Below, piece after piece: positions 1-64,000 of a stretch of DNA of 64,000 bases. The first letter of the stretch is position 1. Every line of letters starts with the position of its first letter. The stretch is from contig NC_089275.1 of assembly GCF_963678975.1 (NCBI RefSeq), positions 12,493,682 through 12,557,681 on the forward strand, read 5' to 3'. The position numbers and the translations under genes were made by a program. The DNA is from Dysidea avara. Its lineage: Eukaryota; Porifera; Demospongiae; Dictyoceratida; Dysideidae. Under the pieces are notes generated by a model that was given only the letters and a program-made list of their open reading frames with translations, ran no database searches and was not told where the DNA came from.

Positions 1-919
1 TGTTGTGTCTGAGTTTAATTTTGTGTGTGGAGCACACTTGCAGGCTATAAGCTTTCTTTGTACTTACATCTTAACTTTTTGACAAAATTAATTATCTTAT
101 CTAACTGAGGACTATTCCTCTGTATGATTATGTTAGTACGTGTAGTCATAGTTACGGTAATATATTTGGAGTAATGAGTATATAATGTAAATTATTGTTA
201 AAGTGGTTGTAGTGTACATCAGAGGGTAGTGAATTCCATAGCCAAGGGTAGGTAGGAATAAAGATATAAGCATTAATTCTGGTGGAAACTTGCCTGTCCA
301 CATGTACTGGATGTGTTTGGACGTAGATAGTTCTGACAGTCTAGTCTAACATCATCTTAATGATCGACCTTATTGCATTCTTCTACTTATTTATTTTTTG
401 TAACGTATAATACACTCTCCAGTATACACAAAATTTATTGGATGAACTTAAAGCTGCAAATAGTTGTGCTGGTGTGCACATTATCTGCTTGTGAACAGCC
501 TGGTGAACATTATTTCAAGTGTTTGGTTAGTTAAAATTAAGTATGCCAACTTCTGTTAGTAGATTGACTGACTGCTCTATTAGAGTATCTTGATCTGAAT
601 GTGACCGAATTCCGGAAATCTCAGAAACCCCCCTGGGAGCCGCCCGTCCCATGTATTTTTTCTACATTTGTACTTGTTACTTCTAACTGCATCTCAGGTT
701 TCAATGCTTTGGGTAATTTAATTTAAAGATTACATGCTCATTACCTATGCGGTGTCCCATTCATTGACCACGTCATGCTCTACTGTGGCATCCGAAGAAT
801 CATTATTGTGTTTAAATACCAAATATAGGATAGATAGGCCATTTTCAGCTATTTTTAGCTTTTTACACAGCATTACAAAGAACATTACAAGCATCTGTGC
901 AATCAAATCTATATATTGA

Positions 920-1240
920 CAATTTCTGTTACAAATGTATAGGGAAGCCATACTGAAAATCGACACCTTGCGCTGTCAGCAAGAAGATATGTACCACAAA
1001 GGTAAGTCCATGATGCATGTATTGTATGTGCTGTAGTAAGGTAAAAGGCACTGCAGTAAAAAAATCTAATCCATAACCTTAGTTGTTTTTTGTCTGAAGG
1101 CATCAGGTAGGTACACAGGCAGCTGTTCAACATAAAATTCTGTTATCCTTAGCAACTTATCCAAAGCATTTTGGTTGCTCTGAAAACACTTTTGGGCTTG
1201 ATTCTACCTGCCAAGGTGCCATGAAGGTATTGTGAGGTTG
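920..1240 (+). repeat. Relic of a dispersed repeat related to 6729-7666
   Basis: Shares GGGAAGCCAT, AAATCGACACC, GTCAGCAA, GGTAAGTCCATGA, TTGTCTGAAGGCATCAG and TTGGGCTTGATTCTACCT with the better-kept copy at 7230-7580, but is more eroded. Bases 1-919 before it hold no recognisable gene, only one copy of the short dispersed motif at 567-597. Confidence 0.6.
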
Positions 1241-1245
1241 GTGGG

Positions 1246-2322
1246 GGCAATTGGAAACAGTGAAAATGGAAACTGGAAACGGAAAGTAGAAAATGCTCAA
1301 ATTGTCATAATTTTTTATAAATGTACCATGTACCCTAGAGTAAAACCCTTGTTTAGTGGCCACTTCTTAAAGACCACATTCTTATAAGACCACCTCTGTA
1401 CAAAGACCACCTCTGTACAAAGACCACTTTGTAATTAGATCTCAGAGATGGTTAAGGCATACTGACCTGATAAGACCACTCCATGGTCACCTTTTGTAAA
1501 GACCACCCTCTTTACAAAGACCACCTCTCACATTGTAATAATACCTAGGTTCCAATCATCTATTTCATGACTCATCAAAACAGCTAGGCTTTTACGGTCC
1601 TAGGGTAAAACCTCACTTGGTGTCATTTTTAAAGACCACCTCTGTACAAAGACCACTTCTATACAAATACTACATTGTAATTAGGTTCTAAAGATAGACA
1701 AGGCGCCACTTCAAGTTATAGTCACATTAAAGATCACCTCTTTACATGGTAATATTTGATAAGCTTCAAACATGTATTTCATGACTCATAGAAAGAGGTC
1801 AATGTCATCTCCCATATTTTGGTCCACACTTCATTCAAGTCACCTACCATTATTGCTTAGTTTGTACCAGAATGTGTTAAGTCCTTAGTCCATGCAAGTG
1901 AAATGTGGCTAGTACACTACAACCTACGTATCAACAAAAAATGAGGTCTCATGAAGAGATAATGACCTTAAGAATGCAGTATTTTTAAGCTGACCTAGGT
2001 GTTTTGATAAGTCATGAAATAGATGTCTGGAACCTAGGTATTATTCAATGTGGAGAGGTGGTCTTTGCAGAGGGTGGTCTTTATAAAAGGTGACCATGAA
2101 GTGATCTTATAAGGTCAGTATGCCTTAGCCATTTTTGAGATCTAATTACAAAGTGGTCTTTGTACAGAGGTGGTCTTTATAAGAAGGTGGTCTGTAAGAG
2201 GTGGCCACTAAACCAGAGTTTTACTCTAGGGTACCTTCATATTATGATTTGATCATTTCCGTTTTCCATTTCCACTTTCTGTTTCCGGTTTCTGTTTCCA
2301 CTGTTTCCAATTGCTGGTTGGT
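1246..2322. mobile_element. 1.1 kb foldback element
   Basis: Near-complete palindrome. The outer arms CAATTGGAAACAGTG (1249) and CACTGTTTCCAATTG (2299) are inverted copies. The inner arms start TACCCTAGAGTAAAAC (1331) and end GTTTTACTCTAGGGTA (2233). Both arms hold short direct repeats of the type AAAGACCACCTCTGTAC, a structure like Drosophila foldback elements. No coding potential. Confidence 0.75.
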
Positions 2323-2431
2323 GGTATCTATTTTTTATTTATTTATTTATTTATTTTTGTGAGAAAGTCCATGATCCCTAATATACATACTGTACAATGT
2401 ACTATGCTGGGTTTAAATTATGAAAATAATA

Positions 2432-5400
2432 TCATTTTTCTCTTTTGTAAATTCTATCTCTAAGTTCAAGGAAAATTGGTGCTGGTAATATGTGACTGTG
2501 TTCATCAATTAATTTACTGATGGTGTGGTAGCTCTGTTCTTCATATTCACTGTACAAGTGTCTCAGGTTCAGTGACTCATACACCTCCTTCACCTTCTCT
2601 ACACAACCCTCATCTGATCTACCATAGTTAGCCTGGAGGAGAGAACCATACATGACAAATGTGCTGTATAATCACAAATAAAAGGTCAACTGTGCACTCA
2701 ATTTGGCATGTCACTTCAATTCTGTATTGTTAACTCTGTACACACGCTAACAGTGAATTCACAATTTGGCAAAGGAAGGGTCCACCCAGCCCAAGATATA
2801 TAGTGCATACAACAGTGATTGTTAAATAATGAAATTCAAACACGTGATAGGGCAAAATGTGTGTAGAATTGAAAATGTGTAGAATAGACATATAAATGAT
2901 TACAAAGGTACTTAACTACAACTACATGCTCCAATGAAACAGTCACTTGATCTATATATTGTATTACCTCCTATAAAAAGACGGGCTTTTATTTCCTTCC
3001 CAGCATTTTGGCCTGGCCTGTAAACAAATAGGCCCTTTATTTTTGAGACCGGACATTTATTTTGGAGTGACATTCTGAATTAGAGTCGTGGTAGAACATT
3101 ATGTGGATCACAGGTAAAAACATATCCTCTTGTATGATACAGAGTAAGTATATTAAATCATATTAACTGATCTCACCTCTAGTATTGCTCTTTGTTCATC
3201 ACTGGCTCTCTTCAATGCTTGTACTATCAACCAGGTACACTTGTTACCCTGAATGTCTGTACCAACCTTGCCAATAATTTTTGGGTCTCCATAACAATCT
3301 ATAAAGTCATCCTACAGTAGTGCAGTGTAGAATTAGTAGTACACGTGTAAATTATGTGTCATAGCTGGTACAACTTGTACACACTACATACCAGTCATGA
3401 AAATCACTACTGGTATTAATTCCTACATATGTAGATCCCACAAGTAAAGACCAGTACTATGGAATAAGAGTTTTATTGTAGGAGGTAGGGTGTTGATACG
3501 TACCTACATCTGTAGTACGTATCATAATAGTGCAGAATGGCCTGTAGTTTGTATTACACAACTCTAACACACTATGCACACACGGACAAATGCATACATA
3601 CTACAACTACAATACTTTATACCTGGTATTGGTAATATTCTCCGATTGCCAACAAAATGGACAATGCTCCATCATCGGCAGCTTTGTCTTTTATACCAGC
3701 CTATGGTAGGATATGAACCATGAAAAGAGAATAAGTGCTGTACGTGTAAATAAAACAATAAGCAAATAAAATGACTTCACACCTATTCATTTGTACATAT
3801 CACATTCACATACCATGCAAAATGCAGCTGCCACTGGAAAGTAGAAAGAGAAATATCCAGTCTTGTACTTCACAATACTCTTTAGCCTGTCATGAACAAA
3901 TTGGACAGTACATGGAGTAATTTAAATGTCTTAATCTGCTCACCTTTCCTCAGTAAACTGGCTGAGATCATTGTTCTTCTGTGAGAATATTATATCCACA
4001 ATCTCCCCAAATTTAGTATATTCTACAATCTGCAACAGAAATATACACAGTTGTGTATCAACTCTGTTACAGCATACCTCTGGTGTGTTCTCATGTATAC
4101 AAAAACAACAACAACAACAACAACTGTACAAGTAGGGAAATGACCTAGCAAGCTCTTTGGTTCTTCAAATCCCCCCCCCCCTCCCCAACACACACACACA
4201 AAACATACACTGTCTGTATATAGTAGCGGACAAAGTTCTGTTGCATTTACATTGTGTCTTGAAAAATGCTCTAATTATACGATCCTCTGCTAAGCCTACT
4301 GTTGTAGTTTGACGGAGGCAAGCACCACCATGTACCCATTCTATTGCAGCTGCGTTGAGCTTGTGTTGTGTTTGGTGATCCTCTAGTAGTGCCTATAGGC
4401 TACAGCTATAGTATGACCCACACTAAATGACTTAAGTAGCCCTATAGACATATTAAAGCCTTAGCATATTATGCTATACAAAAAGTTTCATAGTGTATGA
4501 TGCTTTGTGTATTGTATAGCTTTCTTGATGTCACGCCTTTGGCAGCAGCTTCTATAGACTTTTCAAGTTTCTTAGTTGGTCACTGAAATTGTTTGTGAAC
4601 AATCTAGAAATACACAGACAAGTAGTTAGTTAAGATTGCTCATCTGGTAGGTGGACCATCACAGCTTTATCCATGACAGTTGGTGAATATCCTCAAAAGC
4701 TACAATGCCAGTTAATCAATTTGTTAGTGCTTACCCTTCTTCCTAACATTCTGTAAACTAGTAAGCCCCAAAAAATTAATGTTTAATGAACAACACAGAC
4801 ACAACGCAAGTATGAATGGTAATGCTTCGCTTAGAGAACACACAATGCATCCCAACACAATGGGAATGTTTTTTTGTTTGCAACTGTATGTTAGTACTAA
4901 TCATACACCTGCTCATACACACACTACGCTCACCATATGGAAGAGTTCTATTAGTTCAATGTAACAAGGATGATGACGAAACTCTGAATTGAGTAGGACA
5001 TAAGCTGATGAGATTAACCAGAAACTATCATTGACTGCTGTCATTCTAATGTGATCCTGTGAGAAAAAACATACACCAGGTAAATATTAAAAAGTGTATA
5101 ATACAATACATGAGAATGAAAGATTCTGCAATTACAATTCAACCAAGCAATTTCTTTGCTACTGCCCTAGCCATTCTATATGCAACAAACAAAAATATTT
5201 GTATGGTGATGTACAAATCATTGCCAACTAGCTACAGTATACAGGAAAATATGGTAACAGCACACACAGAGGTTACAAAACATGCTTGCACTCTACTATC
5301 ACAAGAACATACAGATGTACTAGCTATCTATTAATGTACTACACAAACACACCGACACACATACAAGCAGAGCCTTTGGCTACCATATACGTGGTCATGC

Positions 5401-8400
5401 TTGTGCAGTGAAACACTGGGGCCATCTGTATACTACCAAGAGTTCATAATATATATACTGAGGAGAGTGTCCGACTCTCATGTACCCCTGTAGAAGGGCG
5501 TATTGTGAAGTTATGACGTAGCATTTTTGAGTTTGTCCATTTCTCTTTGTATAAGTAATGATGTCATTAATTGAACATGATATCGATTGAACGTGTGCCT
5601 AACAATGGTGCTAGCAACTGGGCTAACTCAAGCTCTCAGCATTTCTCACCGAACTACAAGCATGTTTTCATGGGTTTAGACAACTATGTAGGCATTTCTT
5701 TCCAGGACATTCGTGAATATGGCATTCCCGAGCATCACGAGTGTAGCGCAGTGCTAACAATTCTTGTGCTTTTATGGCTGCACACATCACAAACCACAAC
5801 ATCTTGTAGTTACATCATAACTTCACGATACGCCCTTCTACAGGGGTATATGAGAGTAGGACACTCTCCTCAGTGTATATATTATGAACTTTTGATACCA
5901 CTCAGGTGCCTACAAGTCAATGATACCCTCCGGGATAGCCTGGTACCCCCCAAAGTAGACTGTACCATCTAACATAATGTGTGGACACCCACACGCGTGC
6001 ATGCACACACACACACTACACCACATACATATATACCTGTTTGTACCAACAAAGTTTATTTCTTCTCATCAAAGACTCGTCCACTATATCATCAGCAACT
6101 AAACTAGCTGCTTGTAGCTACAACAAAGTCACCATTATCAAACAACAACGTAATGATCATTGTGTGCTTACTATTTCAATACACCATCCCAACGTGAAGG
6201 CGAGATGTTTCTCTCTATCAGACAATGTCCCATCACCATAGAGTTGTGACAGTGTAGACACCACCATTAAACCTCTAGTCATCTTCCCTACATAGTAGTA
6301 GTACTCCTTAATAATACACACCACTGTGTACAGTACAATGTGTAGAAAGTCAATGAATCAACGAACTTAGGAGTCCACACAAGTATGTAAAGTTGTATGT
6401 AGTGATCTGTAGGAATACATGTGTAACACAACATACTATGATTTAGGCATTATTTTAAATAGGGCTGGTATGAAGCTTCGAATGTTTCGTACATTTAAAG
6501 GTGAAGTAAACTTCAAATTGTAAAACTATCCTTTGAAGCTTTGTAATGCACTGTACAGGTGTACTATAGCCTAAGAAAGAATCATTTTCTTATTGTAGTT
6601 GCACAATCAATGTTTATCTTGCTTGAACGATATTCGTGTGCTACGCCCAGTTTACCAACATAGTTGAAGCCTTGAAACACCTTATAAAGTGACAAGTACA
6701 CAAAAAAATTTGGAATTTTCAACTAGAGTAGGGACCATAGCACATCGATAAAAAGTACTGAAACAAGTTGGAGTAGTCCATGATATTAAATCACTGTAAA
6801 ACAATAAGAAGTGTTATATCCCTACTGTGCATTTTCGTGTACTTGTTTGTTAACTTTTTGTAAATAATTTTATTATGACTGGTGAACCCACGCATACCGC
6901 ATTTGAAAAGGCACCGCGTGCCCCAGCTATATCAATTATTGTCTGAAAAGTGAAGTATCCATTATGCTTCGTTGTCAGCTATGTTCAACCCGTTACACAG
7001 CATTTCGAATCAAGAACTGTTCAAAAAGCACCTCTACAATCCAGGCATACCAAAAGAAAGAAATCGTGCCGCGCGCCCCAATCATATTAATTATCGTCTG
7101 AAAAGTGAAGTATCCGTTACGCTTCGCTGTAGGCTATGTTCAACCCGTTACACAGCAGTACGAATCAAGAACTGTTTGAAAAGTACCCCTGCAATCGAAA
7201 TAGCCACGATGAAAAATATGGATGATTTCCGATTCAAAGGGAAGCCATCATGTGCTCACACCAAATCGACACCTTTCCCTGTCAGCAAAGATGAATTGGA
7301 CACAAAGCAGGACACTGGTAAGTCCATGAAGAATGCATTGTACGTACTGCGGTATGCCAAAAGGCACCTGTCGGGCCGAAGCGATGTCGAGCAGTGAAAA
7401 AATCAAGCCTGTAGCCTTAGCCGTTATCGAGTTACGCTTGTCTGAAGGCATCAGTGAGTCAGTGAGTCAGTCAGTAGAAAATTCCGTTGAATAAATTATT
7501 TTTAAAATTCCGTAGCAACTTGTTGAAAGTGTTTCGGGTCGATCTGAAAGCTTGTTTGGGCTTAGTTTTACCTCACCAATACTGCTTCATCGTCGTAAGG
7601 GAAAATTGAGGCTGGTTTTTGGGTGATATTATTTCGTGGGCCACGCCTACTCCTTTGTGGTCCCTACTATACAGTTACTATCATACTATATGATAGATAT
7701 ATAATGCATGAAAAACTTCATTTTAGCCATTAGTTGGCATTTACCAATAGACATGATTGCAGCATAGCGTACACGTTCATTTGCAACCAATCAATCGCGT
7801 CATTCAGAACTGCTGCTATGCTTTTTCCAAATACTTACAAACTGATTAGAAAGTTAAAAACTGAAGAAGGATGTGCATAAACACAAGAAAACCTGTAGCT
7901 AACACCGAAGTTCCAAACGTTTGAACATTGTATTAGCGAACATTTGAAGATATTTCAACCTTTGTTTCAGCCCTAATTTCAAAATCAGTTTACTTGGGAG
8001 TTTGGACAGGTAGAAACGAACCTGTGTTTCCAGGGTTTGAACGTTCATTAGCAATAGTTCACAAAGCTTATCACACAGTAAGATGTACATACAGTATGTC
8101 AGTTGAGTCCTTTCTAGTACAATACTACACAGCACATATCATAACAGCCAATGCAAGTGTGTACAAAGAATACAGCATTTAGTAGGGCTACAACGAATGT
8201 CAAATATAATATCCGGATATTTGGATGTCTTAAGTAACAAATACCGAGCTATTTGGTAACATTTTCATTGATGCACATGTGCTACTACATATTGCCACAT
8301 ACATAGCTACTTTCTCTCTGAAAATATGTAGTGGTTGTCTTTATAATCAATTTTACATAGCAAAACAGTCCATCTTAACTATTTGTTGCAGCCCTAGTCT

Positions 8401-10643
8401 CTAGAGACAAATACAGTACTCAGCTTTGCTTCATACTGTACTAGCCTCTGAACACACACACCCTCTCATGCTGTATTTTCTGTACACATGGAATTAGCTT
8501 TAACTATATAACATATTATGTGTACACAAGAGATCTTACCTCCAACAACATTGTACTTGACACACTATAGAGAAACAAATCACAAAATGGTAATACAGGT
8601 TTTACAAGCAATAAATATACATGACATCATACAATTCAAATGAATTGCTAAAATGTTTGCTATACCATTTAGTGTGGGTCAATAACTTATTGTAAGTGGT
8701 TGTGCAAATACTAAGACGGCTTCAGTAAATGGAATAATATGATGTTGCAGTGTTGTGATAATACTATCCACAGCAGAGTAAAACTCACGTAACTAAATAG
8801 AACACACAACCTACGTTTATTGTACCTGCTGCTGTGGTGGATAAAATCCATTCACAATGTAAGTAGATACATTTCCTGTCTGCATTCAAGATGTTCAAAG
8901 ACAATAAAAGCACAGCACTAATTCACTGTCACATCACTGGCCCAAAGGGAAACCAGCCAATGAAATGGAGTCACAGTGTATAGGTATTGGGGAAACAACA
9001 AGCTGCTACAAATTAGCACAATGACTCTTCAGAGCTGCAGCACTCTACCATAGCAGCATGCACTGTTTTAAAGCCCAGCAAAGATCAACCAAACTTGTAC
9101 AGCTTTCCTTAAACAATAGGGAGACAAATAGGTATAACCCATCAAAGGTTATGTCTACCCATGTCCCAAACTATTAGCATATAGCCTAAATATTTCAAGG
9201 GAGAAATTTTTTGCTGATTTCGAGGTTTTAGGGGTTAACAGCAAATATTTTATCCCTGAAATATTGTATTTAGACCTCCATATAGCTTAATAAATTTTGG
9301 GGAGTGTTTGTAAATCTGCGAAAAATTTAAAATAGGTAACATTGCTCAACCTTGAAACTTTTGCCCCTTAAAATATTTAGGCTATATGGTAATTTGAATG
9401 GCTTGACAGACAACAACTTTACTATACAGATATTGACAAAAGCTGATATACCGCTATACCACTGCTTTCCTTCTCTGAAGTGGCACTGTGCTTTAAACAC
9501 ACATTAAAAAGCCTAAGATAACACAATACCATAGCACAGTGCTTAAATAGCTCGTAGTGCTTATAACCCATTGCAAATAACCCATTGCTATCATAGTACC
9601 ATAAGTATGGCAACATGATAGTAACTGCTGTGCTTGTCCAGTTCTGGAACTCAAAATGGCACCTGAAAAACCCATCAATGCAGTCCCTTGTATGGCTTCA
9701 GAGATAGCGCATACTGTTCTAAATTAATAGGATCTATTGTACATTTTTAACCTATGGTTAAATCAGCAAAAATAACATGATGCGTGTACAGCTGTATTGA
9801 TTCTTGGGGAGCGATGGTGTAAAGATCCATGTACTGTATTTACTGTGTGCATAAGCACTAGAGGGGTCTAGGAGCATGTCCTTCCCTCCCACAAGGAATC
9901 TACAGTATTTTGTACTCTTTCAGATTGCTTCTGGTCCATTCTCAGGTATGTACCTGAGAATGACCAGAAGTGGCCTCAGGTTATTATTATTCCTGATGCA
10001 TTCTCAGCTACCGTACCTGCCAAAATACACGTCATGGATTTCATATTTGTTGTTGGTATATCTCAGACTTTAATTTAAAATTTAAGATGCATTACAAACA
10101 GCAATCAGTTATACTTTGCATACTAGTAGTAACACAGTGCCTGCAGGTTACTATTTTTAGCTATACCAGGTGTCACAGAATCTATTTTTAGTATACCAAA
10201 CCACACAATGCCATATATGTAGTCCAGTCAGTTTAAATAAGTAATTAGCTAGTGGACCACACTGCATAGCTCATTACTGCTGTAAACATCTCTATAGCAA
10301 CTACCTTGGAACCTAGATTTTTGGCTTGTTTTCATTGCAATACAAAGGTTTTTAACTAGGCACTCTCAGATATGCTATGCAAGATACATAACCGTACATA
10401 GTGAATCAGTCATACTACACTCACCTCTTCTAAATGATCGTAAGCAATTTTGACACGTGGGTGTGATGTTCTCCTGTTCATCAAGATGGATAACACAGTG
10501 GGGAAGAACTGTATAAATTCCTCTTGGTACTGCTTCATGTACTGTCTTTTTCCCGCTTTATTTTGGTATTTCTCAGAACACCACTGTCCACAGCACTTCC
10601 ATATAACAACAGAAAACGTCGTTATTGCTGTCAGTAGAGGCAT
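2432..10643 (-). CDS. FDPS-like: Farnesyl-diphosphate-synthase family prenyltransferase, copy 1 (10 exons, 378 aa)
   Basis: Isoprenyl diphosphate synthase, expected to condense IPP with allylic diphosphates in the isoprenoid pathway. Exons on the minus strand: 10643-10425, 8564-8540, 6287-6172, 6117-6037, 5056-4934, 4029-3944, 3886-3814, 3700-3623, 3311-3177, 2632-2432, all with GT-AG borders and frame kept to the stop. The start is the ATG opening MPLLTAIT, shared with copy 2. Visible motifs: GGK (residues 81-83) with TRG, for IPP binding; first aspartate motif DDIVD (129-133) followed by [14 protein letters not shown]; second motif DDFID (268-272); then [13 protein letters not shown]-terminal YKREK. 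No signal peptide is visible. The length is close to cytosolic animal FPPS (about 350 aa). Oddity: the fourth and fifth positions before DDIVD, normally Phe-Phe in animal FPPS, are Ala124-Ser125, which in the known family predicts products longer than C15. It lies head to head with copy 2. Confidence 0.93.
5441..5890. mobile_element. Palindromic MITE in FPPS copy 1 intron 4
   Basis: AGTTCATAATATATATACTG at 5441 and its inverted counterpart ending ATTATGAACT at 5890; the inner arms GGAGAGTGTCC and GTAGAAGGGCGTAT are also inverted. 450 bp. The 133-codon open stretch at 5571-5972 overlaps it and is not a gene. Confidence 0.72.
6460..7975. mobile_element. hAT-like element in FPPS copy 1 intron 2, hosting a nested insertion
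   Basis: Ends TAGGGCTGGTATGAAGCTTC (6460) and the inverted CAGCCCTA (to 7975). The flanks ATTTTAAA and ATTTCAAA form an 8-bp target duplication with one mismatch. TAGGGCTG ends plus 8-bp duplications indicate a non-autonomous hAT-like element. The interior 6729-7666 is a different repeat. Confidence 0.55.
6729..7666. mobile_element. Dispersed repeat with TAGGGACCA ends (nested)
   Basis: Starts TAGGGACCA and ends TGGTCCCTA. It holds an internal direct duplication: GTATCCATTATGCTTCGTTG (6955) resembles GTATCCGTTACGCTTCGCTG (7111), each followed by a GTTCAACCCGTTACACAGCA-type stretch. It also has a short GTGAGTCA microrepeat (about 7453). Related sequence is at 920-1240 and, inverted, at 40260-40520. 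The long open stretch 6972-7397 inside it resembles no known protein and is not called a gene. Confidence 0.55.
8183..8396. mobile_element. hAT-like MITE with TAGGGCTRCAACGAAT-type ends
   Basis: Starts TAGGGCTACAACGAATGTCA and ends TTTGTTGCAGCCCTA. The flanks (GCATTTAG, GTCTCTAG) match only partly, so it is old. Similar ends are found on the 25431-25720 element. Confidence 0.55.
9182..9384. mobile_element. Short MITE with TAGCCTAAATATTT ends and TA flanks
   Basis: Inverted ends TAGCCTAAATATTT and AAATATTTAGGCTA flanked by TA on both sides, as for Tc1/mariner-type MITEs. An eroded relative lies at about 16720-16860 and a fragment at about 15395-15440. Confidence 0.65.
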
Positions 10644-10949
10644 AGCGAGCGTTTCAATCGAAGTCTGAAACAGTGATCAATGTATTCTAACTAAAGCACT
10701 CCTCTTGATATCACTTGTTCTCATTATATACGCGTTACAGTAGCATGAAACACCATATCTCATAGAAATTTAAAATAAAATCACTGCTAATTACTACCAC
10801 AACCACTGATAACCCCGAGCACAACCCACCTGACAACCTACTCGTCTAATAAACGCCTCTACTTAATTCTTAAAAATTCTTATAATAAATACAATCGGCG
10901 CGTTTATTGAAGTTCTTCCTAATCTCGCGCCCTTCCATCTCGTACGTCT

Positions 10950-11063
10950 GCTCAAAGTCGTTGAGGCTGCTCAAAGTCGTTGAGGCTGCTCAAAGTCGTT
11001 GAGGCTGCTCAAAGTCGTTGAGGCTGCTCAAAGTCGTTGAGGCTGCTCAAAGTCGTTGAGGCT
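10950..11063 (+). repeat. Six-copy 19-bp tandem array upstream of FPPS copy 1
   Basis: Unit GCTCAAAGTCGTTGAGGCT, six copies without visible divergence. The core CTCAAAGTCGTTGAG has inverted half-sites CTCAA/TTGAG. It starts 307 bp before the copy 1 start codon. Confidence 0.95.
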
Positions 11064-11837
11064 CCTCAGTTTGTCGTATCCATGCCTATATAGACTGCAG
11101 TCGCCACTGCCAGCATGTTGCCAGGGGGTTGAGTCATCGCTGTGTTTCCTCAGTGCATCTATGTCCGGCAGAAAACTGAGGAGCTAGTCAGTTTGACAAC
11201 TGCAACTGAAGGTGATGTAGCAGGTGTGTGTCTCATAATGTAGCAAGTAATGTAGGTGATGTGATGTGTCTGGTGATGTAGCAAGTATGTGTGTTTGTAC
11301 CCTGAGTTGTATCAGCCACACAATGGTTGTCTAGATTTTTCTCAGCAATCAGAAAATCCATGCAAGCCAGCTTGGTGTAAGGAGTTCTAGGCCTTGCCAG
11401 ACAAACCTATGATTCTACAGCTCGTTACAGACAGTCACTATACCGTTATGAGATTTAAGTACATGTGTGTGACAATGAGCATATTGAAATTAGCCATTGG
11501 GATTGCGAACCTAATAAAATTTATGGAATAATAGGAGTGTCTATATCCACCGGTATACCGATGTTAATAAGAACCACCCACTAGCTATTGACACCGGTGT
11601 GTATGCCCCAAGCATTCGACTTTAGGGCACGTGTCTAGTTCCCTGAGTATTCGACTTTACGGGAAGCGTCTAGTAGTTGCCCCTAGCATTCGACTTTAGG
11701 GGATGCGAAAAGTAGTGTTAACGTTAGGGTTAGGGTCGGGTTCAGCTTTGGTTCCTTGTTCTTTAATAATATAGTACACCCTTGTGGTTTGCTACTATAG
11801 TTGCATTTATAATGTAGAAAACAAAGGAAGGTGGTAG

Positions 11838-11935
11838 CTGGCAGCGGTGGCTCAGTGTAGGCCCCGTGACCCAAGTACGGAGGGTCTGGGGTCGGGAATC
11901 CGCTTTAACCCATCTTTTTTTTTTTGTTTTACGGT
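11838..11935 (+). repeat. tRNA-derived SINE head
   Basis: An A-box-like TGGCTCAGTGTAG (11848-11860) and a B-box-like GGTCGGGAATCC (11890-11901) sit 42 bp apart, as in a tRNA promoter, followed by long T runs. No clover-leaf can be drawn with confidence, so this is a SINE-like retroposon and not a tRNA gene. Confidence 0.6.
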
Positions 11936-14900
11936 ACCTTTTTGTCTAAGTTTTTTTTTTTTTAGTTCACCGGTAGCAATAGCCATTCGGTGGCTGTTAG
12001 TGCCACCTGCGTACCGGTGTACATAGAACTGGCCTAAAATTTACTGATTTTAGTGGAATTCCAAATATCTACCGACATGGTAAGTTCAAAAACGTACGAG
12101 AAACCCACTAAACGTTGGCTTAGGAAACATGGTGTCTGTTTATATAGGCCTACAGTAACTAGAACAAAGCTATTCTAAACTAAGTTACTCACGTGGCACT
12201 TTCTCGAAGCAGCTTTCCTTAACTTTTGTCTTTAAACTGAATGGCCCGCTCGAGGATAATAACTCCTCATACAATTCCCTCAAATTACTGAAGTATTATT
12301 CATGTACACAATGTTCCAGACCGTTTTTTTTGTTTAGACTAATTAGTTTAAGGTGAATTCCCATAGTCTTGGTAACGGGTGAATCCCACAATACATTACG
12401 CATTGGGCAAAATGATGAACCGGGTTCAGAAACAGTGCTGGGTCCACGTATCCGCTGCAGCTACAGTCTTGAAAATAAGGTGGAACATTCCTTAGAGGTA
12501 TGTGCGTAATTAGCAGACCGTTTTTTGTTGGTATCACCATGTAATGTTCTGGGTGCTTCGAAAATGCACGAAATCACTGTGTTTTTTACACCATTTTACG
12601 CATTTTGCGTACTTTTGGGGCATGTCCCTTTCAGTATTGATTATTAACCAAACAAATTCAATATGACCTTCTGAAAAAGCTATGTTTCATATATATATAT
12701 ATAGCTATAAGCTTTTGCTCCAGCGGCACTAATTTGTTCACTGTAAAGTTGGATGTTGTACTGACAGTTTATGCTCACATATCTTTTTACTCAAAATATG
12801 AGTTTCAGAATTGCAAGTACCATGAGAAAGAACAACTCTAGGCAAACTGTATGATACCAAATGAAGTTTAGTATGTGAAAAATTTACTTGTCATTGCAGG
12901 AACACAATCATCTACAATACAATTCCAACAGAACATTTTGATAACTCTAAAAATTCTCTACTGTTTTTGAGTAATTCAAACAAGCCATATTTGGGCACTT
13001 GTAGCATAAACTATTGCTCATCAAAATGATGTCAAAGTAGGGGGGTTGTGATTCTATCCAAGCCATGATTATTGTGATTTGGAATGGATTCCACCTAGCT
13101 AGGTCTGAATAGTAGCACACAACAAGTCTTAACTATAAATCACTCCTTAGAATTATTACAGAGCTTTAGAAAGATTTTAATAAAGAAATCCTGTATGCGT
13201 ACTAAAGTTCCAATGCTCCACATACAACACCTATCATGAATACACAATATGCTGTCTGTGATGATTCGTTTAAGCAGAAATGTCTTAAAACCTACAAAAA
13301 TGAAAAATAACAGCAACAGTAAAAACCCTTTATTCAATGAAATATAATTGCTTTGATCTTTATTGAACTAATCACCTGCAGCTGACCTCATATTGAGCTA
13401 AACTTCCTGATATGATGTTAACAGCAAGTTATTAGCTACACCTCACCTGCTATATGTGGTTCATGTTATATTTGACATTCGTGTTGTCTTTGCATTTGCT
13501 TGGCTACTACAGTTAATGTAAACTTTCCTTTTGTTATATGTATAAACAATATTTGACTGATGATAAGTCTTACTACTGTAACAGTGTCTGTGCAAAATGT
13601 GCAACACACTAATATGTAAATAGCTATAATGTGCACACATAATAATTCTTCTGTTATGATCATTCAGTATATGCATGTACAGTATGTTAGTAACACGTAG
13701 TACTGGGGTATGAAGATCCACGTTATCTTTATATAGCAACGTTGTGATCAGAATGATGTCCCATACATGCAGACACAACTATGCAGTCTTATCTATAAAA
13801 TAGGACCTCTAAACTATCCAATTTTCTCTAGGGGCCGGGGAGCATATACCCAGGTTCTGTTATATGGCATCCATGCATGACTAGCTTTAAACTCCACTGT
13901 CATTACTGACGGCTTTAATTTAGGAGGTGCTAAAGTACCCCCTTTTGAATAGTTACTAGCTATGTATATGTAACTATAGGAACTACAGTTACAGTTGCAT
14001 GTAGTTACATTTTAAATATGGACAACAAAAGGTAGAATGAAGAGCAAAGTGAGGGGTTAACCTCTTCTCGGCATCATTGAGAAGTGATAATTATTCTAGG
14101 GTCAAGTGTATTAAAGGTGTTTATAGAATTTAAACCTCTTTTTCTTGACCTGCACTTGCTTTACTATATCTCACCATTCCAACCATATTACATTCTCCCA
14201 CTGACTTACATAGGAGTGCCATAGCATGAATTTAGTCTGGCAGTGTCTACCCCATCTCATAAAAAGGAGCATCTAGTCACTCTAGCATTGTGGAGTTGTA
14301 ACATAGGAGTGTAATTAAGAATGGCACTATACTAACACCCTACAAAGCAATCTGGTTAATAAACGACTGCTAACACAACTAAAGATACAGAACTTGAAAG
14401 CAGCATCATGAGTACATCAGTTCCAATTACAAGGATTTTTGCTATATACACTGTACCTCTCTTTTGTTGTATAGAACACCATAATAATGTCCACTACAAC
14501 ACCTTAATCTTAATGCATCTTCACAAAACTTCATGACACTGAAACTCTTCCACACATTATACAATCCTACGTTATCATATGGTACTCCAAAACAAATGTT
14601 ACAACAATTTAGCAGTCACCTAACAACACAATATGATTGGTGTTACCTGTTTCTCTGCAACACACTACAATTTTTTAATGCTATAGAGTGACGTACCAGA
14701 CCCTTCCTCTTTATGTGAAAGGGCAGGCACTGCCAGACTTGCATGAATCAGCCATAAGCAATTCTATCCTTGTCCTTGTAAAAATAAATAAAAAAATCTT
14801 TGTAAAAGTTGTAACATCAGTAGCTAGATTGATATTGCTGGATGCATGTGTACACATGATTGCATATATGTCATGCTCCTGAATGACATGCAGCTTTTAC

Positions 14901-15525
14901 AGCTTTTACTATGAAATGACTCACAATTTAATGCATGATATATAGTATACTTGAAGTTCAGTAAAAAATTGCTATACCTGCATGCAAATTCAATCTCAGA
15001 AGGAAATAGTAAAATAATTGTTTGTTTTTTTCTGTGGGGGCTTGTTCCTAAGACCCTCTAGATATATAGAGCATCATGAGCATGCATGCTAGTCTGTAGC
15101 TATACTGAGTGTGCTTCACACACTATGTGCAGCTATGATGATGATGATGTCTTGTTTTATTAAGACAATAACATACCACATAAGTACAGTATGTACTGAT
15201 ACCCACATGTAGGATCATGGTCATTATACAGGAGCCCTATCATCAACTATAGTTAGCTACCACTTTTCTTATAGCTAGCTATAATTTTTTATCCTGTTAG
15301 CATTCCAGGATGAAATTTTATCCTGTTACCCTGTTATCATTCCATTCTAGGGGTGGGGGGTTATCAGGTTTATCACTTCTTCGAGATAATATTACCATAG
15401 CATAGCTGCAAATTTGGAAGGGGGAAATTTTCGCGGTTTGAACAATCCGCGAAGAAACACGGACATCCGCTTTCTTATGGATATAATGCGAATTGTGTGA
15501 AAAGGGCGAGATCGACCGCAGTATC

Positions 15526-18500
15526 ATGCCTTTACTAACAGCCATCACTGCCGTGTCTGGTGCCCTCTGGCGCTTACTGGGATACAGTAGTCATGGAGAC
15601 TGGAAAAGAAAGATCGTCGCGAAGGAATACGACACGGAGTTCGTGCAATATTTCAACAACATTCTGGCGTTGTTGGAAGGTAGGAAGGTCACCACTCCCC
15701 GACTGAAGATTGCATATGATCATCTGGCAGAGGTGAGTAGTGTTTTAATGCTATACAAAATTCTAACTAGCTTAACTACCAAACTAAGCACTTTAACTAC
15801 AAAACTAGAACAGCTGCATTACAACACATGATGGGACGGGCTTGCGAAGAGCTGCCCCGAGTATATGCAGCCACACCGGCTAAGCTAGGGCACTCGCAAG
15901 TTGGGCACTCGACATAGTTGCCAACATTGGATGACTAAATAAATTCTCTGTTTCAACTGAGGCACAAGTGCACGATGCGGGCGAGCGTTCCATTTCCATT
16001 GCGGCTAGCAATTTTCAAGCCCTAACACAACCACAGCAAACTGTATAAAAGCATGCATGATTAAGCTTGTGCCTTCAACTTTTAAGTTACATGAATAACA
16101 CAAAAGTGAATTTGTGTTGACTTGAAAGCTACTGACATGTGAGCTAGACACCGTTGCAAGGTCACATTTACTGAGCCCACATACTAGCGATGCAAAAGAA
16201 ACGCCTAAAAATAATGGCCTGGAGAATATTGTAACATTTTAGTGCTAGTGCTGACAGTAAACAGATGCAGCAGGTGGTGGATGGGATCAGAGAATTTATT
16301 TGGAGTGACCTTGTCTCTCGGTGCCAACAAGACTACTATCATCAATTATTACACATAGTAATTATATGTAGGTAGTTATAGGCACTTGCTGGTTCCATGT
16401 GTACTGTATATCTTGTGAGTGTAAACCATGTGTATATACTGGCTTCTTTTTGTCTTTTTTAGTCACTGAAATACAACCTGCTAACAAGTGAGTAGCTGTC
16501 TGTGTTGTTTATAGTGTGTAGCTGTATGATGTTCATTGTGTGGCTTGTAGTTGATGATTACAGTTAAACGCTTTTCAGACTATTCAGTCGCTTTTGTTTT
16601 TATCAGACATATCCACCTCAAGAAGTTTGAATGTAAATAAAACTATATAATTTAGATACAGTTGCCAGTTATGTATGTTACCTCCTTTACAAGGATGTGC
16701 AAATAGTCATCCAACTAGGCAGTAGGTTTTGGGGGTTAACAGCAAAACTATTATCCTTAATATTTAGACCTCCATATTATACATTTGGATTATTTGCAAA
16801 TCTAAATTTTTACATTTCTCAACCTCAAAAATATTCCCCCTCAAAATACTTAAGCTATATAGTAACCTTATAATATATGTCTATAAAAGGCAACTGTCTT
16901 TAGTAATTAGCTGACTAATGGATACTAATGTGTAGTAAAAGCTTATTGTACAGTAATGACAACCAAGTAATCCAGTTGAGTTGTCACATGTATGTACATG
17001 ACATGTGCAGAAACTGAATGAAACATCACAATGATATTATGGCATGTGTATTTGTAATTATTTTCTGCCTACCAATTGTACATAAAAGTTCTGGGAAATT
17101 TCCTGTGTCTTTTACCTCACCCTCTATTGTTTCTAATGTGTGGTAATAATGTTGGTAATGTTGTTATAGCAAGGGAGATGACCAGGGGTCTTATGGTGGT
17201 CAACACATTATCACAATTATATGGATACCGGACATTGTCATCTAAAGAGAAACGCCTTGCCTTCACTCTAGGATGGTGTATTGAAATTGTGAGTCTCTAT
17301 ATTCTATGTACATAGTCTGTTCCAATCCTAATTGTTAAAACTTTGCATACACACAGGTAGAAGCAGCAAACACAATAGCTGATGATATTGTGGACCATCG
17401 TGACACTAGAGCAGCTAAGCCTTGCTGGTACAAACAAGTACGGAAGATAATTCATCTAATGTGTTGATGATGTACATGTGATAACTTCTTACAGGATCAT
17501 GTTGGAATGATAGCAGTCAATGACAGTTTCTGGTTCCTATCATCGGTCTATGTCCTACTTAATGCAGAGTTTAGGGACCATCCTTATTATACTAATCTAG
17601 TGGAACTGTTCCATCTGGTTAGTTAATATACAACTTCATTGTTATAAATATATGTATGTCATCAATTGTCTACCGATCTACTACAGTAGTTATAGTGTGT
17701 TTATACATGCGTCCTACATAATATATTACAATGATCACTTATGTAACAACATTTCAAAATAGACAAATACATGTATTTGATTTTGTGAACTGTAAAGGCT
17801 GGGAAATTTATTACATAAGGAAATTCAATAGTTGCATATTCAGTTTACCTAATTGCTACAAACTGTTACAGGTTGTGGAGTACTCTGAGATTGGTGGAAT
17901 AGTGAGCTCCCTCATCTCTGACAGTAAGACTGATCTGAGCAACTTCACAGCAGAAAAGTGAGATAAGATTTTCAGCATAGCTGCTTTATGTATTTCTTTT
18001 TCCAGCCTTCAAAACATCACTCGTTACAAGACTGGATATTTCTGCTTCTATCTGCCAGTGATGGCCACACTATACTTGGTATGTACTATATGTAGTGTAG
18101 GTAGTGACACTTGTCTGATGTTGTTGTTGTGTACAGGCTGGTATTGATGGGAAGACTGTTAATGACGAAGTATTGTCTATTTCACTGGCTATCGGTGAAT
18201 TCTATCAGAACCAGGTATGTGGTATGTAGTATGCAATATGAGTATTATGCTTTCAATGACTGTACACACAGTGCACTTCCCATTCACTTTTGCTCCCGGA
18301 TTACTAAATTACTAATCTACTTGCATTAGTGATTTTTTAGTTACTTGTACACCAGTGTTATAGCGGTCGGTCTTAATTTGTCTGGGTCATTCTCACTTAT
18401 TAAAAAATACCCAGGATTGGATCACATGTGATCGAGATGAATTACAGTAATTAGTTGATGATGATGTGGAAGTGTATAGTCTAGTTGTGCTGCAGTCCAG

Positions 18501-20816
18501 CTTCTTTCATGAGCCACACCCATTATGTGCTATTGTCTGTATGCATGCATGATGCCACGCCCATTTATCAATAAGTACATTGCAGTTTGTAGGTACGTAC
18601 AAATCCATGGCTATTACTGTTGCAGGCTTATGTGGAGCCATGCCCATTAATTGATTTTTACCGTATGAGTTGTCTTGCAGCCGCCAGTTTCTTGAAATTC
18701 ATTCATGTACGCGCCCACTTGTAGGAAATGTGTAATGCTGTTTGTAGGCATACGTGGAGCCATGCTAGTTTATTAGTAGGGTGTATTAAAGTTGCATGAA
18801 GCCACACCCAAACATGTTTTGCTCTCCGTAAACAAACATGTATACTATCTATAAACTTTTGTGGACTCATGCTCACTGACTGACTATTAATCATAAAACT
18901 TGCTCATTTAGTTATCAGCACTGTTGTACAGATCTATTAGATCAGGGATGTGTCCACAGTGGTTGAGAGTGGTCAGTACCGACCACCACTCAAATAAATT
19001 AGCCACCACTACCACTCAACAACCATTACAAATTCATTTCTGACATACACAAGTTAAGGCCCCATACAACATTTCTTGACTCATCCCTGTCTCTTGTAGC
19101 CACCGCTATTCCAAACCTGGGCACATCCCTGATCTACATACAAATAATTTTGGAGGGTGTTATGTCACTGGTTTATAATCACAATGCAGGACTGGAATAC
19201 TAGATGGCCTAAAGAAAACAACTCTCTTTACATACTGTATATAGAAAGATAAACAAATTAATCTTATCACAGATGTGGTGGGTCAGTATGTGCTATGACA
19301 AACTCAAAAATAAATGTAAATCATATGATCTCTTTGAAATAGAGTTAATATGGCTGTAGGCTCCTAAATTTTGTGCAAGCAGTAATAGATGCTTAGCAAA
19401 CAGGGGGGAAATAGAGGTCGCTTACTATATTTCAAATCCCTTCACTCTTAAGATCAAGATATTCTAATAGAGCAGTCATATGTACTCTAATGTAACAGTC
19501 AGTTGCAACTGACATTTTTATTTACTTTTTGACCTGCTGGGTACTAGTAGAGGGCAAGCAGCCCATGAAACATATTCTATGACTTTGTATGATGTAAAGA
19601 ACTACTAAACTCAAGACTTGCATACTCCATGAGTTGCCAATCATGTAGCCAAGCATTGCTTTGCACTAAGTACTATTCTGTATGTGTGCGCGTGTGTGTA
19701 TGAGTGGACACAGATATTAGTAATTGTCACTGTTACAGATTGACTACAATAGATGTTATGGAACCCTGGATGTTGCCAGTGTAGACATAAAGGCCAAGAA
19801 GTGTACCTGGTTGATAGTAGAGGCAGTGAGAAGAGCTGATACTAAACAGAGAGCAATACTAGAGGTAACTGCTTTGTAGTACTTTGGAGTGTTTTGTTGT
19901 ATGTATATCTATAGACTGTTATGTCCTTCTTAAATAAGTAGCAGCCATCTTTGCTGACTGAATTTCGTTCCATTTTTGTGCAACTACTCAAGCATTTAGC
20001 TGTGTTACGGTAGAACTTCTGTATCCTGGGCCAGGGCTCTTAATGTATGTGCATACAAGTGGGACCATGATGACCTGATTATCAGTGTGTCCTTTGATGA
20101 GCCTTGCTGCATCTCTTGAACAGTGATTAGATAGCTATGCTAACTGTCCTTAACTGAAATAGCTATGTAGCCTTCCTTAGTCATTCTTTTCAAGTTCCGG
20201 TGATTTATTCTGATTTCAAATTGTCTCAGCATCAATTCCTACCTTCTGCTAGTCACAAGTAGCATTCCAGGTCATGATTAACTGCTTCTTGATTGCAACT
20301 CCGGCATACATTAAACTAGTAAAAGCATAGTCTGTGTATACATAAACTATAACACTGTGGTGGTGTGGTCTCAAACCAAATATAGCACTCAGCTTTACCT
20401 TGTGTTATTGTTGGTCTCTCTACCATGCCCTCGTACTATATTTTCCATGTTGCACTCGCTGTGGTGCTTTAACTAGTATATAAAATGTTTCATAAAATTA
20501 TCACCAACTGTCTAGAAGAGATTGGTTCACCTTTACTTTTGATCAATGCTGCCATACCTATTCACCACAAAATTGGTATATACTTGTGTTAATGTACTCT
20601 CTCTCCCTCCTCCAGGCTAACTATGGTAGATCAGATGAGGGTTGTGTAGAGAAGGTGAAGGAGGTGTATGAGTCACTGAACCTGAGACACTTGTACAGTG
20701 AATATGAAGATCAGAGCTACCAGACCATTAGTAAACTAATTGATGAACACAGTCACTTATTACCAGTACATGTCTTCCTGGAGATGAGGGATACCATCTA
20801 CACAAGGAAACACTAG
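15526..20816 (+). CDS. FPPS-like paralog with altered active site, copy 2 (10 exons, 372 aa)
   Basis: Exons: 15526-15732, 16463-16487, 17170-17288, 17357-17437, 17495-17617, 17872-17957, 18006-18078, 18137-18214, 19739-19864, 20616-20816. Every exon matches copy 1 in phase, and in length except exons 1, 3 and 9. The frame is open throughout and all splice sites are GT-AG, so it looks expressed. The first aspartate motif DDIVD (126-130), YKTGYF and the Gln before the second motif are kept. Lost: GGK becomes TTRE (77-80 region); the Arg-Arg after the first motif becomes Arg-Ala; the second motif DDxxD becomes IDYNR (265-269); the loop after it is 3 residues shorter and lacks the GK-GTD lysine. 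Normal FPPS activity is therefore unlikely. A one-substrate enzyme (terpene-synthase-like, as evolved from FPPS in insects) or a regulatory pseudoenzyme are both possible. An in-frame upstream ATG at 15493 would add 11 residues; 15526 is preferred because copy 1 starts there. Confidence 0.9.
16720..16862. mobile_element. Eroded relative of the 9182 MITE, in FPPS copy 2 intron 2
   Basis: Shares GTTTTGGGGGTTAACAGCAAA, TATTTAGACCTCCATAT and CCCCTCAAAATACTTAAGCTATAT-like sequence with 9225-9384. Confidence 0.55.
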
Positions 20817-21471
20817 ATGGATTTAAACATTTCTTGTATTGTTTATGCAGTGTATTTTTTATCACTAGGCTTTACAGCACATACCTTATTGTTCAGCTAT
20901 AATTTGCTTGGCGTTCTCATGCAGAATCTATCAAGCTTGTACCAGATGATTTTGACAAGCTCTCCTGGTCACCTTTACCATGTGTTTGTCAAAATAATTT
21001 GTAGCATATAATGCCTGCATTATAGGTAGCTAGGCCACTTTGTGTATAGCTAAATGACTCATTTGAGAGCATTGTGCTGGTAAAACAATCAGGGACTGTG
21101 GCTTAAAATCACAGAAGTAAACTGGTAAATGATACATGACCGAGTGCATGAAGCAGTACCACAAGTTCATCCTGTACTTACCAATGCTAGCAACTATACA
21201 CCAATCAATTGATGTATCCCTAAAGCATGGCTTGAAGCTTTGGACATCTTAAAGAGGTGATAATTTTATTGTCGTGTAGTGTCTCCTGTGGATGTAATAT
21301 GTTAGCTCTCATTGCATGTCTCCTTGTGCATGTTCATCGATACTTGCATGGATCTCTATGCAATGAAAGAAATATCTCCAGTTAGAAAAAATTGACTAAG
21401 ATTGATTCACAGACATGCAATTGGAGTAGCCATCTAGCCATATATTTTGCAGAGGTTTACTTTCTTCAAGG
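17823..21471 (+). repeat. Segmental duplication, parental segment (FPPS copy 2 exons 6-10 and 3' flank)
   Basis: Introns, exons and about 650 bp of 3' flank align with 47648-53137. Similarity begins at TTCAATAGTTGCATATTCAG in intron 5 and ends at TTTACTTTCTTCAAGG. The duplicate is longer because elements inserted into it afterwards. Confidence 0.88.
18943..19129. mobile_element. MITE in FPPS copy 2 intron 8, absent from copy 3
   Basis: Inverted ends CAGGGATGTGTCCA and TGGGCACATCCCTG. Copy 3 shows the uninterrupted site (CATCTACATACACA at about 48812), so the insertion came after the duplication. Confidence 0.7.
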
Positions 21472-22540
21472 TCCTGCATTTTTGTCACTACATCATTAAC
21501 GCTACATGCAAAAAAAATGTGTGCTTTTTTTTCTTTATAGTAATTGTTTGTTTACACAAAATGTTCATTTGAAATGGATACATGCATGACAATGTGTCTA
21601 TGTTTGCCAGTTTTTGCATTGTTTATCCAAGTATTCAATAGTTCCAAAAGTATTGTGTAGTAAGGACCAACATAACTCCAGCTCACTCAAGAAAATAGTG
21701 GCACAAACGAGTGTGTTGCCTTGCGTTCAGGGATCCGCTTTGCCATACCAGCACTGCATCATTAGTCATGTGTTCACTTGTCCCTATCATGTGTCCAGAT
21801 ATCTGTGTTACTTCATAAAATCACAATACTTATTCTCAAAAGGACCATCCTTTTTGAGTAAAAGATCTAAACTTTTTATTACATAACTATATAATGCGAC
21901 CAAATTTTGGAAAATCATGTACCCTTATGGACATGCCCGAAACAATTTTTGAAAACTAGCAAGGTGCTGTTAATAGCAGAAAACTTTTTTCAAATATTTT
22001 TAAATTTTTTCTTGTAATTCAAGGTATCTATATGGTTTATTCTACCCTTAATTAAATGGGTAAGAATTTAACTTATAATGCTATGTATCAGAACTAAATA
22101 TTTAATGTGTCAAATGCACCCATAATTTAGGGCAGTGGTGTGTCTAGGGGTGGGCCTGTGCCATAGTATAGAGTTTTGGCTCCCTATAGCTGCCAATGAA
22201 TTTTGGTGCCATACAGGAGATATTTGTATGTGAGATTGAGATACACTAATACAGCAGTCAATAACTCTAACAAAGCAGTCATGCTATTCAGAGATGCAGT
22301 ATAGCAAACTATGTTATGCAAGAATTTATAATAGTTGGTGGAGGGCTGTCATTGTTAGTAGACAGTCACCTTATTTATGCTTTTGGCCCTACTAAACCAG
22401 AGAGTCTAGATACGTCCAATGGTTTTCCTAAATTTGGTCACATATACTCACTATTGTTCCACAGTATGGTGGTATAGTACGTAGTTAGAGAAATATCACA
22501 TGTAGCATTCAAGATCAAAGCAGACAGTAGTGTACATGTG
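20817..22540. other. 3' flank of FPPS copy 2 and intergenic sequence
   Basis: To 21471 it is shared with the copy 3 flank. It includes TTTTGACAAGC and GTTTGTCAAAA, a possible small hairpin. From there to 22540 no gene was recognised; a short dispersed-motif copy lies at 22227-22275. Confidence 0.5.
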
Positions 22541-22975
22541 TAGGGACCCGCCGATTATGCTGGCATAATTATGAGCATAATAGGTGCCTGAAAGCATTGG
22601 GCATAATGCTAGCATAATAGGCAGAATATTTGTATAATAGTATGAATTCCTACTTATCAAAATAGCTATCACAGAAAGATCGATATACTCTAATAGAACA
22701 GTCAGTAATTCTAATAGAACATTCACACAACTGACTGTTCTATTAGAGTATATCGATCTTTTCTGTGATTTGCATTTTGACAAGTAAGTTTGTGCTTCAG
22801 CTATCCATAAACTGGAAATTATTAGCAGAGCATGAGAACTGAGGCATAAATAATTGGGCATAATTTGGGCATAATAGGTAAGTATTGAGCATAAATTTAA
22901 GCATGATAGGTAAATTTTTGAGCAGTGCAGCATAGCATAATAGGTAAAATTATGAGCATAATCGGCGGGTCCCTA
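22541..22975. mobile_element. hAT-like MITE, TACATGTG target duplication
   Basis: Inverted ends TAGGGACCCGCCGATTATGC and GCATAATCGGCGGGTCCCTA, flanked by a perfect 8-bp duplication TACATGTG (22533-22540 and 22976-22983). The interior repeats GCATAATAGG many times and contains an inverted pair of the short dispersed motif. A long open stretch on the minus strand (22496-22933) is a by-product. A related fragment lies at about 63600-63660. Confidence 0.9.
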
Positions 22976-22983
22976 TACATGTG

Positions 22984-25290
22984 TCGTGTGACCACAGAAG
23001 TCAGTATGCGTATATACTACAAGTAGTGTTACTAGGTAAATTGTACGCACTGTCGAATTGAATACCAGGTGGTTAACAGGTAATTGAGATAATTGTGTAG
23101 TTGACTTAGAACATGCTCTGTTCATGTTGAAGCACACATAATTGTAGTAGCAATAGAGTCAAATACTCTAATAGAACAACCATTTTGATTAGTGAAATAG
23201 AATACCAGATAACTGGCGAATGGACAACTAAGGTTCAACTATATCATATGTATACTAACAAGTACAAGTGGCTTGTTGTATTGTGGACAAATTTGCAAAG
23301 ATGATTACAACAGCACTGATACATAAAATGACATTGATGTTGGTTGTTTGCTTATTTCTAGTAGAGGTTGCTGATCTATAACCTCCTTCAGATCACCATA
23401 ACAATCCAAAGTTGTCCTATTGATCCCAACTTAATAGGAACAAAACGTATGGAATAAAACACAAAAGTATGCCTGTAAGTACAATACAAGTTGTAGTGTA
23501 TACGTGCATGCAGCACTGATACAACATACAGAGTTTGAATGATATGAAAGACCAAATATCAGGACTTGTAACAAATTGTTTATCACATAGATCCTTACCA
23601 TGTATATATAGCAACTCTGACTGGTAGATAGAAGGAGTAATAAGATGTCTTGAATTGTTTATCACAATAGATTGTTTATCATAATAGCCTGGTATCTGTG
23701 TAGAGGGGATTTTATGGCATCCGTTTAATACACTGTATGCATAGTACATACATTACATACCTTTTAGTACATACCTTACATACCTGGCCTTTTATACAAA
23801 GGTGTGGAGAGCAACTCACATAGTTGGGATCATTCTCTTTATAAGACGTTCATTCATGTCATAAAATACAGTACCCCAAAATTAAGTTCATTTGTTAATT
23901 CTCTGATGAAGATTGCATTGTCAAAACACACAACATCATTATTGGTATGTGACTTTCTCCTAAGACAATCATAGCAAATGATAATACTAATCACATATAC
24001 TACATAACATGTATCCCACAGTGATTGATATTTTGTCATTGATTGATTACCCACTATACTCCGATCTTCATCCTCCCGAAATCTGCATTTGATCAAAGGA
24101 CAAGCATATTTTGTAAAGTGTACACCAAGTTAATTTTAGCATAACAACTTGAACATGAAATATGTTAGAATCTGGCCAAAAGTGATGTGTGTTTTCAGCT
24201 ACTATTCACTTTATTGCACCATTATCATTCTGAACATCATTTTGAAAAGTCAGAATTGTGAACTTGAAGCCAGCGATCCTGGGAGGATGCTGTCCAGCAG
24301 AGAATCTGTTCACTCTTCTTTGTCAGTGACAAGGACATGCACATTAACTTTGTGTCTTGTAATGTCTTGTTTTAAACGATTGATGGCAGGTGGTACAAAT
24401 AAATGGTGGTGGTGCCATCATGAGCTGGATCAAGTCCTTTATTACTAAAAGATCTCCATTTTTTCAGCAAAGTCAAGGATTAACTTTTCAATTTGACCAC
24501 TATGACCGACGACGAAGATTTGTGTTTTCAATTTGATCACTATGACCGAGGACGAAGACCAGAGTGTAGGAGGAGTACCATCCCCTTTCGGATGTATCCA
24601 TTCACTGGCATAGACTGGACTACTAAACTCAAGTTTTTGAGTGTGTGCTATATATATAGCCACAGAAATGTTTTAGAAATTAATGCCATTCACCATTAGA
24701 TATAAAACGTATACGTTACTCACAAAAACTACACAAAGCCTCTGCAGTTTGTTATCGAAAATGATTTGCCTACTGCTACAACACTACTAATGCATCTGTC
24801 TCCCTCTTTCTCTGATATAGCACACAATGATATAAAATTCAGAACATGATGTAACATAGAACGATAATAGCATCATCTGTAGCCTTTCAGTGGCCTATGT
24901 ATTAACTACAGATTTGCCAACTGTTCAGTTTATAATGCTTATAAATATCAGTAAGTGCATTAACCATTAGCCAGAGAAACGCTTCCCAATGCATACAGCA
25001 GGTAACTTTTTGAAAAGAACTACATTCAGTGTGCACAAAGAGATCAAACCATTCACTACGAACTCACACTGCTAAATAGACCGCTAAAACTTAGTTGCAT
25101 GTCTCTCTAATATGCAAGAAAAACTATTGCACGAGGAGCCAAAGCGTTATATAGATACAGTATTAAATATATAAATTTATAATGGTTGAAAAGGATGTGT
25201 GGGCAAATTTTATCCAGTCCAGTGAATGAATACACCCTAACACATTTCACTACTTTTAATAATTCAATTATACTTCACGTGTTTGGCATG
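22984..25290. other. Intergenic sequence without a recognised gene
   Basis: Only a possible FPPS exon 9 relic on the minus strand (about 23375-23418) and a 33-bp tandem duplication at 24485-24560 (TTTCAATTTGA(C/T)CACTATGAC) stand out. Open stretches here resemble no known protein. Confidence 0.5.
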
Positions 25291-25291
25291 T

Positions 25292-25392
25292 ATGGCCAGA
25301 CCATTTTTTTTGTGGATCGACTCTCTAGCTGGGACAGTGTCAAACACTAAAACCATGACAGAGCGGAGGAAAAAAAGCGGTCTGGCTAAACG
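25292..25392. mobile_element. Short MITE with TGGCCAGACC-type ends
   Basis: TGGCCAGACCATTTTTTTTG on the left and AAAAAAAGCGGTCTGGCTA on the right are inverted. They resemble the ends of the 6.5 kb transposon (GTGGCCAGACC followed by a T run). Confidence 0.5.
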
Positions 25393-25430
25393 AAACTAAA
25401 ACACATGCAACAATATTCTACTAAAGAAAT

Positions 25431-25720
25431 TAGGGCTCAAACGAATATTCGAATACCATTTCTGGTATTCGAATATTCGTTTCAAAGGAAATACGTAACA
25501 TCAGTGTGTAAATACTTGGAATTCTTGATCCTACATAAGCATATCTATAACATAAATGATCAAATCATGTTGATTCTGAATTGTATTAAAGAGACATTTT
25601 GTACAACAGGACTATTGATATCTCGTCCATATACCAATGCTGAAAAAGAATATTCGAATATTCGGTAGTTGTGAATAAAGAATATTCGAATAGTAATAAC
25701 CACTATTTGTTTGAGCCCTA
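25431..25720. mobile_element. hAT-like MITE, AAAGAAAT target duplication
   Basis: Inverted ends TAGGGCTCAAACGAATATTC and TTTGTTTGAGCCCTA, with a perfect 8-bp duplication AAAGAAAT (25423-25430 and 25721-25728). The interior is rich in GAATATTCG. Confidence 0.9.
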
Positions 25721-25859
25721 AAAGAAATAAGCATACCATGCTTATATCTTATATCCTTCATTGAAAAAATTGATGAGATCTTGCTGAGTGAGACCATAGA
25801 TTATAATCACTGTCATGTGTCCTGTCACTGTCATGAGTGAGACCATAGACTATATACCA

Positions 25860-26248
25860 CTGTGTGGCTTACAAGTGCCTGGCCTTCCTCCTATCATGTA
25901 AGTGGAAATCACCCTACTGTAGGGTGATGAGCTGGCTTCGCTGCCATCTTGGTTTCTCCTTATCGCACTCTGCCATCATGTGTATAAGGGGTTCTCGCTC
26001 CTCCTTTGGTCATCCCTTTAAGCTGGGCCATGTTCCAGCATCAGTTGACCTTGCACTGGGAGAGGGGTGTCTTGGGGCCATTTAAGCCCCATTTCCTTTT
26101 TTACCTTTCTATTCTGTTTTGTAGGTTCTGTCTTAGTAGCTCTGTAGGTGTAGGGATAGGCTAAACCTATTTTATAGAACATAGTAGCGTAGAGTGTGGT
26201 GGATGGGAGTGTTAACTAGGGCCAGTTCTTCTTTCTTTAAAAAAAAAA
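25860..26248 (+). repeat. Possible retroposed RNA or SINE with A-tail
   Basis: GC-richer sequence in an AT-rich setting ending in TTTCTTT and 12 A residues at 26238-26249. No pol III boxes were identified and no clear target duplication. Confidence 0.3.
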
Positions 26249-26542
26249 AAGATTATATATCTATGGTGAGACATGTGAGAACATGGCTGACTGTTTACGA
26301 TTATGCAATGCAAGATCACGTGATAAGTGGGTAAAAATTTGCACCCGGAGTCTTGCTTGATGCACAAAACACAGGTAATAATTACAGTGATTGTCCTCCA
26401 TTAGACTGTAGGCTGATTTCGTTTCGTTTCGATTCCGGTTTTTATAACTATCCAGGACGGAAGGACGGAGGAGGATAGTCACGCGTCATCATTTATCTCG
26501 TGATCTCAAAGAACTAATTCAACTTTCACACCTCTTAATATT

Positions 26543-26900
26543 CTAAGGCCAATGAAACTTGATTACCAGTTTCTCGCTCAGATTTTTGAAAATTTGATGC
26601 GGGCGGGCGGTTATTATTCATTATTCATTATTTTTCCAAAAGCACAACACACATCCAAACATGAAGATTTCTGCCAAAAAACAGTGAGATCTACACTGAT
26701 TACTCTTGCATTAAATAGCTAAGGTACGTTACTAATCTATAACAAGTGATTTTTCCATTAGACTATAGCTGATTGCTCTATTAGAGTAAACGTGACCGTT
26801 CTATTAGAGTATTTCAATCTGAAATACCAATATCCATGCGGGTGTATCAAAAGCATGCGGGCGATGACGCGAAACTGCTAATCAAGTTTCATTGGCCTAA
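26543..26900. mobile_element. MITE with TWAGGCCAATGAAACTTGAT-type ends
   Basis: TAAGGCCAATGAAACTTGAT (26544) and ATCAAGTTTCATTGGCCTAA (26900) are inverted, followed inward by CAGTTTC / GAAACTG. The interior carries two inverted copies of the short dispersed motif (26770-26818) and TGCGGGCG repeats. Confidence 0.75.
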
Positions 26901-27103
26901 TAGACTGATTTTATATCCATAAGCTTACCCGAGACATGCGAGAGCGTCCCAGCACCCTTACAAACCTTCTCAGTACGTGAAAATTCTACAGAACGTGCCA
27001 CCGTACAATTCGCTGCTTTCCTAGCTGCTAAACAAGTCTTAACACCTAGAACGCATGATTTTACATCATAGGCTTATGACTCGTGACCAACTTCCTCTGC
27101 AGC

Positions 27104-27177
27104 TAGTCTCGTTCCCAGCCGGGCTCGCGCTAATCCACAAACACCCATTAGCGCGAGCCCGGTTGGACACGAGACTA
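27104..27177. mobile_element. 74-bp palindromic MITE with TAGTCTCG ends
   Basis: TAGTCTCG...CGAGACTA ends; long inner inverted arms GGGCTCGCGCTAAT / ATTAGCGCGAGCCC around a short loop. Flanks CTCTGCAGC and TTCTGCAGC match 8 of 9. The end sequence and 9-bp duplication are like those of the 32679-39178 transposon. Confidence 0.8.
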
Positions 27178-27497
27178 TTCTGCAGCCGGGACAAGTTTCA
27201 AAGTATTTCTATTTAAATCCCAGCAAAATTAAATGAGTGGAGTCATCTTTGTCGAACAGTTCGAACATTTGAAAGACTTGTTATTTGTGATAGTACATTT
27301 TGTAGTGTTCGCCGGGTTGTGTTAATTGAGTTCAGAGCCATCGAACATCAAGTGTCACACTCCTCGATCAAATTTGGTAAGTGTATATATACATACTGTT
27401 ATTACAAGTCTAAACCAATTTGTGCTGATTATTGTGGTACCACGTGTTTGAGGTTTTCCCGCCGAAAAACGTTGACCTAGAAAATCAGCTTCATATG

Positions 27498-27586
27498 TAG
27501 TTTCGTGTGGCCAGACCTCTTTTTCTTGGCACGGCGCTTATCGATTAGAGATTATAAGCACCTGCTCGAAAAAGGGTCTGGTCCAG
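27498..27586 (+). repeat. Solo end of the 6.5 kb transposon family
   Basis: TAGTTTCGTGTGGCCAGACC, then GGCGCTTATCGATTAGAGATTATAAGC-type sequence and CTGCTCGAAAAAGGGTCTGG, matching 32679-32770. No second end was found nearby. Confidence 0.75.
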
Positions 27587-28269
27587 AACCAATACGCAGA
27601 GGAGGGTGGACACGATATAAGCGCTACTGAAAATTATTACCGTTAATTGAATATTTCTAATACCAAGACAAAAATGAAGTGATAAAGTGTTTAACAACAG
27701 CCACACTATTTTATCTTGTGCTTCTTGTGACACGGAAGAAAATGAGTACGAAGGTGTCCTATTTCCTGCTTGATTCCCCATGAGGACACGCTAGCGGCGT
27801 CCGCTTTCCTTTAATTCCATGGGAGCGAGCATAGGAGGCTTATTGTATATCATAATACCTTCAACAAATGTTGGGCTCGAATACAAGCTTATGAGGTGTC
27901 TCTAGAGTGCAACACATTGATTCCACTGACAAACTTACTGCACACATGATCCTCTATAAATCCAAGAGCGATTTACATGCTGGGAATAGCAGGGAAGAGT
28001 GGGACAGACCGGCTAAATATACTAAACATGAAGCACACTTTTGAATGGACACGGGTTGATTCCTTGCTCAGTTCGTCTTTAGCCTTTTAGTTTTCACAAG
28101 GATTCGATCCATGACCTTTTAAACCGTAGAAAAACAGCCTCAGTGTCCCATCATTGCTACCGGCAATTGTGTGTACATGGCTTGAAATTTAAAAGGAAGT
28201 ATGCATTTTATGACAAAAGTTGATTAAATACCCCGGGCTCTAGCTTGGGGTGTAAAAACGAGCCATGAA

Positions 28270-28572
28270 ATGTACAGAAATTGTTCTCTTATCATACTGC
28301 TGCTTGCACCTCTTCTGTGCAGTCTTAATGTTAACAGCATTGCAAGTTCCCTTGCTGATGATAGTCATAACACAAGTTCCTCTCTATACTCTTCCACATC
28401 AATATGCTCCATAGGCTTTACTGGCAAAAATGTGGCTTCTGTAGGAGAACGACAGTCAGTTCCAAATAGTTTAACAACAGAGGGGTTTCGTCACACTTTT
28501 TTACCGCCAAAGTTTTCAACAGAGGGGTTTCGTCACACTTTTTTACCGCCAAAGTTTTTTACTATACGGTAA
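28270..28572 (+). CDS. Unrecognised small open frame with signal-peptide-like start
   Basis: 100 codons. It starts with a hydrophobic stretch (CSLIILLLAPLLCSL) and then is Ser-rich. The C-terminal part is a tandem duplication of TEGFRHTFLPPKF caused by a 43-bp DNA repeat (28474-28560). No homolog comes to mind, and the neighbouring sequence is repeat-rich. It may be chance. Confidence 0.2.
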   Translation: MYRNCSLIILLLAPLLCSLNVNSIASSLADDSHNTSSSLYSSTSICSIGFTGKNVASVGERQSVPNSLTTEGFRHTFLPPKFSTEGFRHTFLPPKFFTIR

Positions 28573-29192
28573 CCCATTGTGAAAGGCATTCATAATGTCT
28601 TTAGAGCTGAGCGATAGTTGTGATCTATCGATTATTGTGATAGTGAGTAACAATCGTAATTATGATAATATGCTATTATACTATCATGATAATTTATGCA
28701 TATCTGTGCTTAGTCTAAAAGGAAGTAAACATGATATTGTTAAAGTTAAGGTAACTGTGAAAGCCCTGTAGAGCATGCACAACAAATATTACAACTGTAA
28801 TACATAACAATTATTACCAATAGTATTAGAAATTCAAATACATGGTGTGTAATTGGATTATTCATGGTGAGGTTGAGTGTTTAGTAGTAATATCGTAACT
28901 GCTTGTTGCCAGTGAGTTGTCAGTTTTCTTCTTGACTTCCAGTTACTTCAAGTGTGCCCCAGAGCTCAGTCAAACATATTTTTGAGGGTCCATCATAGAG
29001 TTTTATTGAGATTTTACCACCATTGCTCGAAAGAAAAAATTTACAAAAAGCGATTATTACAGGGTTATAACAACGTTTCATTGCCCAAATTATTCTAGAT
29101 ATGTGATGCTATCATACTTTGCTCGATAGGACCTAGCTATATTTTTACAGTGTTTAAACACCAAATGAGTTTTGTAGCAGTCATTCTGAGGC

Positions 29193-29848
29193 GGCCTACT
29201 TTATTCCACGGACTGGACTGGACTGGACTGGTGGACTGAGCTGGAAACAGCTTTAAACAATAATCCAGGCATTATCCATCTCTTGCAACACTGGAGACAC
29301 TACTATCGAGTTATAACTGCTGGTACTGCTCTTCCTTACAAGTCAGATGGCACTAGCGCATGCACTAATTAATTAGAATACACTTATGATACGCGTGTAC
29401 TCGCAGTGATAAAGTGTGACAGAGGCTATTATTGTAGTGTACATATTTTCCTTTGTTGCTTCAGTACTTAACACTAGCGTTAGGATGAGCCAGATTATTT
29501 GCATAGCCCCAGCACCTCGCCCCGTGGTGCCACCTCGCTACCTGCTAAGAATAATTACTGGCTAATCTCTACAGCTGTAACACTAGTGCTAAAACGGCAA
29601 AGGAAAACATCTACGCTACAAGAATAACCTTTATCATGCTGTATCACTGCTAGTACGGCATGTATCGTAAGTGTATTCTAATTAATTAGTGCATGCGCTA
29701 GTGTCTTGATTTGTAAGGAAGAGCCAGCAGTAGCAGTTGTAGCTCGATAGTGGTGTCTCCAATGTTGCAAGAGATGGATAATTCCTGGATAATTGTTTAA
29801 AAGCTGTTTCCAGCGCAGTCCAGTCCAGTCCGTGGAATAAAGTAGGCC
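29193..29848. mobile_element. Mutator-like MITE with 200-bp inverted ends and 9-bp target duplication
   Basis: GGCCTACTTTATTCCACGGA at 29193 and its inverted counterpart ending at 29848; the arms (about 200 bp, imperfect) include a GGACT microrepeat and GCATGCACTAATTAATTAGA. The flanks are perfect 9-bp duplications TTCTGAGGC (29184-29192 and 29849-29857). Long inverted ends and a 9-bp duplication are typical of Mutator-like elements. The two opposed open stretches at 29678-29983 lie in one arm and are not genes. Confidence 0.85.
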
Positions 29849-30189
29849 TTCTGAGGCAGATTTTTTGGTGATGAGTCTCATCAACTGTAACCACGCGTAG
29901 CAAGTTGCAAGTTGAGTAAACAAGCCGTTCAATCCATTGAGGAAGAAATGCAGACTGTACTGAGTGTATATAAGGCTGCACATTAGGCTACATTGAGTGA
30001 AAGGTTACTTTTTTAGTCTGTATATCCCATTTCCGCATCCCATGAAATGTAGTAACTCGTAACCTGTACCTTAGAGAGCAGACACCGATTATACTAATCC
30101 GATATTTATTTTGTAAAATATAAATCAATTAGTAGAGGTACCGATCCAATCTGTAGTAGTATTTATTTTGTAGCATACATTGCAGGTGC

Positions 30190-31490
30190 ATCTTCGCCCC
30201 CTTTGTTGGTGAACTACAGTCTGTTGCACCTGGTGTCCATCCCCTTGATTCTTCAGAGGTAACTTTGTTGGGTTCCCCTGTTACTCTTGATGCAGTTTCG
30301 AATCCAAGCTTGGATGTATTCAGACTCTTATTTCACGTCTGGAGACTTTATTTGCTCATGATGCCTTTTATCTGTTGCATCATTGTTTTGTTATCCCCAA
30401 GTTCCTTTATTTGCTGCACACTTCTTCATCCTGGAGGGTTTCTGGACTTTTAGAGAAGTATGATGAGTCAGTTCGCACTTTCCTCCAGACTGTTACCAAC
30501 ATTCACATCAGTTCTTGTGCTTGGGCTCAAGTCTATTCTTCCTGCTGCTAAAGGAGGTTTGGGAATCCGTATTGCTATTGATTTAAGTCTGCCCAGTTAT
30601 CTTTCATCCCTTCATAGTACCTCCGAACTAGTTTCTCCATCTTGACTCCTTCAGGCAGAACTGTTGAATCTTCTTTCCTCCATGAGGCTCTCAACCAATG
30701 GTCTGCTGAGTATCCTATGCCCCCTGAGGTCCGCAGACATCTTCAACATGGTTAGGATGAACTGCTCTACGATCACCATTTTTTAATCTCTTTTGGACTC
30801 TGCCCCTGATGTTAAAACAAAAGCTCGCCTTTTGTCAGTTTCCTCCTCAGAGTCTGGTGTGTGGCTTGGTGCTCTTCCTGTACCTTCTTTGGGCACTTAG
30901 CTGGATAATGAGTCTTTGAGGATTGCTCTTGGTCTACATTTTGGTGCTCCCATTTTTGTCGAACATACGTGCAGTAGAGTTGATGGTTTGGTACTCACAG
31001 TTTGTCTTGCAGGCATAGTGGAGGCCGTATTCATTGGCACACTGCAGTGAATGAAACTTCATCATGCTCTGGTGTCTGGAGGTGTATCTGCTGTTTTGGA
31101 ACCGGTCGGTGTGTTTCGTGATGATGGTAAGAGGTCGGATGGCACGTCATTGATTCCTTGGTCACAGGGCTTACCCTTGCTCTGGGACTTTACCTGTTCA
31201 GACACCCCAGCCCCATCTAATTTGTCTACTTCTGCAAGTGGTGCCAGCTGGCTGGCAAACTCTGCAGAGTCAGCTAAGATCACGAAGTATTCTTCTTTGA
31301 CTCCATCATTTCACTTCTCCCCTCTATGTGTTGAGACTCTGGGTGCTTGAGGATCATGTACACGTTCATTGGTAAGGCGGATAGGTTCCCGGGTAATGGA
31401 GCAGTGTGGTGATAATAGGGGTATCCAATTTTTGATTCAGAAGGTTGCTATCAATGTTCAACGTCACAATGCTTCCATTCGCTTCGCCGT
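30190..31490 (+). mobile_element. Decayed 3' end of a non-LTR-type reverse-transcribing element
   Basis: Translations in shifting frames show pieces typical of the region after the reverse transcriptase in a widespread invertebrate element: LLGSPVTLDAV, YESVRTFLQTVTNIH-like text, a cysteine patch with GTHSLSCRHSGGR-like text near 31000, then DGKRSDGTSLIPW, LLWDFTCSDTPAPS and a C-terminal part ending in an RHNASI-like peptide near 31475. It has several breaks and cannot be active. No inverted or direct ends were found, and the 5' part with the catalytic domain is absent. Family assignment is from pattern memory. Confidence 0.6.
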
Positions 31491-31990
31491 TAAATTTTCT
31501 ATCAGGCCATATATGACTCATGTGTGTAAACCCACAATCTAAATTAAAGACATGGCAAGAATTTGGAAACACAAGAGACATGACTAACTGTTATTTAATG
31601 TTTCATAACAAGTAAGCCGCCGTAGTTATGATGTTCATTTAATTAACCTTCTCAAGTAGTTACTCCAGTGGAGAGACTTTTAGTCAATGCGTTGTAGTAA
31701 GCTATAATATCCTACCTAGCGTCACCATGCATGCGTGTCCATATTCTGTAAACACACATTCCCCAAAGTCATCGCAGGTTTAAGGATTAAATTTGGTGAA
31801 CTTGTATGCAAATGTTATAATTATTCACCTGTTTGCGATTATATGATAATTTTGTTTTTGCTTCAACATACTACTACCTTACTAAAGCAGTCAACTTCGT
31901 TTCAGAGAATACTTTTGTGCAAGGTTGTACGTACTCACAAGAGTGCTTGTAGCTAAAAGCGAATGAATTGTTAGTGGCACAGCTTGCCGG

Positions 31991-32062
31991 CCCTTTAATC
32001 CTTATACCTTGATGTCACTGAACTGGTTACATGTGTAACATCAAGGTATTAGGATTAAAGGG
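31991..32062. repeat. Short near-perfect hairpin
   Basis: CCCTTTAATCCTTATACCTT pairs with AAGGTATTAGGATTAAAGGG: a stem of about 25 bp with one mismatch and a loop of about 22 bases. It could be a tiny MITE or a structured RNA. The surroundings (31500-32660) contain no recognised gene. Confidence 0.7.
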
Positions 32063-32678
32063 ACAACAATGACAAAGAATGGTTTACTACTTTCTTCTGC
32101 ACATAAGCTTACAGCCACCACATGGTTTTGTTATATTATACAGTAGTATAAAATAGGGATTAGCAACAGTGATGTCATCCCCATACTAGCTATTAAATAC
32201 TGTGTGCTTTTAAAACAAGTCACCGGGAATACCGGAAATTACCAGTTTTCAAAGTATTCAAACAGTGTTATGATAAAACTCATTAGCAAGAGTGGAGCAA
32301 GGAGTGTAGTATGGGACTACTAGAAAGATGTTAATGAAAGACCAGTTGAATATGGACTTGCTATTTGTCACCTTTGTCGGTAAAGTTTGTCTGATAATAT
32401 TGATATTTATGGCGATAACCAATGACTGAACTGATAATTACAATACACAGATCTAAACAAATTCACCTACCCTACGATAACACGTGCATGTATTTATTGC
32501 TATACTTGTTTGGTTTCTATTGCACAATCCAGACAACTAGGCAGCCACAAACGTTTTAATGTTTCCTCTTGTGAAGCCTAAAACAGATATCATTACTTTG
32601 CATTACTCTGTGTTATGAAGAAAAGAAGGCTTGTACAGCAAGTTTCCTCTTGCGGTTCACAGTTGCTTGGTTTTTGCC

Positions 32679-32870
32679 TAGTCTCGCGTGGCCAGACCAC
32701 TTTTTCTCCCACAACGCTTATCGGTTAGAAATTATAAGCGCCTGCTCGAAAAAGGGTCTGGTCTGGTTAGAATTGCTGAGTTGTTCTTGACACCTCCAGG
32801 GTGGCGGAAGCGTTGAATGGCCACATCATCTCTAAGCACCTCTACATCGTTTTTTCACTATGAAGAGTAT
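32679..32870 (+). repeat. Left terminal inverted repeat of the 6.5 kb transposon
   Basis: About 190 bp. It contains GCTTATCGGTTAGAAATTAT, CTGCTCGAAAAAGGGTCTGG and CACCTCCAGGGTGGCGG, each found inverted at the other end. Confidence 0.88.
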
Positions 32871-33043
32871 GGATCTCGGTATGGATGCTTCACCTGAACC
32901 TTCACCACAACAACATGAAACTCATCCTTGAACTCGTCTGAGTTTTCAGGACGCATTGTCATGTACATTGACAACTATGGGCCTTGCTCCATTGAAGGCG
33001 AAATAGATATAAAAGTGTCGTTATTTGTTCCTCGCATTGTTCA

Positions 33044-34281
33044 ATGTTTTCTGTTAATGTAAAGGAGGAACCTGTTCGAGCATTTGTTAAAGGCAAAGAT
33101 GTGTTTGGTATTTTGCCAACTAGGTATGGCAAATCAGTGATTTATGCTATTCTACCATTACTGTTTGATTTTATGTTTCTTGAAATTTTTGTGCAATGTA
33201 TCTAAATATGTTGTTTAATGTTAACGAAGGTTGTGCTGGTAGTATCGTTGTTGTCATTACACCATTAATTGCTTTGATGGTGGACCAAAAGAAGAACTTT
33301 GCACATACTGGAGTCTCAGTAGAATTTGTTGGGAAAGCACAAGATGATAAAGGGGAAGTACAATTAGTGTATATAAGCCTGGAGAATATCTTAAACAATC
33401 GAAGATTTCGTGATATGTTGCAGAAAAGCAACTACCAGCAGAGACTAGTGGCAGTTGTAGTGGACGAAGCTCACTGTGTTCAGATGTGGTAAGAACAAGG
33501 TGTGATTGACTCTTAATATCAATTTTTTATGTGCAGGGTTGAAAAATTTCGGAAAGCTTTCTTCAAAATAGGATCTCTAAGAAGCTTGGTACCTAAATCT
33601 CTCAATGTAATGGCACTTACTGCTACAGCCACTGAGCAGACTGTTGCCACAGTGAAGAAGCAGCTGGCCATGGATGATCCCATTATGGTTGGCTTGAATT
33701 TGGAAAGATCAAACATTAAATAATTTGTAAAGCCGTCTATAACTCTAGAAGAGTTCACAACTACCATTGCCAGTGAACTTATCTCTAGTCATGTAAACAC
33801 ACCAAAGACTGTGATTTTTTGCCAATCGCTCGTAGAATGTACTGAAGTATTTTCCATGGTAAAAGTCAAACTTGGCCATGAGGTATCTGGACCTCCAGGA
33901 TTTGAACATATTGTTGAACTGAGACTTTTGACATCATTTACAGCAGTATCAAGTAATGAACATAGGGAATCGATTATCGATGAATTCAGTAAGATGGATT
34001 CCATTCTCAGGGTGGTAATTGCCAGCAGTGCGTTTGGGATGGGAGTTAACATTCCAGACACTTTCCGAGTAATTAATTGGGGACTACCACTGACACTGGA
34101 GGATCTGGTGCAACAAACAGGGAGAGCCGGAAGAAATGGAATTCCAGTTGATCCTATACTTTACAGTAACAGTTCATGTAATTCCACCAAACTAATTAAG
34201 GATTATGCAGCAAACACTGTTTATTGTCGTAGGTATTTATTATTTCATTTTTTTTGTTTAGCAAAGACAAGCAGTTTATAA
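33044..34281 (+). pseudogene. RecQ-type superfamily 2 helicase carried by the transposon
   Basis: Superfamily 2 DNA helicase of RecQ type. Segments in order: a Walker A region reading LPTRYGKS (usual form LPTGYGKS) at about 33122; VVITPLIALMVDQ (motif Ia region); the Walker B box DEAHC at about 33464; ALTATAT (motif III) at about 33610; and, about 420 bp on, SAFGMGVNIP and QQTGRAGRNG (motifs V and VI). The segments lie in more than one frame with a stop between them. The gap near 33493-33536 ends in TGCAG and could be an intron, but the others look like decay. No RQC or HRDC domain is visible. It sits between transposon ends and converges on the DUF6589-type gene, so it probably served transposition and is not a host RecQ. 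Confidence 0.75.
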
Positions 34282-34483
34282 CTGGCTGTCGATGTGTAAT
34301 AATTTGTGAAACATAATAACTTAATGGCATTAAATTACAAAATTTCAAGTTTCAATATTTTACTTTTTACCCACTCACTGATTTTCTCCCACTTTAGGGA
34401 TGTGAGAAATGGTTGTTTATTATACATCTTTATTCTACGTCCCACTTGTTTGCTGAACACCTTTTCATCAATGAGAACAGCAG

Positions 34484-37400
34484 TCATTTTTCCAAATCTT
34501 TTGCAAAGGAAGGGTGAGATGAGAAGGGTTTTGCAACCGCTATACCATTTTCAGCTTCAATTGTTTTACAAATTTGTGATACCACCCCTAATAACTTGGC
34601 TGCCCTGTCTACTGAAGAACCTTTTGTATTGGATCCCATATTACGTAACATGGACTTCAGAATCCCATTCAAGTGTTCCACATGGAGGTCACACGGAATA
34701 TTACACCCAGTCCTTCCACTGGTGTTTACAGTGCGATTCCACTTTAACTCGGTGGCCTTATGTTCAGACAGGTACAAAATCTGTGCCAAAAGCAAGAATG
34801 CTTCTTTTGCACAGTTATAGCGACCTTGTTGTTGAAACACAGGTAGCAGCAGCTTCCAGTATAGGACAATCCTGTCACCATCCCTCACTGCATCGTGAAA
34901 GCCATGCCATACAAGGCACATTGTAAGCAAATCAGTTAAACCTGCGGTCATTTACAGGTGAAGGCTGTGTTCCATCAGATGGCATGATATTGACAAAATA
35001 CAGTACAGCTCAAAGGTAACGTCGCGAGTATACACATGTGAGTAATGCTCGCATCTTCTCGCGGGATCATTCTTTTGCAATGTACTGTACAATACCTGTG
35101 GAATATCGCGTGGATATGCACTAGCCACACGAGAAACTCGCCACACATGAGAACACTCACTACTGAGTTTAGTAAATTCATACAACACTTAAATCACATA
35201 AACATTTGTGATCGGTCCCATAATTATGTTCATGCAAGCCTAGCTAGCTAATTATACAGTAGAATGCAATAAACGCACGCCTGGGCCCGCAGAGCGCAAT
35301 GGGTGAATATTTACGAAAACGAAAAAAAAATCTGTAAATTCTAAAGCACTTGTTTCACTATGAAAAAGTGATAACACCAAAAACCTTGGCAGCATCGTGA
35401 TCCCAAAAGCAAGAGGAGTTCCAAAATCTTTGTTTCATATCAGTACTCTCAAGGAGACAGAAGATATCAGCGTTAGTCTGCCTTGCATTAGACGAGCGGT
35501 TCACTGTCGCTTTTTCTCACATTCGTTTGCCTTCACCAAACCCCCGTGAATGTAGGAAAGGCCTGGAAGACAAAACGTACCCAGCAATGGATTTGCTTGT
35601 TCATGGAGAATTCGATGGTGCAATTGGTAGAGGACTGCATCCGTATGTTATGATCGTTTTATTAAACGCCTGTAGTTTATTGTCACTGTACAAATCGATT
35701 TTTTGCTGTAAGCACTTCGTAGTGCTGTAACTTCAAAATTTCTTGGCTTCTAGAGTTGAAACTTCGGTTGACCATTCCTTTAACCATCTAGATAAAGAAA
35801 ATGCGAATTAGAAAAATGCACTAACTGGGGTTCTGTGGCATTACTTGGCGACCAATCCATCTAGGTTTACGGTAGCTACCAACACTGACTGCATGTAGTC
35901 TGTGACAGAGTCAAGGTCAAGTCAGTAGCTAAGTTACCAAGTATTCGGTAGCTACAACACGGGCATTGCAATAGGAGACTTCACAGCTGGCGGAACTGAG
36001 CCAGTGCCGCCTCCCAAGACCATAGGTGAGACCTGTTATCTGGTCTTGCGTGATGTTCTTGAGTAAAGTTAGCTATTGTGAAGTATTACTGCATCCTTGC
36101 TGCATTCACACGGTTCACTCGAGCGCATGTCATGCGTGTACATGCGACGTTACCCGTGAGCTGTACTGTAGCTTACAATCTGCCCAGCAATTGCATTGCA
36201 GTTTTCAATTGTATTTCCAGCTGTCTCTAGCTGCTTGGCTGCTGCTACATGGGCGCACATGACAACAGTAAGAAAATCTTCAGTAGGTTTCATGTTGTTC
36301 TTCGGATTACCCCAACAGCAGTTTGGTTAACCAAGTGCTTGAGCTGGTTTAGTGCACCTCTCTCATGTGATTAAATACTAAAAAACCTCTCCCAAATCAC
36401 CTAAATGGTAAAAGTATAAAAATTATTTTGACCGGTGGTACAGACATACCTGCACCAGGCACATCCTAGCATGCCAATCGGCTTTGGTAGGTACAAATCC
36501 TGCGAGTCTTTCTAATCACTTCTTCTCTGGCTCTCATAGCACTGCCGCTCCCCGAGCTCTAGCAACCGTAAGCTGGTCACCAAAAAATAGCAGTTGGTAC
36601 AACCGAGAGCTGTCATAGGTATGTTCACGTCCATTCACATTAATTGTAGTAACAGATTCCTCCACTGGTACGTACTTGTTAAAACTTTTCATAATTTGAG
36701 ACATGTCAACAATGTATGCTTCATTCTTGAACTCCACACCTAATGGGACTGATAAATACATGCTCATTATTAGCAATAACATTAATAGCAATACTTACCA
36801 CTACAGACTTTGCAGCCATTTCTTTCTGATGTTTTGAAGGAATATACCAAGTAACTTTCTTCACCTGGTTACTAAATCTCTTCACATTCTGCACTAAAAC
36901 CCTGCAATAATCATAGCAAGAATACATCAAAATATAAGTATATATTTACCTTGATATTAAAACACTTTAAACTCCTCTAAAATTTTTGAAATATCCCTTC
37001 TGGTCAATAAAAACAGCTCAGGTAAAATCACTGCTGAAGCCGGTTTATCAGATAGGGAGGATACATCCACACGATTATTCACAGCATATGAATGAAAAAT
37101 GAGATTTGGTCTGTCTATCTTCCCTTTGATGGCTTGGACGAAAGTTTTTGTCAAGATTATCCCCAACTAGGACAAATCCTCGACAATTCAATGTTGATGA
37201 CTCTTGACCTTTCTGTGTTGTACTGATGGTTTGATTTGCATCTATGCACAGCAAGGAAAAGCCCCAAAATTATAAATTTGTAAGAAAAAGTCAAACCTGC
37301 TGTTACAGAACCTGCTGTTACAGAACCTGCTGTTACAGAACCTGCTGTTACAGTGGCTGTTGTAGTATCAGCTCTCACTAAACCTTGAACAATAACATTG

Positions 37401-39056
37401 CTTCCTGAAACTTCAGGTGCCACAGAAGGTTCGCTGTTGATGGGTGGTTTGGAAGTGCTCACTGTACAAAACAAACTACCATGAGTATAGTCAATGAAAA
37501 TTGGTATACCTTCAGATGTTATGACATAACTTTCATCAGTTTCCATGGGCTCCCAATTGGGTGAGTCCAGTGATATATCACTGTAGCAACTCTCCACATC
37601 TGAATAATCATCATCTTCATGATTGTCTTCATCTTCACGATTGTCTTCACCTGCGACATCATCATCATTCTCCAGAGGGAGGGTAGGCATTAAACCAATG
37701 TCTAATCTTAGCTATCAAATAAAATTCATTTATATGTATCCTTACTTAGCAGATTGTCCATATAAGAGTGTGGACATCACAGTCTGCACTAGGGACATGA
37801 ATTTGCAGCGTTTCTTCAGTAACATGTATATAACCAATGCAAGAAACCTCTGGTCAGCCTTTGGAAGAAAGCCACTAAGCAGCTTAAAAAGTGTTGGCAC
37901 AGCTGCTTGCAATTCAGTACAAATGTCACTCCAGTTAAATTCCTGAATCTTCTTAGGTGATGGATTACGCAAGATAGAGTTGTATCCTTCAGAGTATATA
38001 TATTCCATTTCATGTCAGACTTGAAGTGTAACAGAATCAAGTATACGCTCAGATAAGCATTCTGCTTGGGTAAACCCATTGGCAGCTGCTGTGTAGTTTC
38101 GTCTTCCCAATGAAATCATGGGCCTCTTCCTGTTTGGTGTCAGTTCAAACGTTTTTTCCTCTCCACAGGGATAATCCACTACTAACTGTATCAAAACACA
38201 TTATGACAACACATGTATGAGGAAAGGGCCACTGTAATAATATTTATAAAGGATAAGCATAGTTATTAAGAACATGCCCATTACTTTATAATTGGCACAA
38301 CAAATCATATAACAGATAAGTAAAACTACTTTCACATGTGTGCATGTACACAAGTATTCTTGGAGATTTCCCCATACCTTAGCAGACGGTGTACCGAGTT
38401 TACCATTTGCATCCTTATCTGCAGCTACCAAAGAACCATCTGTTGCTGCTTCCACTGTTCCTTCTGAAGATGGTAGTGGAACATTGTTGAAACTATTGGA
38501 CGGCTGAGATGCAACATGAAGTTGAGCAAAAGCAGTCAAATTAACAGTTGGCTGAGCACCATCAATTGGTTGTGATTGATTGATACCAAATGCTAAAACA
38601 GTTCATCCAGTCATATTAAATATCAATTATAGACATCTGTGTAACTCACATGCTAGGCAGAGCTTTTGAAGACTGGATTCTGCTTTAAACATACATATAA
38701 CAGTAGTCAATTCTTGCTGAAGCCTGTCTATTGACTTCAAAAGCCTTTGGCGAAATATGCAAAGGCGTGCATCACTTTTGAAAATAGAAGATGGAATTCC
38801 TGTGTGTCATTACTCTGATAATGACCCGAACAGCCTGAAGAAGCATGTCTTACCTCTGCTTATAAGCATGCAACCAGTTTAACACCCTCTGTTCTTTCTC
38901 AGAGTTGCTCCCAAATAACTTTTTTAACTTGTCCACGTTTGAGGGACAATTTGGAGGTTGCAAGCAGAATGCACACCATAGGTTGCTGGCCATCCCCAGT
39001 GAAAAAATGATGTAGAGGCGCTTAGAGATGACGTGGCCATTCAACACCTCCGCCAC
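34484..39056 (-). pseudogene. DUF6589-type gene of the transposon (candidate transposase)
   Basis: Leftward gene in several coding segments: 39056-38850 (N-terminal, with a Cys-x-x-Cys-like FCLQPPNC), 38539-38201, 38008-37742, 37690-37157 (long acidic Asp/Glu stretch and a small TVTAGSVTAGSVTAGS repeat), 37166-36957, 36930-36721, 36791-36440 and 34951-34484. The peptide FVLVGDNLDKNF near 37157 and the C-terminal part with NCAKEAFLLLAQ, NIPCDLHVEHLN and DRAAKLLG are the hallmarks I associate with DUF6589 proteins of cnidarians and sponges. There are frame changes, for example after QTKS near 37100. About 1.4 kb of unrelated sequence (34960-36430), with its own inverted ends, splits the last part from the rest. 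Assignment as the transposase is inferred from position. Confidence 0.65.
34975..36190. mobile_element. Probable secondary insertion inside the DUF6589-type gene
   Basis: Inverted sequences AGCTCAAAGGTAACGTCGCG (near 35005) and GCGACGTTACCCGTGAGCTG (near 36143), both next to AGTACAG or CTGTACT, bracket about 1.2 kb that interrupts the leftward gene. No coding content was recognised. The exact ends are uncertain. Confidence 0.4.
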
Positions 39057-39178
39057 TCTGGAGGTGTCAAGGACGACTCAGCAATTCTAACCAGACCAGA
39101 CCCTTTTTCGAGCAGGCGCTTATAATTTCTAATTGATAAGCGCCGTGGGAGAAAAAGCGGTCTGGCCACGTGAGACTA
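38993..39178 (-). repeat. Right terminal inverted repeat of the 6.5 kb transposon
   Basis: Inverted counterpart of 32679-32870 with a few mismatches. It overlaps the 5' end of the leftward gene. Confidence 0.88.
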
Positions 39179-39179
39179 G

Positions 39180-40015
39180 TTTTTGTCCTGTAACTCTATA
39201 GCTAAATGCAGTTTCTCTTAAACCACAAAAAGTTTGAGCTATGATGATGATCATTAACCTATGATTTCCTATAAGAGGTTTACTATGTAGGTGTGACAAC
39301 AAGTTGGCCTTTTTAAAGGCTTTTTCACACTAGATGCAAATTGAATGTGAATTGACACCTGTTCATATGTAATGCACATGTGATGCGCTTTGGTCGATCT
39401 CACACATTGATAATTGAAAGTGTATCCTTTTGTGGTCAAGATGATGTGATGCCAGAATAATTACGTAAAGTGTGCATTAAAATGGTGGTTTCCTTTGTAC
39501 GTAGTATCATGGTTGTCTCTCTATTTCTAATTTTTCTTTGGCGAATCATTCAGCTACAGAGGAGACACTTGTTTAACAGATGGGGAAGGCTTTCCGTACT
39601 GCTAAAGAGGCTGAGTGATCGACGACAACATTGTCTGGAACGCCGACTATAAAAGGTAAACAATATAAGCAACATAGTTTGTGTAAATCACCTGACAACT
39701 ATCCTAGTAACACTCAAATAGAATAAGCACAAATATGATGTTTCTCACCTATGTGATTATTATCACCTGGCTGTCCATGGTTGATGACTGTCCCATGGTC
39801 ATCGCAAAAGCTTGAGGATAGACAGTTTAAGCACTCTCCCGAGAAGGTGATGATGTTACTGATGGTGAGAATTCTTGACCATCAGAATCTATATTTGTTT
39901 TGTAATAAACAATGCCAAAATTAGAGCTAAACAATGCCATTGAACAATTGTGGAGATGCTACAGTGTTCCCCATATTCTCTGTGAATCTGATGAATATCC
40001 AAGGAGTTATGAGTG
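39180..40015. other. Intergenic sequence without a recognised gene
   Basis: Nothing with coding, RNA or transposon character was recognised between the right end of the 6.5 kb transposon and the repeat copy starting near 40020. Confidence 0.45.
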
Positions 40016-40189
40016 TTTATTCACGTAAAAAATAGATCGAACTTCTGTCACGGCTACAGAATATACCAAGTATGGGAATAACTTGAAAATTAGTGTGTAC
40101 ATAGGCTGATCATCGTAGCAGTGCCTTATGATAGTTTGAAAAGCAACAAAGTTTCAACTACAAAACCAAAACAAGTGTAAAATCACGTG

Positions 40190-40530
40190 ATTGAGATACT
40201 CTAGTAGAGCAGTCACTGCAGGGTGCAAAAGTTGTGCAAAAATGTTGAAATTTACCAGAGGTTGAAACAGGGACCTCCATACCTAACACCTGCATTGCTT
40301 TCATACAGTACAATAGTACTGTATAGTGGGACACTGAAGGTGTGGGGGCGATCCATGATATTATATAACCCAAAAACCTGCCGTGATTTTTCTTCACAGC
40401 GACATGACAGAATTGGTTGGGTAAAACCAAGCCCAAAAGTGTCTTCAGATCAACCCGAAACGTTTTCGTCAACTTGCTACATTATTTTTAATACAGTTTG
40501 GTTATCGGAATTTTTTACTGCCTGCCTGCC
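40190..40530 (-). repeat. Inverted relic of the 6729-7666 repeat family
   Basis: GGTAAAACCAAGCCCAAAAG followed by AGATCAACCCGAAACG is the reverse complement of 7530-7572. The region from 40020 to 40217 before it matches the 57.4-57.8 kb repeat and ends in the short dispersed motif, so two repeat families abut here. Confidence 0.6.
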
Positions 40531-41397
40531 TGACACCTTCAGTCAAACGTACCGGAAAACTGGCTACAGCTACAGCCCTAATTCTTTTGTAAAAACATTT
40601 CTAGCTTGCTTAAGAAAAAACCTTTGGTATATTGATAAACATACCTACAATGCTTGCACTATTGTCTTACCTTTTATCCTTCTTTACCATGGCCATCAGT
40701 CAAGGTTCTACCGCTGAGTGTTAATAGACTGCTATTAAAGTATCTAGAATCCCACTAATAACACTGTTTGATAAGCTGATTTAGCTGTTTTATAACTACT
40801 CAGCTTCCTTTTTCATGAAAAGGGTCAGTGGTAAAGCTGTAGCAAACATTGAAAAAATTGGACCATCCATGCATGCACTTACAGTAATTACATTTATTAC
40901 ATTATCATTATAAATGCAATTTACCCACATAGGTGATTTTCTGCTCCTCCTCCCTTGTCTGAAGAATATCGGTTAATATTGGCATACCAGTTATAGGAAT
41001 AGGCAAATAATCGATATTGTTAAACGTGAAAAAATGCATATCGGTGCAACACTAGTTAACAGTATTAACATACAAAACATACAACCACCAGTAGTTTGTT
41101 TGTCAGTGTGTGGCAACTCAAAATATACTAGCCAAGTGATAATTGCTGCTTGCGATACAACACCAAAGATACAAAACTATACTGGGGAAGAATGCACACC
41201 TTTCAAAAGTATTGTATAAGTATCTTACTGGTAGTCCGATTGAGAAACGGTTAAAACCATCAGCTTCAGTGTTAAACTCTGCATCTGCTGATCCATTTCA
41301 GGAATTCATTTAGGAAACGATTTATACAGTTTTATCAGAGTGGGGAGGCTAGTGTAAGTATCTCTGTGCTTTTAGCGGCCATGCCCACACTAGACTG

Positions 41398-41715
41398 TCA
41401 GATTGCTTCTGGTGCATTCTCAGGTATAGTACTTGAGAAAACATGCCACTCCAGAGAATCTTTGCATTTTAGGGTATAGATCACTTCTGGTGCATTCTCA
41501 GGTACTTGAAAATGTGACAACGCCGCTACAGAAAAAAAATTGTGTTTTAGACTCTTGTAAATTGCTTCTGGTTTTACGGACATGCCACTCTAGAAATGTT
41601 TGGATTTTAGACTCTCTTATATTGCTTGCTTCTAGTGTATTCTCAGGTACCTGAGAACAACATGCCACTCCAGAAAATTTTTGCCTTCTAGACTCTCGTA
41701 GATTGCATCTGATGT
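41398..41715 (+). repeat. Degenerate tandem repeat of about 75-90 bp, four units
   Basis: Each unit has (A)GATTGCTTCTGGTGCATTCT, CAGGTAC, ACATGCCACTCCAGA and ATTTTAGACTCT-type sequence. A related single copy lies at 9918-9970 (GATTGCTTCTGGTCCATTCT). Confidence 0.7.
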
Positions 41716-42176
41716 ATCCTTCAATTAAACTATTGCTTATAATTGAAGGAGGGAATGCATGAATATAGATGTAATAAAACGCTTGAGGGAATGCATGAAC
41801 AAAACACTTTGTTAGTTCATGATAACAGCGAATACAAGAATAAGACCTAGATTTCATGCTTCTTAAGAACGGTTCATCCATTTTACACATGCAGCTTGCG
41901 TTAATAAGATACCAGTCAGTTTGTGGTGAGGTTAACTCTTCTCTGTGTAATTTATTTAATTAACTGGGTTTTTAATTACAAATGGAAAATGTTTTGGATG
42001 TCAAAGGGTAATTTACTGCGTAGCCAAGTAGAGGTCGAGATACTCTAATGCAGCCACACATGTGTACATCATAGTTATGCTCTAACACTAAAGTTAACAT
42101 AGTGCAACAAAAGATTATTAATTTAAAAATGAAGTAGGGTCCCAGCGATAAAATGTAGTGAAACAAGAGATGTTGG

Positions 42177-42315
42177 TATCTATGAGGGAAAATCCTACTT
42201 GGTATTGTGGCAATGTGCTACTTTGGCATTTAAAGGATGGTGAAAACATGCCAATTTAAGGATTTTCCCACATTGCTACAATGCCAAGTATATAGGAATT
42301 TTCCCTCGTAGCTAC
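42177..42315. mobile_element. Hairpin MITE
   Basis: GGGAAAATCCTACTTGGTAT (42186) pairs with GCCAAGTATATAGGAATTTT (42280), and CAATGTG pairs with CACATTG inward. The 42316 element inserted at its right edge. Confidence 0.65.
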
Positions 42316-42838
42316 TAAAGTTGTACTGATAATCAGATCGGTAATCAGTAGAAGCCGATAATTAGCTGTTTTTACCATAATCGAAATTGGTTGTAGTGGG
42401 CTGTGGCCAGCAGATTATTAACGTATTCAGCTTTAGCAGCTGTAGAATCATTGGAGGGCTGGTGTCAAAGGCTCTGGTATGTACTTGGGTAATTTGTTGA
42501 TGTTTTGTGGTAACCACAAATATACACAATGACAGTTGGATGCAATAAAGCAATCTTTGTGGTTGATGAAGTACTGTTGGCTGACTGAGAGTGTACTTTA
42601 TGAAATTTAAAGTATACTTTTTCCTTTGATCTTGCCCACACAAAGTTCTTTAACTTGTGTTATGTGTACAACTTCATAGCATTAATTTTACAAGCAGCAC
42701 TTTTAGTGCATTATATTATGCACCAGTGTAAAACTAGTAGAGACCTACAACTGGGTATCAGTTATCTGTCAGTAAAGTAGGATAAAAAAAATACTGGGTA
42801 TCGGTTTAGCCTAAAAAGTGGGAATCGGTATAACACTA
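42316..42838. mobile_element. hAT-like MITE, GTAGCTAC target duplication
   Basis: Ends TAAAGTTGTACTGATAATCA and ATCGGTATAACACTA are imperfect inverts, flanked by a perfect 8-bp duplication GTAGCTAC (42308-42315 and 42839-42846). Confidence 0.75.
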
Positions 42839-43333
42839 GTAGCTACCATCATCTCTTAGTTTCACTACTTTTTATTGTTGGAACTTCATTTACTTTTTAT
42901 TGCACTATTATCTTTAACAGCATGGAAAGGGATTTTGGTATTACCTGACTACTACATGAGCAGCTTCAGAACACCAAATCAGAGAGCATTACTGTTTTTC
43001 ACAGAAAATTTAGAGAATTCAATAGCTCATTTGACCAAGTGCTTCAAATTACTTCTATGCATTTTGTTTACAGGTATGGCTTCAATTCTGGTTACAAGCA
43101 GGTGATAAAAGTTTGAATTAAGAGCAAAGAACTAAATCTGAGATCATCTCCAGTTAGAACTTAGAAATACTGCCTATATAAGACTTGGTTTAGTGTTTTA
43201 GGCCAAAAATTTGTATAGCTCTTGGATCTAGTCTCGATGATTTTTAAGTATCATAAACACAGCTAATACAAAAAGAGCAAAGAAATCATTTTTGCATGTG
43301 AACCCATAGGAATTAGCTACTAAATCATCCGTC

Positions 43334-43445
43334 AATCAAGACACACAGTAGTGTGTCGTGCGGCCCAAGAAGATGGCGTGCAACACCCGTGAGTATATTG
43401 ACAGGAAGAAAGAAAACACAATTTTCGCACCTCGGTTATTTCTCA
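43334..43445 (+). repeat. Fragment of the 57 kb dispersed repeat
   Basis: CAAGACACACAGTAGTGTGT, CGTGCGGCCCAAGAAG and GTGAGTATATTGACAGGAAG match 57019-57130 closely; the rest of the repeat is missing. Confidence 0.8.
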
Positions 43446-44324
43446 TGCATTAATAATGTACTTTTGAGGCTATATATTTTCAAAGCGTAACTGGATAAAA
43501 AATTTTCATTATGTGATACTAGTTCAGTAGTATTAGACTAAATTCATATTGACAACTGTACTAGAAAAGTTAGCTTAATAATTCATAGTGCATTGTTCCA
43601 TGTTTTCCTTTGCAAACTGTGAATGATTAAATCATGACAATTATTCAACACTCATGTAAAGCCTAGATCTAGAAAGGTATTTTATTGGATGTAAGTATAT
43701 ATGAATAGTATATTGTGGGGGCCAAGATATTGGACTAATGTCACCAGATGAAGCACATGTACACACATGTACTCATTGTATACAAGAAGCTTTCTAAACT
43801 AGTTCATGTGTAGTGAATCAGTTTACTAGATTCAACCATTAGTAAACTGCATTTTTGCAGGTTGGGTGGTGTAGATGAGTGACCTAATGGACTATAGCAA
43901 TGTGAACATAATAATAATTATTATTTATTCTAATAGCATAGCATGTCATGACAGTGAATGAAGACAATGTGGTATACGTGGAAACATAAAAATTACAGCG
44001 ACTCTCAGGAAATAGACCAGTTACGAGTAGTTCTTCAAGAGCAATAAATTTTTCTATATGTGTAGCACAATAAAGGGAAGCCCTGCCCATAGTGCTAGTG
44101 GAGGGTTATAACTCGAGCTGCATATGCTGTATGGGATTAATGATAGTTGTCACTGTCACAAATTCTAAGGCATGCTGTTTGGGCATTTCACTTGGGCATG
44201 CTGCTGCTAATCAACGCAGATTGATCATTAATTAATAGAGTATGAATGTAGTCTATTAGCTACATAGTAACCAGACTAGCTACTCCATTTGTTCATTAAT
44301 AGCATTGTTTAATCTTTGATACAG

Positions 44325-44637
44325 ATCTGATATTGTTAACATCAAGCACTGATAATAACAATGAAGACTCGACAACCATGTGGATTTTTTATGCTGCTGG
44401 TGGTTGTGCTGTGATAATCATCATAGTAATCACTGTTATATTGTTAATACTGACAATCCATCGATATAAGAAGTGCATCAGTGAGTAACTATTTTACCAC
44501 TATGTGAGTAACCAATGTTGCTACAGTTTCCAATCATAAAGAAAAGATACTTGCAGCTATCAAACATGAAAGGTGGGTATTATTTAGAGTGAGTTATTGT
44601 ATATAACATTTGTTTCTATAGCAACAGTACCAAATGA
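44325..44637 (+). CDS. 3' end of a single-pass membrane protein gene (three terminal exons)
   Basis: Three exons join in frame: 44325-44480, 44527-44572 and 44622-44637, ending at TGA, with a polyadenylation signal AATAAA at 44689. The first exon has an acidic, Ser/Thr/Asn-rich juxtamembrane stretch and then a strong transmembrane helix (AVIIIIVITVILLILTI) followed by the basic stop-transfer HRYKKC. The cytoplasmic tail is short (about 25 residues, ending SNSTK). The first exon opens in phase 1, as is common for exons joining extracellular modules. No upstream extracellular exon was recognised, so this may be the end of a larger receptor whose other exons are unrecognisable here, or a stranded fragment. 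The family is unknown. Confidence 0.55.
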
Positions 44638-45531
44638 GAAACTTCCATATTTTGTGTGCACAACAAAAATTGTATTATGTATATATATAATAAAATACAT
44701 TTTTATGTATTATTACTTTTAACTAGTGATACCCACGCAAAATGCAAGTGGTACTAAGACAATTGTTATGTGTGTAAATACACTTAAATTTGAACATTAC
44801 TAATGATCAAGGAGTAATCACATCATTACATACCAACAAAGACATGATTACACATAGCTACTGATATGCACACATAATTTCCTCAATTGTGTGTAGCACT
44901 AACATCTATTTATAATGTTGGTGGCCTTATGTACTGGAATTTCTGCACATCTGTGCAGTACTCATGCAGAGCACAGTTCTCATGAAGGTGGCGTATCAAG
45001 ATGTGTCCCATTACAACCATGCACATACATGAAAAAGATTAGTTTTAAGCAGCAGGGATGTACTCAACTTCATTTTGACGATGATGTTGCATGAACTAAC
45101 ATAAAGTGTCTGAGTGTGGTATGAGGATCAGTATACCAATAGTTGGTGCATCGCTACATCGAGCTATGTTCTAATTCAGCTTGCTTTTGTCACATACATT
45201 TTGTATGTTTATGTAGTCAATTTGAGTAACTGAATTGTAGTTTCATTTCTACATCCTAGTCATGGTATTGTGATGTTTACTTATTGCATGTATGCAGTAC
45301 AGTATTGAGTATGAGTATTCAAGTTTATCAGCTGTACTGAGCAAGGTCAACACAACCATGTGGATTTGGATAGAGTAGTCTTTTGTTGCTTTCTGAATCA
45401 AGGTGCATTACCAAGGCAAATTCTTCATATGAAGAGTGGTTAGTCTAGAGAGGTTGAGAGAGAGATTGACTGATTGTTGGTAGAGAGGCTGTGTGTGTTC
45501 TATTAGGGTAGATATCGCGATGTATGTTCTA

Positions 45532-45730
45532 TCTAATCCAAAACAGCCAAGTTGTAAAAAAGTGTGCGGCCCTCCAAAAAGGCACAAAATTTACCTGAAT
45601 TATTGTTATTAAATCTTGTACCATTAACCTACCATCACAGCCATTTCTTGGCCGCCATCTTGGATTTCACATCTTTTTTTACCCTTTTTGAGGTCGCACA
45701 CTTTTTACAGCTTGGCTGTTTTGGATTAGA
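45532..45730. mobile_element. TA-flanked MITE, internally deleted relative of 61606-61927
   Basis: Ends TCTAATCCAAAACAGCCAAG and CTTGGCTGTTTTGGATTAGA-type inverts flanked by TA; the right half matches 61770-61927. Confidence 0.8.
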
Positions 45731-46059
45731 TACTATTATCTGTTTGGTTTTTGTTCAAAAATGCTCTCATACGACAGGAGATTTTAATGAAAGAAAAGGT
45801 TGATGAATCAGTTATGCTTGTCGATTCGGCAAATGTCTTTAAATTTATATGTTGAGATCTACAATTTCTTGATCTTCATCAACCGTATGCTGAAGTGTGG
45901 ATTTGTCAACTTTTTCTTCCATCATAATTTCCTGTTGTATACAGTACTTGCTGGCTTTAAACAACTTGTTTGCCTGGTTTAACATGTCTTATCAACACTT
46001 GTATCAGCATATTCAGATACAAGCCATGGATCTTATGACAATAATTCTAGGGTGTGGTG

Positions 46060-46967
46060 CAGGGATGGGATGATATATCGATATACTTTTTAATAATTAT
46101 ATTGATACATCATGTATCGTAATGTATCAGCTTGACCATTGCATGCATAGATGTGTTTGGCGTAAAGGTGTCAAACGCAGATGCTAGTTTACAACCAAAT
46201 AATTGAGTCAGTATTGCCACTAAGTTAGATTAGAAAAGAAATTCTGCCTGTCTTCAACATGTATGCACTGCTTGGGTACTGATGAAAGCCGGAACGGAAC
46301 CAATAGGGGCGCGCACCAACTTAAAACAGATTGTGCACTGTTTCCAACTTTCACACAATAACTAGAATTAGTTTGTTTCTGCTAAAGGACATGCTAGAAG
46401 TCATTTGCTCGACGGCTATATTTAATGCCCACTACAATAATGCGTTGTACAATCGTCTAAGTTGAACAACGATTATTTAGCTAAGCTGTTAAACTATTTT
46501 TTGTAAGCACTATTAATATAACATACTGCAGTTTGCTAACTCTCGTAAATCACTGCCAATAGTGGTAGTGCTTTAGAAAACCAGCGATACTTGTACTAAA
46601 AAGGCTTGAATACTGCTACAACATGAAAATACTACAGTAGTTTTCCTTTTGGAATGGTAAGGAAGTACTTGTACATCAGGATTAAACTAAACTGGATGGG
46701 TTTTATTTACACACACCTTGCCACGTGGTGGGCATTTAATAGAACTTTTGAGCGAACGATTACTAGCATGCCTATAAACAGAAACAAACTAATTCTAGTT
46801 GTTGTGTGACAGCTGGAAACAGTGCACAATCTGTTTAAAACAATTTTTTAACTTAGCGTGCGCCCCTATTAGTCCGGCTTTCATCAGTACCCACACTGCT
46901 TTGTAGTATTGCAATATTATTGTATTGTGATATTTTTGAATACAAATCCTGTATCATCCCATCTCTA
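46060..46967. mobile_element. hAT-like MITE, GTGTGGTG target duplication, host of a nested MITE
   Basis: Ends CAGGGATGGGATGATA and TATCATCCCATCTCTA-like inverts, with a perfect 8-bp duplication GTGTGGTG (46052-46059 and 46968-46975). The middle 46274-46893 is a second element. Confidence 0.88.
46274..46893. mobile_element. Nested MITE with GGGTACTGATGAAAGCCGG ends
   Basis: Long inverted ends GGGTACTGATGAAAGCCGGA and TCCGGCTTTCATCAGTACCC with further inverted arms inward (AACTAGAATTAGTTTGTTTC / GAAACAAACTAATTCTAGTT). Perfect 8-bp duplication CACTGCTT (46266-46273 and 46894-46901). Confidence 0.9.
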
Positions 46968-47470
46968 GTGTGGTGCGGCTACTGTCTTGGGTGGCTATTA
47001 GCTATTAACCAGAGACCAACAGAAGCAGCGCATGGTCATCATTTCACGTGACAATAACAATCACAGGCCTTTTCTAGTTCCAATGATGTCTGCCTTCTGC
47101 ACTTTACCATTTCTGTTATCATCAGTTACATGTTCATTGTCTTCATCTATAGCAAGTTGCTAATTTTCTATATCGACACTTCCTTAGAGGAGCATAGTAC
47201 CCACCTAGACTAATTACCACCTGTCATGTTTCACCATATTTTTGCTGGAGCCCTATATACTTCATTTTAAAATTAGTAATTGTAATAATTGCTCTAGTAC
47301 TTCATATATCGTTTGACTATTATATTAGTGCATAGTTTGCTGTTATTATAAGGAAAAATCCTTGATGTCCCTCAGTCCCTAGGATACAGGCAAGACTGTA
47401 TGTTGTACAATGCTTTGTTCACATTGTTGTCTTAACAACACGTCACTGTATGTATTTTGTATTTCTATAG

Positions 47471-47586
47471 AGTTATCATCAAAAATTGATTTCCTATGTG
47501 ATTATTATCAAGACTATTATAAAGAAATAAGATATATTGCAGAGGAAGATGAATGGCCTCCTAATCAGTTCCAAGGAGTTAGCTAA
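47471..47586 (+). CDS. Orphan terminal exon, possible alternative cytoplasmic tail
   Basis: After a TTTCTATAG acceptor, 38 codons run to a TAA stop: a Tyr/Asp/Glu-rich peptide containing CDYYQDYYKEIRY and then EDEWPPNQF. It opens in phase 1, so it could be spliced from the donor of the membrane-spanning exon ending at 44480. A Trp-Pro-Pro segment in a similar acidic setting occurs before NACHT domains in some invertebrate immune receptors; I mention this only as a weak resemblance. It ends 110 bp before the first exon of FPPS copy 3. It may also be a chance open stretch. Confidence 0.3.
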
Positions 47587-49139
47587 GATTTTGAAGGTGT
47601 GTATAGTGTGTGTGTATAGTGTAGTACTGTAAAGGCTACATGTGGATATTCAATAGCTGCATATTTAGTTACCTAATTGCTACAAACTGTTACAGGTTGT
47701 GGAGTGCTCTGAGATCGGTGGAATAGTGAGCTCCCTCATCTCTGACAGTAAGACTGATCTGAGCAACTTTACAGCAGAAAAGTGAGACATGATTTTTCAA
47801 AACAGCTTTGTTTATGTATTTATATTGCTAGCCTTCAAAACATCACTCACTACAATACTGGATATTTCTGCTTCTACTTGCCAGTGATGGCCACACTATA
47901 CTTGGTATGTACTAGATGTAGTGTAGGTAGTGACACTTGTCTGATGTTGTGTACAGGCTGGTATTGATGGGAAGACTGTTAATGATGAAGTATTGTCTAT
48001 TGCACTGGCTATTGGTGAATTCTATCAGAACCAGGTATGTGGTATGTGGTATGCAATATGAGTATTGTGTTTTCAATAATTGTACATACAGTGCACTTCC
48101 CATTCAATTCCAAAAATTACTAACCTACTTGCATTCTTGCATTTGCGATTTTTTAGCACTAGCATGACTGGATCAACTCAACTGGTCTCGTTTTGTCCGG
48201 GTCATTCAGGTCTGATAGAATACTCAGGATTGGATTTTATTTATTTATTAAGGCTTTATAGCACAAGTGCTGAAGGCCTGTAAAACACCCGCTACTATGG
48301 CCTGTTAAAGTTGTCACATAAAGTATGTTTGAAGGGGTTAAGAATCACGTGTGAGATGAATTACAGTAATTAGTTGATGATATGGAAGTATATAGTCTAG
48401 TTGTGCTGCAGCCCAGCTTCTTTCATGAGCCACACCCAATTTTTGCTATTGTCTGTATGCATACATAGTGCCATGCCCATTTATCAATAAGTGCATTGCA
48501 GTTTGTAGGTATGCATGAATCAGTGCTTGTTGCTGTCTGCAGGCTTATGTGGAGTCATGCCCATTAATCAATTGTTACTGTATGAGTTATTGTCTTAGCT
48601 TCTTTCATGAGCCACGCTCATTTATAGGAAATGTGTAATGCTGTTTGAAGGCATACGTGGAGCCACACTAGTTTATTAGTAGGGTGTATTAAAGTTGCAC
48701 GAAGCCATACCCAAACATGTTTGCTGTCTATAAACTTATATGGACTCATGCTCACTGAATGATTATTAATTTATAAAACTTACTTGTTTAGTTATCAACA
48801 CTGTTGTACACATCTACATACACATAATTTTGGAATAACGGAGGGTGTTATGTCACTGGAGTCTGACTGAACAATGCAGGACTGGAATACTAGATGGGCT
48901 TAAAGAAAACCACTACCTATACATACTAAGATAGACAAATTATATGTACTTATGTTTTACAGATGTGGTGGGTCAGTGTTAATGACAAACTCAAGAATGA
49001 AGTAGATCACATGATTTCTTTTAAAAAAGAGTTAATGTGGTTGTATACTCCTAAATATTGTACAAGCAGTAATAAGCCAGTATTAGATGATATAGCAAAC
49101 AGGAGAGAAATGGAGGTCCCTCATTATATTTCAAAGGGA

Positions 49140-50090
49140 ATTTAGCATCTGCACATATCAAGATATGCGAAACGAGCAGACGTGTAATTATTATACAAAG
49201 GACATAGCTACACCTGGGCATTTGCCCAGGCATCAGTTCATCTTGCCCGGGCATCAGAATATCTTCTGGCATGGCAGTCACGCATGAAAATACACTGTTC
49301 ACAATTACAATTCTATCCACTATGGCACCATTGACTGTAGCGAATGCTTGCAGTGAATTCTTGCATGGAAAATATATGCTGCATGTTTAAGTCTGACTTG
49401 TAATTATAACCCCATAGATTACAAGTTACTATATTTAAATCAGATATGTGCCTGCCCAAAATGTATATGCCAATTTGTTGTGGCATTGAAGTGATGATAG
49501 TTTGGAGTTTTTCTGTATACAGACCACGTGAAGTGGAAATACTCAAGATGACTAGCTGTTTGACTACTTGTAATGCTGAATAATCAGTGCCTGAATTTAC
49601 TGTGATGCTACTACGATGAAGAAATGTCAAGAGAGCAACGCAGGAGAACTGCTGTAGTACAATACTTTGTAGTAGGGTGTGGTAGAGTTGGTGGCTGGTT
49701 ACAGGGAATGGTGCCCCTACTGAGCAGATGAGAAGGCTTTGTGATCTGCACAAGTACAAGTCAGTGCAAGATATCTATTGGTTCAGTAGTATTGTTCATT
49801 ATGAGTTGAAGCATCCTTGTGTGTGGGTTGTGTGGCATGTGATGCTACAGTCCCACAATTGATACATGCATCATAGCTACAGACTAGTATGGAGCGATTG
49901 TAGACTGATAAGCTTCTGTATGCATCCAGATAAGAGTTAACAATGTAGCTAGGCATGCCATGCGCTTGAAAGCAGCAATTTGATGAATGCACGTATGAAT
50001 CCACATAGGTTGTTCACTGGACTAGGTGTACAGGTAATAGGCTTGCCCAGGCATCATGCTTGGGGCCTTGGGCTAGATACTCCTCTGATT
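49140..50090. other. Sequence present in duplicate segment 3 but not in copy 2
   Basis: About 950 bp interrupt the alignment with 19430-19500. It includes TGCCCAGGCATCA twice (near 49223 and 50045). No coding content is convincing. Its edges are not exactly defined. Confidence 0.5.
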
Positions 50091-50207
50091 TATACTCCAA
50101 TGAAACAGTCAGTCACAACTTTTATTTACTTTTCGACCTGCTGGGTCAGTAGAGGGCAAACAGTCCATGGAACATATTATATTGTATGGTATAAAGAACT
50201 ACTAAAT

Positions 50208-50859
50208 CAGCGTTGAAACCGGGTCGGGTCATCCGGGTCACCTTTTCTCCGTCCGACTCGGTTTACAAATTATCCGGGTCTGACCCGGATTGGATTACGT
50301 GAGAACCGAAATTGTTGGTTTGACGATGTGGAAACTTATAAACGCTATCCGCGTAGCTCTTTCATGAACCACGTCCACTTATCGCGTTACAAACATACGC
50401 TCAGCCACGTCCATTCATTAGTAAGTGCAGTCTGTAACACAAAACTGTGTCCATTGCTGTCTGCAAGCTTACGTGGAGCCACGCCCACTAATAGATTTTT
50501 GTAAGAGTTGTATATAGTCTAGTCTTGCAGCAGGATAAGTACTTCTGTGAGCCACACCCACTTTTAATATATCAGGATATTGTAATACTAGGTATGCACA
50601 AAGCCACACCCAATTTCTGCCTAAACTCAGTAGCTATGTGGAACCAGACTCACTGACTGATTTTAAATTATAAACTTACCGGCTTAGTTATCACATAACT
50701 ACATGTTTACTCAACACGAATTGAATGCTCAAAACGTAGTCTCACTCACTCGAGGCTACCCGAAACATAGCTCTTATCGCATGCCTTGTCTTTAATTAAT
50801 CCGGGTCTGACCTGCAGTGGGTCATCCGGGTCAGCAGTAGTGACCCGGTTTCAACGCTG
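50208..50859. mobile_element. hAT-like MITE with CAGCGTTG ends in copy 3 intron 8
   Basis: Perfect inverted ends CAGCGTTGAAACCGGGTC / GACCCGGTTTCAACGCTG and a TACTAAAT / TACTAAAC duplication (7 of 8). The copy 2 segment shows the empty site near 19603. The interior repeats GAGCCACGCCCA-type motifs and is related to the older insert shared by both copies at about 18360-18910 and 48170-48790. Confidence 0.92.
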
Positions 50860-52366
50860 TACTAAACCTAAGATAAAATTTGCTTACTCCATGACCTGCC
50901 ATCATGTAACCAAAAGGGATCGCTTGCACTAAGTGCTATGCTGTATGTGTGTGCATATGTCTGGACATGGGAATTAGTAATTGTCACTGTTACAGGTTGA
51001 CTACAATAGATGTTATGAAGCCCTGGATGTTGCCAGTGTAGACATAAAGGCCAAGAAGTGTACCTGGTTGATAGTAGCGGCAGTGAGAAGAGCTGATACT
51101 AAACAGAGGGCAATACTAGAGGTAACTGCTTTGTAGTACTATGGAGTGTTTTGTTTAGTACTATGTATGTATAGCTATAGACTGTTATGTCCTTAAATAA
51201 GTAGCAGTCATTTTTGCTGATTGAATTTTTTTCTGTGCTATAATTGTTTCCAACTACTCAAGCATTTAGCAGTGCTATAGTAGAACTAAACCAGGGGTCT
51301 AAATGTATATGAACCATTGGGTCCATGAATAAATATCCTGATTATCAGTGTGGCTATACTCCTTTGACGAACCTTGCTGCATTGTTGGCTACACATCTCT
51401 TGAACAGTGATCAGATAGCTGTGCAAACTGTCCTTTACTCAATAGCTACATTGCCTTCCTCAGTCATTCATGTTCCAGTGATTCATTTTGGTCAACATCA
51501 TTTGCTACAAGTTAACCTTTTGCTAGTCACAAGTAGTATTCTAGGTCATGATAAACTGCTAGCTTTCTTCTTGAGTGTATCTCCGGATTTCATACATTAA
51601 ATTAGTAAAAACAAGGCATATACTTGTGTACTAAGTAAACTATTACACTGTGGTGGTGTGGTCTCAAGCTAAATATAGCACTTAGCTTTGACTCATGTTA
51701 TTACTGGTCTCTCTACCATGTCCTCATACTGTATTTTCCATATTCAATTTGTACTCACTGTAGTGCTTTAACTAGTATATAAAATGTTTCATAAATATCA
51801 CCAACTGTCTAGGGTTCACTTTCAATGCTACAATACCTATTCACCACTGAGTTATTGTACTCTATTCTCCTCCTCCAGGCTAAATATGGTAGATCAGATG
51901 AAGGTTGTGTAGAGAAGGTGAAGGAGGTGTATGAGTCACTGAACCTGAGACACTTGTACAGTGAATATGAAGATCAGAGCTACCAGACCATCAGTAAACT
52001 AATTGATGAACACAATCACATATTACCAGTACATGTCTTCCTGGAGATGAGGGATACCATCTACACAAGGAAACACTAGATGGATTTTGTGTTATTTAAC
52101 ATTAATTTTCTTGTATTGTTATTCAGTATTTTTTTATCACTAGGCTTTACAGCGCATACAGATTGATAGAACACTATACATTTAGCCTGATAACTTATTA
52201 TCCAACTAGTAATTTGATTGGAGTTCTCATGCAGAATCTATCAAGCTTGTACCAGATGATTTTGACAAGCTCTCCTGGTCACTTTTACCATGTGTTTGTC
52301 AAAATAGTTTGACCTGTTTCAAGCATACAATATGTGCCTGCATTATAGGTAGCTAGGCCACTTTGT

Positions 52367-52724
52367 GTAGAGTAGTGGAAAACTGATTACTGGTATGGAA
52401 AAACCAGTTATTAACCTGGTCAAGCCAATTATTGGCTAAGAAGCTTTAAACTGGTTTTGCCCACCCACTTCATAAACCATAAATTTCCCCTGCTAACAAG
52501 TGTTAACATCATAACGTAACCTCAAAGCATGTGTAAATATGTGATTGTAATAACTGTTATTGTAAGGCAGGATGTTGATGGTCACTTTGGTCCCACCCTA
52601 TGGCTTTCAACAGGCTTGTTGAGTACCATAATGTTACTATCAGACAATAACCAGTCAATATCCAATTATTCACCTTCCAATAACTGGTTTTGGTTAACCT
52701 CTGCAGGTTCACAGTACTATAGTG
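52367..52724. mobile_element. Insert in the 3' flank of copy 3, absent from copy 2
   Basis: CCACTTTGTGTA joins TAGCTAAATGAC directly in copy 2 (about 21040-21056) but is split here by about 360 bp with partly inverted ends. Confidence 0.6.
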
Positions 52725-53437
52725 TATAGCTAAATGACACATTTGGGAGCATTGTGGTGGTAAAACAATCAGGGATTGGCTTTAAAAAAATCACAGGAGT
52801 AAACTGGCAAACAATACATGACTGAGTGCATGAAGTAGTACCACGACAATACTTACCAATGCTAGCAACTATACACCAAACAATTGACTTATCCCTAAAG
52901 CATGGCTTGGAGCTTTGGACATCTTAAAGAGATGAGAATTTTATTGTCATGTGTGGATGTGATATATGTTAGCTCTCATTGCATGTCTCCTTGTGCATGT
53001 TCATCAGTACTCACATGGATCTCCAATTAAAGAAATAATCTCCAATGAGAAAAAAAAATGACTAAGATCAATTCACAAACATGCATATAGAGTAGCCATC
53101 TAGCCGTATACTTTGCAGAAGTTTACTTTCTTCAAGGTGGCATCATGGCATGCAAAATTAATATATTTGGATGTTTGCTCAAAGTAATTCATGGTTGTTC
53201 GCTATCTCCAGTGGAAATTTTATCTATCAATTTTATTGTTTTGATATGTTTGTATAACCGTACAATGCACAAAAAAACATTTTTATTATTAACATTGTTG
53301 TTATTCAGCGAGATAATAAGCCACAAAGTTGTAAAAACGTCACTTCCGAAGTTGTAACCACAGAACTCGTGACGTAACAACGTGATCCGTAAGAATTGTT
53401 GTGACGCGAGTTGGGTTGAAGAGTAAGGTCTGTGACC

Positions 53438-53834
53438 TAGTGATGGGCGATATCAGGATTTTCAGAACGATACGATATCGATACGATATTGACTAAAATT
53501 GACCGATATTGATACTTTTCGATACGATATTGTAACATTATTTGTTCATGTAAATTGCCAGTTTTCTTACATAATTTGATAGTAGGTAGCTATAGCTATA
53601 CACAATGGAGATTCCCCGCCCACATACACAAGAGTAATAGTGATTTGAAAATTGCTGAAGGTAATGGAAAGCTACAATTAACAATTAAATAAGCTAAAAT
53701 GCATTTTAAAATTAAATTCAGATCACGTGATGTATCGTATCGAAATATCGGATTCTGTAAAATATATCGATACTTTTCGATATCAGCAAAAAATCAAACG
53801 ATACGATATAATATCGATATATCGCCCAACACTA
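53438..53834. mobile_element. hAT-like MITE, CTGTGACC target duplication
   Basis: Ends TAGTGATGGGCGATATC and GATATATCGCCCAACACTA, rich in CGATACGATAT; perfect 8-bp duplication CTGTGACC (53430-53437 and 53835-53842). Confidence 0.92.
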
Positions 53835-54329
53835 CTGTGACCATAACTATGAGTAAATAAGCGCTGTGATTCGTCCTCTGATTAGAACCGTAGACGGTAA
53901 GAATAGGATGTGGCGTTGCTTACCCACTTACAAATTTTTCCCCTCCGTGAAGCGTGATTCAAGTGCGCGAATTGTACAGGTAGTGATCGAGTGTCAGTGA
54001 AAATGATGGTCACCGCTCCCACTTTCCGTAAGGAACCTTCCCAGTCTAGAGCATAGAAAGGGACTTTGTGATTACTGTGAAGAGTTGCAAAGACAGTGGC
54101 ATTGCTCCTACGGCGGAGTATAGACACGGACGAATTAAGGATATGTACTGGTAAGCCATATACATGTATTTTATAAGTGTAGCTACCGGTACATTTGTTA
54201 TCAGTTGTTCTAGTATCGATTCAAGCAATATATATGGCCAGCAGTGCCTTACATAAAAAAAACACCCAATTGCAAATGTAACTTAGAGAAAAAAATGTGA
54301 GAGATTTCTATTGAGTCTAAATAGCTATA

Positions 54330-56951
54330 TCAGTCATTATATCGTGAAAATTCAGGTATTGTGTCTTTGTCTGGATGCATATACTGGCTTGCTAAATGAG
54401 GAGGGGCTTTAGGTAACTGAGGTGGCTTTCTGTGCGACCCTTTATCTTCCTCTGCATTTGTTAAACATAGTTGTATTGCTTTCACCATCAATTCATTTGC
54501 ATAGTCTGTAATGAGTATGTAACAAACAAGATGAATACTTTGACCAACTTACTGTAAGTTTTCGGCACTGGGACTACTTTGGGTGTGCATTCCCCTTGCT
54601 TCGATTTTGGAAAAGTCAGCCGTCTCCGCTCTTTGCCATCTCTTGTGAATGCCTGTGGCCTCTTATAATTTTCATTAAAATGCATTGCAGCAATCAATAA
54701 CCTGTGATATTTATCACTTCAATTTCACTGTATTTATACCATATATCTGTTCTTTACCTGCAATGCATTCCATGATAACAAAAAGCCATCAGTTTAGGAG
54801 CAAAGTGGTTGATTACACTGTGATAGCTCTCAACGCTGCTGGTCTGTTGGCTAGGGGAGAGCTTTTTAATATCATATATTAATCGAGGGTTTCCAATGAT
54901 ATCACTGAGTTTCTCCCATGCTTTAGTACCTGTTATACATGTGCAAGGTTGAGTCTAGTTTTGTTTAATTGCCTTTACCTGGTATAAACCACTTTTTACG
55001 CCTATTGCCCAGGTCATTAGCGTGGTAACAGTCTTCATGTTTGTCACACAAATGATTCATCAAGGACTTCCAACGAACTGTCATGCCATTACCACTTGTA
55101 GCTGATGCTGCACACCAGTACATATGATTGGTAATACTTTTTATCCATTCATTAATAAGTTCACAGTCCTTGTATTTTGCTGCCTTGTTTAATTTCTTCT
55201 TTACCCCTATACATAATAAATTACATACAGTTCTCCAAAGCAACTACCTTACCTTTTGACACATGCCACACATCATAGCAATGTTCAATGTCTGGGTATT
55301 GCCTACTGATAAACTTGTCAATTTGCTTAAATGCCTATCAGTAACCAATGTGCCTACTTGCAAAGACTTAGCATCTAAGAATTTAAGAGCCCTGGATAGT
55401 CCCTCTTTCTCCATGTGATTGCTAGACGTTACTTGATTACTCTGGGAACATATCCAATCACATATGATATAAAAACAGTGTGCAAATTTTACCTGGACTA
55501 GTTCCATGTGAATAATTTTGTTGCTATCAAAATCAATAAGTCTGTAAGAGCCGTACTTTGCTGAGTGTCCAGGGCTGTCAGCTTTCCCATCACCTCCTAT
55601 AGACAGGGCAGTACCACGACTTCTGCACTCTGCCAACAGCTTTGTTTGATGGCTTTCCCATACTGAAACCACTGCAGGATAAAGGTAAGCTGTCTGGTGG
55701 TTGTAGAAGGTACTATCACAAATACATGCTATTCGCATCTCATTCATTAGCCGCAATATTTTTCCAGGAGTACTACCACTGAAGAGAATGGCAGCAGAAA
55801 GCATCACATTTCCAGCTGGTGTATCCTTGATCATGGTTGACTCATCCATATCCTTTTGTGGCCACAATGGGAACAGAGCTGTTTTACACAGATAAATGTT
55901 CCCTTGGGTTGTGAGATGGTACCATTGCATATGTTGTGGCATGATGTACATGATGTGAATAGCTCCAATAGTGATGACTTAAAGACTATGTACTTTATCT
56001 CATCTAGTGTTGATCCTGGATCCATTTGCTGCTCAATTTCATCACTAAGGTGTGGATGTAATTACTAAAGGTGTGAGACTACTGTTTGCTTACTCTGTTG
56101 TGGTATCATCCTGTGTGGTCTGAAATGATGAGTCTAGATCAGTTTACTCATGATCACCCATGTCAGTGTCTTCTGGATCAGTGGTAAATGACTCCTCAAG
56201 GGCATTTGGTACCTTTGAAAGTTTCTTCAGTGGTGGAGCAGCCAAGAGGTTACATTGTACCCCTATAGAATCCACGCCAGGCAGGTGCGTAACAGTCACA
56301 GGACCTAAGATTGATGTGGTTAGGTTTGCTGTTATATTTTTACATCATTACTTTTGTGTGCAGGTGGCTCAGGAGTTGAGGACAGCTGGATCGATGAAGA
56401 CTGTGCATCTACACTTAACAACTGAGTAGATGAAGACTGTACACTTGACTACTGGGTCAATGAAGGTTGTGCACCTAGACTTGCTTCCAGTTCTTCTGTT
56501 GTTGGAGTTGTTGACATAGCTTCATAAACTAGCTATATTTTATTATGTTAAAATTAAATTGACATGGTGTGTATAAATTACTACATTATTTGCTTACCGC
56601 TTTTCGCTGACGCTTTTCAGCAGCTGGTCTGGGTGGTGGAGTACTGGAATAGCAGAAACTTCCGTGCACAGGTCGTGGAAATATTGTTGGGACAGCATCA
56701 GGTTTTAATCGCTTCTTTATTGGCAATCCCATTTCTTCGCGATACCGTGAACCTTCGATAGCAAAGCATTCAGGCTCGAAATGATTAGAACAGAGCAGTG
56801 AGGTGGGTGTCGGGCCATCCCAATCCTTTCGCTGGCGTTTCACGGCCCTAGTCCATTTAGATCGAACGCCTTCGTCACAGGGCCAACCATGAAGGCTATA
56901 CCCCATTCCGCTGACCGTGTTGCAATCAGCAGCTACACACTTTCTTGGCAT
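54330..56951 (-). pseudogene. THAP-domain transposase gene, Kolobok-like
   Basis: The first exon (56951-56598) encodes an N-terminal THAP zinc finger: MPRKCVAADC, a Trp, LLCSNHF and a Pro-rich end, matching C-x-C ... C-x-x-H spacing. Later exons on the same strand: about 56053-55493, 55441-55253, 55206-54979, 54929-54758, 54701-54553 and about 54508-54330, with GT-AG borders and the stop at 54330. They carry GGDGKADSPGHSAKYGSY, SNHMEKEGLSRAL, LVTDRHLSK, SITNHMYWCAA, KLMAFCYHGMHC and AAMHFNENYKRPQA, all typical of the THAP-Kolobok transposase family. The third and following exons are open, but the 56053-55493 exon shows a one-base frame change between WMSQP and MIKDTPAGN, so this copy is probably inactive. 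Sequence at 56100-56500 may hold a Ser/Thr-rich linker exon I could not place. I could not define inverted ends or a TTAA duplication. Confidence 0.75.
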
Positions 56952-57016
56952 TACTGGAGAACAGATCTATATCTAAGAATCTAAACAAAGAATACTTTAC
57001 GATAGGTAAAGAGAAC

Positions 57017-57850
57017 ATCAAGACACACGGTAGTGTGTCGTGCGGCCCAAGAAGCCGGCGCGCCACACCGTGAGTATATTGACAGGAAGAACGAAAACGT
57101 CATTTTCACACCTTTGTATCTCGGTGATCACTTATCTGATTGGAACCAAATTTGCTACACAGTTGCCCGCCAGCCAAGGGAGTCTACATTCCAAATTTGA
57201 AGGAAATCGCTGCAGCCATTTCCGAGATACGAGCTGCCAAAGTTTCGTTTTTTTTTCTTCGTTTTTTTTTTCTTCTTCGTCTTTTCGCACACTTGCAAAA
57301 ATTGCTATAACAAGCAAACGCGTACTCCGATCGCCTTGAAATTTGGCACACAGAAAGGGAGTCCAAAGGCGAATCCTAGCATCAAATTTGGTACAAATCC
57401 GATGAATGGTTCAGGAGTTATGACCGATTATTCGCGTAAAACAAGATCGATTTGTTGTCACGCCTACAGGGTAAACCGCTTCATGGAATGAGTTGAAAAT
57501 TGCTATGTAGATGGAGTAACCATCGTAGGAGTGCCTTTTGGTGGTTTGAAAGGAATCGAGATAAAGACCACGGAGATATGACACAAAACCCAACCTGTGT
57601 CACAATTACGCGATCGATTTTTATGAATAAAAAAGTATTAGTTTTCACGCCTACTAGGCAAACCGCTTAGAGCAATGAGCTGAAAATCGGTGTATAGCTG
57701 GAATAATCTTCATAGAAAGTCCTTGCAGTAGTACAGAAGAATCGGATTACAAACCACTGAGTTATGATTCGAAAGCCAACTACGTGTAGCAAATGCGAGA
57801 TCGAGATACTCTAATAGAACAGTCACCCTAATAGAGCATTCGGCTAATTT
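57017..57850 (+). repeat. Dispersed repeat with internal tandem units, ending in the short dispersed motif
   Basis: Starts with CAAGACACACGGTAGTGTGT and ends GATCGAGATACTCTAATAGA. Two imperfect units of about 185 bp are visible inside: TCACGCCTACAGGGTAAACC (57459) and TCACGCCTACTAGGCAAACC (57645) begin matching stretches. Partial copies lie at 43334-43445 and 40020-40217. No coding frame spans it. Confidence 0.75.
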
Positions 57851-57897
57851 ATTTACTCCATTATAGAATTTTATTACATCACAAGTTATTCTGTAGG

Positions 57898-60800
57898 GAG
57901 TTCAGCTGCAAACAGTTAATCTTATAGACAGTTCAGCAAGAAGACAGTCACCATGTGGAGAGTTAAGCAAATATACCACTATAGAGATTCAGAACATTAC
58001 AAGTCACACTGAAGAAAGTTCAGCTATAAACAAGTCATGCACTGTGTAGAGAATTCAGCTACAATTAAGTCACTCTCTAGAGAATTCAGTTACACAGAAT
58101 TCAGCTACACACAAGTCACTGTGGAGAGAGTTCAGCTACAAACGAATTACCCTTTAGAGTGATCAGCTACAAACAAAACACTTTGCAGGGTGTTCAACTG
58201 CAACAAATCAATTACCTTTAGAGCGATCAGCAATGAACAAATCAACACAAATCTACCTGTAGAGAGATCAGCTAGAAACAAATCACCCTGAAGAGAGTTC
58301 AGCTACAAAAAATCACCCTGTAGAGACATCAGCTAGAAACTAGACACAATGTAAGGAGTTCAGCTACAAGCAATCGCCCTGTAGAGAGTTCAGCTAAAAC
58401 AAATCAACCTGCAGAGAGATCAGCTACAAACAAATCACCTTATAGAGAGTTCAGCTACAAACAGATTACCTGTAGAGAGATCGGCTACAAACAAATCAAC
58501 CTGCAGAGAGATCAGCTATATACACACAAATCAACTTGTAGAGAGATCAGCTACAAACAAATCACCCTGTAGAGAGATCAGCTAGAAACTACACACAATG
58601 TAAGGAGTTCAGCTACAAACAAATCACCCTGTAGAGAGATCAGCTACAAACTAGACACAAAGTAAGGAGTTCAGCTACAAGCAAATTACCCTGTAGAGTT
58701 CATCTACAAACAAATCAACCTGTAGAGCAATCAGCTAGAGACAAATCACCCTGAAGAGAGGTCAGCTACAAAAAATCACCCTGTAGAGAGATCAGCTAGA
58801 AACAAATCACCCTGAAGAGAGGTCAGCTACAAAAAAATCACCCTGTAGAGAGATCAGCTACAAACAAATTGCCCTGTAGAGAGATCGGCTACAAACAAAT
58901 CAACCTGCAGAGAGATCAGCTACACACAAATCAACTTGTAGAGAGTTCAGCTACAAACAAATTACCCTGTAGAGAGATCGGCTACAAACAAATCAGCCTG
59001 TAGAGAGTTCAGCTAAAACAAATCAACCTGCAGAGAGATCAACTACAAACAAATCACCTTATAGAGAGTTCAGCTACAAACAAATTACCCTATAGAGAGA
59101 TCGGCTACAAACAAATCAACCTGCAGAGAGATCAGCTACACACAAATCAACTTGTAGAGAGATCAATTACAAACAAATCACCCTGTAGAGAGATCAGCTA
59201 GAAACTACGCACAATGTAAGGAGTTCAGCTACAAACAAATCACCCTGTAGAGAGATCAGCTACAAACTAGACACAAAGTAAGGAGTTCAGCTGCAAGCAA
59301 ATTACCCTGTAGAGAGTTCATCTACAAACAAATCAACCTGTAGAGCAATCAGCTAGAAACAAATCACCCTGAAGAGAGGTCAGCTACAAAAAATCACCCT
59401 GTAGAGAGATCAGCTAGAAACAAATCACCCTGAAGAGAGGTCAGCTACAAAAAAATCACCCTGTAGAGAGATCAGCTACAAACAAATTGCCCTGCAGAGA
59501 GATCGGCTACAAACAAATCAACCTGCAGAGAGATCAGCTACACACAAATCAACTTGTAGAGAGTTCAGCTACAAACAAATTACCCTGTAGAGAGATCGGC
59601 TACAAACAAATCAGCCTGTAGAGAGTTCAGCTAAAACAAATCAACCTGCAGAGAGATCAACTACAAACAAATCACCTTATAGAGAGTTCAGCTACAAACA
59701 AATTACCCTATAGAGAGATCGGCTACAAACAAATCAACCTGCAGAGAGATCAGCTACACACAAATCAACTTGTAGAGAGATCAATTACAAACAAATCACC
59801 CTGTAGAGAGATCAGCTAGAAACTACACACAATGTAAGGAGTTCAGCTACAAATAAATCACCTTATAGAGAGTTCAGCTACAAACAAATCACTCTGTAGA
59901 GAGATCAGCTAGAAACTGGACACAATGTAAGGAGTTCAGCTACAAGCAAATCACCCTTTAGTGAGTTCAGCTACAAACAAATCAACCTGCAGTGAGATCA
60001 CCTACAAAAAAGCACCTTGTACAGAGTTCAGCTACAAACAAATTACCCTGTAGAGAGATCGGCTACAAACAAATCAACCAGTAGAAAGATCAGCTACACA
60101 CAAATCAACTTGTAGAGAGATCAGCTACAAACAAATCACCCTGTAGAGAGATCAGCTAGAAACTAGTCACAATGTAAGGAGTTCAGCTACAAGTAAATCA
60201 CCCTGTAGAGAGTTCAGCTAAAACAAATCAACCTGCAGAGAGATCAGCTACAAATAAATCACTTTATAGACAGTTCAGCTACAAACAAATTACCTTGTAG
60301 AGAGATCGGCTGCAAATTAATCAACCTGCAGAGAGATCAGCTACACACAAATCAACTTGTAGAGAGATCAGCTACAAACAAATCACCCTGTAGAGAGATC
60401 AGCTAGAAACTAGATACAATGCAAGGAGTTCAGCTACAAGCAAAGTTACCCTTTAGTGAGTTCAGCTACAAACAAATCAACCTGCAGTGAGATCACCCAC
60501 AAAAACGCACTTGTACAGAGTTCAGTTACAAACAAATCACCCTGTAGAGAGATCAGGTAGAAGAATTCACCTTGTAGAGAGTTCATTTACAAAGAAACCA
60601 TCATATAGAGAGTTCAGCTACAAAGAAATTACCCCGTAGAGAGTTCAGCTAGAAGAAGTCACCTTGTAAAGAGTTTAGCTACAAAGAAACCATCATGTAC
60701 AGAGTTCAGCTACAAAGAAACCACCTGTACAGAATTCAACTACAAACAAATCACCCTGTATAGAGATCAGCTAGAAGAAGTCACCTTCTAGAGTGTTCAG

Positions 60801-61398
60801 TTACAAAGAAACCATCATGTAGAGAGTTCAGCTGCAAACAAATCACTCTGTAGAGAGTTCAGCTACAAAGAAACCGCCATGTAGAGAGTTCAGCCTCATA
60901 CAAACCACCTTGTAGAGAATTCAACTACAACAAATCACCCTGTAGAAAGATCAGCTAGAAGAAGTCACCTTGTAGAGAGTTCAGCTACAAAAAAACCACC
61001 ATGTAGAGAGTTTAGCTGCAAACAATTCACCTGTAGAGAGTTCAGCTAGAAACAAATCACCCCGTAGAGAGATCAACTGGACGAAGTCACCTTGTAGAGA
61101 GTTCAGCTACAAAGAAACCATCATGTAGAGAGTTCAGCTGCAAAAAAAATCACCCTGCAGAGAGTTCAGCTACAAAAAAATCACCCTGTAGAGAGTTCAG
61201 CTAGACGAAGTCACCTTATAGAGAGTTCAGCTACAAAGAAACCATCATGTAGAGAGTTCGGCTATAAAGACACCACCATGTAGAGAGTTTAGCTGCAAAC
61301 AAATCACCTGTTACAGAGAGTTCAGCTACAAAGAAACCATCCTGTATATAGTTCAGCTACATTTCAAGTCACCCAGTAGAGAGATCAGCTGCAAAAAA
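57898..61398 (+). repeat. 3.5 kb satellite of 31-bp monomers with about 618-bp higher-order repeat
   Basis: Monomers of the form GAGAGATCAGCTACAAACAA + ATCACCCTGTA (31 bp). The left edge (57898-58250) and right edge (60550-61398) are more diverged than the middle. Within 58390-59840 whole blocks recur every 618-619 bp; for instance GCCCTGTAGAGAGATCGGCT at 58871 and its near-copy at 59489. No open frame of note, no spacer pattern. Confidence 0.95.
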
Positions 61399-61605
61399 TA
61401 TCCTGTGGGGAATAATGAGCATGTAATAAATATATGTACATAATTTGTATAATTACTAATAAAATCAAAAATAATTGAAGTACTAAAATTCTTCTTTAAG
61501 TTCTTTTCTTCTTCCTGTGGTAAAGAAAAAAACACATGGGTTAAAAAAGCCCCAAAGCCAGCCATAGGCCGGCTTTGCAGTATACAAATACAAAAAGAAG
61601 TGATA

Positions 61606-61927
61606 TCTAATCAAAAACAGCCAAGCTGTAAAAAAAGGTGCGGCCCCCAAAAAGGCCATGGTGAAAAAAGATGTGAAATCCAAGGTGGCGGCCAAGAAAT
61701 GGCTGTGATGGTAGGTTAATGGTTACATTTTAATAACGGCAGTTCAGGTGAATTTTGTGCCGCTTGGTCTTGGCACCAAATTCACCTGAATTGTTGTTAT
61801 TAAAATGTAACCATTAACCTACCATCACAGCCATTTCTTGGCCGCCACCTTGGATTTCACATCTTTTTTCACCATGGCCTTTTTGGGGGCCGCACCTTTT
61901 TTTACAGCTTGGCTGTTTTTGATTAGA
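61606..61927. mobile_element. Foldback MITE with TA flanks
   Basis: Almost perfect palindrome: TCTAATCAAAAACAGCCAAG to its complement CTTGGCTGTTTTTGATTAGA with TA on both sides. The two arms each hold the same open stretch starting MAATLDFTSFF in opposite directions, which is a result of the symmetry. A relative lies at 45532-45730. Confidence 0.9.
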
Positions 61928-61965
61928 TATACTTTACATTACTACTTTACACACTTGACCTATAT

Positions 61966-62012
61966 TACGTACATCACACACACACAACACACAACACACA
62001 CACACGCACAGA
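61966..62012 (+). repeat. AC-rich microsatellite
   Basis: Runs of CA and CACAA units. Other simple repeats: TTTA at 2334-2356 and CAA at 4098-4122. Confidence 0.85.
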
Positions 62013-62576
62013 CACAACCTATGTTTTGCATGGTTAACTATCACACACAAATTCTAGTTATGTGCAATTTTATCAATGATGCAATTAATTGATTGTAGCA
62101 CTAATCATGATATGCAATACAAATCGATTAATTGATGCACACATGCAGGCACTGTTAGACTACCAAGTCCCACTAACTCCCTTCTTACCTTTCATTAGGC
62201 TTAATAGGTAGCAAAAAATCAAGCATTATGCCAGCAAAATAGAAGATTTTAAATTAAATGCACATTGGGTGTGCCAAAATACAGCAAAACACAGACACAC
62301 CTTAATTCTGCATTTCATATGTGCATTGTTATTATTTTTATTGTTTCTTGGTTGATTATTCACACTTCACGGAAATAAGATCGAGATACTCTAATACAGC
62401 AGTCAGGAAAGACTGATATAACTTGCAAGAAGGCTGCTAGTAAATAAATAATTACTTGATTGTCTGATGTGCTTACTGCCACCGACTTACTCCCTATTCA
62501 TGGGGAGTATAAACTCTGGATATATATCGGAACTACATAATCTCTTTACTATATATGATTTTGTTTGTGTGTACGT

Positions 62577-62960
62577 AGATGCAGTTTCCAGCTGGATTAT
62601 TTAAAAGTTAGAATCCATTGTCACTCATTTCCTCAATAAATGGCTTAAGTTGCCTTGTAGTACTTCCATATACTGTACTACCCAGGAATTTGTTGCCCGA
62701 GTATTACTCATGTGTCCAGGAAAGCAAAGCTTAGTCTGTTGTCCTGTGTTAGTGCTACTTCTGACCCCCAGCTTCAAGAGCTAGATCTGCTTGAATGGTT
62801 GCCCTGTTTCATTGTCTCAGCAGCGCTACACTTATTGACGTAATCAGGTGCTCTCTATCCTTGCTACTATGTTCATTGCGGTTTTTGCTGATTACCCATT
62901 TGTTCATGTCTTTACATAACCACTGAGGCCTGTGAAGCACCTCAAGGTACCATCACAATG
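62577..62960 (+). mobile_element. Possible LINE reverse-transcriptase relic
   Basis: One frame gives IIQKLESIVTHFLNKWLKLP, similar in style to the segment after the catalytic box of LINE reverse transcriptases (KLE...FLK-WL-LPR). The rest is interrupted by stops. Only a short stretch supports it. Confidence 0.35.
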
Positions 62961-64000
62961 TGATACCTTTGTATTGCCCTGATATTGTTGTATACAACTT
63001 GCAAGTCCATTGTGTTGCTATGTTGGAATTAACACGTCCATTATAGACTCTGTCCATTTACAATCAGCATAGAATAGGAAGCAATCAAAATTGAACATTT
63101 GCAATTATTAGCAGAATTTGATAGGTTGAACATCTCCAGTTTTTGTGAGACCATTGAAATTTCAGCACTTGGCCATTACCAACCAGCCTCCATTGGAAAT
63201 TTTCTGAATTTTAATCAAATTTTCCAACTCTATCATAGCTATCTCCAAATAATCCATTAGAAAATGGTTAGAAGATGCTGCCTACCAGAGTATCCCAGCC
63301 TCTAAGAGGATATTTTTGGCAAGGGATTGTAAAGGAAGGTTGTATCCAGCTAATATTAACTAACTTTATGTAACTTTCTACTGTAATTATTCTATTTTTA
63401 TATCTACACACCCTTGCCATGCCCACACAGGTCCTCTTTTAGGACCGTTCCCATGGTCGCACATGTGTCCAAGGACTCACCTGCATTTAATTTTCATTAT
63501 ACAAAATTGTCATTGTCATCATTTAATCATTGATGATTTTCTCTCTAACAAAACAGCTGACTCTAGAGCATAGTCTTGATTTTGAAAGCATACAGTAAAT
63601 AGGCAGGATTTTTGAGCACTGCTCAAAAGCATAATAGGCATTTTTCAAAGCATAATTGACTCAAGCCTACATCTCATGATGCTGTTGAAAGTCATACTCG
63701 TGGCTTATCTTCTTCAAAGTCAGAAGAGACTTACGAGAATCTTTTAGTGCTATTATCCATGACAAGCTGCCCAAAGAAGTTGAATAAAGCATAGCTAGAG
63801 AAAAGGTGGTCACTATCTCAACTAATGTCAGCCATCCTCTAAATATATAATATATGTTAGCATTATTGTTGTTATTGGGTAAATACTGTAGGGCGGACAA
63901 CCGATGCTGATTAGGCCCTAGAAGGTACAAATAAACATGCTGTGCACATTACAAACAATCAGTTATGGCTCCTGAAAACTTAGTTAAATTGTAGTGGTAC
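62961..64000. other. Right edge of the window without a recognised gene
   Basis: 63590-63665 resembles the AGCATAATAGG interior of the 22541 MITE. Otherwise no coding or RNA feature can be supported. Confidence 0.45.

What the first reader, a model, noticed from the sequence alone, without database searches (positions are those of the whole stretch)
15526..20816. An open FPPS paralog that lost GGK and the second DDxxD but kept the first: candidate FPPS-derived terpene-synthase-like enzyme
All ten exons are open and splice correctly, yet the IPP-binding GGK, one of two Arg after the first motif, the second aspartate motif (DDFID to IDYNR) and the GK-GTD lysine loop are all changed. The DDIVD motif that holds the allylic diphosphate is kept. 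Loss of IPP binding with retention of allylic binding is the pattern expected when an FPPS turns into a one-substrate enzyme; insect terpene synthases arose this way. A pseudoenzyme is the main alternative.
Basis: partly seen in the sequence, partly recalled or inferred. Interest (0 to 1): 0.88.

Follow-up and report, generated by a model that had tools for sequence, protein, structure and literature searches.

The report
Maintained but altered FPP-synthase gene copy
An animal genome seems to carry a well-preserved copy of the gene for a basic terpene-building enzyme in which key parts of the reaction site have changed, next to a sister copy that looks intact; the altered copy may have become a terpene-making enzyme or a helper protein, and only a laboratory test can tell.

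Summary
Window 15526..20816 (+) encodes a 372-aa FPPS-type protein in ten exons, 9 of 9 introns GT-AG. GGK, the second Arg after DDIVD, the second Asp motif and the GK-GTD loop are changed; DDIVD is kept. The window also holds an intact, divergently oriented paralog (copy 1, 10643..2432) and a 5'-truncated one (copy 3, exons 6-10). Copy 2 is unlikely to be a pseudogene: against copy 3 its exons differ at 21/564 sites without indel, introns and flanks at 340/2322 with 63 gap events. Of 21 catalytic positions copy 2 has lost 8 and copy 1 none. The losses hit the IPP site (5 of 8) but also the Mg-B ligand and K257 needed for ionisation, and enrichment at the IPP site is not robust (p 0.05 to 0.36 by list). 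A one-substrate terpene-synthase-like enzyme is possible (0.38), not demonstrated; a non-catalytic partner fits nearly as well (0.35). Copy 1 shares AASLVADDI with a long-chain avian FPPS mutant, which predicts products of C20 or longer. Organism unnamed; no expression, ortholog or assay data.

The parts
15526..20816 (+). Copy 2, the finding: 10-exon FPPS-derived gene, 372 aa, IPP site and second Asp motif altered, DDIVD kept
   Evidence: spliced and translated; homology; alignment
16463..17190 (+). Exon 2 and start of exon 3 of copy 2: GGK replaced by TTRE; acceptor at 17169/17170, four bases upstream of the position that matches copy 1's acceptor
   Evidence: that the older acceptor would put a stop in frame is read from the sequence
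17357..17437 (+). Exon 4 of copy 2: DDIVD kept, R112 kept, R113 to A; A-N in place of the Phe pair before the motif
19739..19864 (+). Exon 9 of copy 2: IDYNR where copy 1 has DDFID; three codons fewer in the GK-GTD loop, shared with copy 3
15351..15650 (.). CpG-rich block at the 5' end of copy 2 (o/e 1.18; 1.27 at -150..+150, 98.1st percentile; 0.79, 87th percentile, in a 600-bp frame; window median 0.32)
   Evidence: tenth of the 30 blocks listed there
2432..10643 (-). Copy 1: 10-exon FPPS paralog, 378 aa, open, the 21 listed catalytic residues kept; AAS before DDIVD as in the avian chain-length mutant
   Evidence: mutant and wild-type avian letters printed
10651..10950 (.). CpG-rich block just upstream of copy 1's ATG (o/e 1.47; 0.79, 87th percentile, at -150..+150)
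47696..52079 (+). Copy 3: exons 6-10 only, open; homology to copy 2 starts inside intron 5 (about 47637); VDYNR and the same three-codon gap
23604..23657 (-). Possible exon-7 scrap of a fourth copy (QFKTSYYSFYLPVRVAIY)
   Evidence: tblastn E 0.016 with avian, 0.055 with human FPPS, 0.25 with copy 2, 0.52 with copy 1; no neighbouring exon found there

Best explanation
Copy 2 arose by duplication of an FPPS-type gene that already had a deep pocket, the ancestor of copies 1 and 2. Shown from sequence: it has changed 5 of 8 listed residues of the IPP site (G55, G56, K57, Q96, R113) and, in the metal half, the Mg-B aspartate D243, D247 and K257; it keeps DDxxD, R112, K200 and T201; and its exons have stayed open and little changed since it split from copy 3. 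Inferred: it no longer condenses IPP efficiently and works on one allylic diphosphate, perhaps C15 to C25, held by Mg-A/Mg-C on DDIVD, which it ionises or slowly releases to give an acyclic or simple cyclic terpene or prenyl alcohol, as insect and fungal IDS-derived terpene synthases do. The lost Mg-B site makes this last step uncertain.
For: Open ten-exon gene. 8 of 21 listed catalytic positions changed in copy 2, 0 of 21 in copy 1, 5 of the 8 in the IPP site. In PcIDS1 even K133R, the K57R change, lowered stability with DMAPP and IPP (PMC10396970 passages). Constraint: copy 2 against copy 3 exons 21/564, no indel; introns and flanks 340/2322, 63 gap events, Fisher 6e-15. Codon model with copies 2 and 3 pooled rejects omega 1 at p=0.0345; copy 2 omega 0.14. 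CpG-rich 5' end. Copies 2 and 3 share the altered second motif and the three-codon gap. Precedents: in termite GGPPS-like proteins, which include active terpene synthases, only FARM and IGM 3 are conserved (PMC13143122 section 2.8); LlTPS2 has 9 of 15 IPP-motif residues substituted (PMC12376265 passages).
Against: D243 to I, D247 to R, K257 missing: in PcIDS1 D319A prevents Mg-B coordination. No NSE/DTE-like motif in its place; the fungal IDS-like terpene synthases listed in PMC7484799 Table 1 all begin that motif with N or D, and LlTPS2 has both Asp motifs conserved. R60, E93 and R351 are kept. Enrichment of change at the IPP site depends on the list (p 0.0497, 0.16, 0.36). Copy 2 alone does not reject omega 1 (p=0.20); without exon 10 the pooled test gives p=0.063. 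No expression or ortholog data.
Confidence: 0.38

Rival explanations
1. Maintained pseudoenzyme: copy 2 may bind allylic diphosphate but does not turn it over, and acts as partner or regulator, for instance in a heterodimer with copy 1 that sets product length, as non-catalytic subunits of heteromeric prenyl synthases do.
For: Mg-B ligand and K257 lost while 61% identity to copy 1 remains; constraint; heteromeric prenyl synthases with a regulatory subunit are known (HexA/HexB, PMC7839719 passages; DPPS subunit 2 without Asp motifs, PMC10960109 passages); termite FPPS-like EneoA, with both motifs disrupted, showed no activity (PMC13143122 section 2.2).
Against: FARM, R112 and K200 are all kept, which a pure scaffold need not keep; DPPS subunit 2 lacks both motifs; no evidence of heterodimerisation.
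Confidence: 0.35
2. Pseudogene or dying duplicate, open only by luck or by gene conversion from a working copy.
For: Faster change than copy 1 at vertebrate-conserved sites, 38 against 13, p=0.0006; several core motifs hit; a truncated sibling nearby that is also open; conversion signs in exon 10 and intron 7.
Against: No stop or frameshift over 371 aligned codons at NG86 dS 1.13 from copy 1; exons about four times less diverged than introns and no indel in 564 nt, a chance of about 2e-7 if indels fell as in introns and flanks; CpG-rich 5' end, whereas the 5' edge of copy 3 has o/e 0.10.
Confidence: 0.13
3. Still a prenyl-coupling enzyme with altered chemistry: weak IPP use through R60/R351 (and R in place of K57), or coupling of the allylic cation to another acceptor.
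For: R60, E93 and R351 kept; mealybug transIDS5 mutants D308N and D312N of the second motif still did the first coupling to C10 at comparable levels (passage cut there), and transIDS11 with NDYYD has regular activity (PMC10960109 passages).
Against: Q96E, R113A, K57 to R or E and loss of the GG turn together; mealybug transIDS10 (NDYCD) and transIDS12 (NDGVAL) were inactive; in the six mealybug FPPS-like rows that I saw of seven the motif begins with N, here with I.
Confidence: 0.09

Closest known systems
Animal farnesyl diphosphate synthase (Pfam PF00348; avian 1FPS, human 4KPD)
   Same: Homology over residues 31-371, FARM kept, exon phases shared with intact copy 1
   Different: GGK, R113, Q96, the second DDxxD and K257 altered; Phe pair before FARM replaced by A-N
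Insect IDS-derived terpene synthases (PsTPS1, MhTPS, LlTPS1/2; termite EneoC/EneoE/NtGGPPS6; Heliconius ocimene synthase)
   Same: Born by IDS duplication; FARM kept and IPP-binding motifs substituted, as described for the sandfly and termite proteins
   Different: LlTPS2 keeps the second Asp motif, here IDYNR; R60 kept here; no product known; organism unnamed
Blattodean FPPS-like proteins (EneoA, PMC13143122) and mealybug FPPS-like proteins (PMC10960109)
   Same: FPPS duplicates with a degenerate second motif
   Different: The Blattodean ones have both motifs disrupted and EneoA showed no activity; the mealybug ones keep FARM, and the six rows I saw begin the second motif with N
Avian FPPS F112A/F113S mutant (1UBV/1UBW/1UBY; that these entries are this mutant is recalled and fits the letters)
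   Same: Copy 1 shares AASLVADDI letter for letter; copy 2 has AANTIADDI
   Different: An engineered change there, natural here; product length of copy 1 not measured
Sponge type I terpene synthases (Wilson 2023, doi 10.1073/pnas.2220934120; not held; seen only as a citation)
   Same: Possibly the same kind of animal (a guess, untested)
   Different: Could not be compared; a citing paper calls them phylogenetically distinct sponge terpene cyclases

Membership tests
trans-Isoprenyl diphosphate synthase / FPPS | PF00348 domain over the catalytic core | tested here: met
   130 bits, residues 66-326; PDB hits
trans-Isoprenyl diphosphate synthase / FPPS | First Asp motif DDxxD with R112 | tested here: met
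   DDIVD and the following TR kept
trans-Isoprenyl diphosphate synthase / FPPS | Second Asp motif DDxxD (Mg-B) | tested here: not met
   IDYNR; copy 1 has DDFID
trans-Isoprenyl diphosphate synthase / FPPS | IPP-binding K57, R60, R113 | tested here: not met
   K57 is R (or E), R113 is A, R60 kept
IDS-derived terpene synthase (insect kind) | Origin by duplication of an IDS gene with shared exon structure | tested here: met
   10 exons with the same phases (from exon lengths), paralog with its ATG 4.9 kb away
IDS-derived terpene synthase (insect kind) | FARM kept, IPP-binding motifs substituted | tested here: met
   FARM kept, 5 of 8 listed IPP-site residues changed; the published 15-residue list itself was not available, and enrichment over other conserved sites is not robust
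IDS-derived terpene synthase (insect kind) | Second Asp motif able to bind Mg-B | tested here: not met
   D243 to I; [quoted passage not shown]
IDS-derived terpene synthase (insect kind) | Terpene product from GPP, FPP or GGPP | not testable with these tools
   needs enzyme assay
Canonical class I terpene synthase | Terpene-synthase Pfam family and NSE/DTE motif | tested here: not met
   only PF00348 at E up to 0.001; no N/DDxxS/TxxxD/E at the IDYNRCYGT position (sequence)
Non-catalytic IDS subunit (plant SSU, DPPS subunit 2 kind) | Asp motifs lost | tested here: inconclusive
   one lost, one kept
Non-catalytic IDS subunit (plant SSU, DPPS subunit 2 kind) | Heterodimer with a catalytic paralog | not testable with these tools
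   an intact paralog exists; binding unknown
Pseudogene | Stops or frameshifts | tested here: not met
   none in 372 codons
Pseudogene | Loss of constraint | tested here: inconclusive
   exon/intron contrast speaks against it; copy 2 omega 0.14 but p=0.20 alone, pooled p=0.0345, 0.063 without exon 10

The most novel reading that the evidence does not exclude
A small two-gene terpene locus born from FPPS in an animal: copy 1 is a natural long-chain version of FPPS (A-S before DDIVD) that makes C20-C25 or longer diphosphates, and copy 2, beside it, is a terpene synthase that ionises them with a metal site on the first Asp motif alone, without the Mg-B aspartate of known enzymes.
Probability: 0.16. 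Interest if true: 0.8.

Novelty: new variant of a known kind. Interest (0 to 1): 0.5.

Why it matters
If copy 2 makes terpenes, the FPPS-to-terpene-synthase route would have a case that has lost the second Asp motif, and a natural pair (intact deep-pocket synthase plus altered partner) on which each step can be tested by assay. If it is a pseudoenzyme, it is a clear case of a kept but catalytically altered prenyl synthase in an animal, of the kind reported from cockroaches and termites.

Tried and rejected
Wilson 2023 is not held. Searches around sponge terpene synthases listed 15 of 22, 2 of 2, 20 of 43, 15 of 60, 15 of 47, 2 of 2 and 15 of 386 papers; no listed title or abstract start describes an FPPS-derived one. 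The unlisted papers and papers outside the library were not seen.

Considered and rejected: that the gene is an artefact of splicing guesses (copies 1 and 2 share exon phases by their exon lengths, copy 3 shares exons 6-10, GT-AG throughout); that copy 3 is the second haplotype of copy 2 (introns and flanks differ by about 15% and copy 3 lacks exons 1-5); canonical terpene synthase. Structure prediction and fold search were not run: the tool states that it accepts proteins which the DNA gives letter for letter, and a ten-exon product is not contiguous; I did not test that rule.

Rows left out and choices made: the 21 catalytic positions were listed after seeing and leave out 171 (E in copy 1, G in copy 2), D174 (D; S), 204 (F; F), Y207 (Y; Y), 239 (Y; Y) and 352 (E; K). 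With the wider lists the IPP set is 5 of 10 (p=0.16) and the allylic set 4 of 14 (p=1.0); with six direct contacts the IPP set is 3 of 6 (p=0.36). Because the p=0.0497 of my first list did not survive these choices, I lowered the leading reading from 0.40 to 0.38, raised the pseudoenzyme from 0.33 to 0.35 and lowered the novel case from 0.17 to 0.16. Synonymous divergence of copies 2/3 (0.089) is lower than intron 9 divergence (K 0.17), so some gene conversion between them is likely and the exon/intron contrast may overstate constraint; intron 7 differs at only 1 of 52 sites. The YN00 estimate failed for copies 2/3. In one search the 600-bp frames round both 5' ends and the -150..+150 frame of copy 1 were only at the 87th to 92nd percentile, and many other CpG-rich blocks lie in introns or repeats, so the CpG argument is moderate.
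Full report
What is there. The finding's coordinates are exactly the coding span of a ten-exon gene, ATG at 15526 to stop at 20816, nine GT-AG introns, 372 aa. It is an animal-type FPPS relative: phmmer against the PDB gives avian FPPS at E 5.6e-77 over residues 31-371, and Pfam gives only polyprenyl_synt, 130 bits. I call it copy 2. A tblastn of copy 2 on the window and exon-by-exon reading show two further copies. Copy 1 runs on the minus strand from 10643 to 2432, ten exons with the same phases (from the lengths), 378 aa, open. Copy 3 at 47696..52079 has exons 6-10 only, all open; its homology to copy 2 begins inside intron 5, near 47637, and no significant match to exons 1-5 lies between copy 2 and copy 3 (the 25-nt exon 2 would escape such a search). 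Copies 1 and 2 are 61% identical (227 of 371), copies 2 and 3 94% (176 of 187). Copies 1 and 2 point away from each other, with 4.9 kb between their ATGs.

What changed. Against copy 1, human and avian FPPS, copy 2 has lost the GG turn and K57 (GGK to TTRE; K57 aligns to R, or to E if the gap is moved), has Q96E, R113A, D243I, D247R and D174S, and lacks K257 through a three-codon gap; D103, D104, D107, R112, K200, T201, Q240, D244, D261, K266, R60, E93 and R351 are kept. Roles of the main residues come from the PcIDS1 crystal paper (PMC10396970, passages), whose numbering is the human number plus 76 at the positions compared: K133, R136 and R189 bind IPP; Q172, E169, F315 and R427 order that site; R188 meets the allylic diphosphate; D179 and D183 hold Mg-A and Mg-C; D319 holds Mg-B; K333 sits between the allylic diphosphate and D319. 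The roles of G55, G56, D104, D174, K200, T201, Q240, D244, D247, D261 and K266 are recalled. Of 135 columns where copy 1, human and avian agree, copy 2 differs at 40. Listed IPP-site residues: 5 of 8 changed; allylic/metal residues: 3 of 13. Copy 1 keeps all 21. Of 108 columns where copy 2, human and avian agree, copy 1 differs at 13, none of the 21. IPP site against all other conserved columns: p=0.0497 with these 8, 0.16 with a wider list of 10, 0.36 with six direct contacts; IPP against allylic p=0.16; allylic against others p=0.75. So copy 2 has plainly lost catalytic residues that copy 1 keeps, but a loss confined to the IPP side is not shown, and the ionising side is hit too.

How GGK went. 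Copy 1 exon 2 ends GTTGTTGGAG and exon 3 starts GGAAGATG; copy 2 exon 2 ends CTGCTAACAA and exon 3 starts CAAGGGAGATG. Read side by side, copy 2 lacks one A and uses an AG four bases upstream, so that the frame is kept with one codon more. This is my reading of the sequence; junction reads would prove it.

Is it alive? Copies 2 and 3 share IDYNR/VDYNR and the three-codon gap, so these losses most simply predate their split, although conversion could have copied them. Their exons differ by 21 of 564 sites with no indel, their introns and flanks by 340 of 2322 with 63 gap events (Fisher 6e-15). A three-branch codon model on 187 codons gives omega 0.14 for copy 2 and 0.68 for copy 3; the pooled pair rejects 1 at p=0.0345, copy 2 alone does not (p=0.20), and without exon 10 the pooled test gives p=0.063. 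By parsimony copy 2 has 3 nonsynonymous and 5 synonymous changes, copy 3 has 8 and 4, with one ambiguous. Copy 2's 5' end lies in a CpG-rich block (o/e 1.27 at -150..+150, 98.1st percentile of 300-bp windows; window median 0.32), but over 600 bp only 0.79, 87th percentile. Copy 1 has a block just upstream (10651-10950, o/e 1.47), with 0.79 at -150..+150; copy 3's edge has 0.10. In a CpG-depleted genome this suggests a used promoter, a moderate inference since other blocks lie in introns and repeats. Copy 2 changes faster than copy 1 at vertebrate-conserved sites, 38 against 13, p=0.0006, as expected for a changed task or weaker constraint. Gene conversion tempers these numbers: the first 80 nt of exon 10 are identical between copies 1 and 2 while the intron before it is unlike, and synonymous divergence of copies 2 and 3 (0.089) is about half that of intron 9 (0.17).

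The deep pocket. The fifth and fourth residues before DDxxD, Phe-Phe in wild-type avian and human FPPS, are A-S in copy 1 and A-N in copy 2. Copy 1 shares AASLVADDI with the avian sequence of 1UBV/1UBW/1UBY, where wild-type 1FPS has AFFLVADDI; I recall those entries as the F112A/F113S mutant. [quoted passage not shown] Copy 1 is thus predicted to be a longer-chain synthase and copy 2 to have room for a long allylic substrate. Neither is shown.

How it most likely works, and rivals. Insect terpene synthases arose by IDS duplication and substitution of IPP-binding residues; the sandfly LlTPS keeps 3 of 15 and LlTPS2 has 9 of 15 substituted, with both Asp motifs conserved in LlTPS2 (PMC10962984 and PMC12376265 passages). 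In termite GGPPS-like proteins, some of them active terpene synthases, only FARM and IGM 3 are conserved, whereas FPPS-like EneoA, with both motifs disrupted, showed no activity (PMC13143122 sections 2.8 and 2.2). Mealybugs have seven FPPS-like sequences with a canonical FARM but not second motif; of the rows I saw one is active in regular coupling and two are not (PMC10960109 passages). Fungal IDS-like terpene synthases keep N or D at the start of the second motif (PMC7484799 Table 1). Copy 2, with FARM kept and second motif and IPP site altered, lies between these cases. I rank a one-substrate allylic enzyme first (0.38), a maintained non-catalytic partner or regulator second (0.35), a dying gene third (0.13) and altered coupling last (0.09). 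The weak point of the first is the missing Mg-B ligand; no NSE-type motif replaces it.

Limits. No orthologs were found in the collections open to me with the peptide patterns used. No structure model was made. Wilson 2023 on sponge terpene synthases is not held, so it is unknown whether those enzymes are related to copy 2. Papers were seen as passages or named sections only, none in whole.

Noticed in passing
window 6117..6037 (-), exon 4 of copy 1: Copy 1 carries AASLVADDI, the same letters as the avian long-chain mutant; a natural long-chain FPPS candidate.
   Followed up: partly
window 20616..20755 (+) and 2632..2493 (-): First 80 nt of exon 10 identical between copies 1 and 2 (4 differences in the first 140) while the 40 nt of intron before it differ at 23 sites: likely gene conversion.
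   Followed up: partly
window 47696..52079: Copy 3 lacks exons 1-5 yet its exons 6-10 are open and little diverged; either truncated recently or homogenised by conversion.
   Followed up: partly
window 23604..23657 (-): 18-residue stretch like FPPS exon 7, possible relic of a fourth copy.
   Followed up: partly
window 15526..15600 (+) and 10643..10560 (-): Both copies share a hydrophobic N-terminal extension starting MPLLTAIT ahead of the FPPS core; may be a targeting signal.
   Followed up: no
window 58101..61406: Large tandem array, about 107 copies of a 31-bp unit, also reported with a 247-bp period, 13.3 copies.
   Followed up: no
window 33724..34951 and 56586..56966: Mobile-element-like pieces: helicase C-terminal domain, DUF6589 and a THAP domain (3 of the 10 ORFs given had a hit).
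   Followed up: no
window 10948..11068: 19-bp tandem repeat, 6.4 copies, 99% matches, just upstream of copy 1's CpG-rich block.
   Followed up: no
window 50101..50400: CpG-rich block (o/e 1.36) inside intron 8 of copy 3, mostly in a stretch without a long blastn match in copy 2's shorter intron; perhaps an insertion.
   Followed up: no
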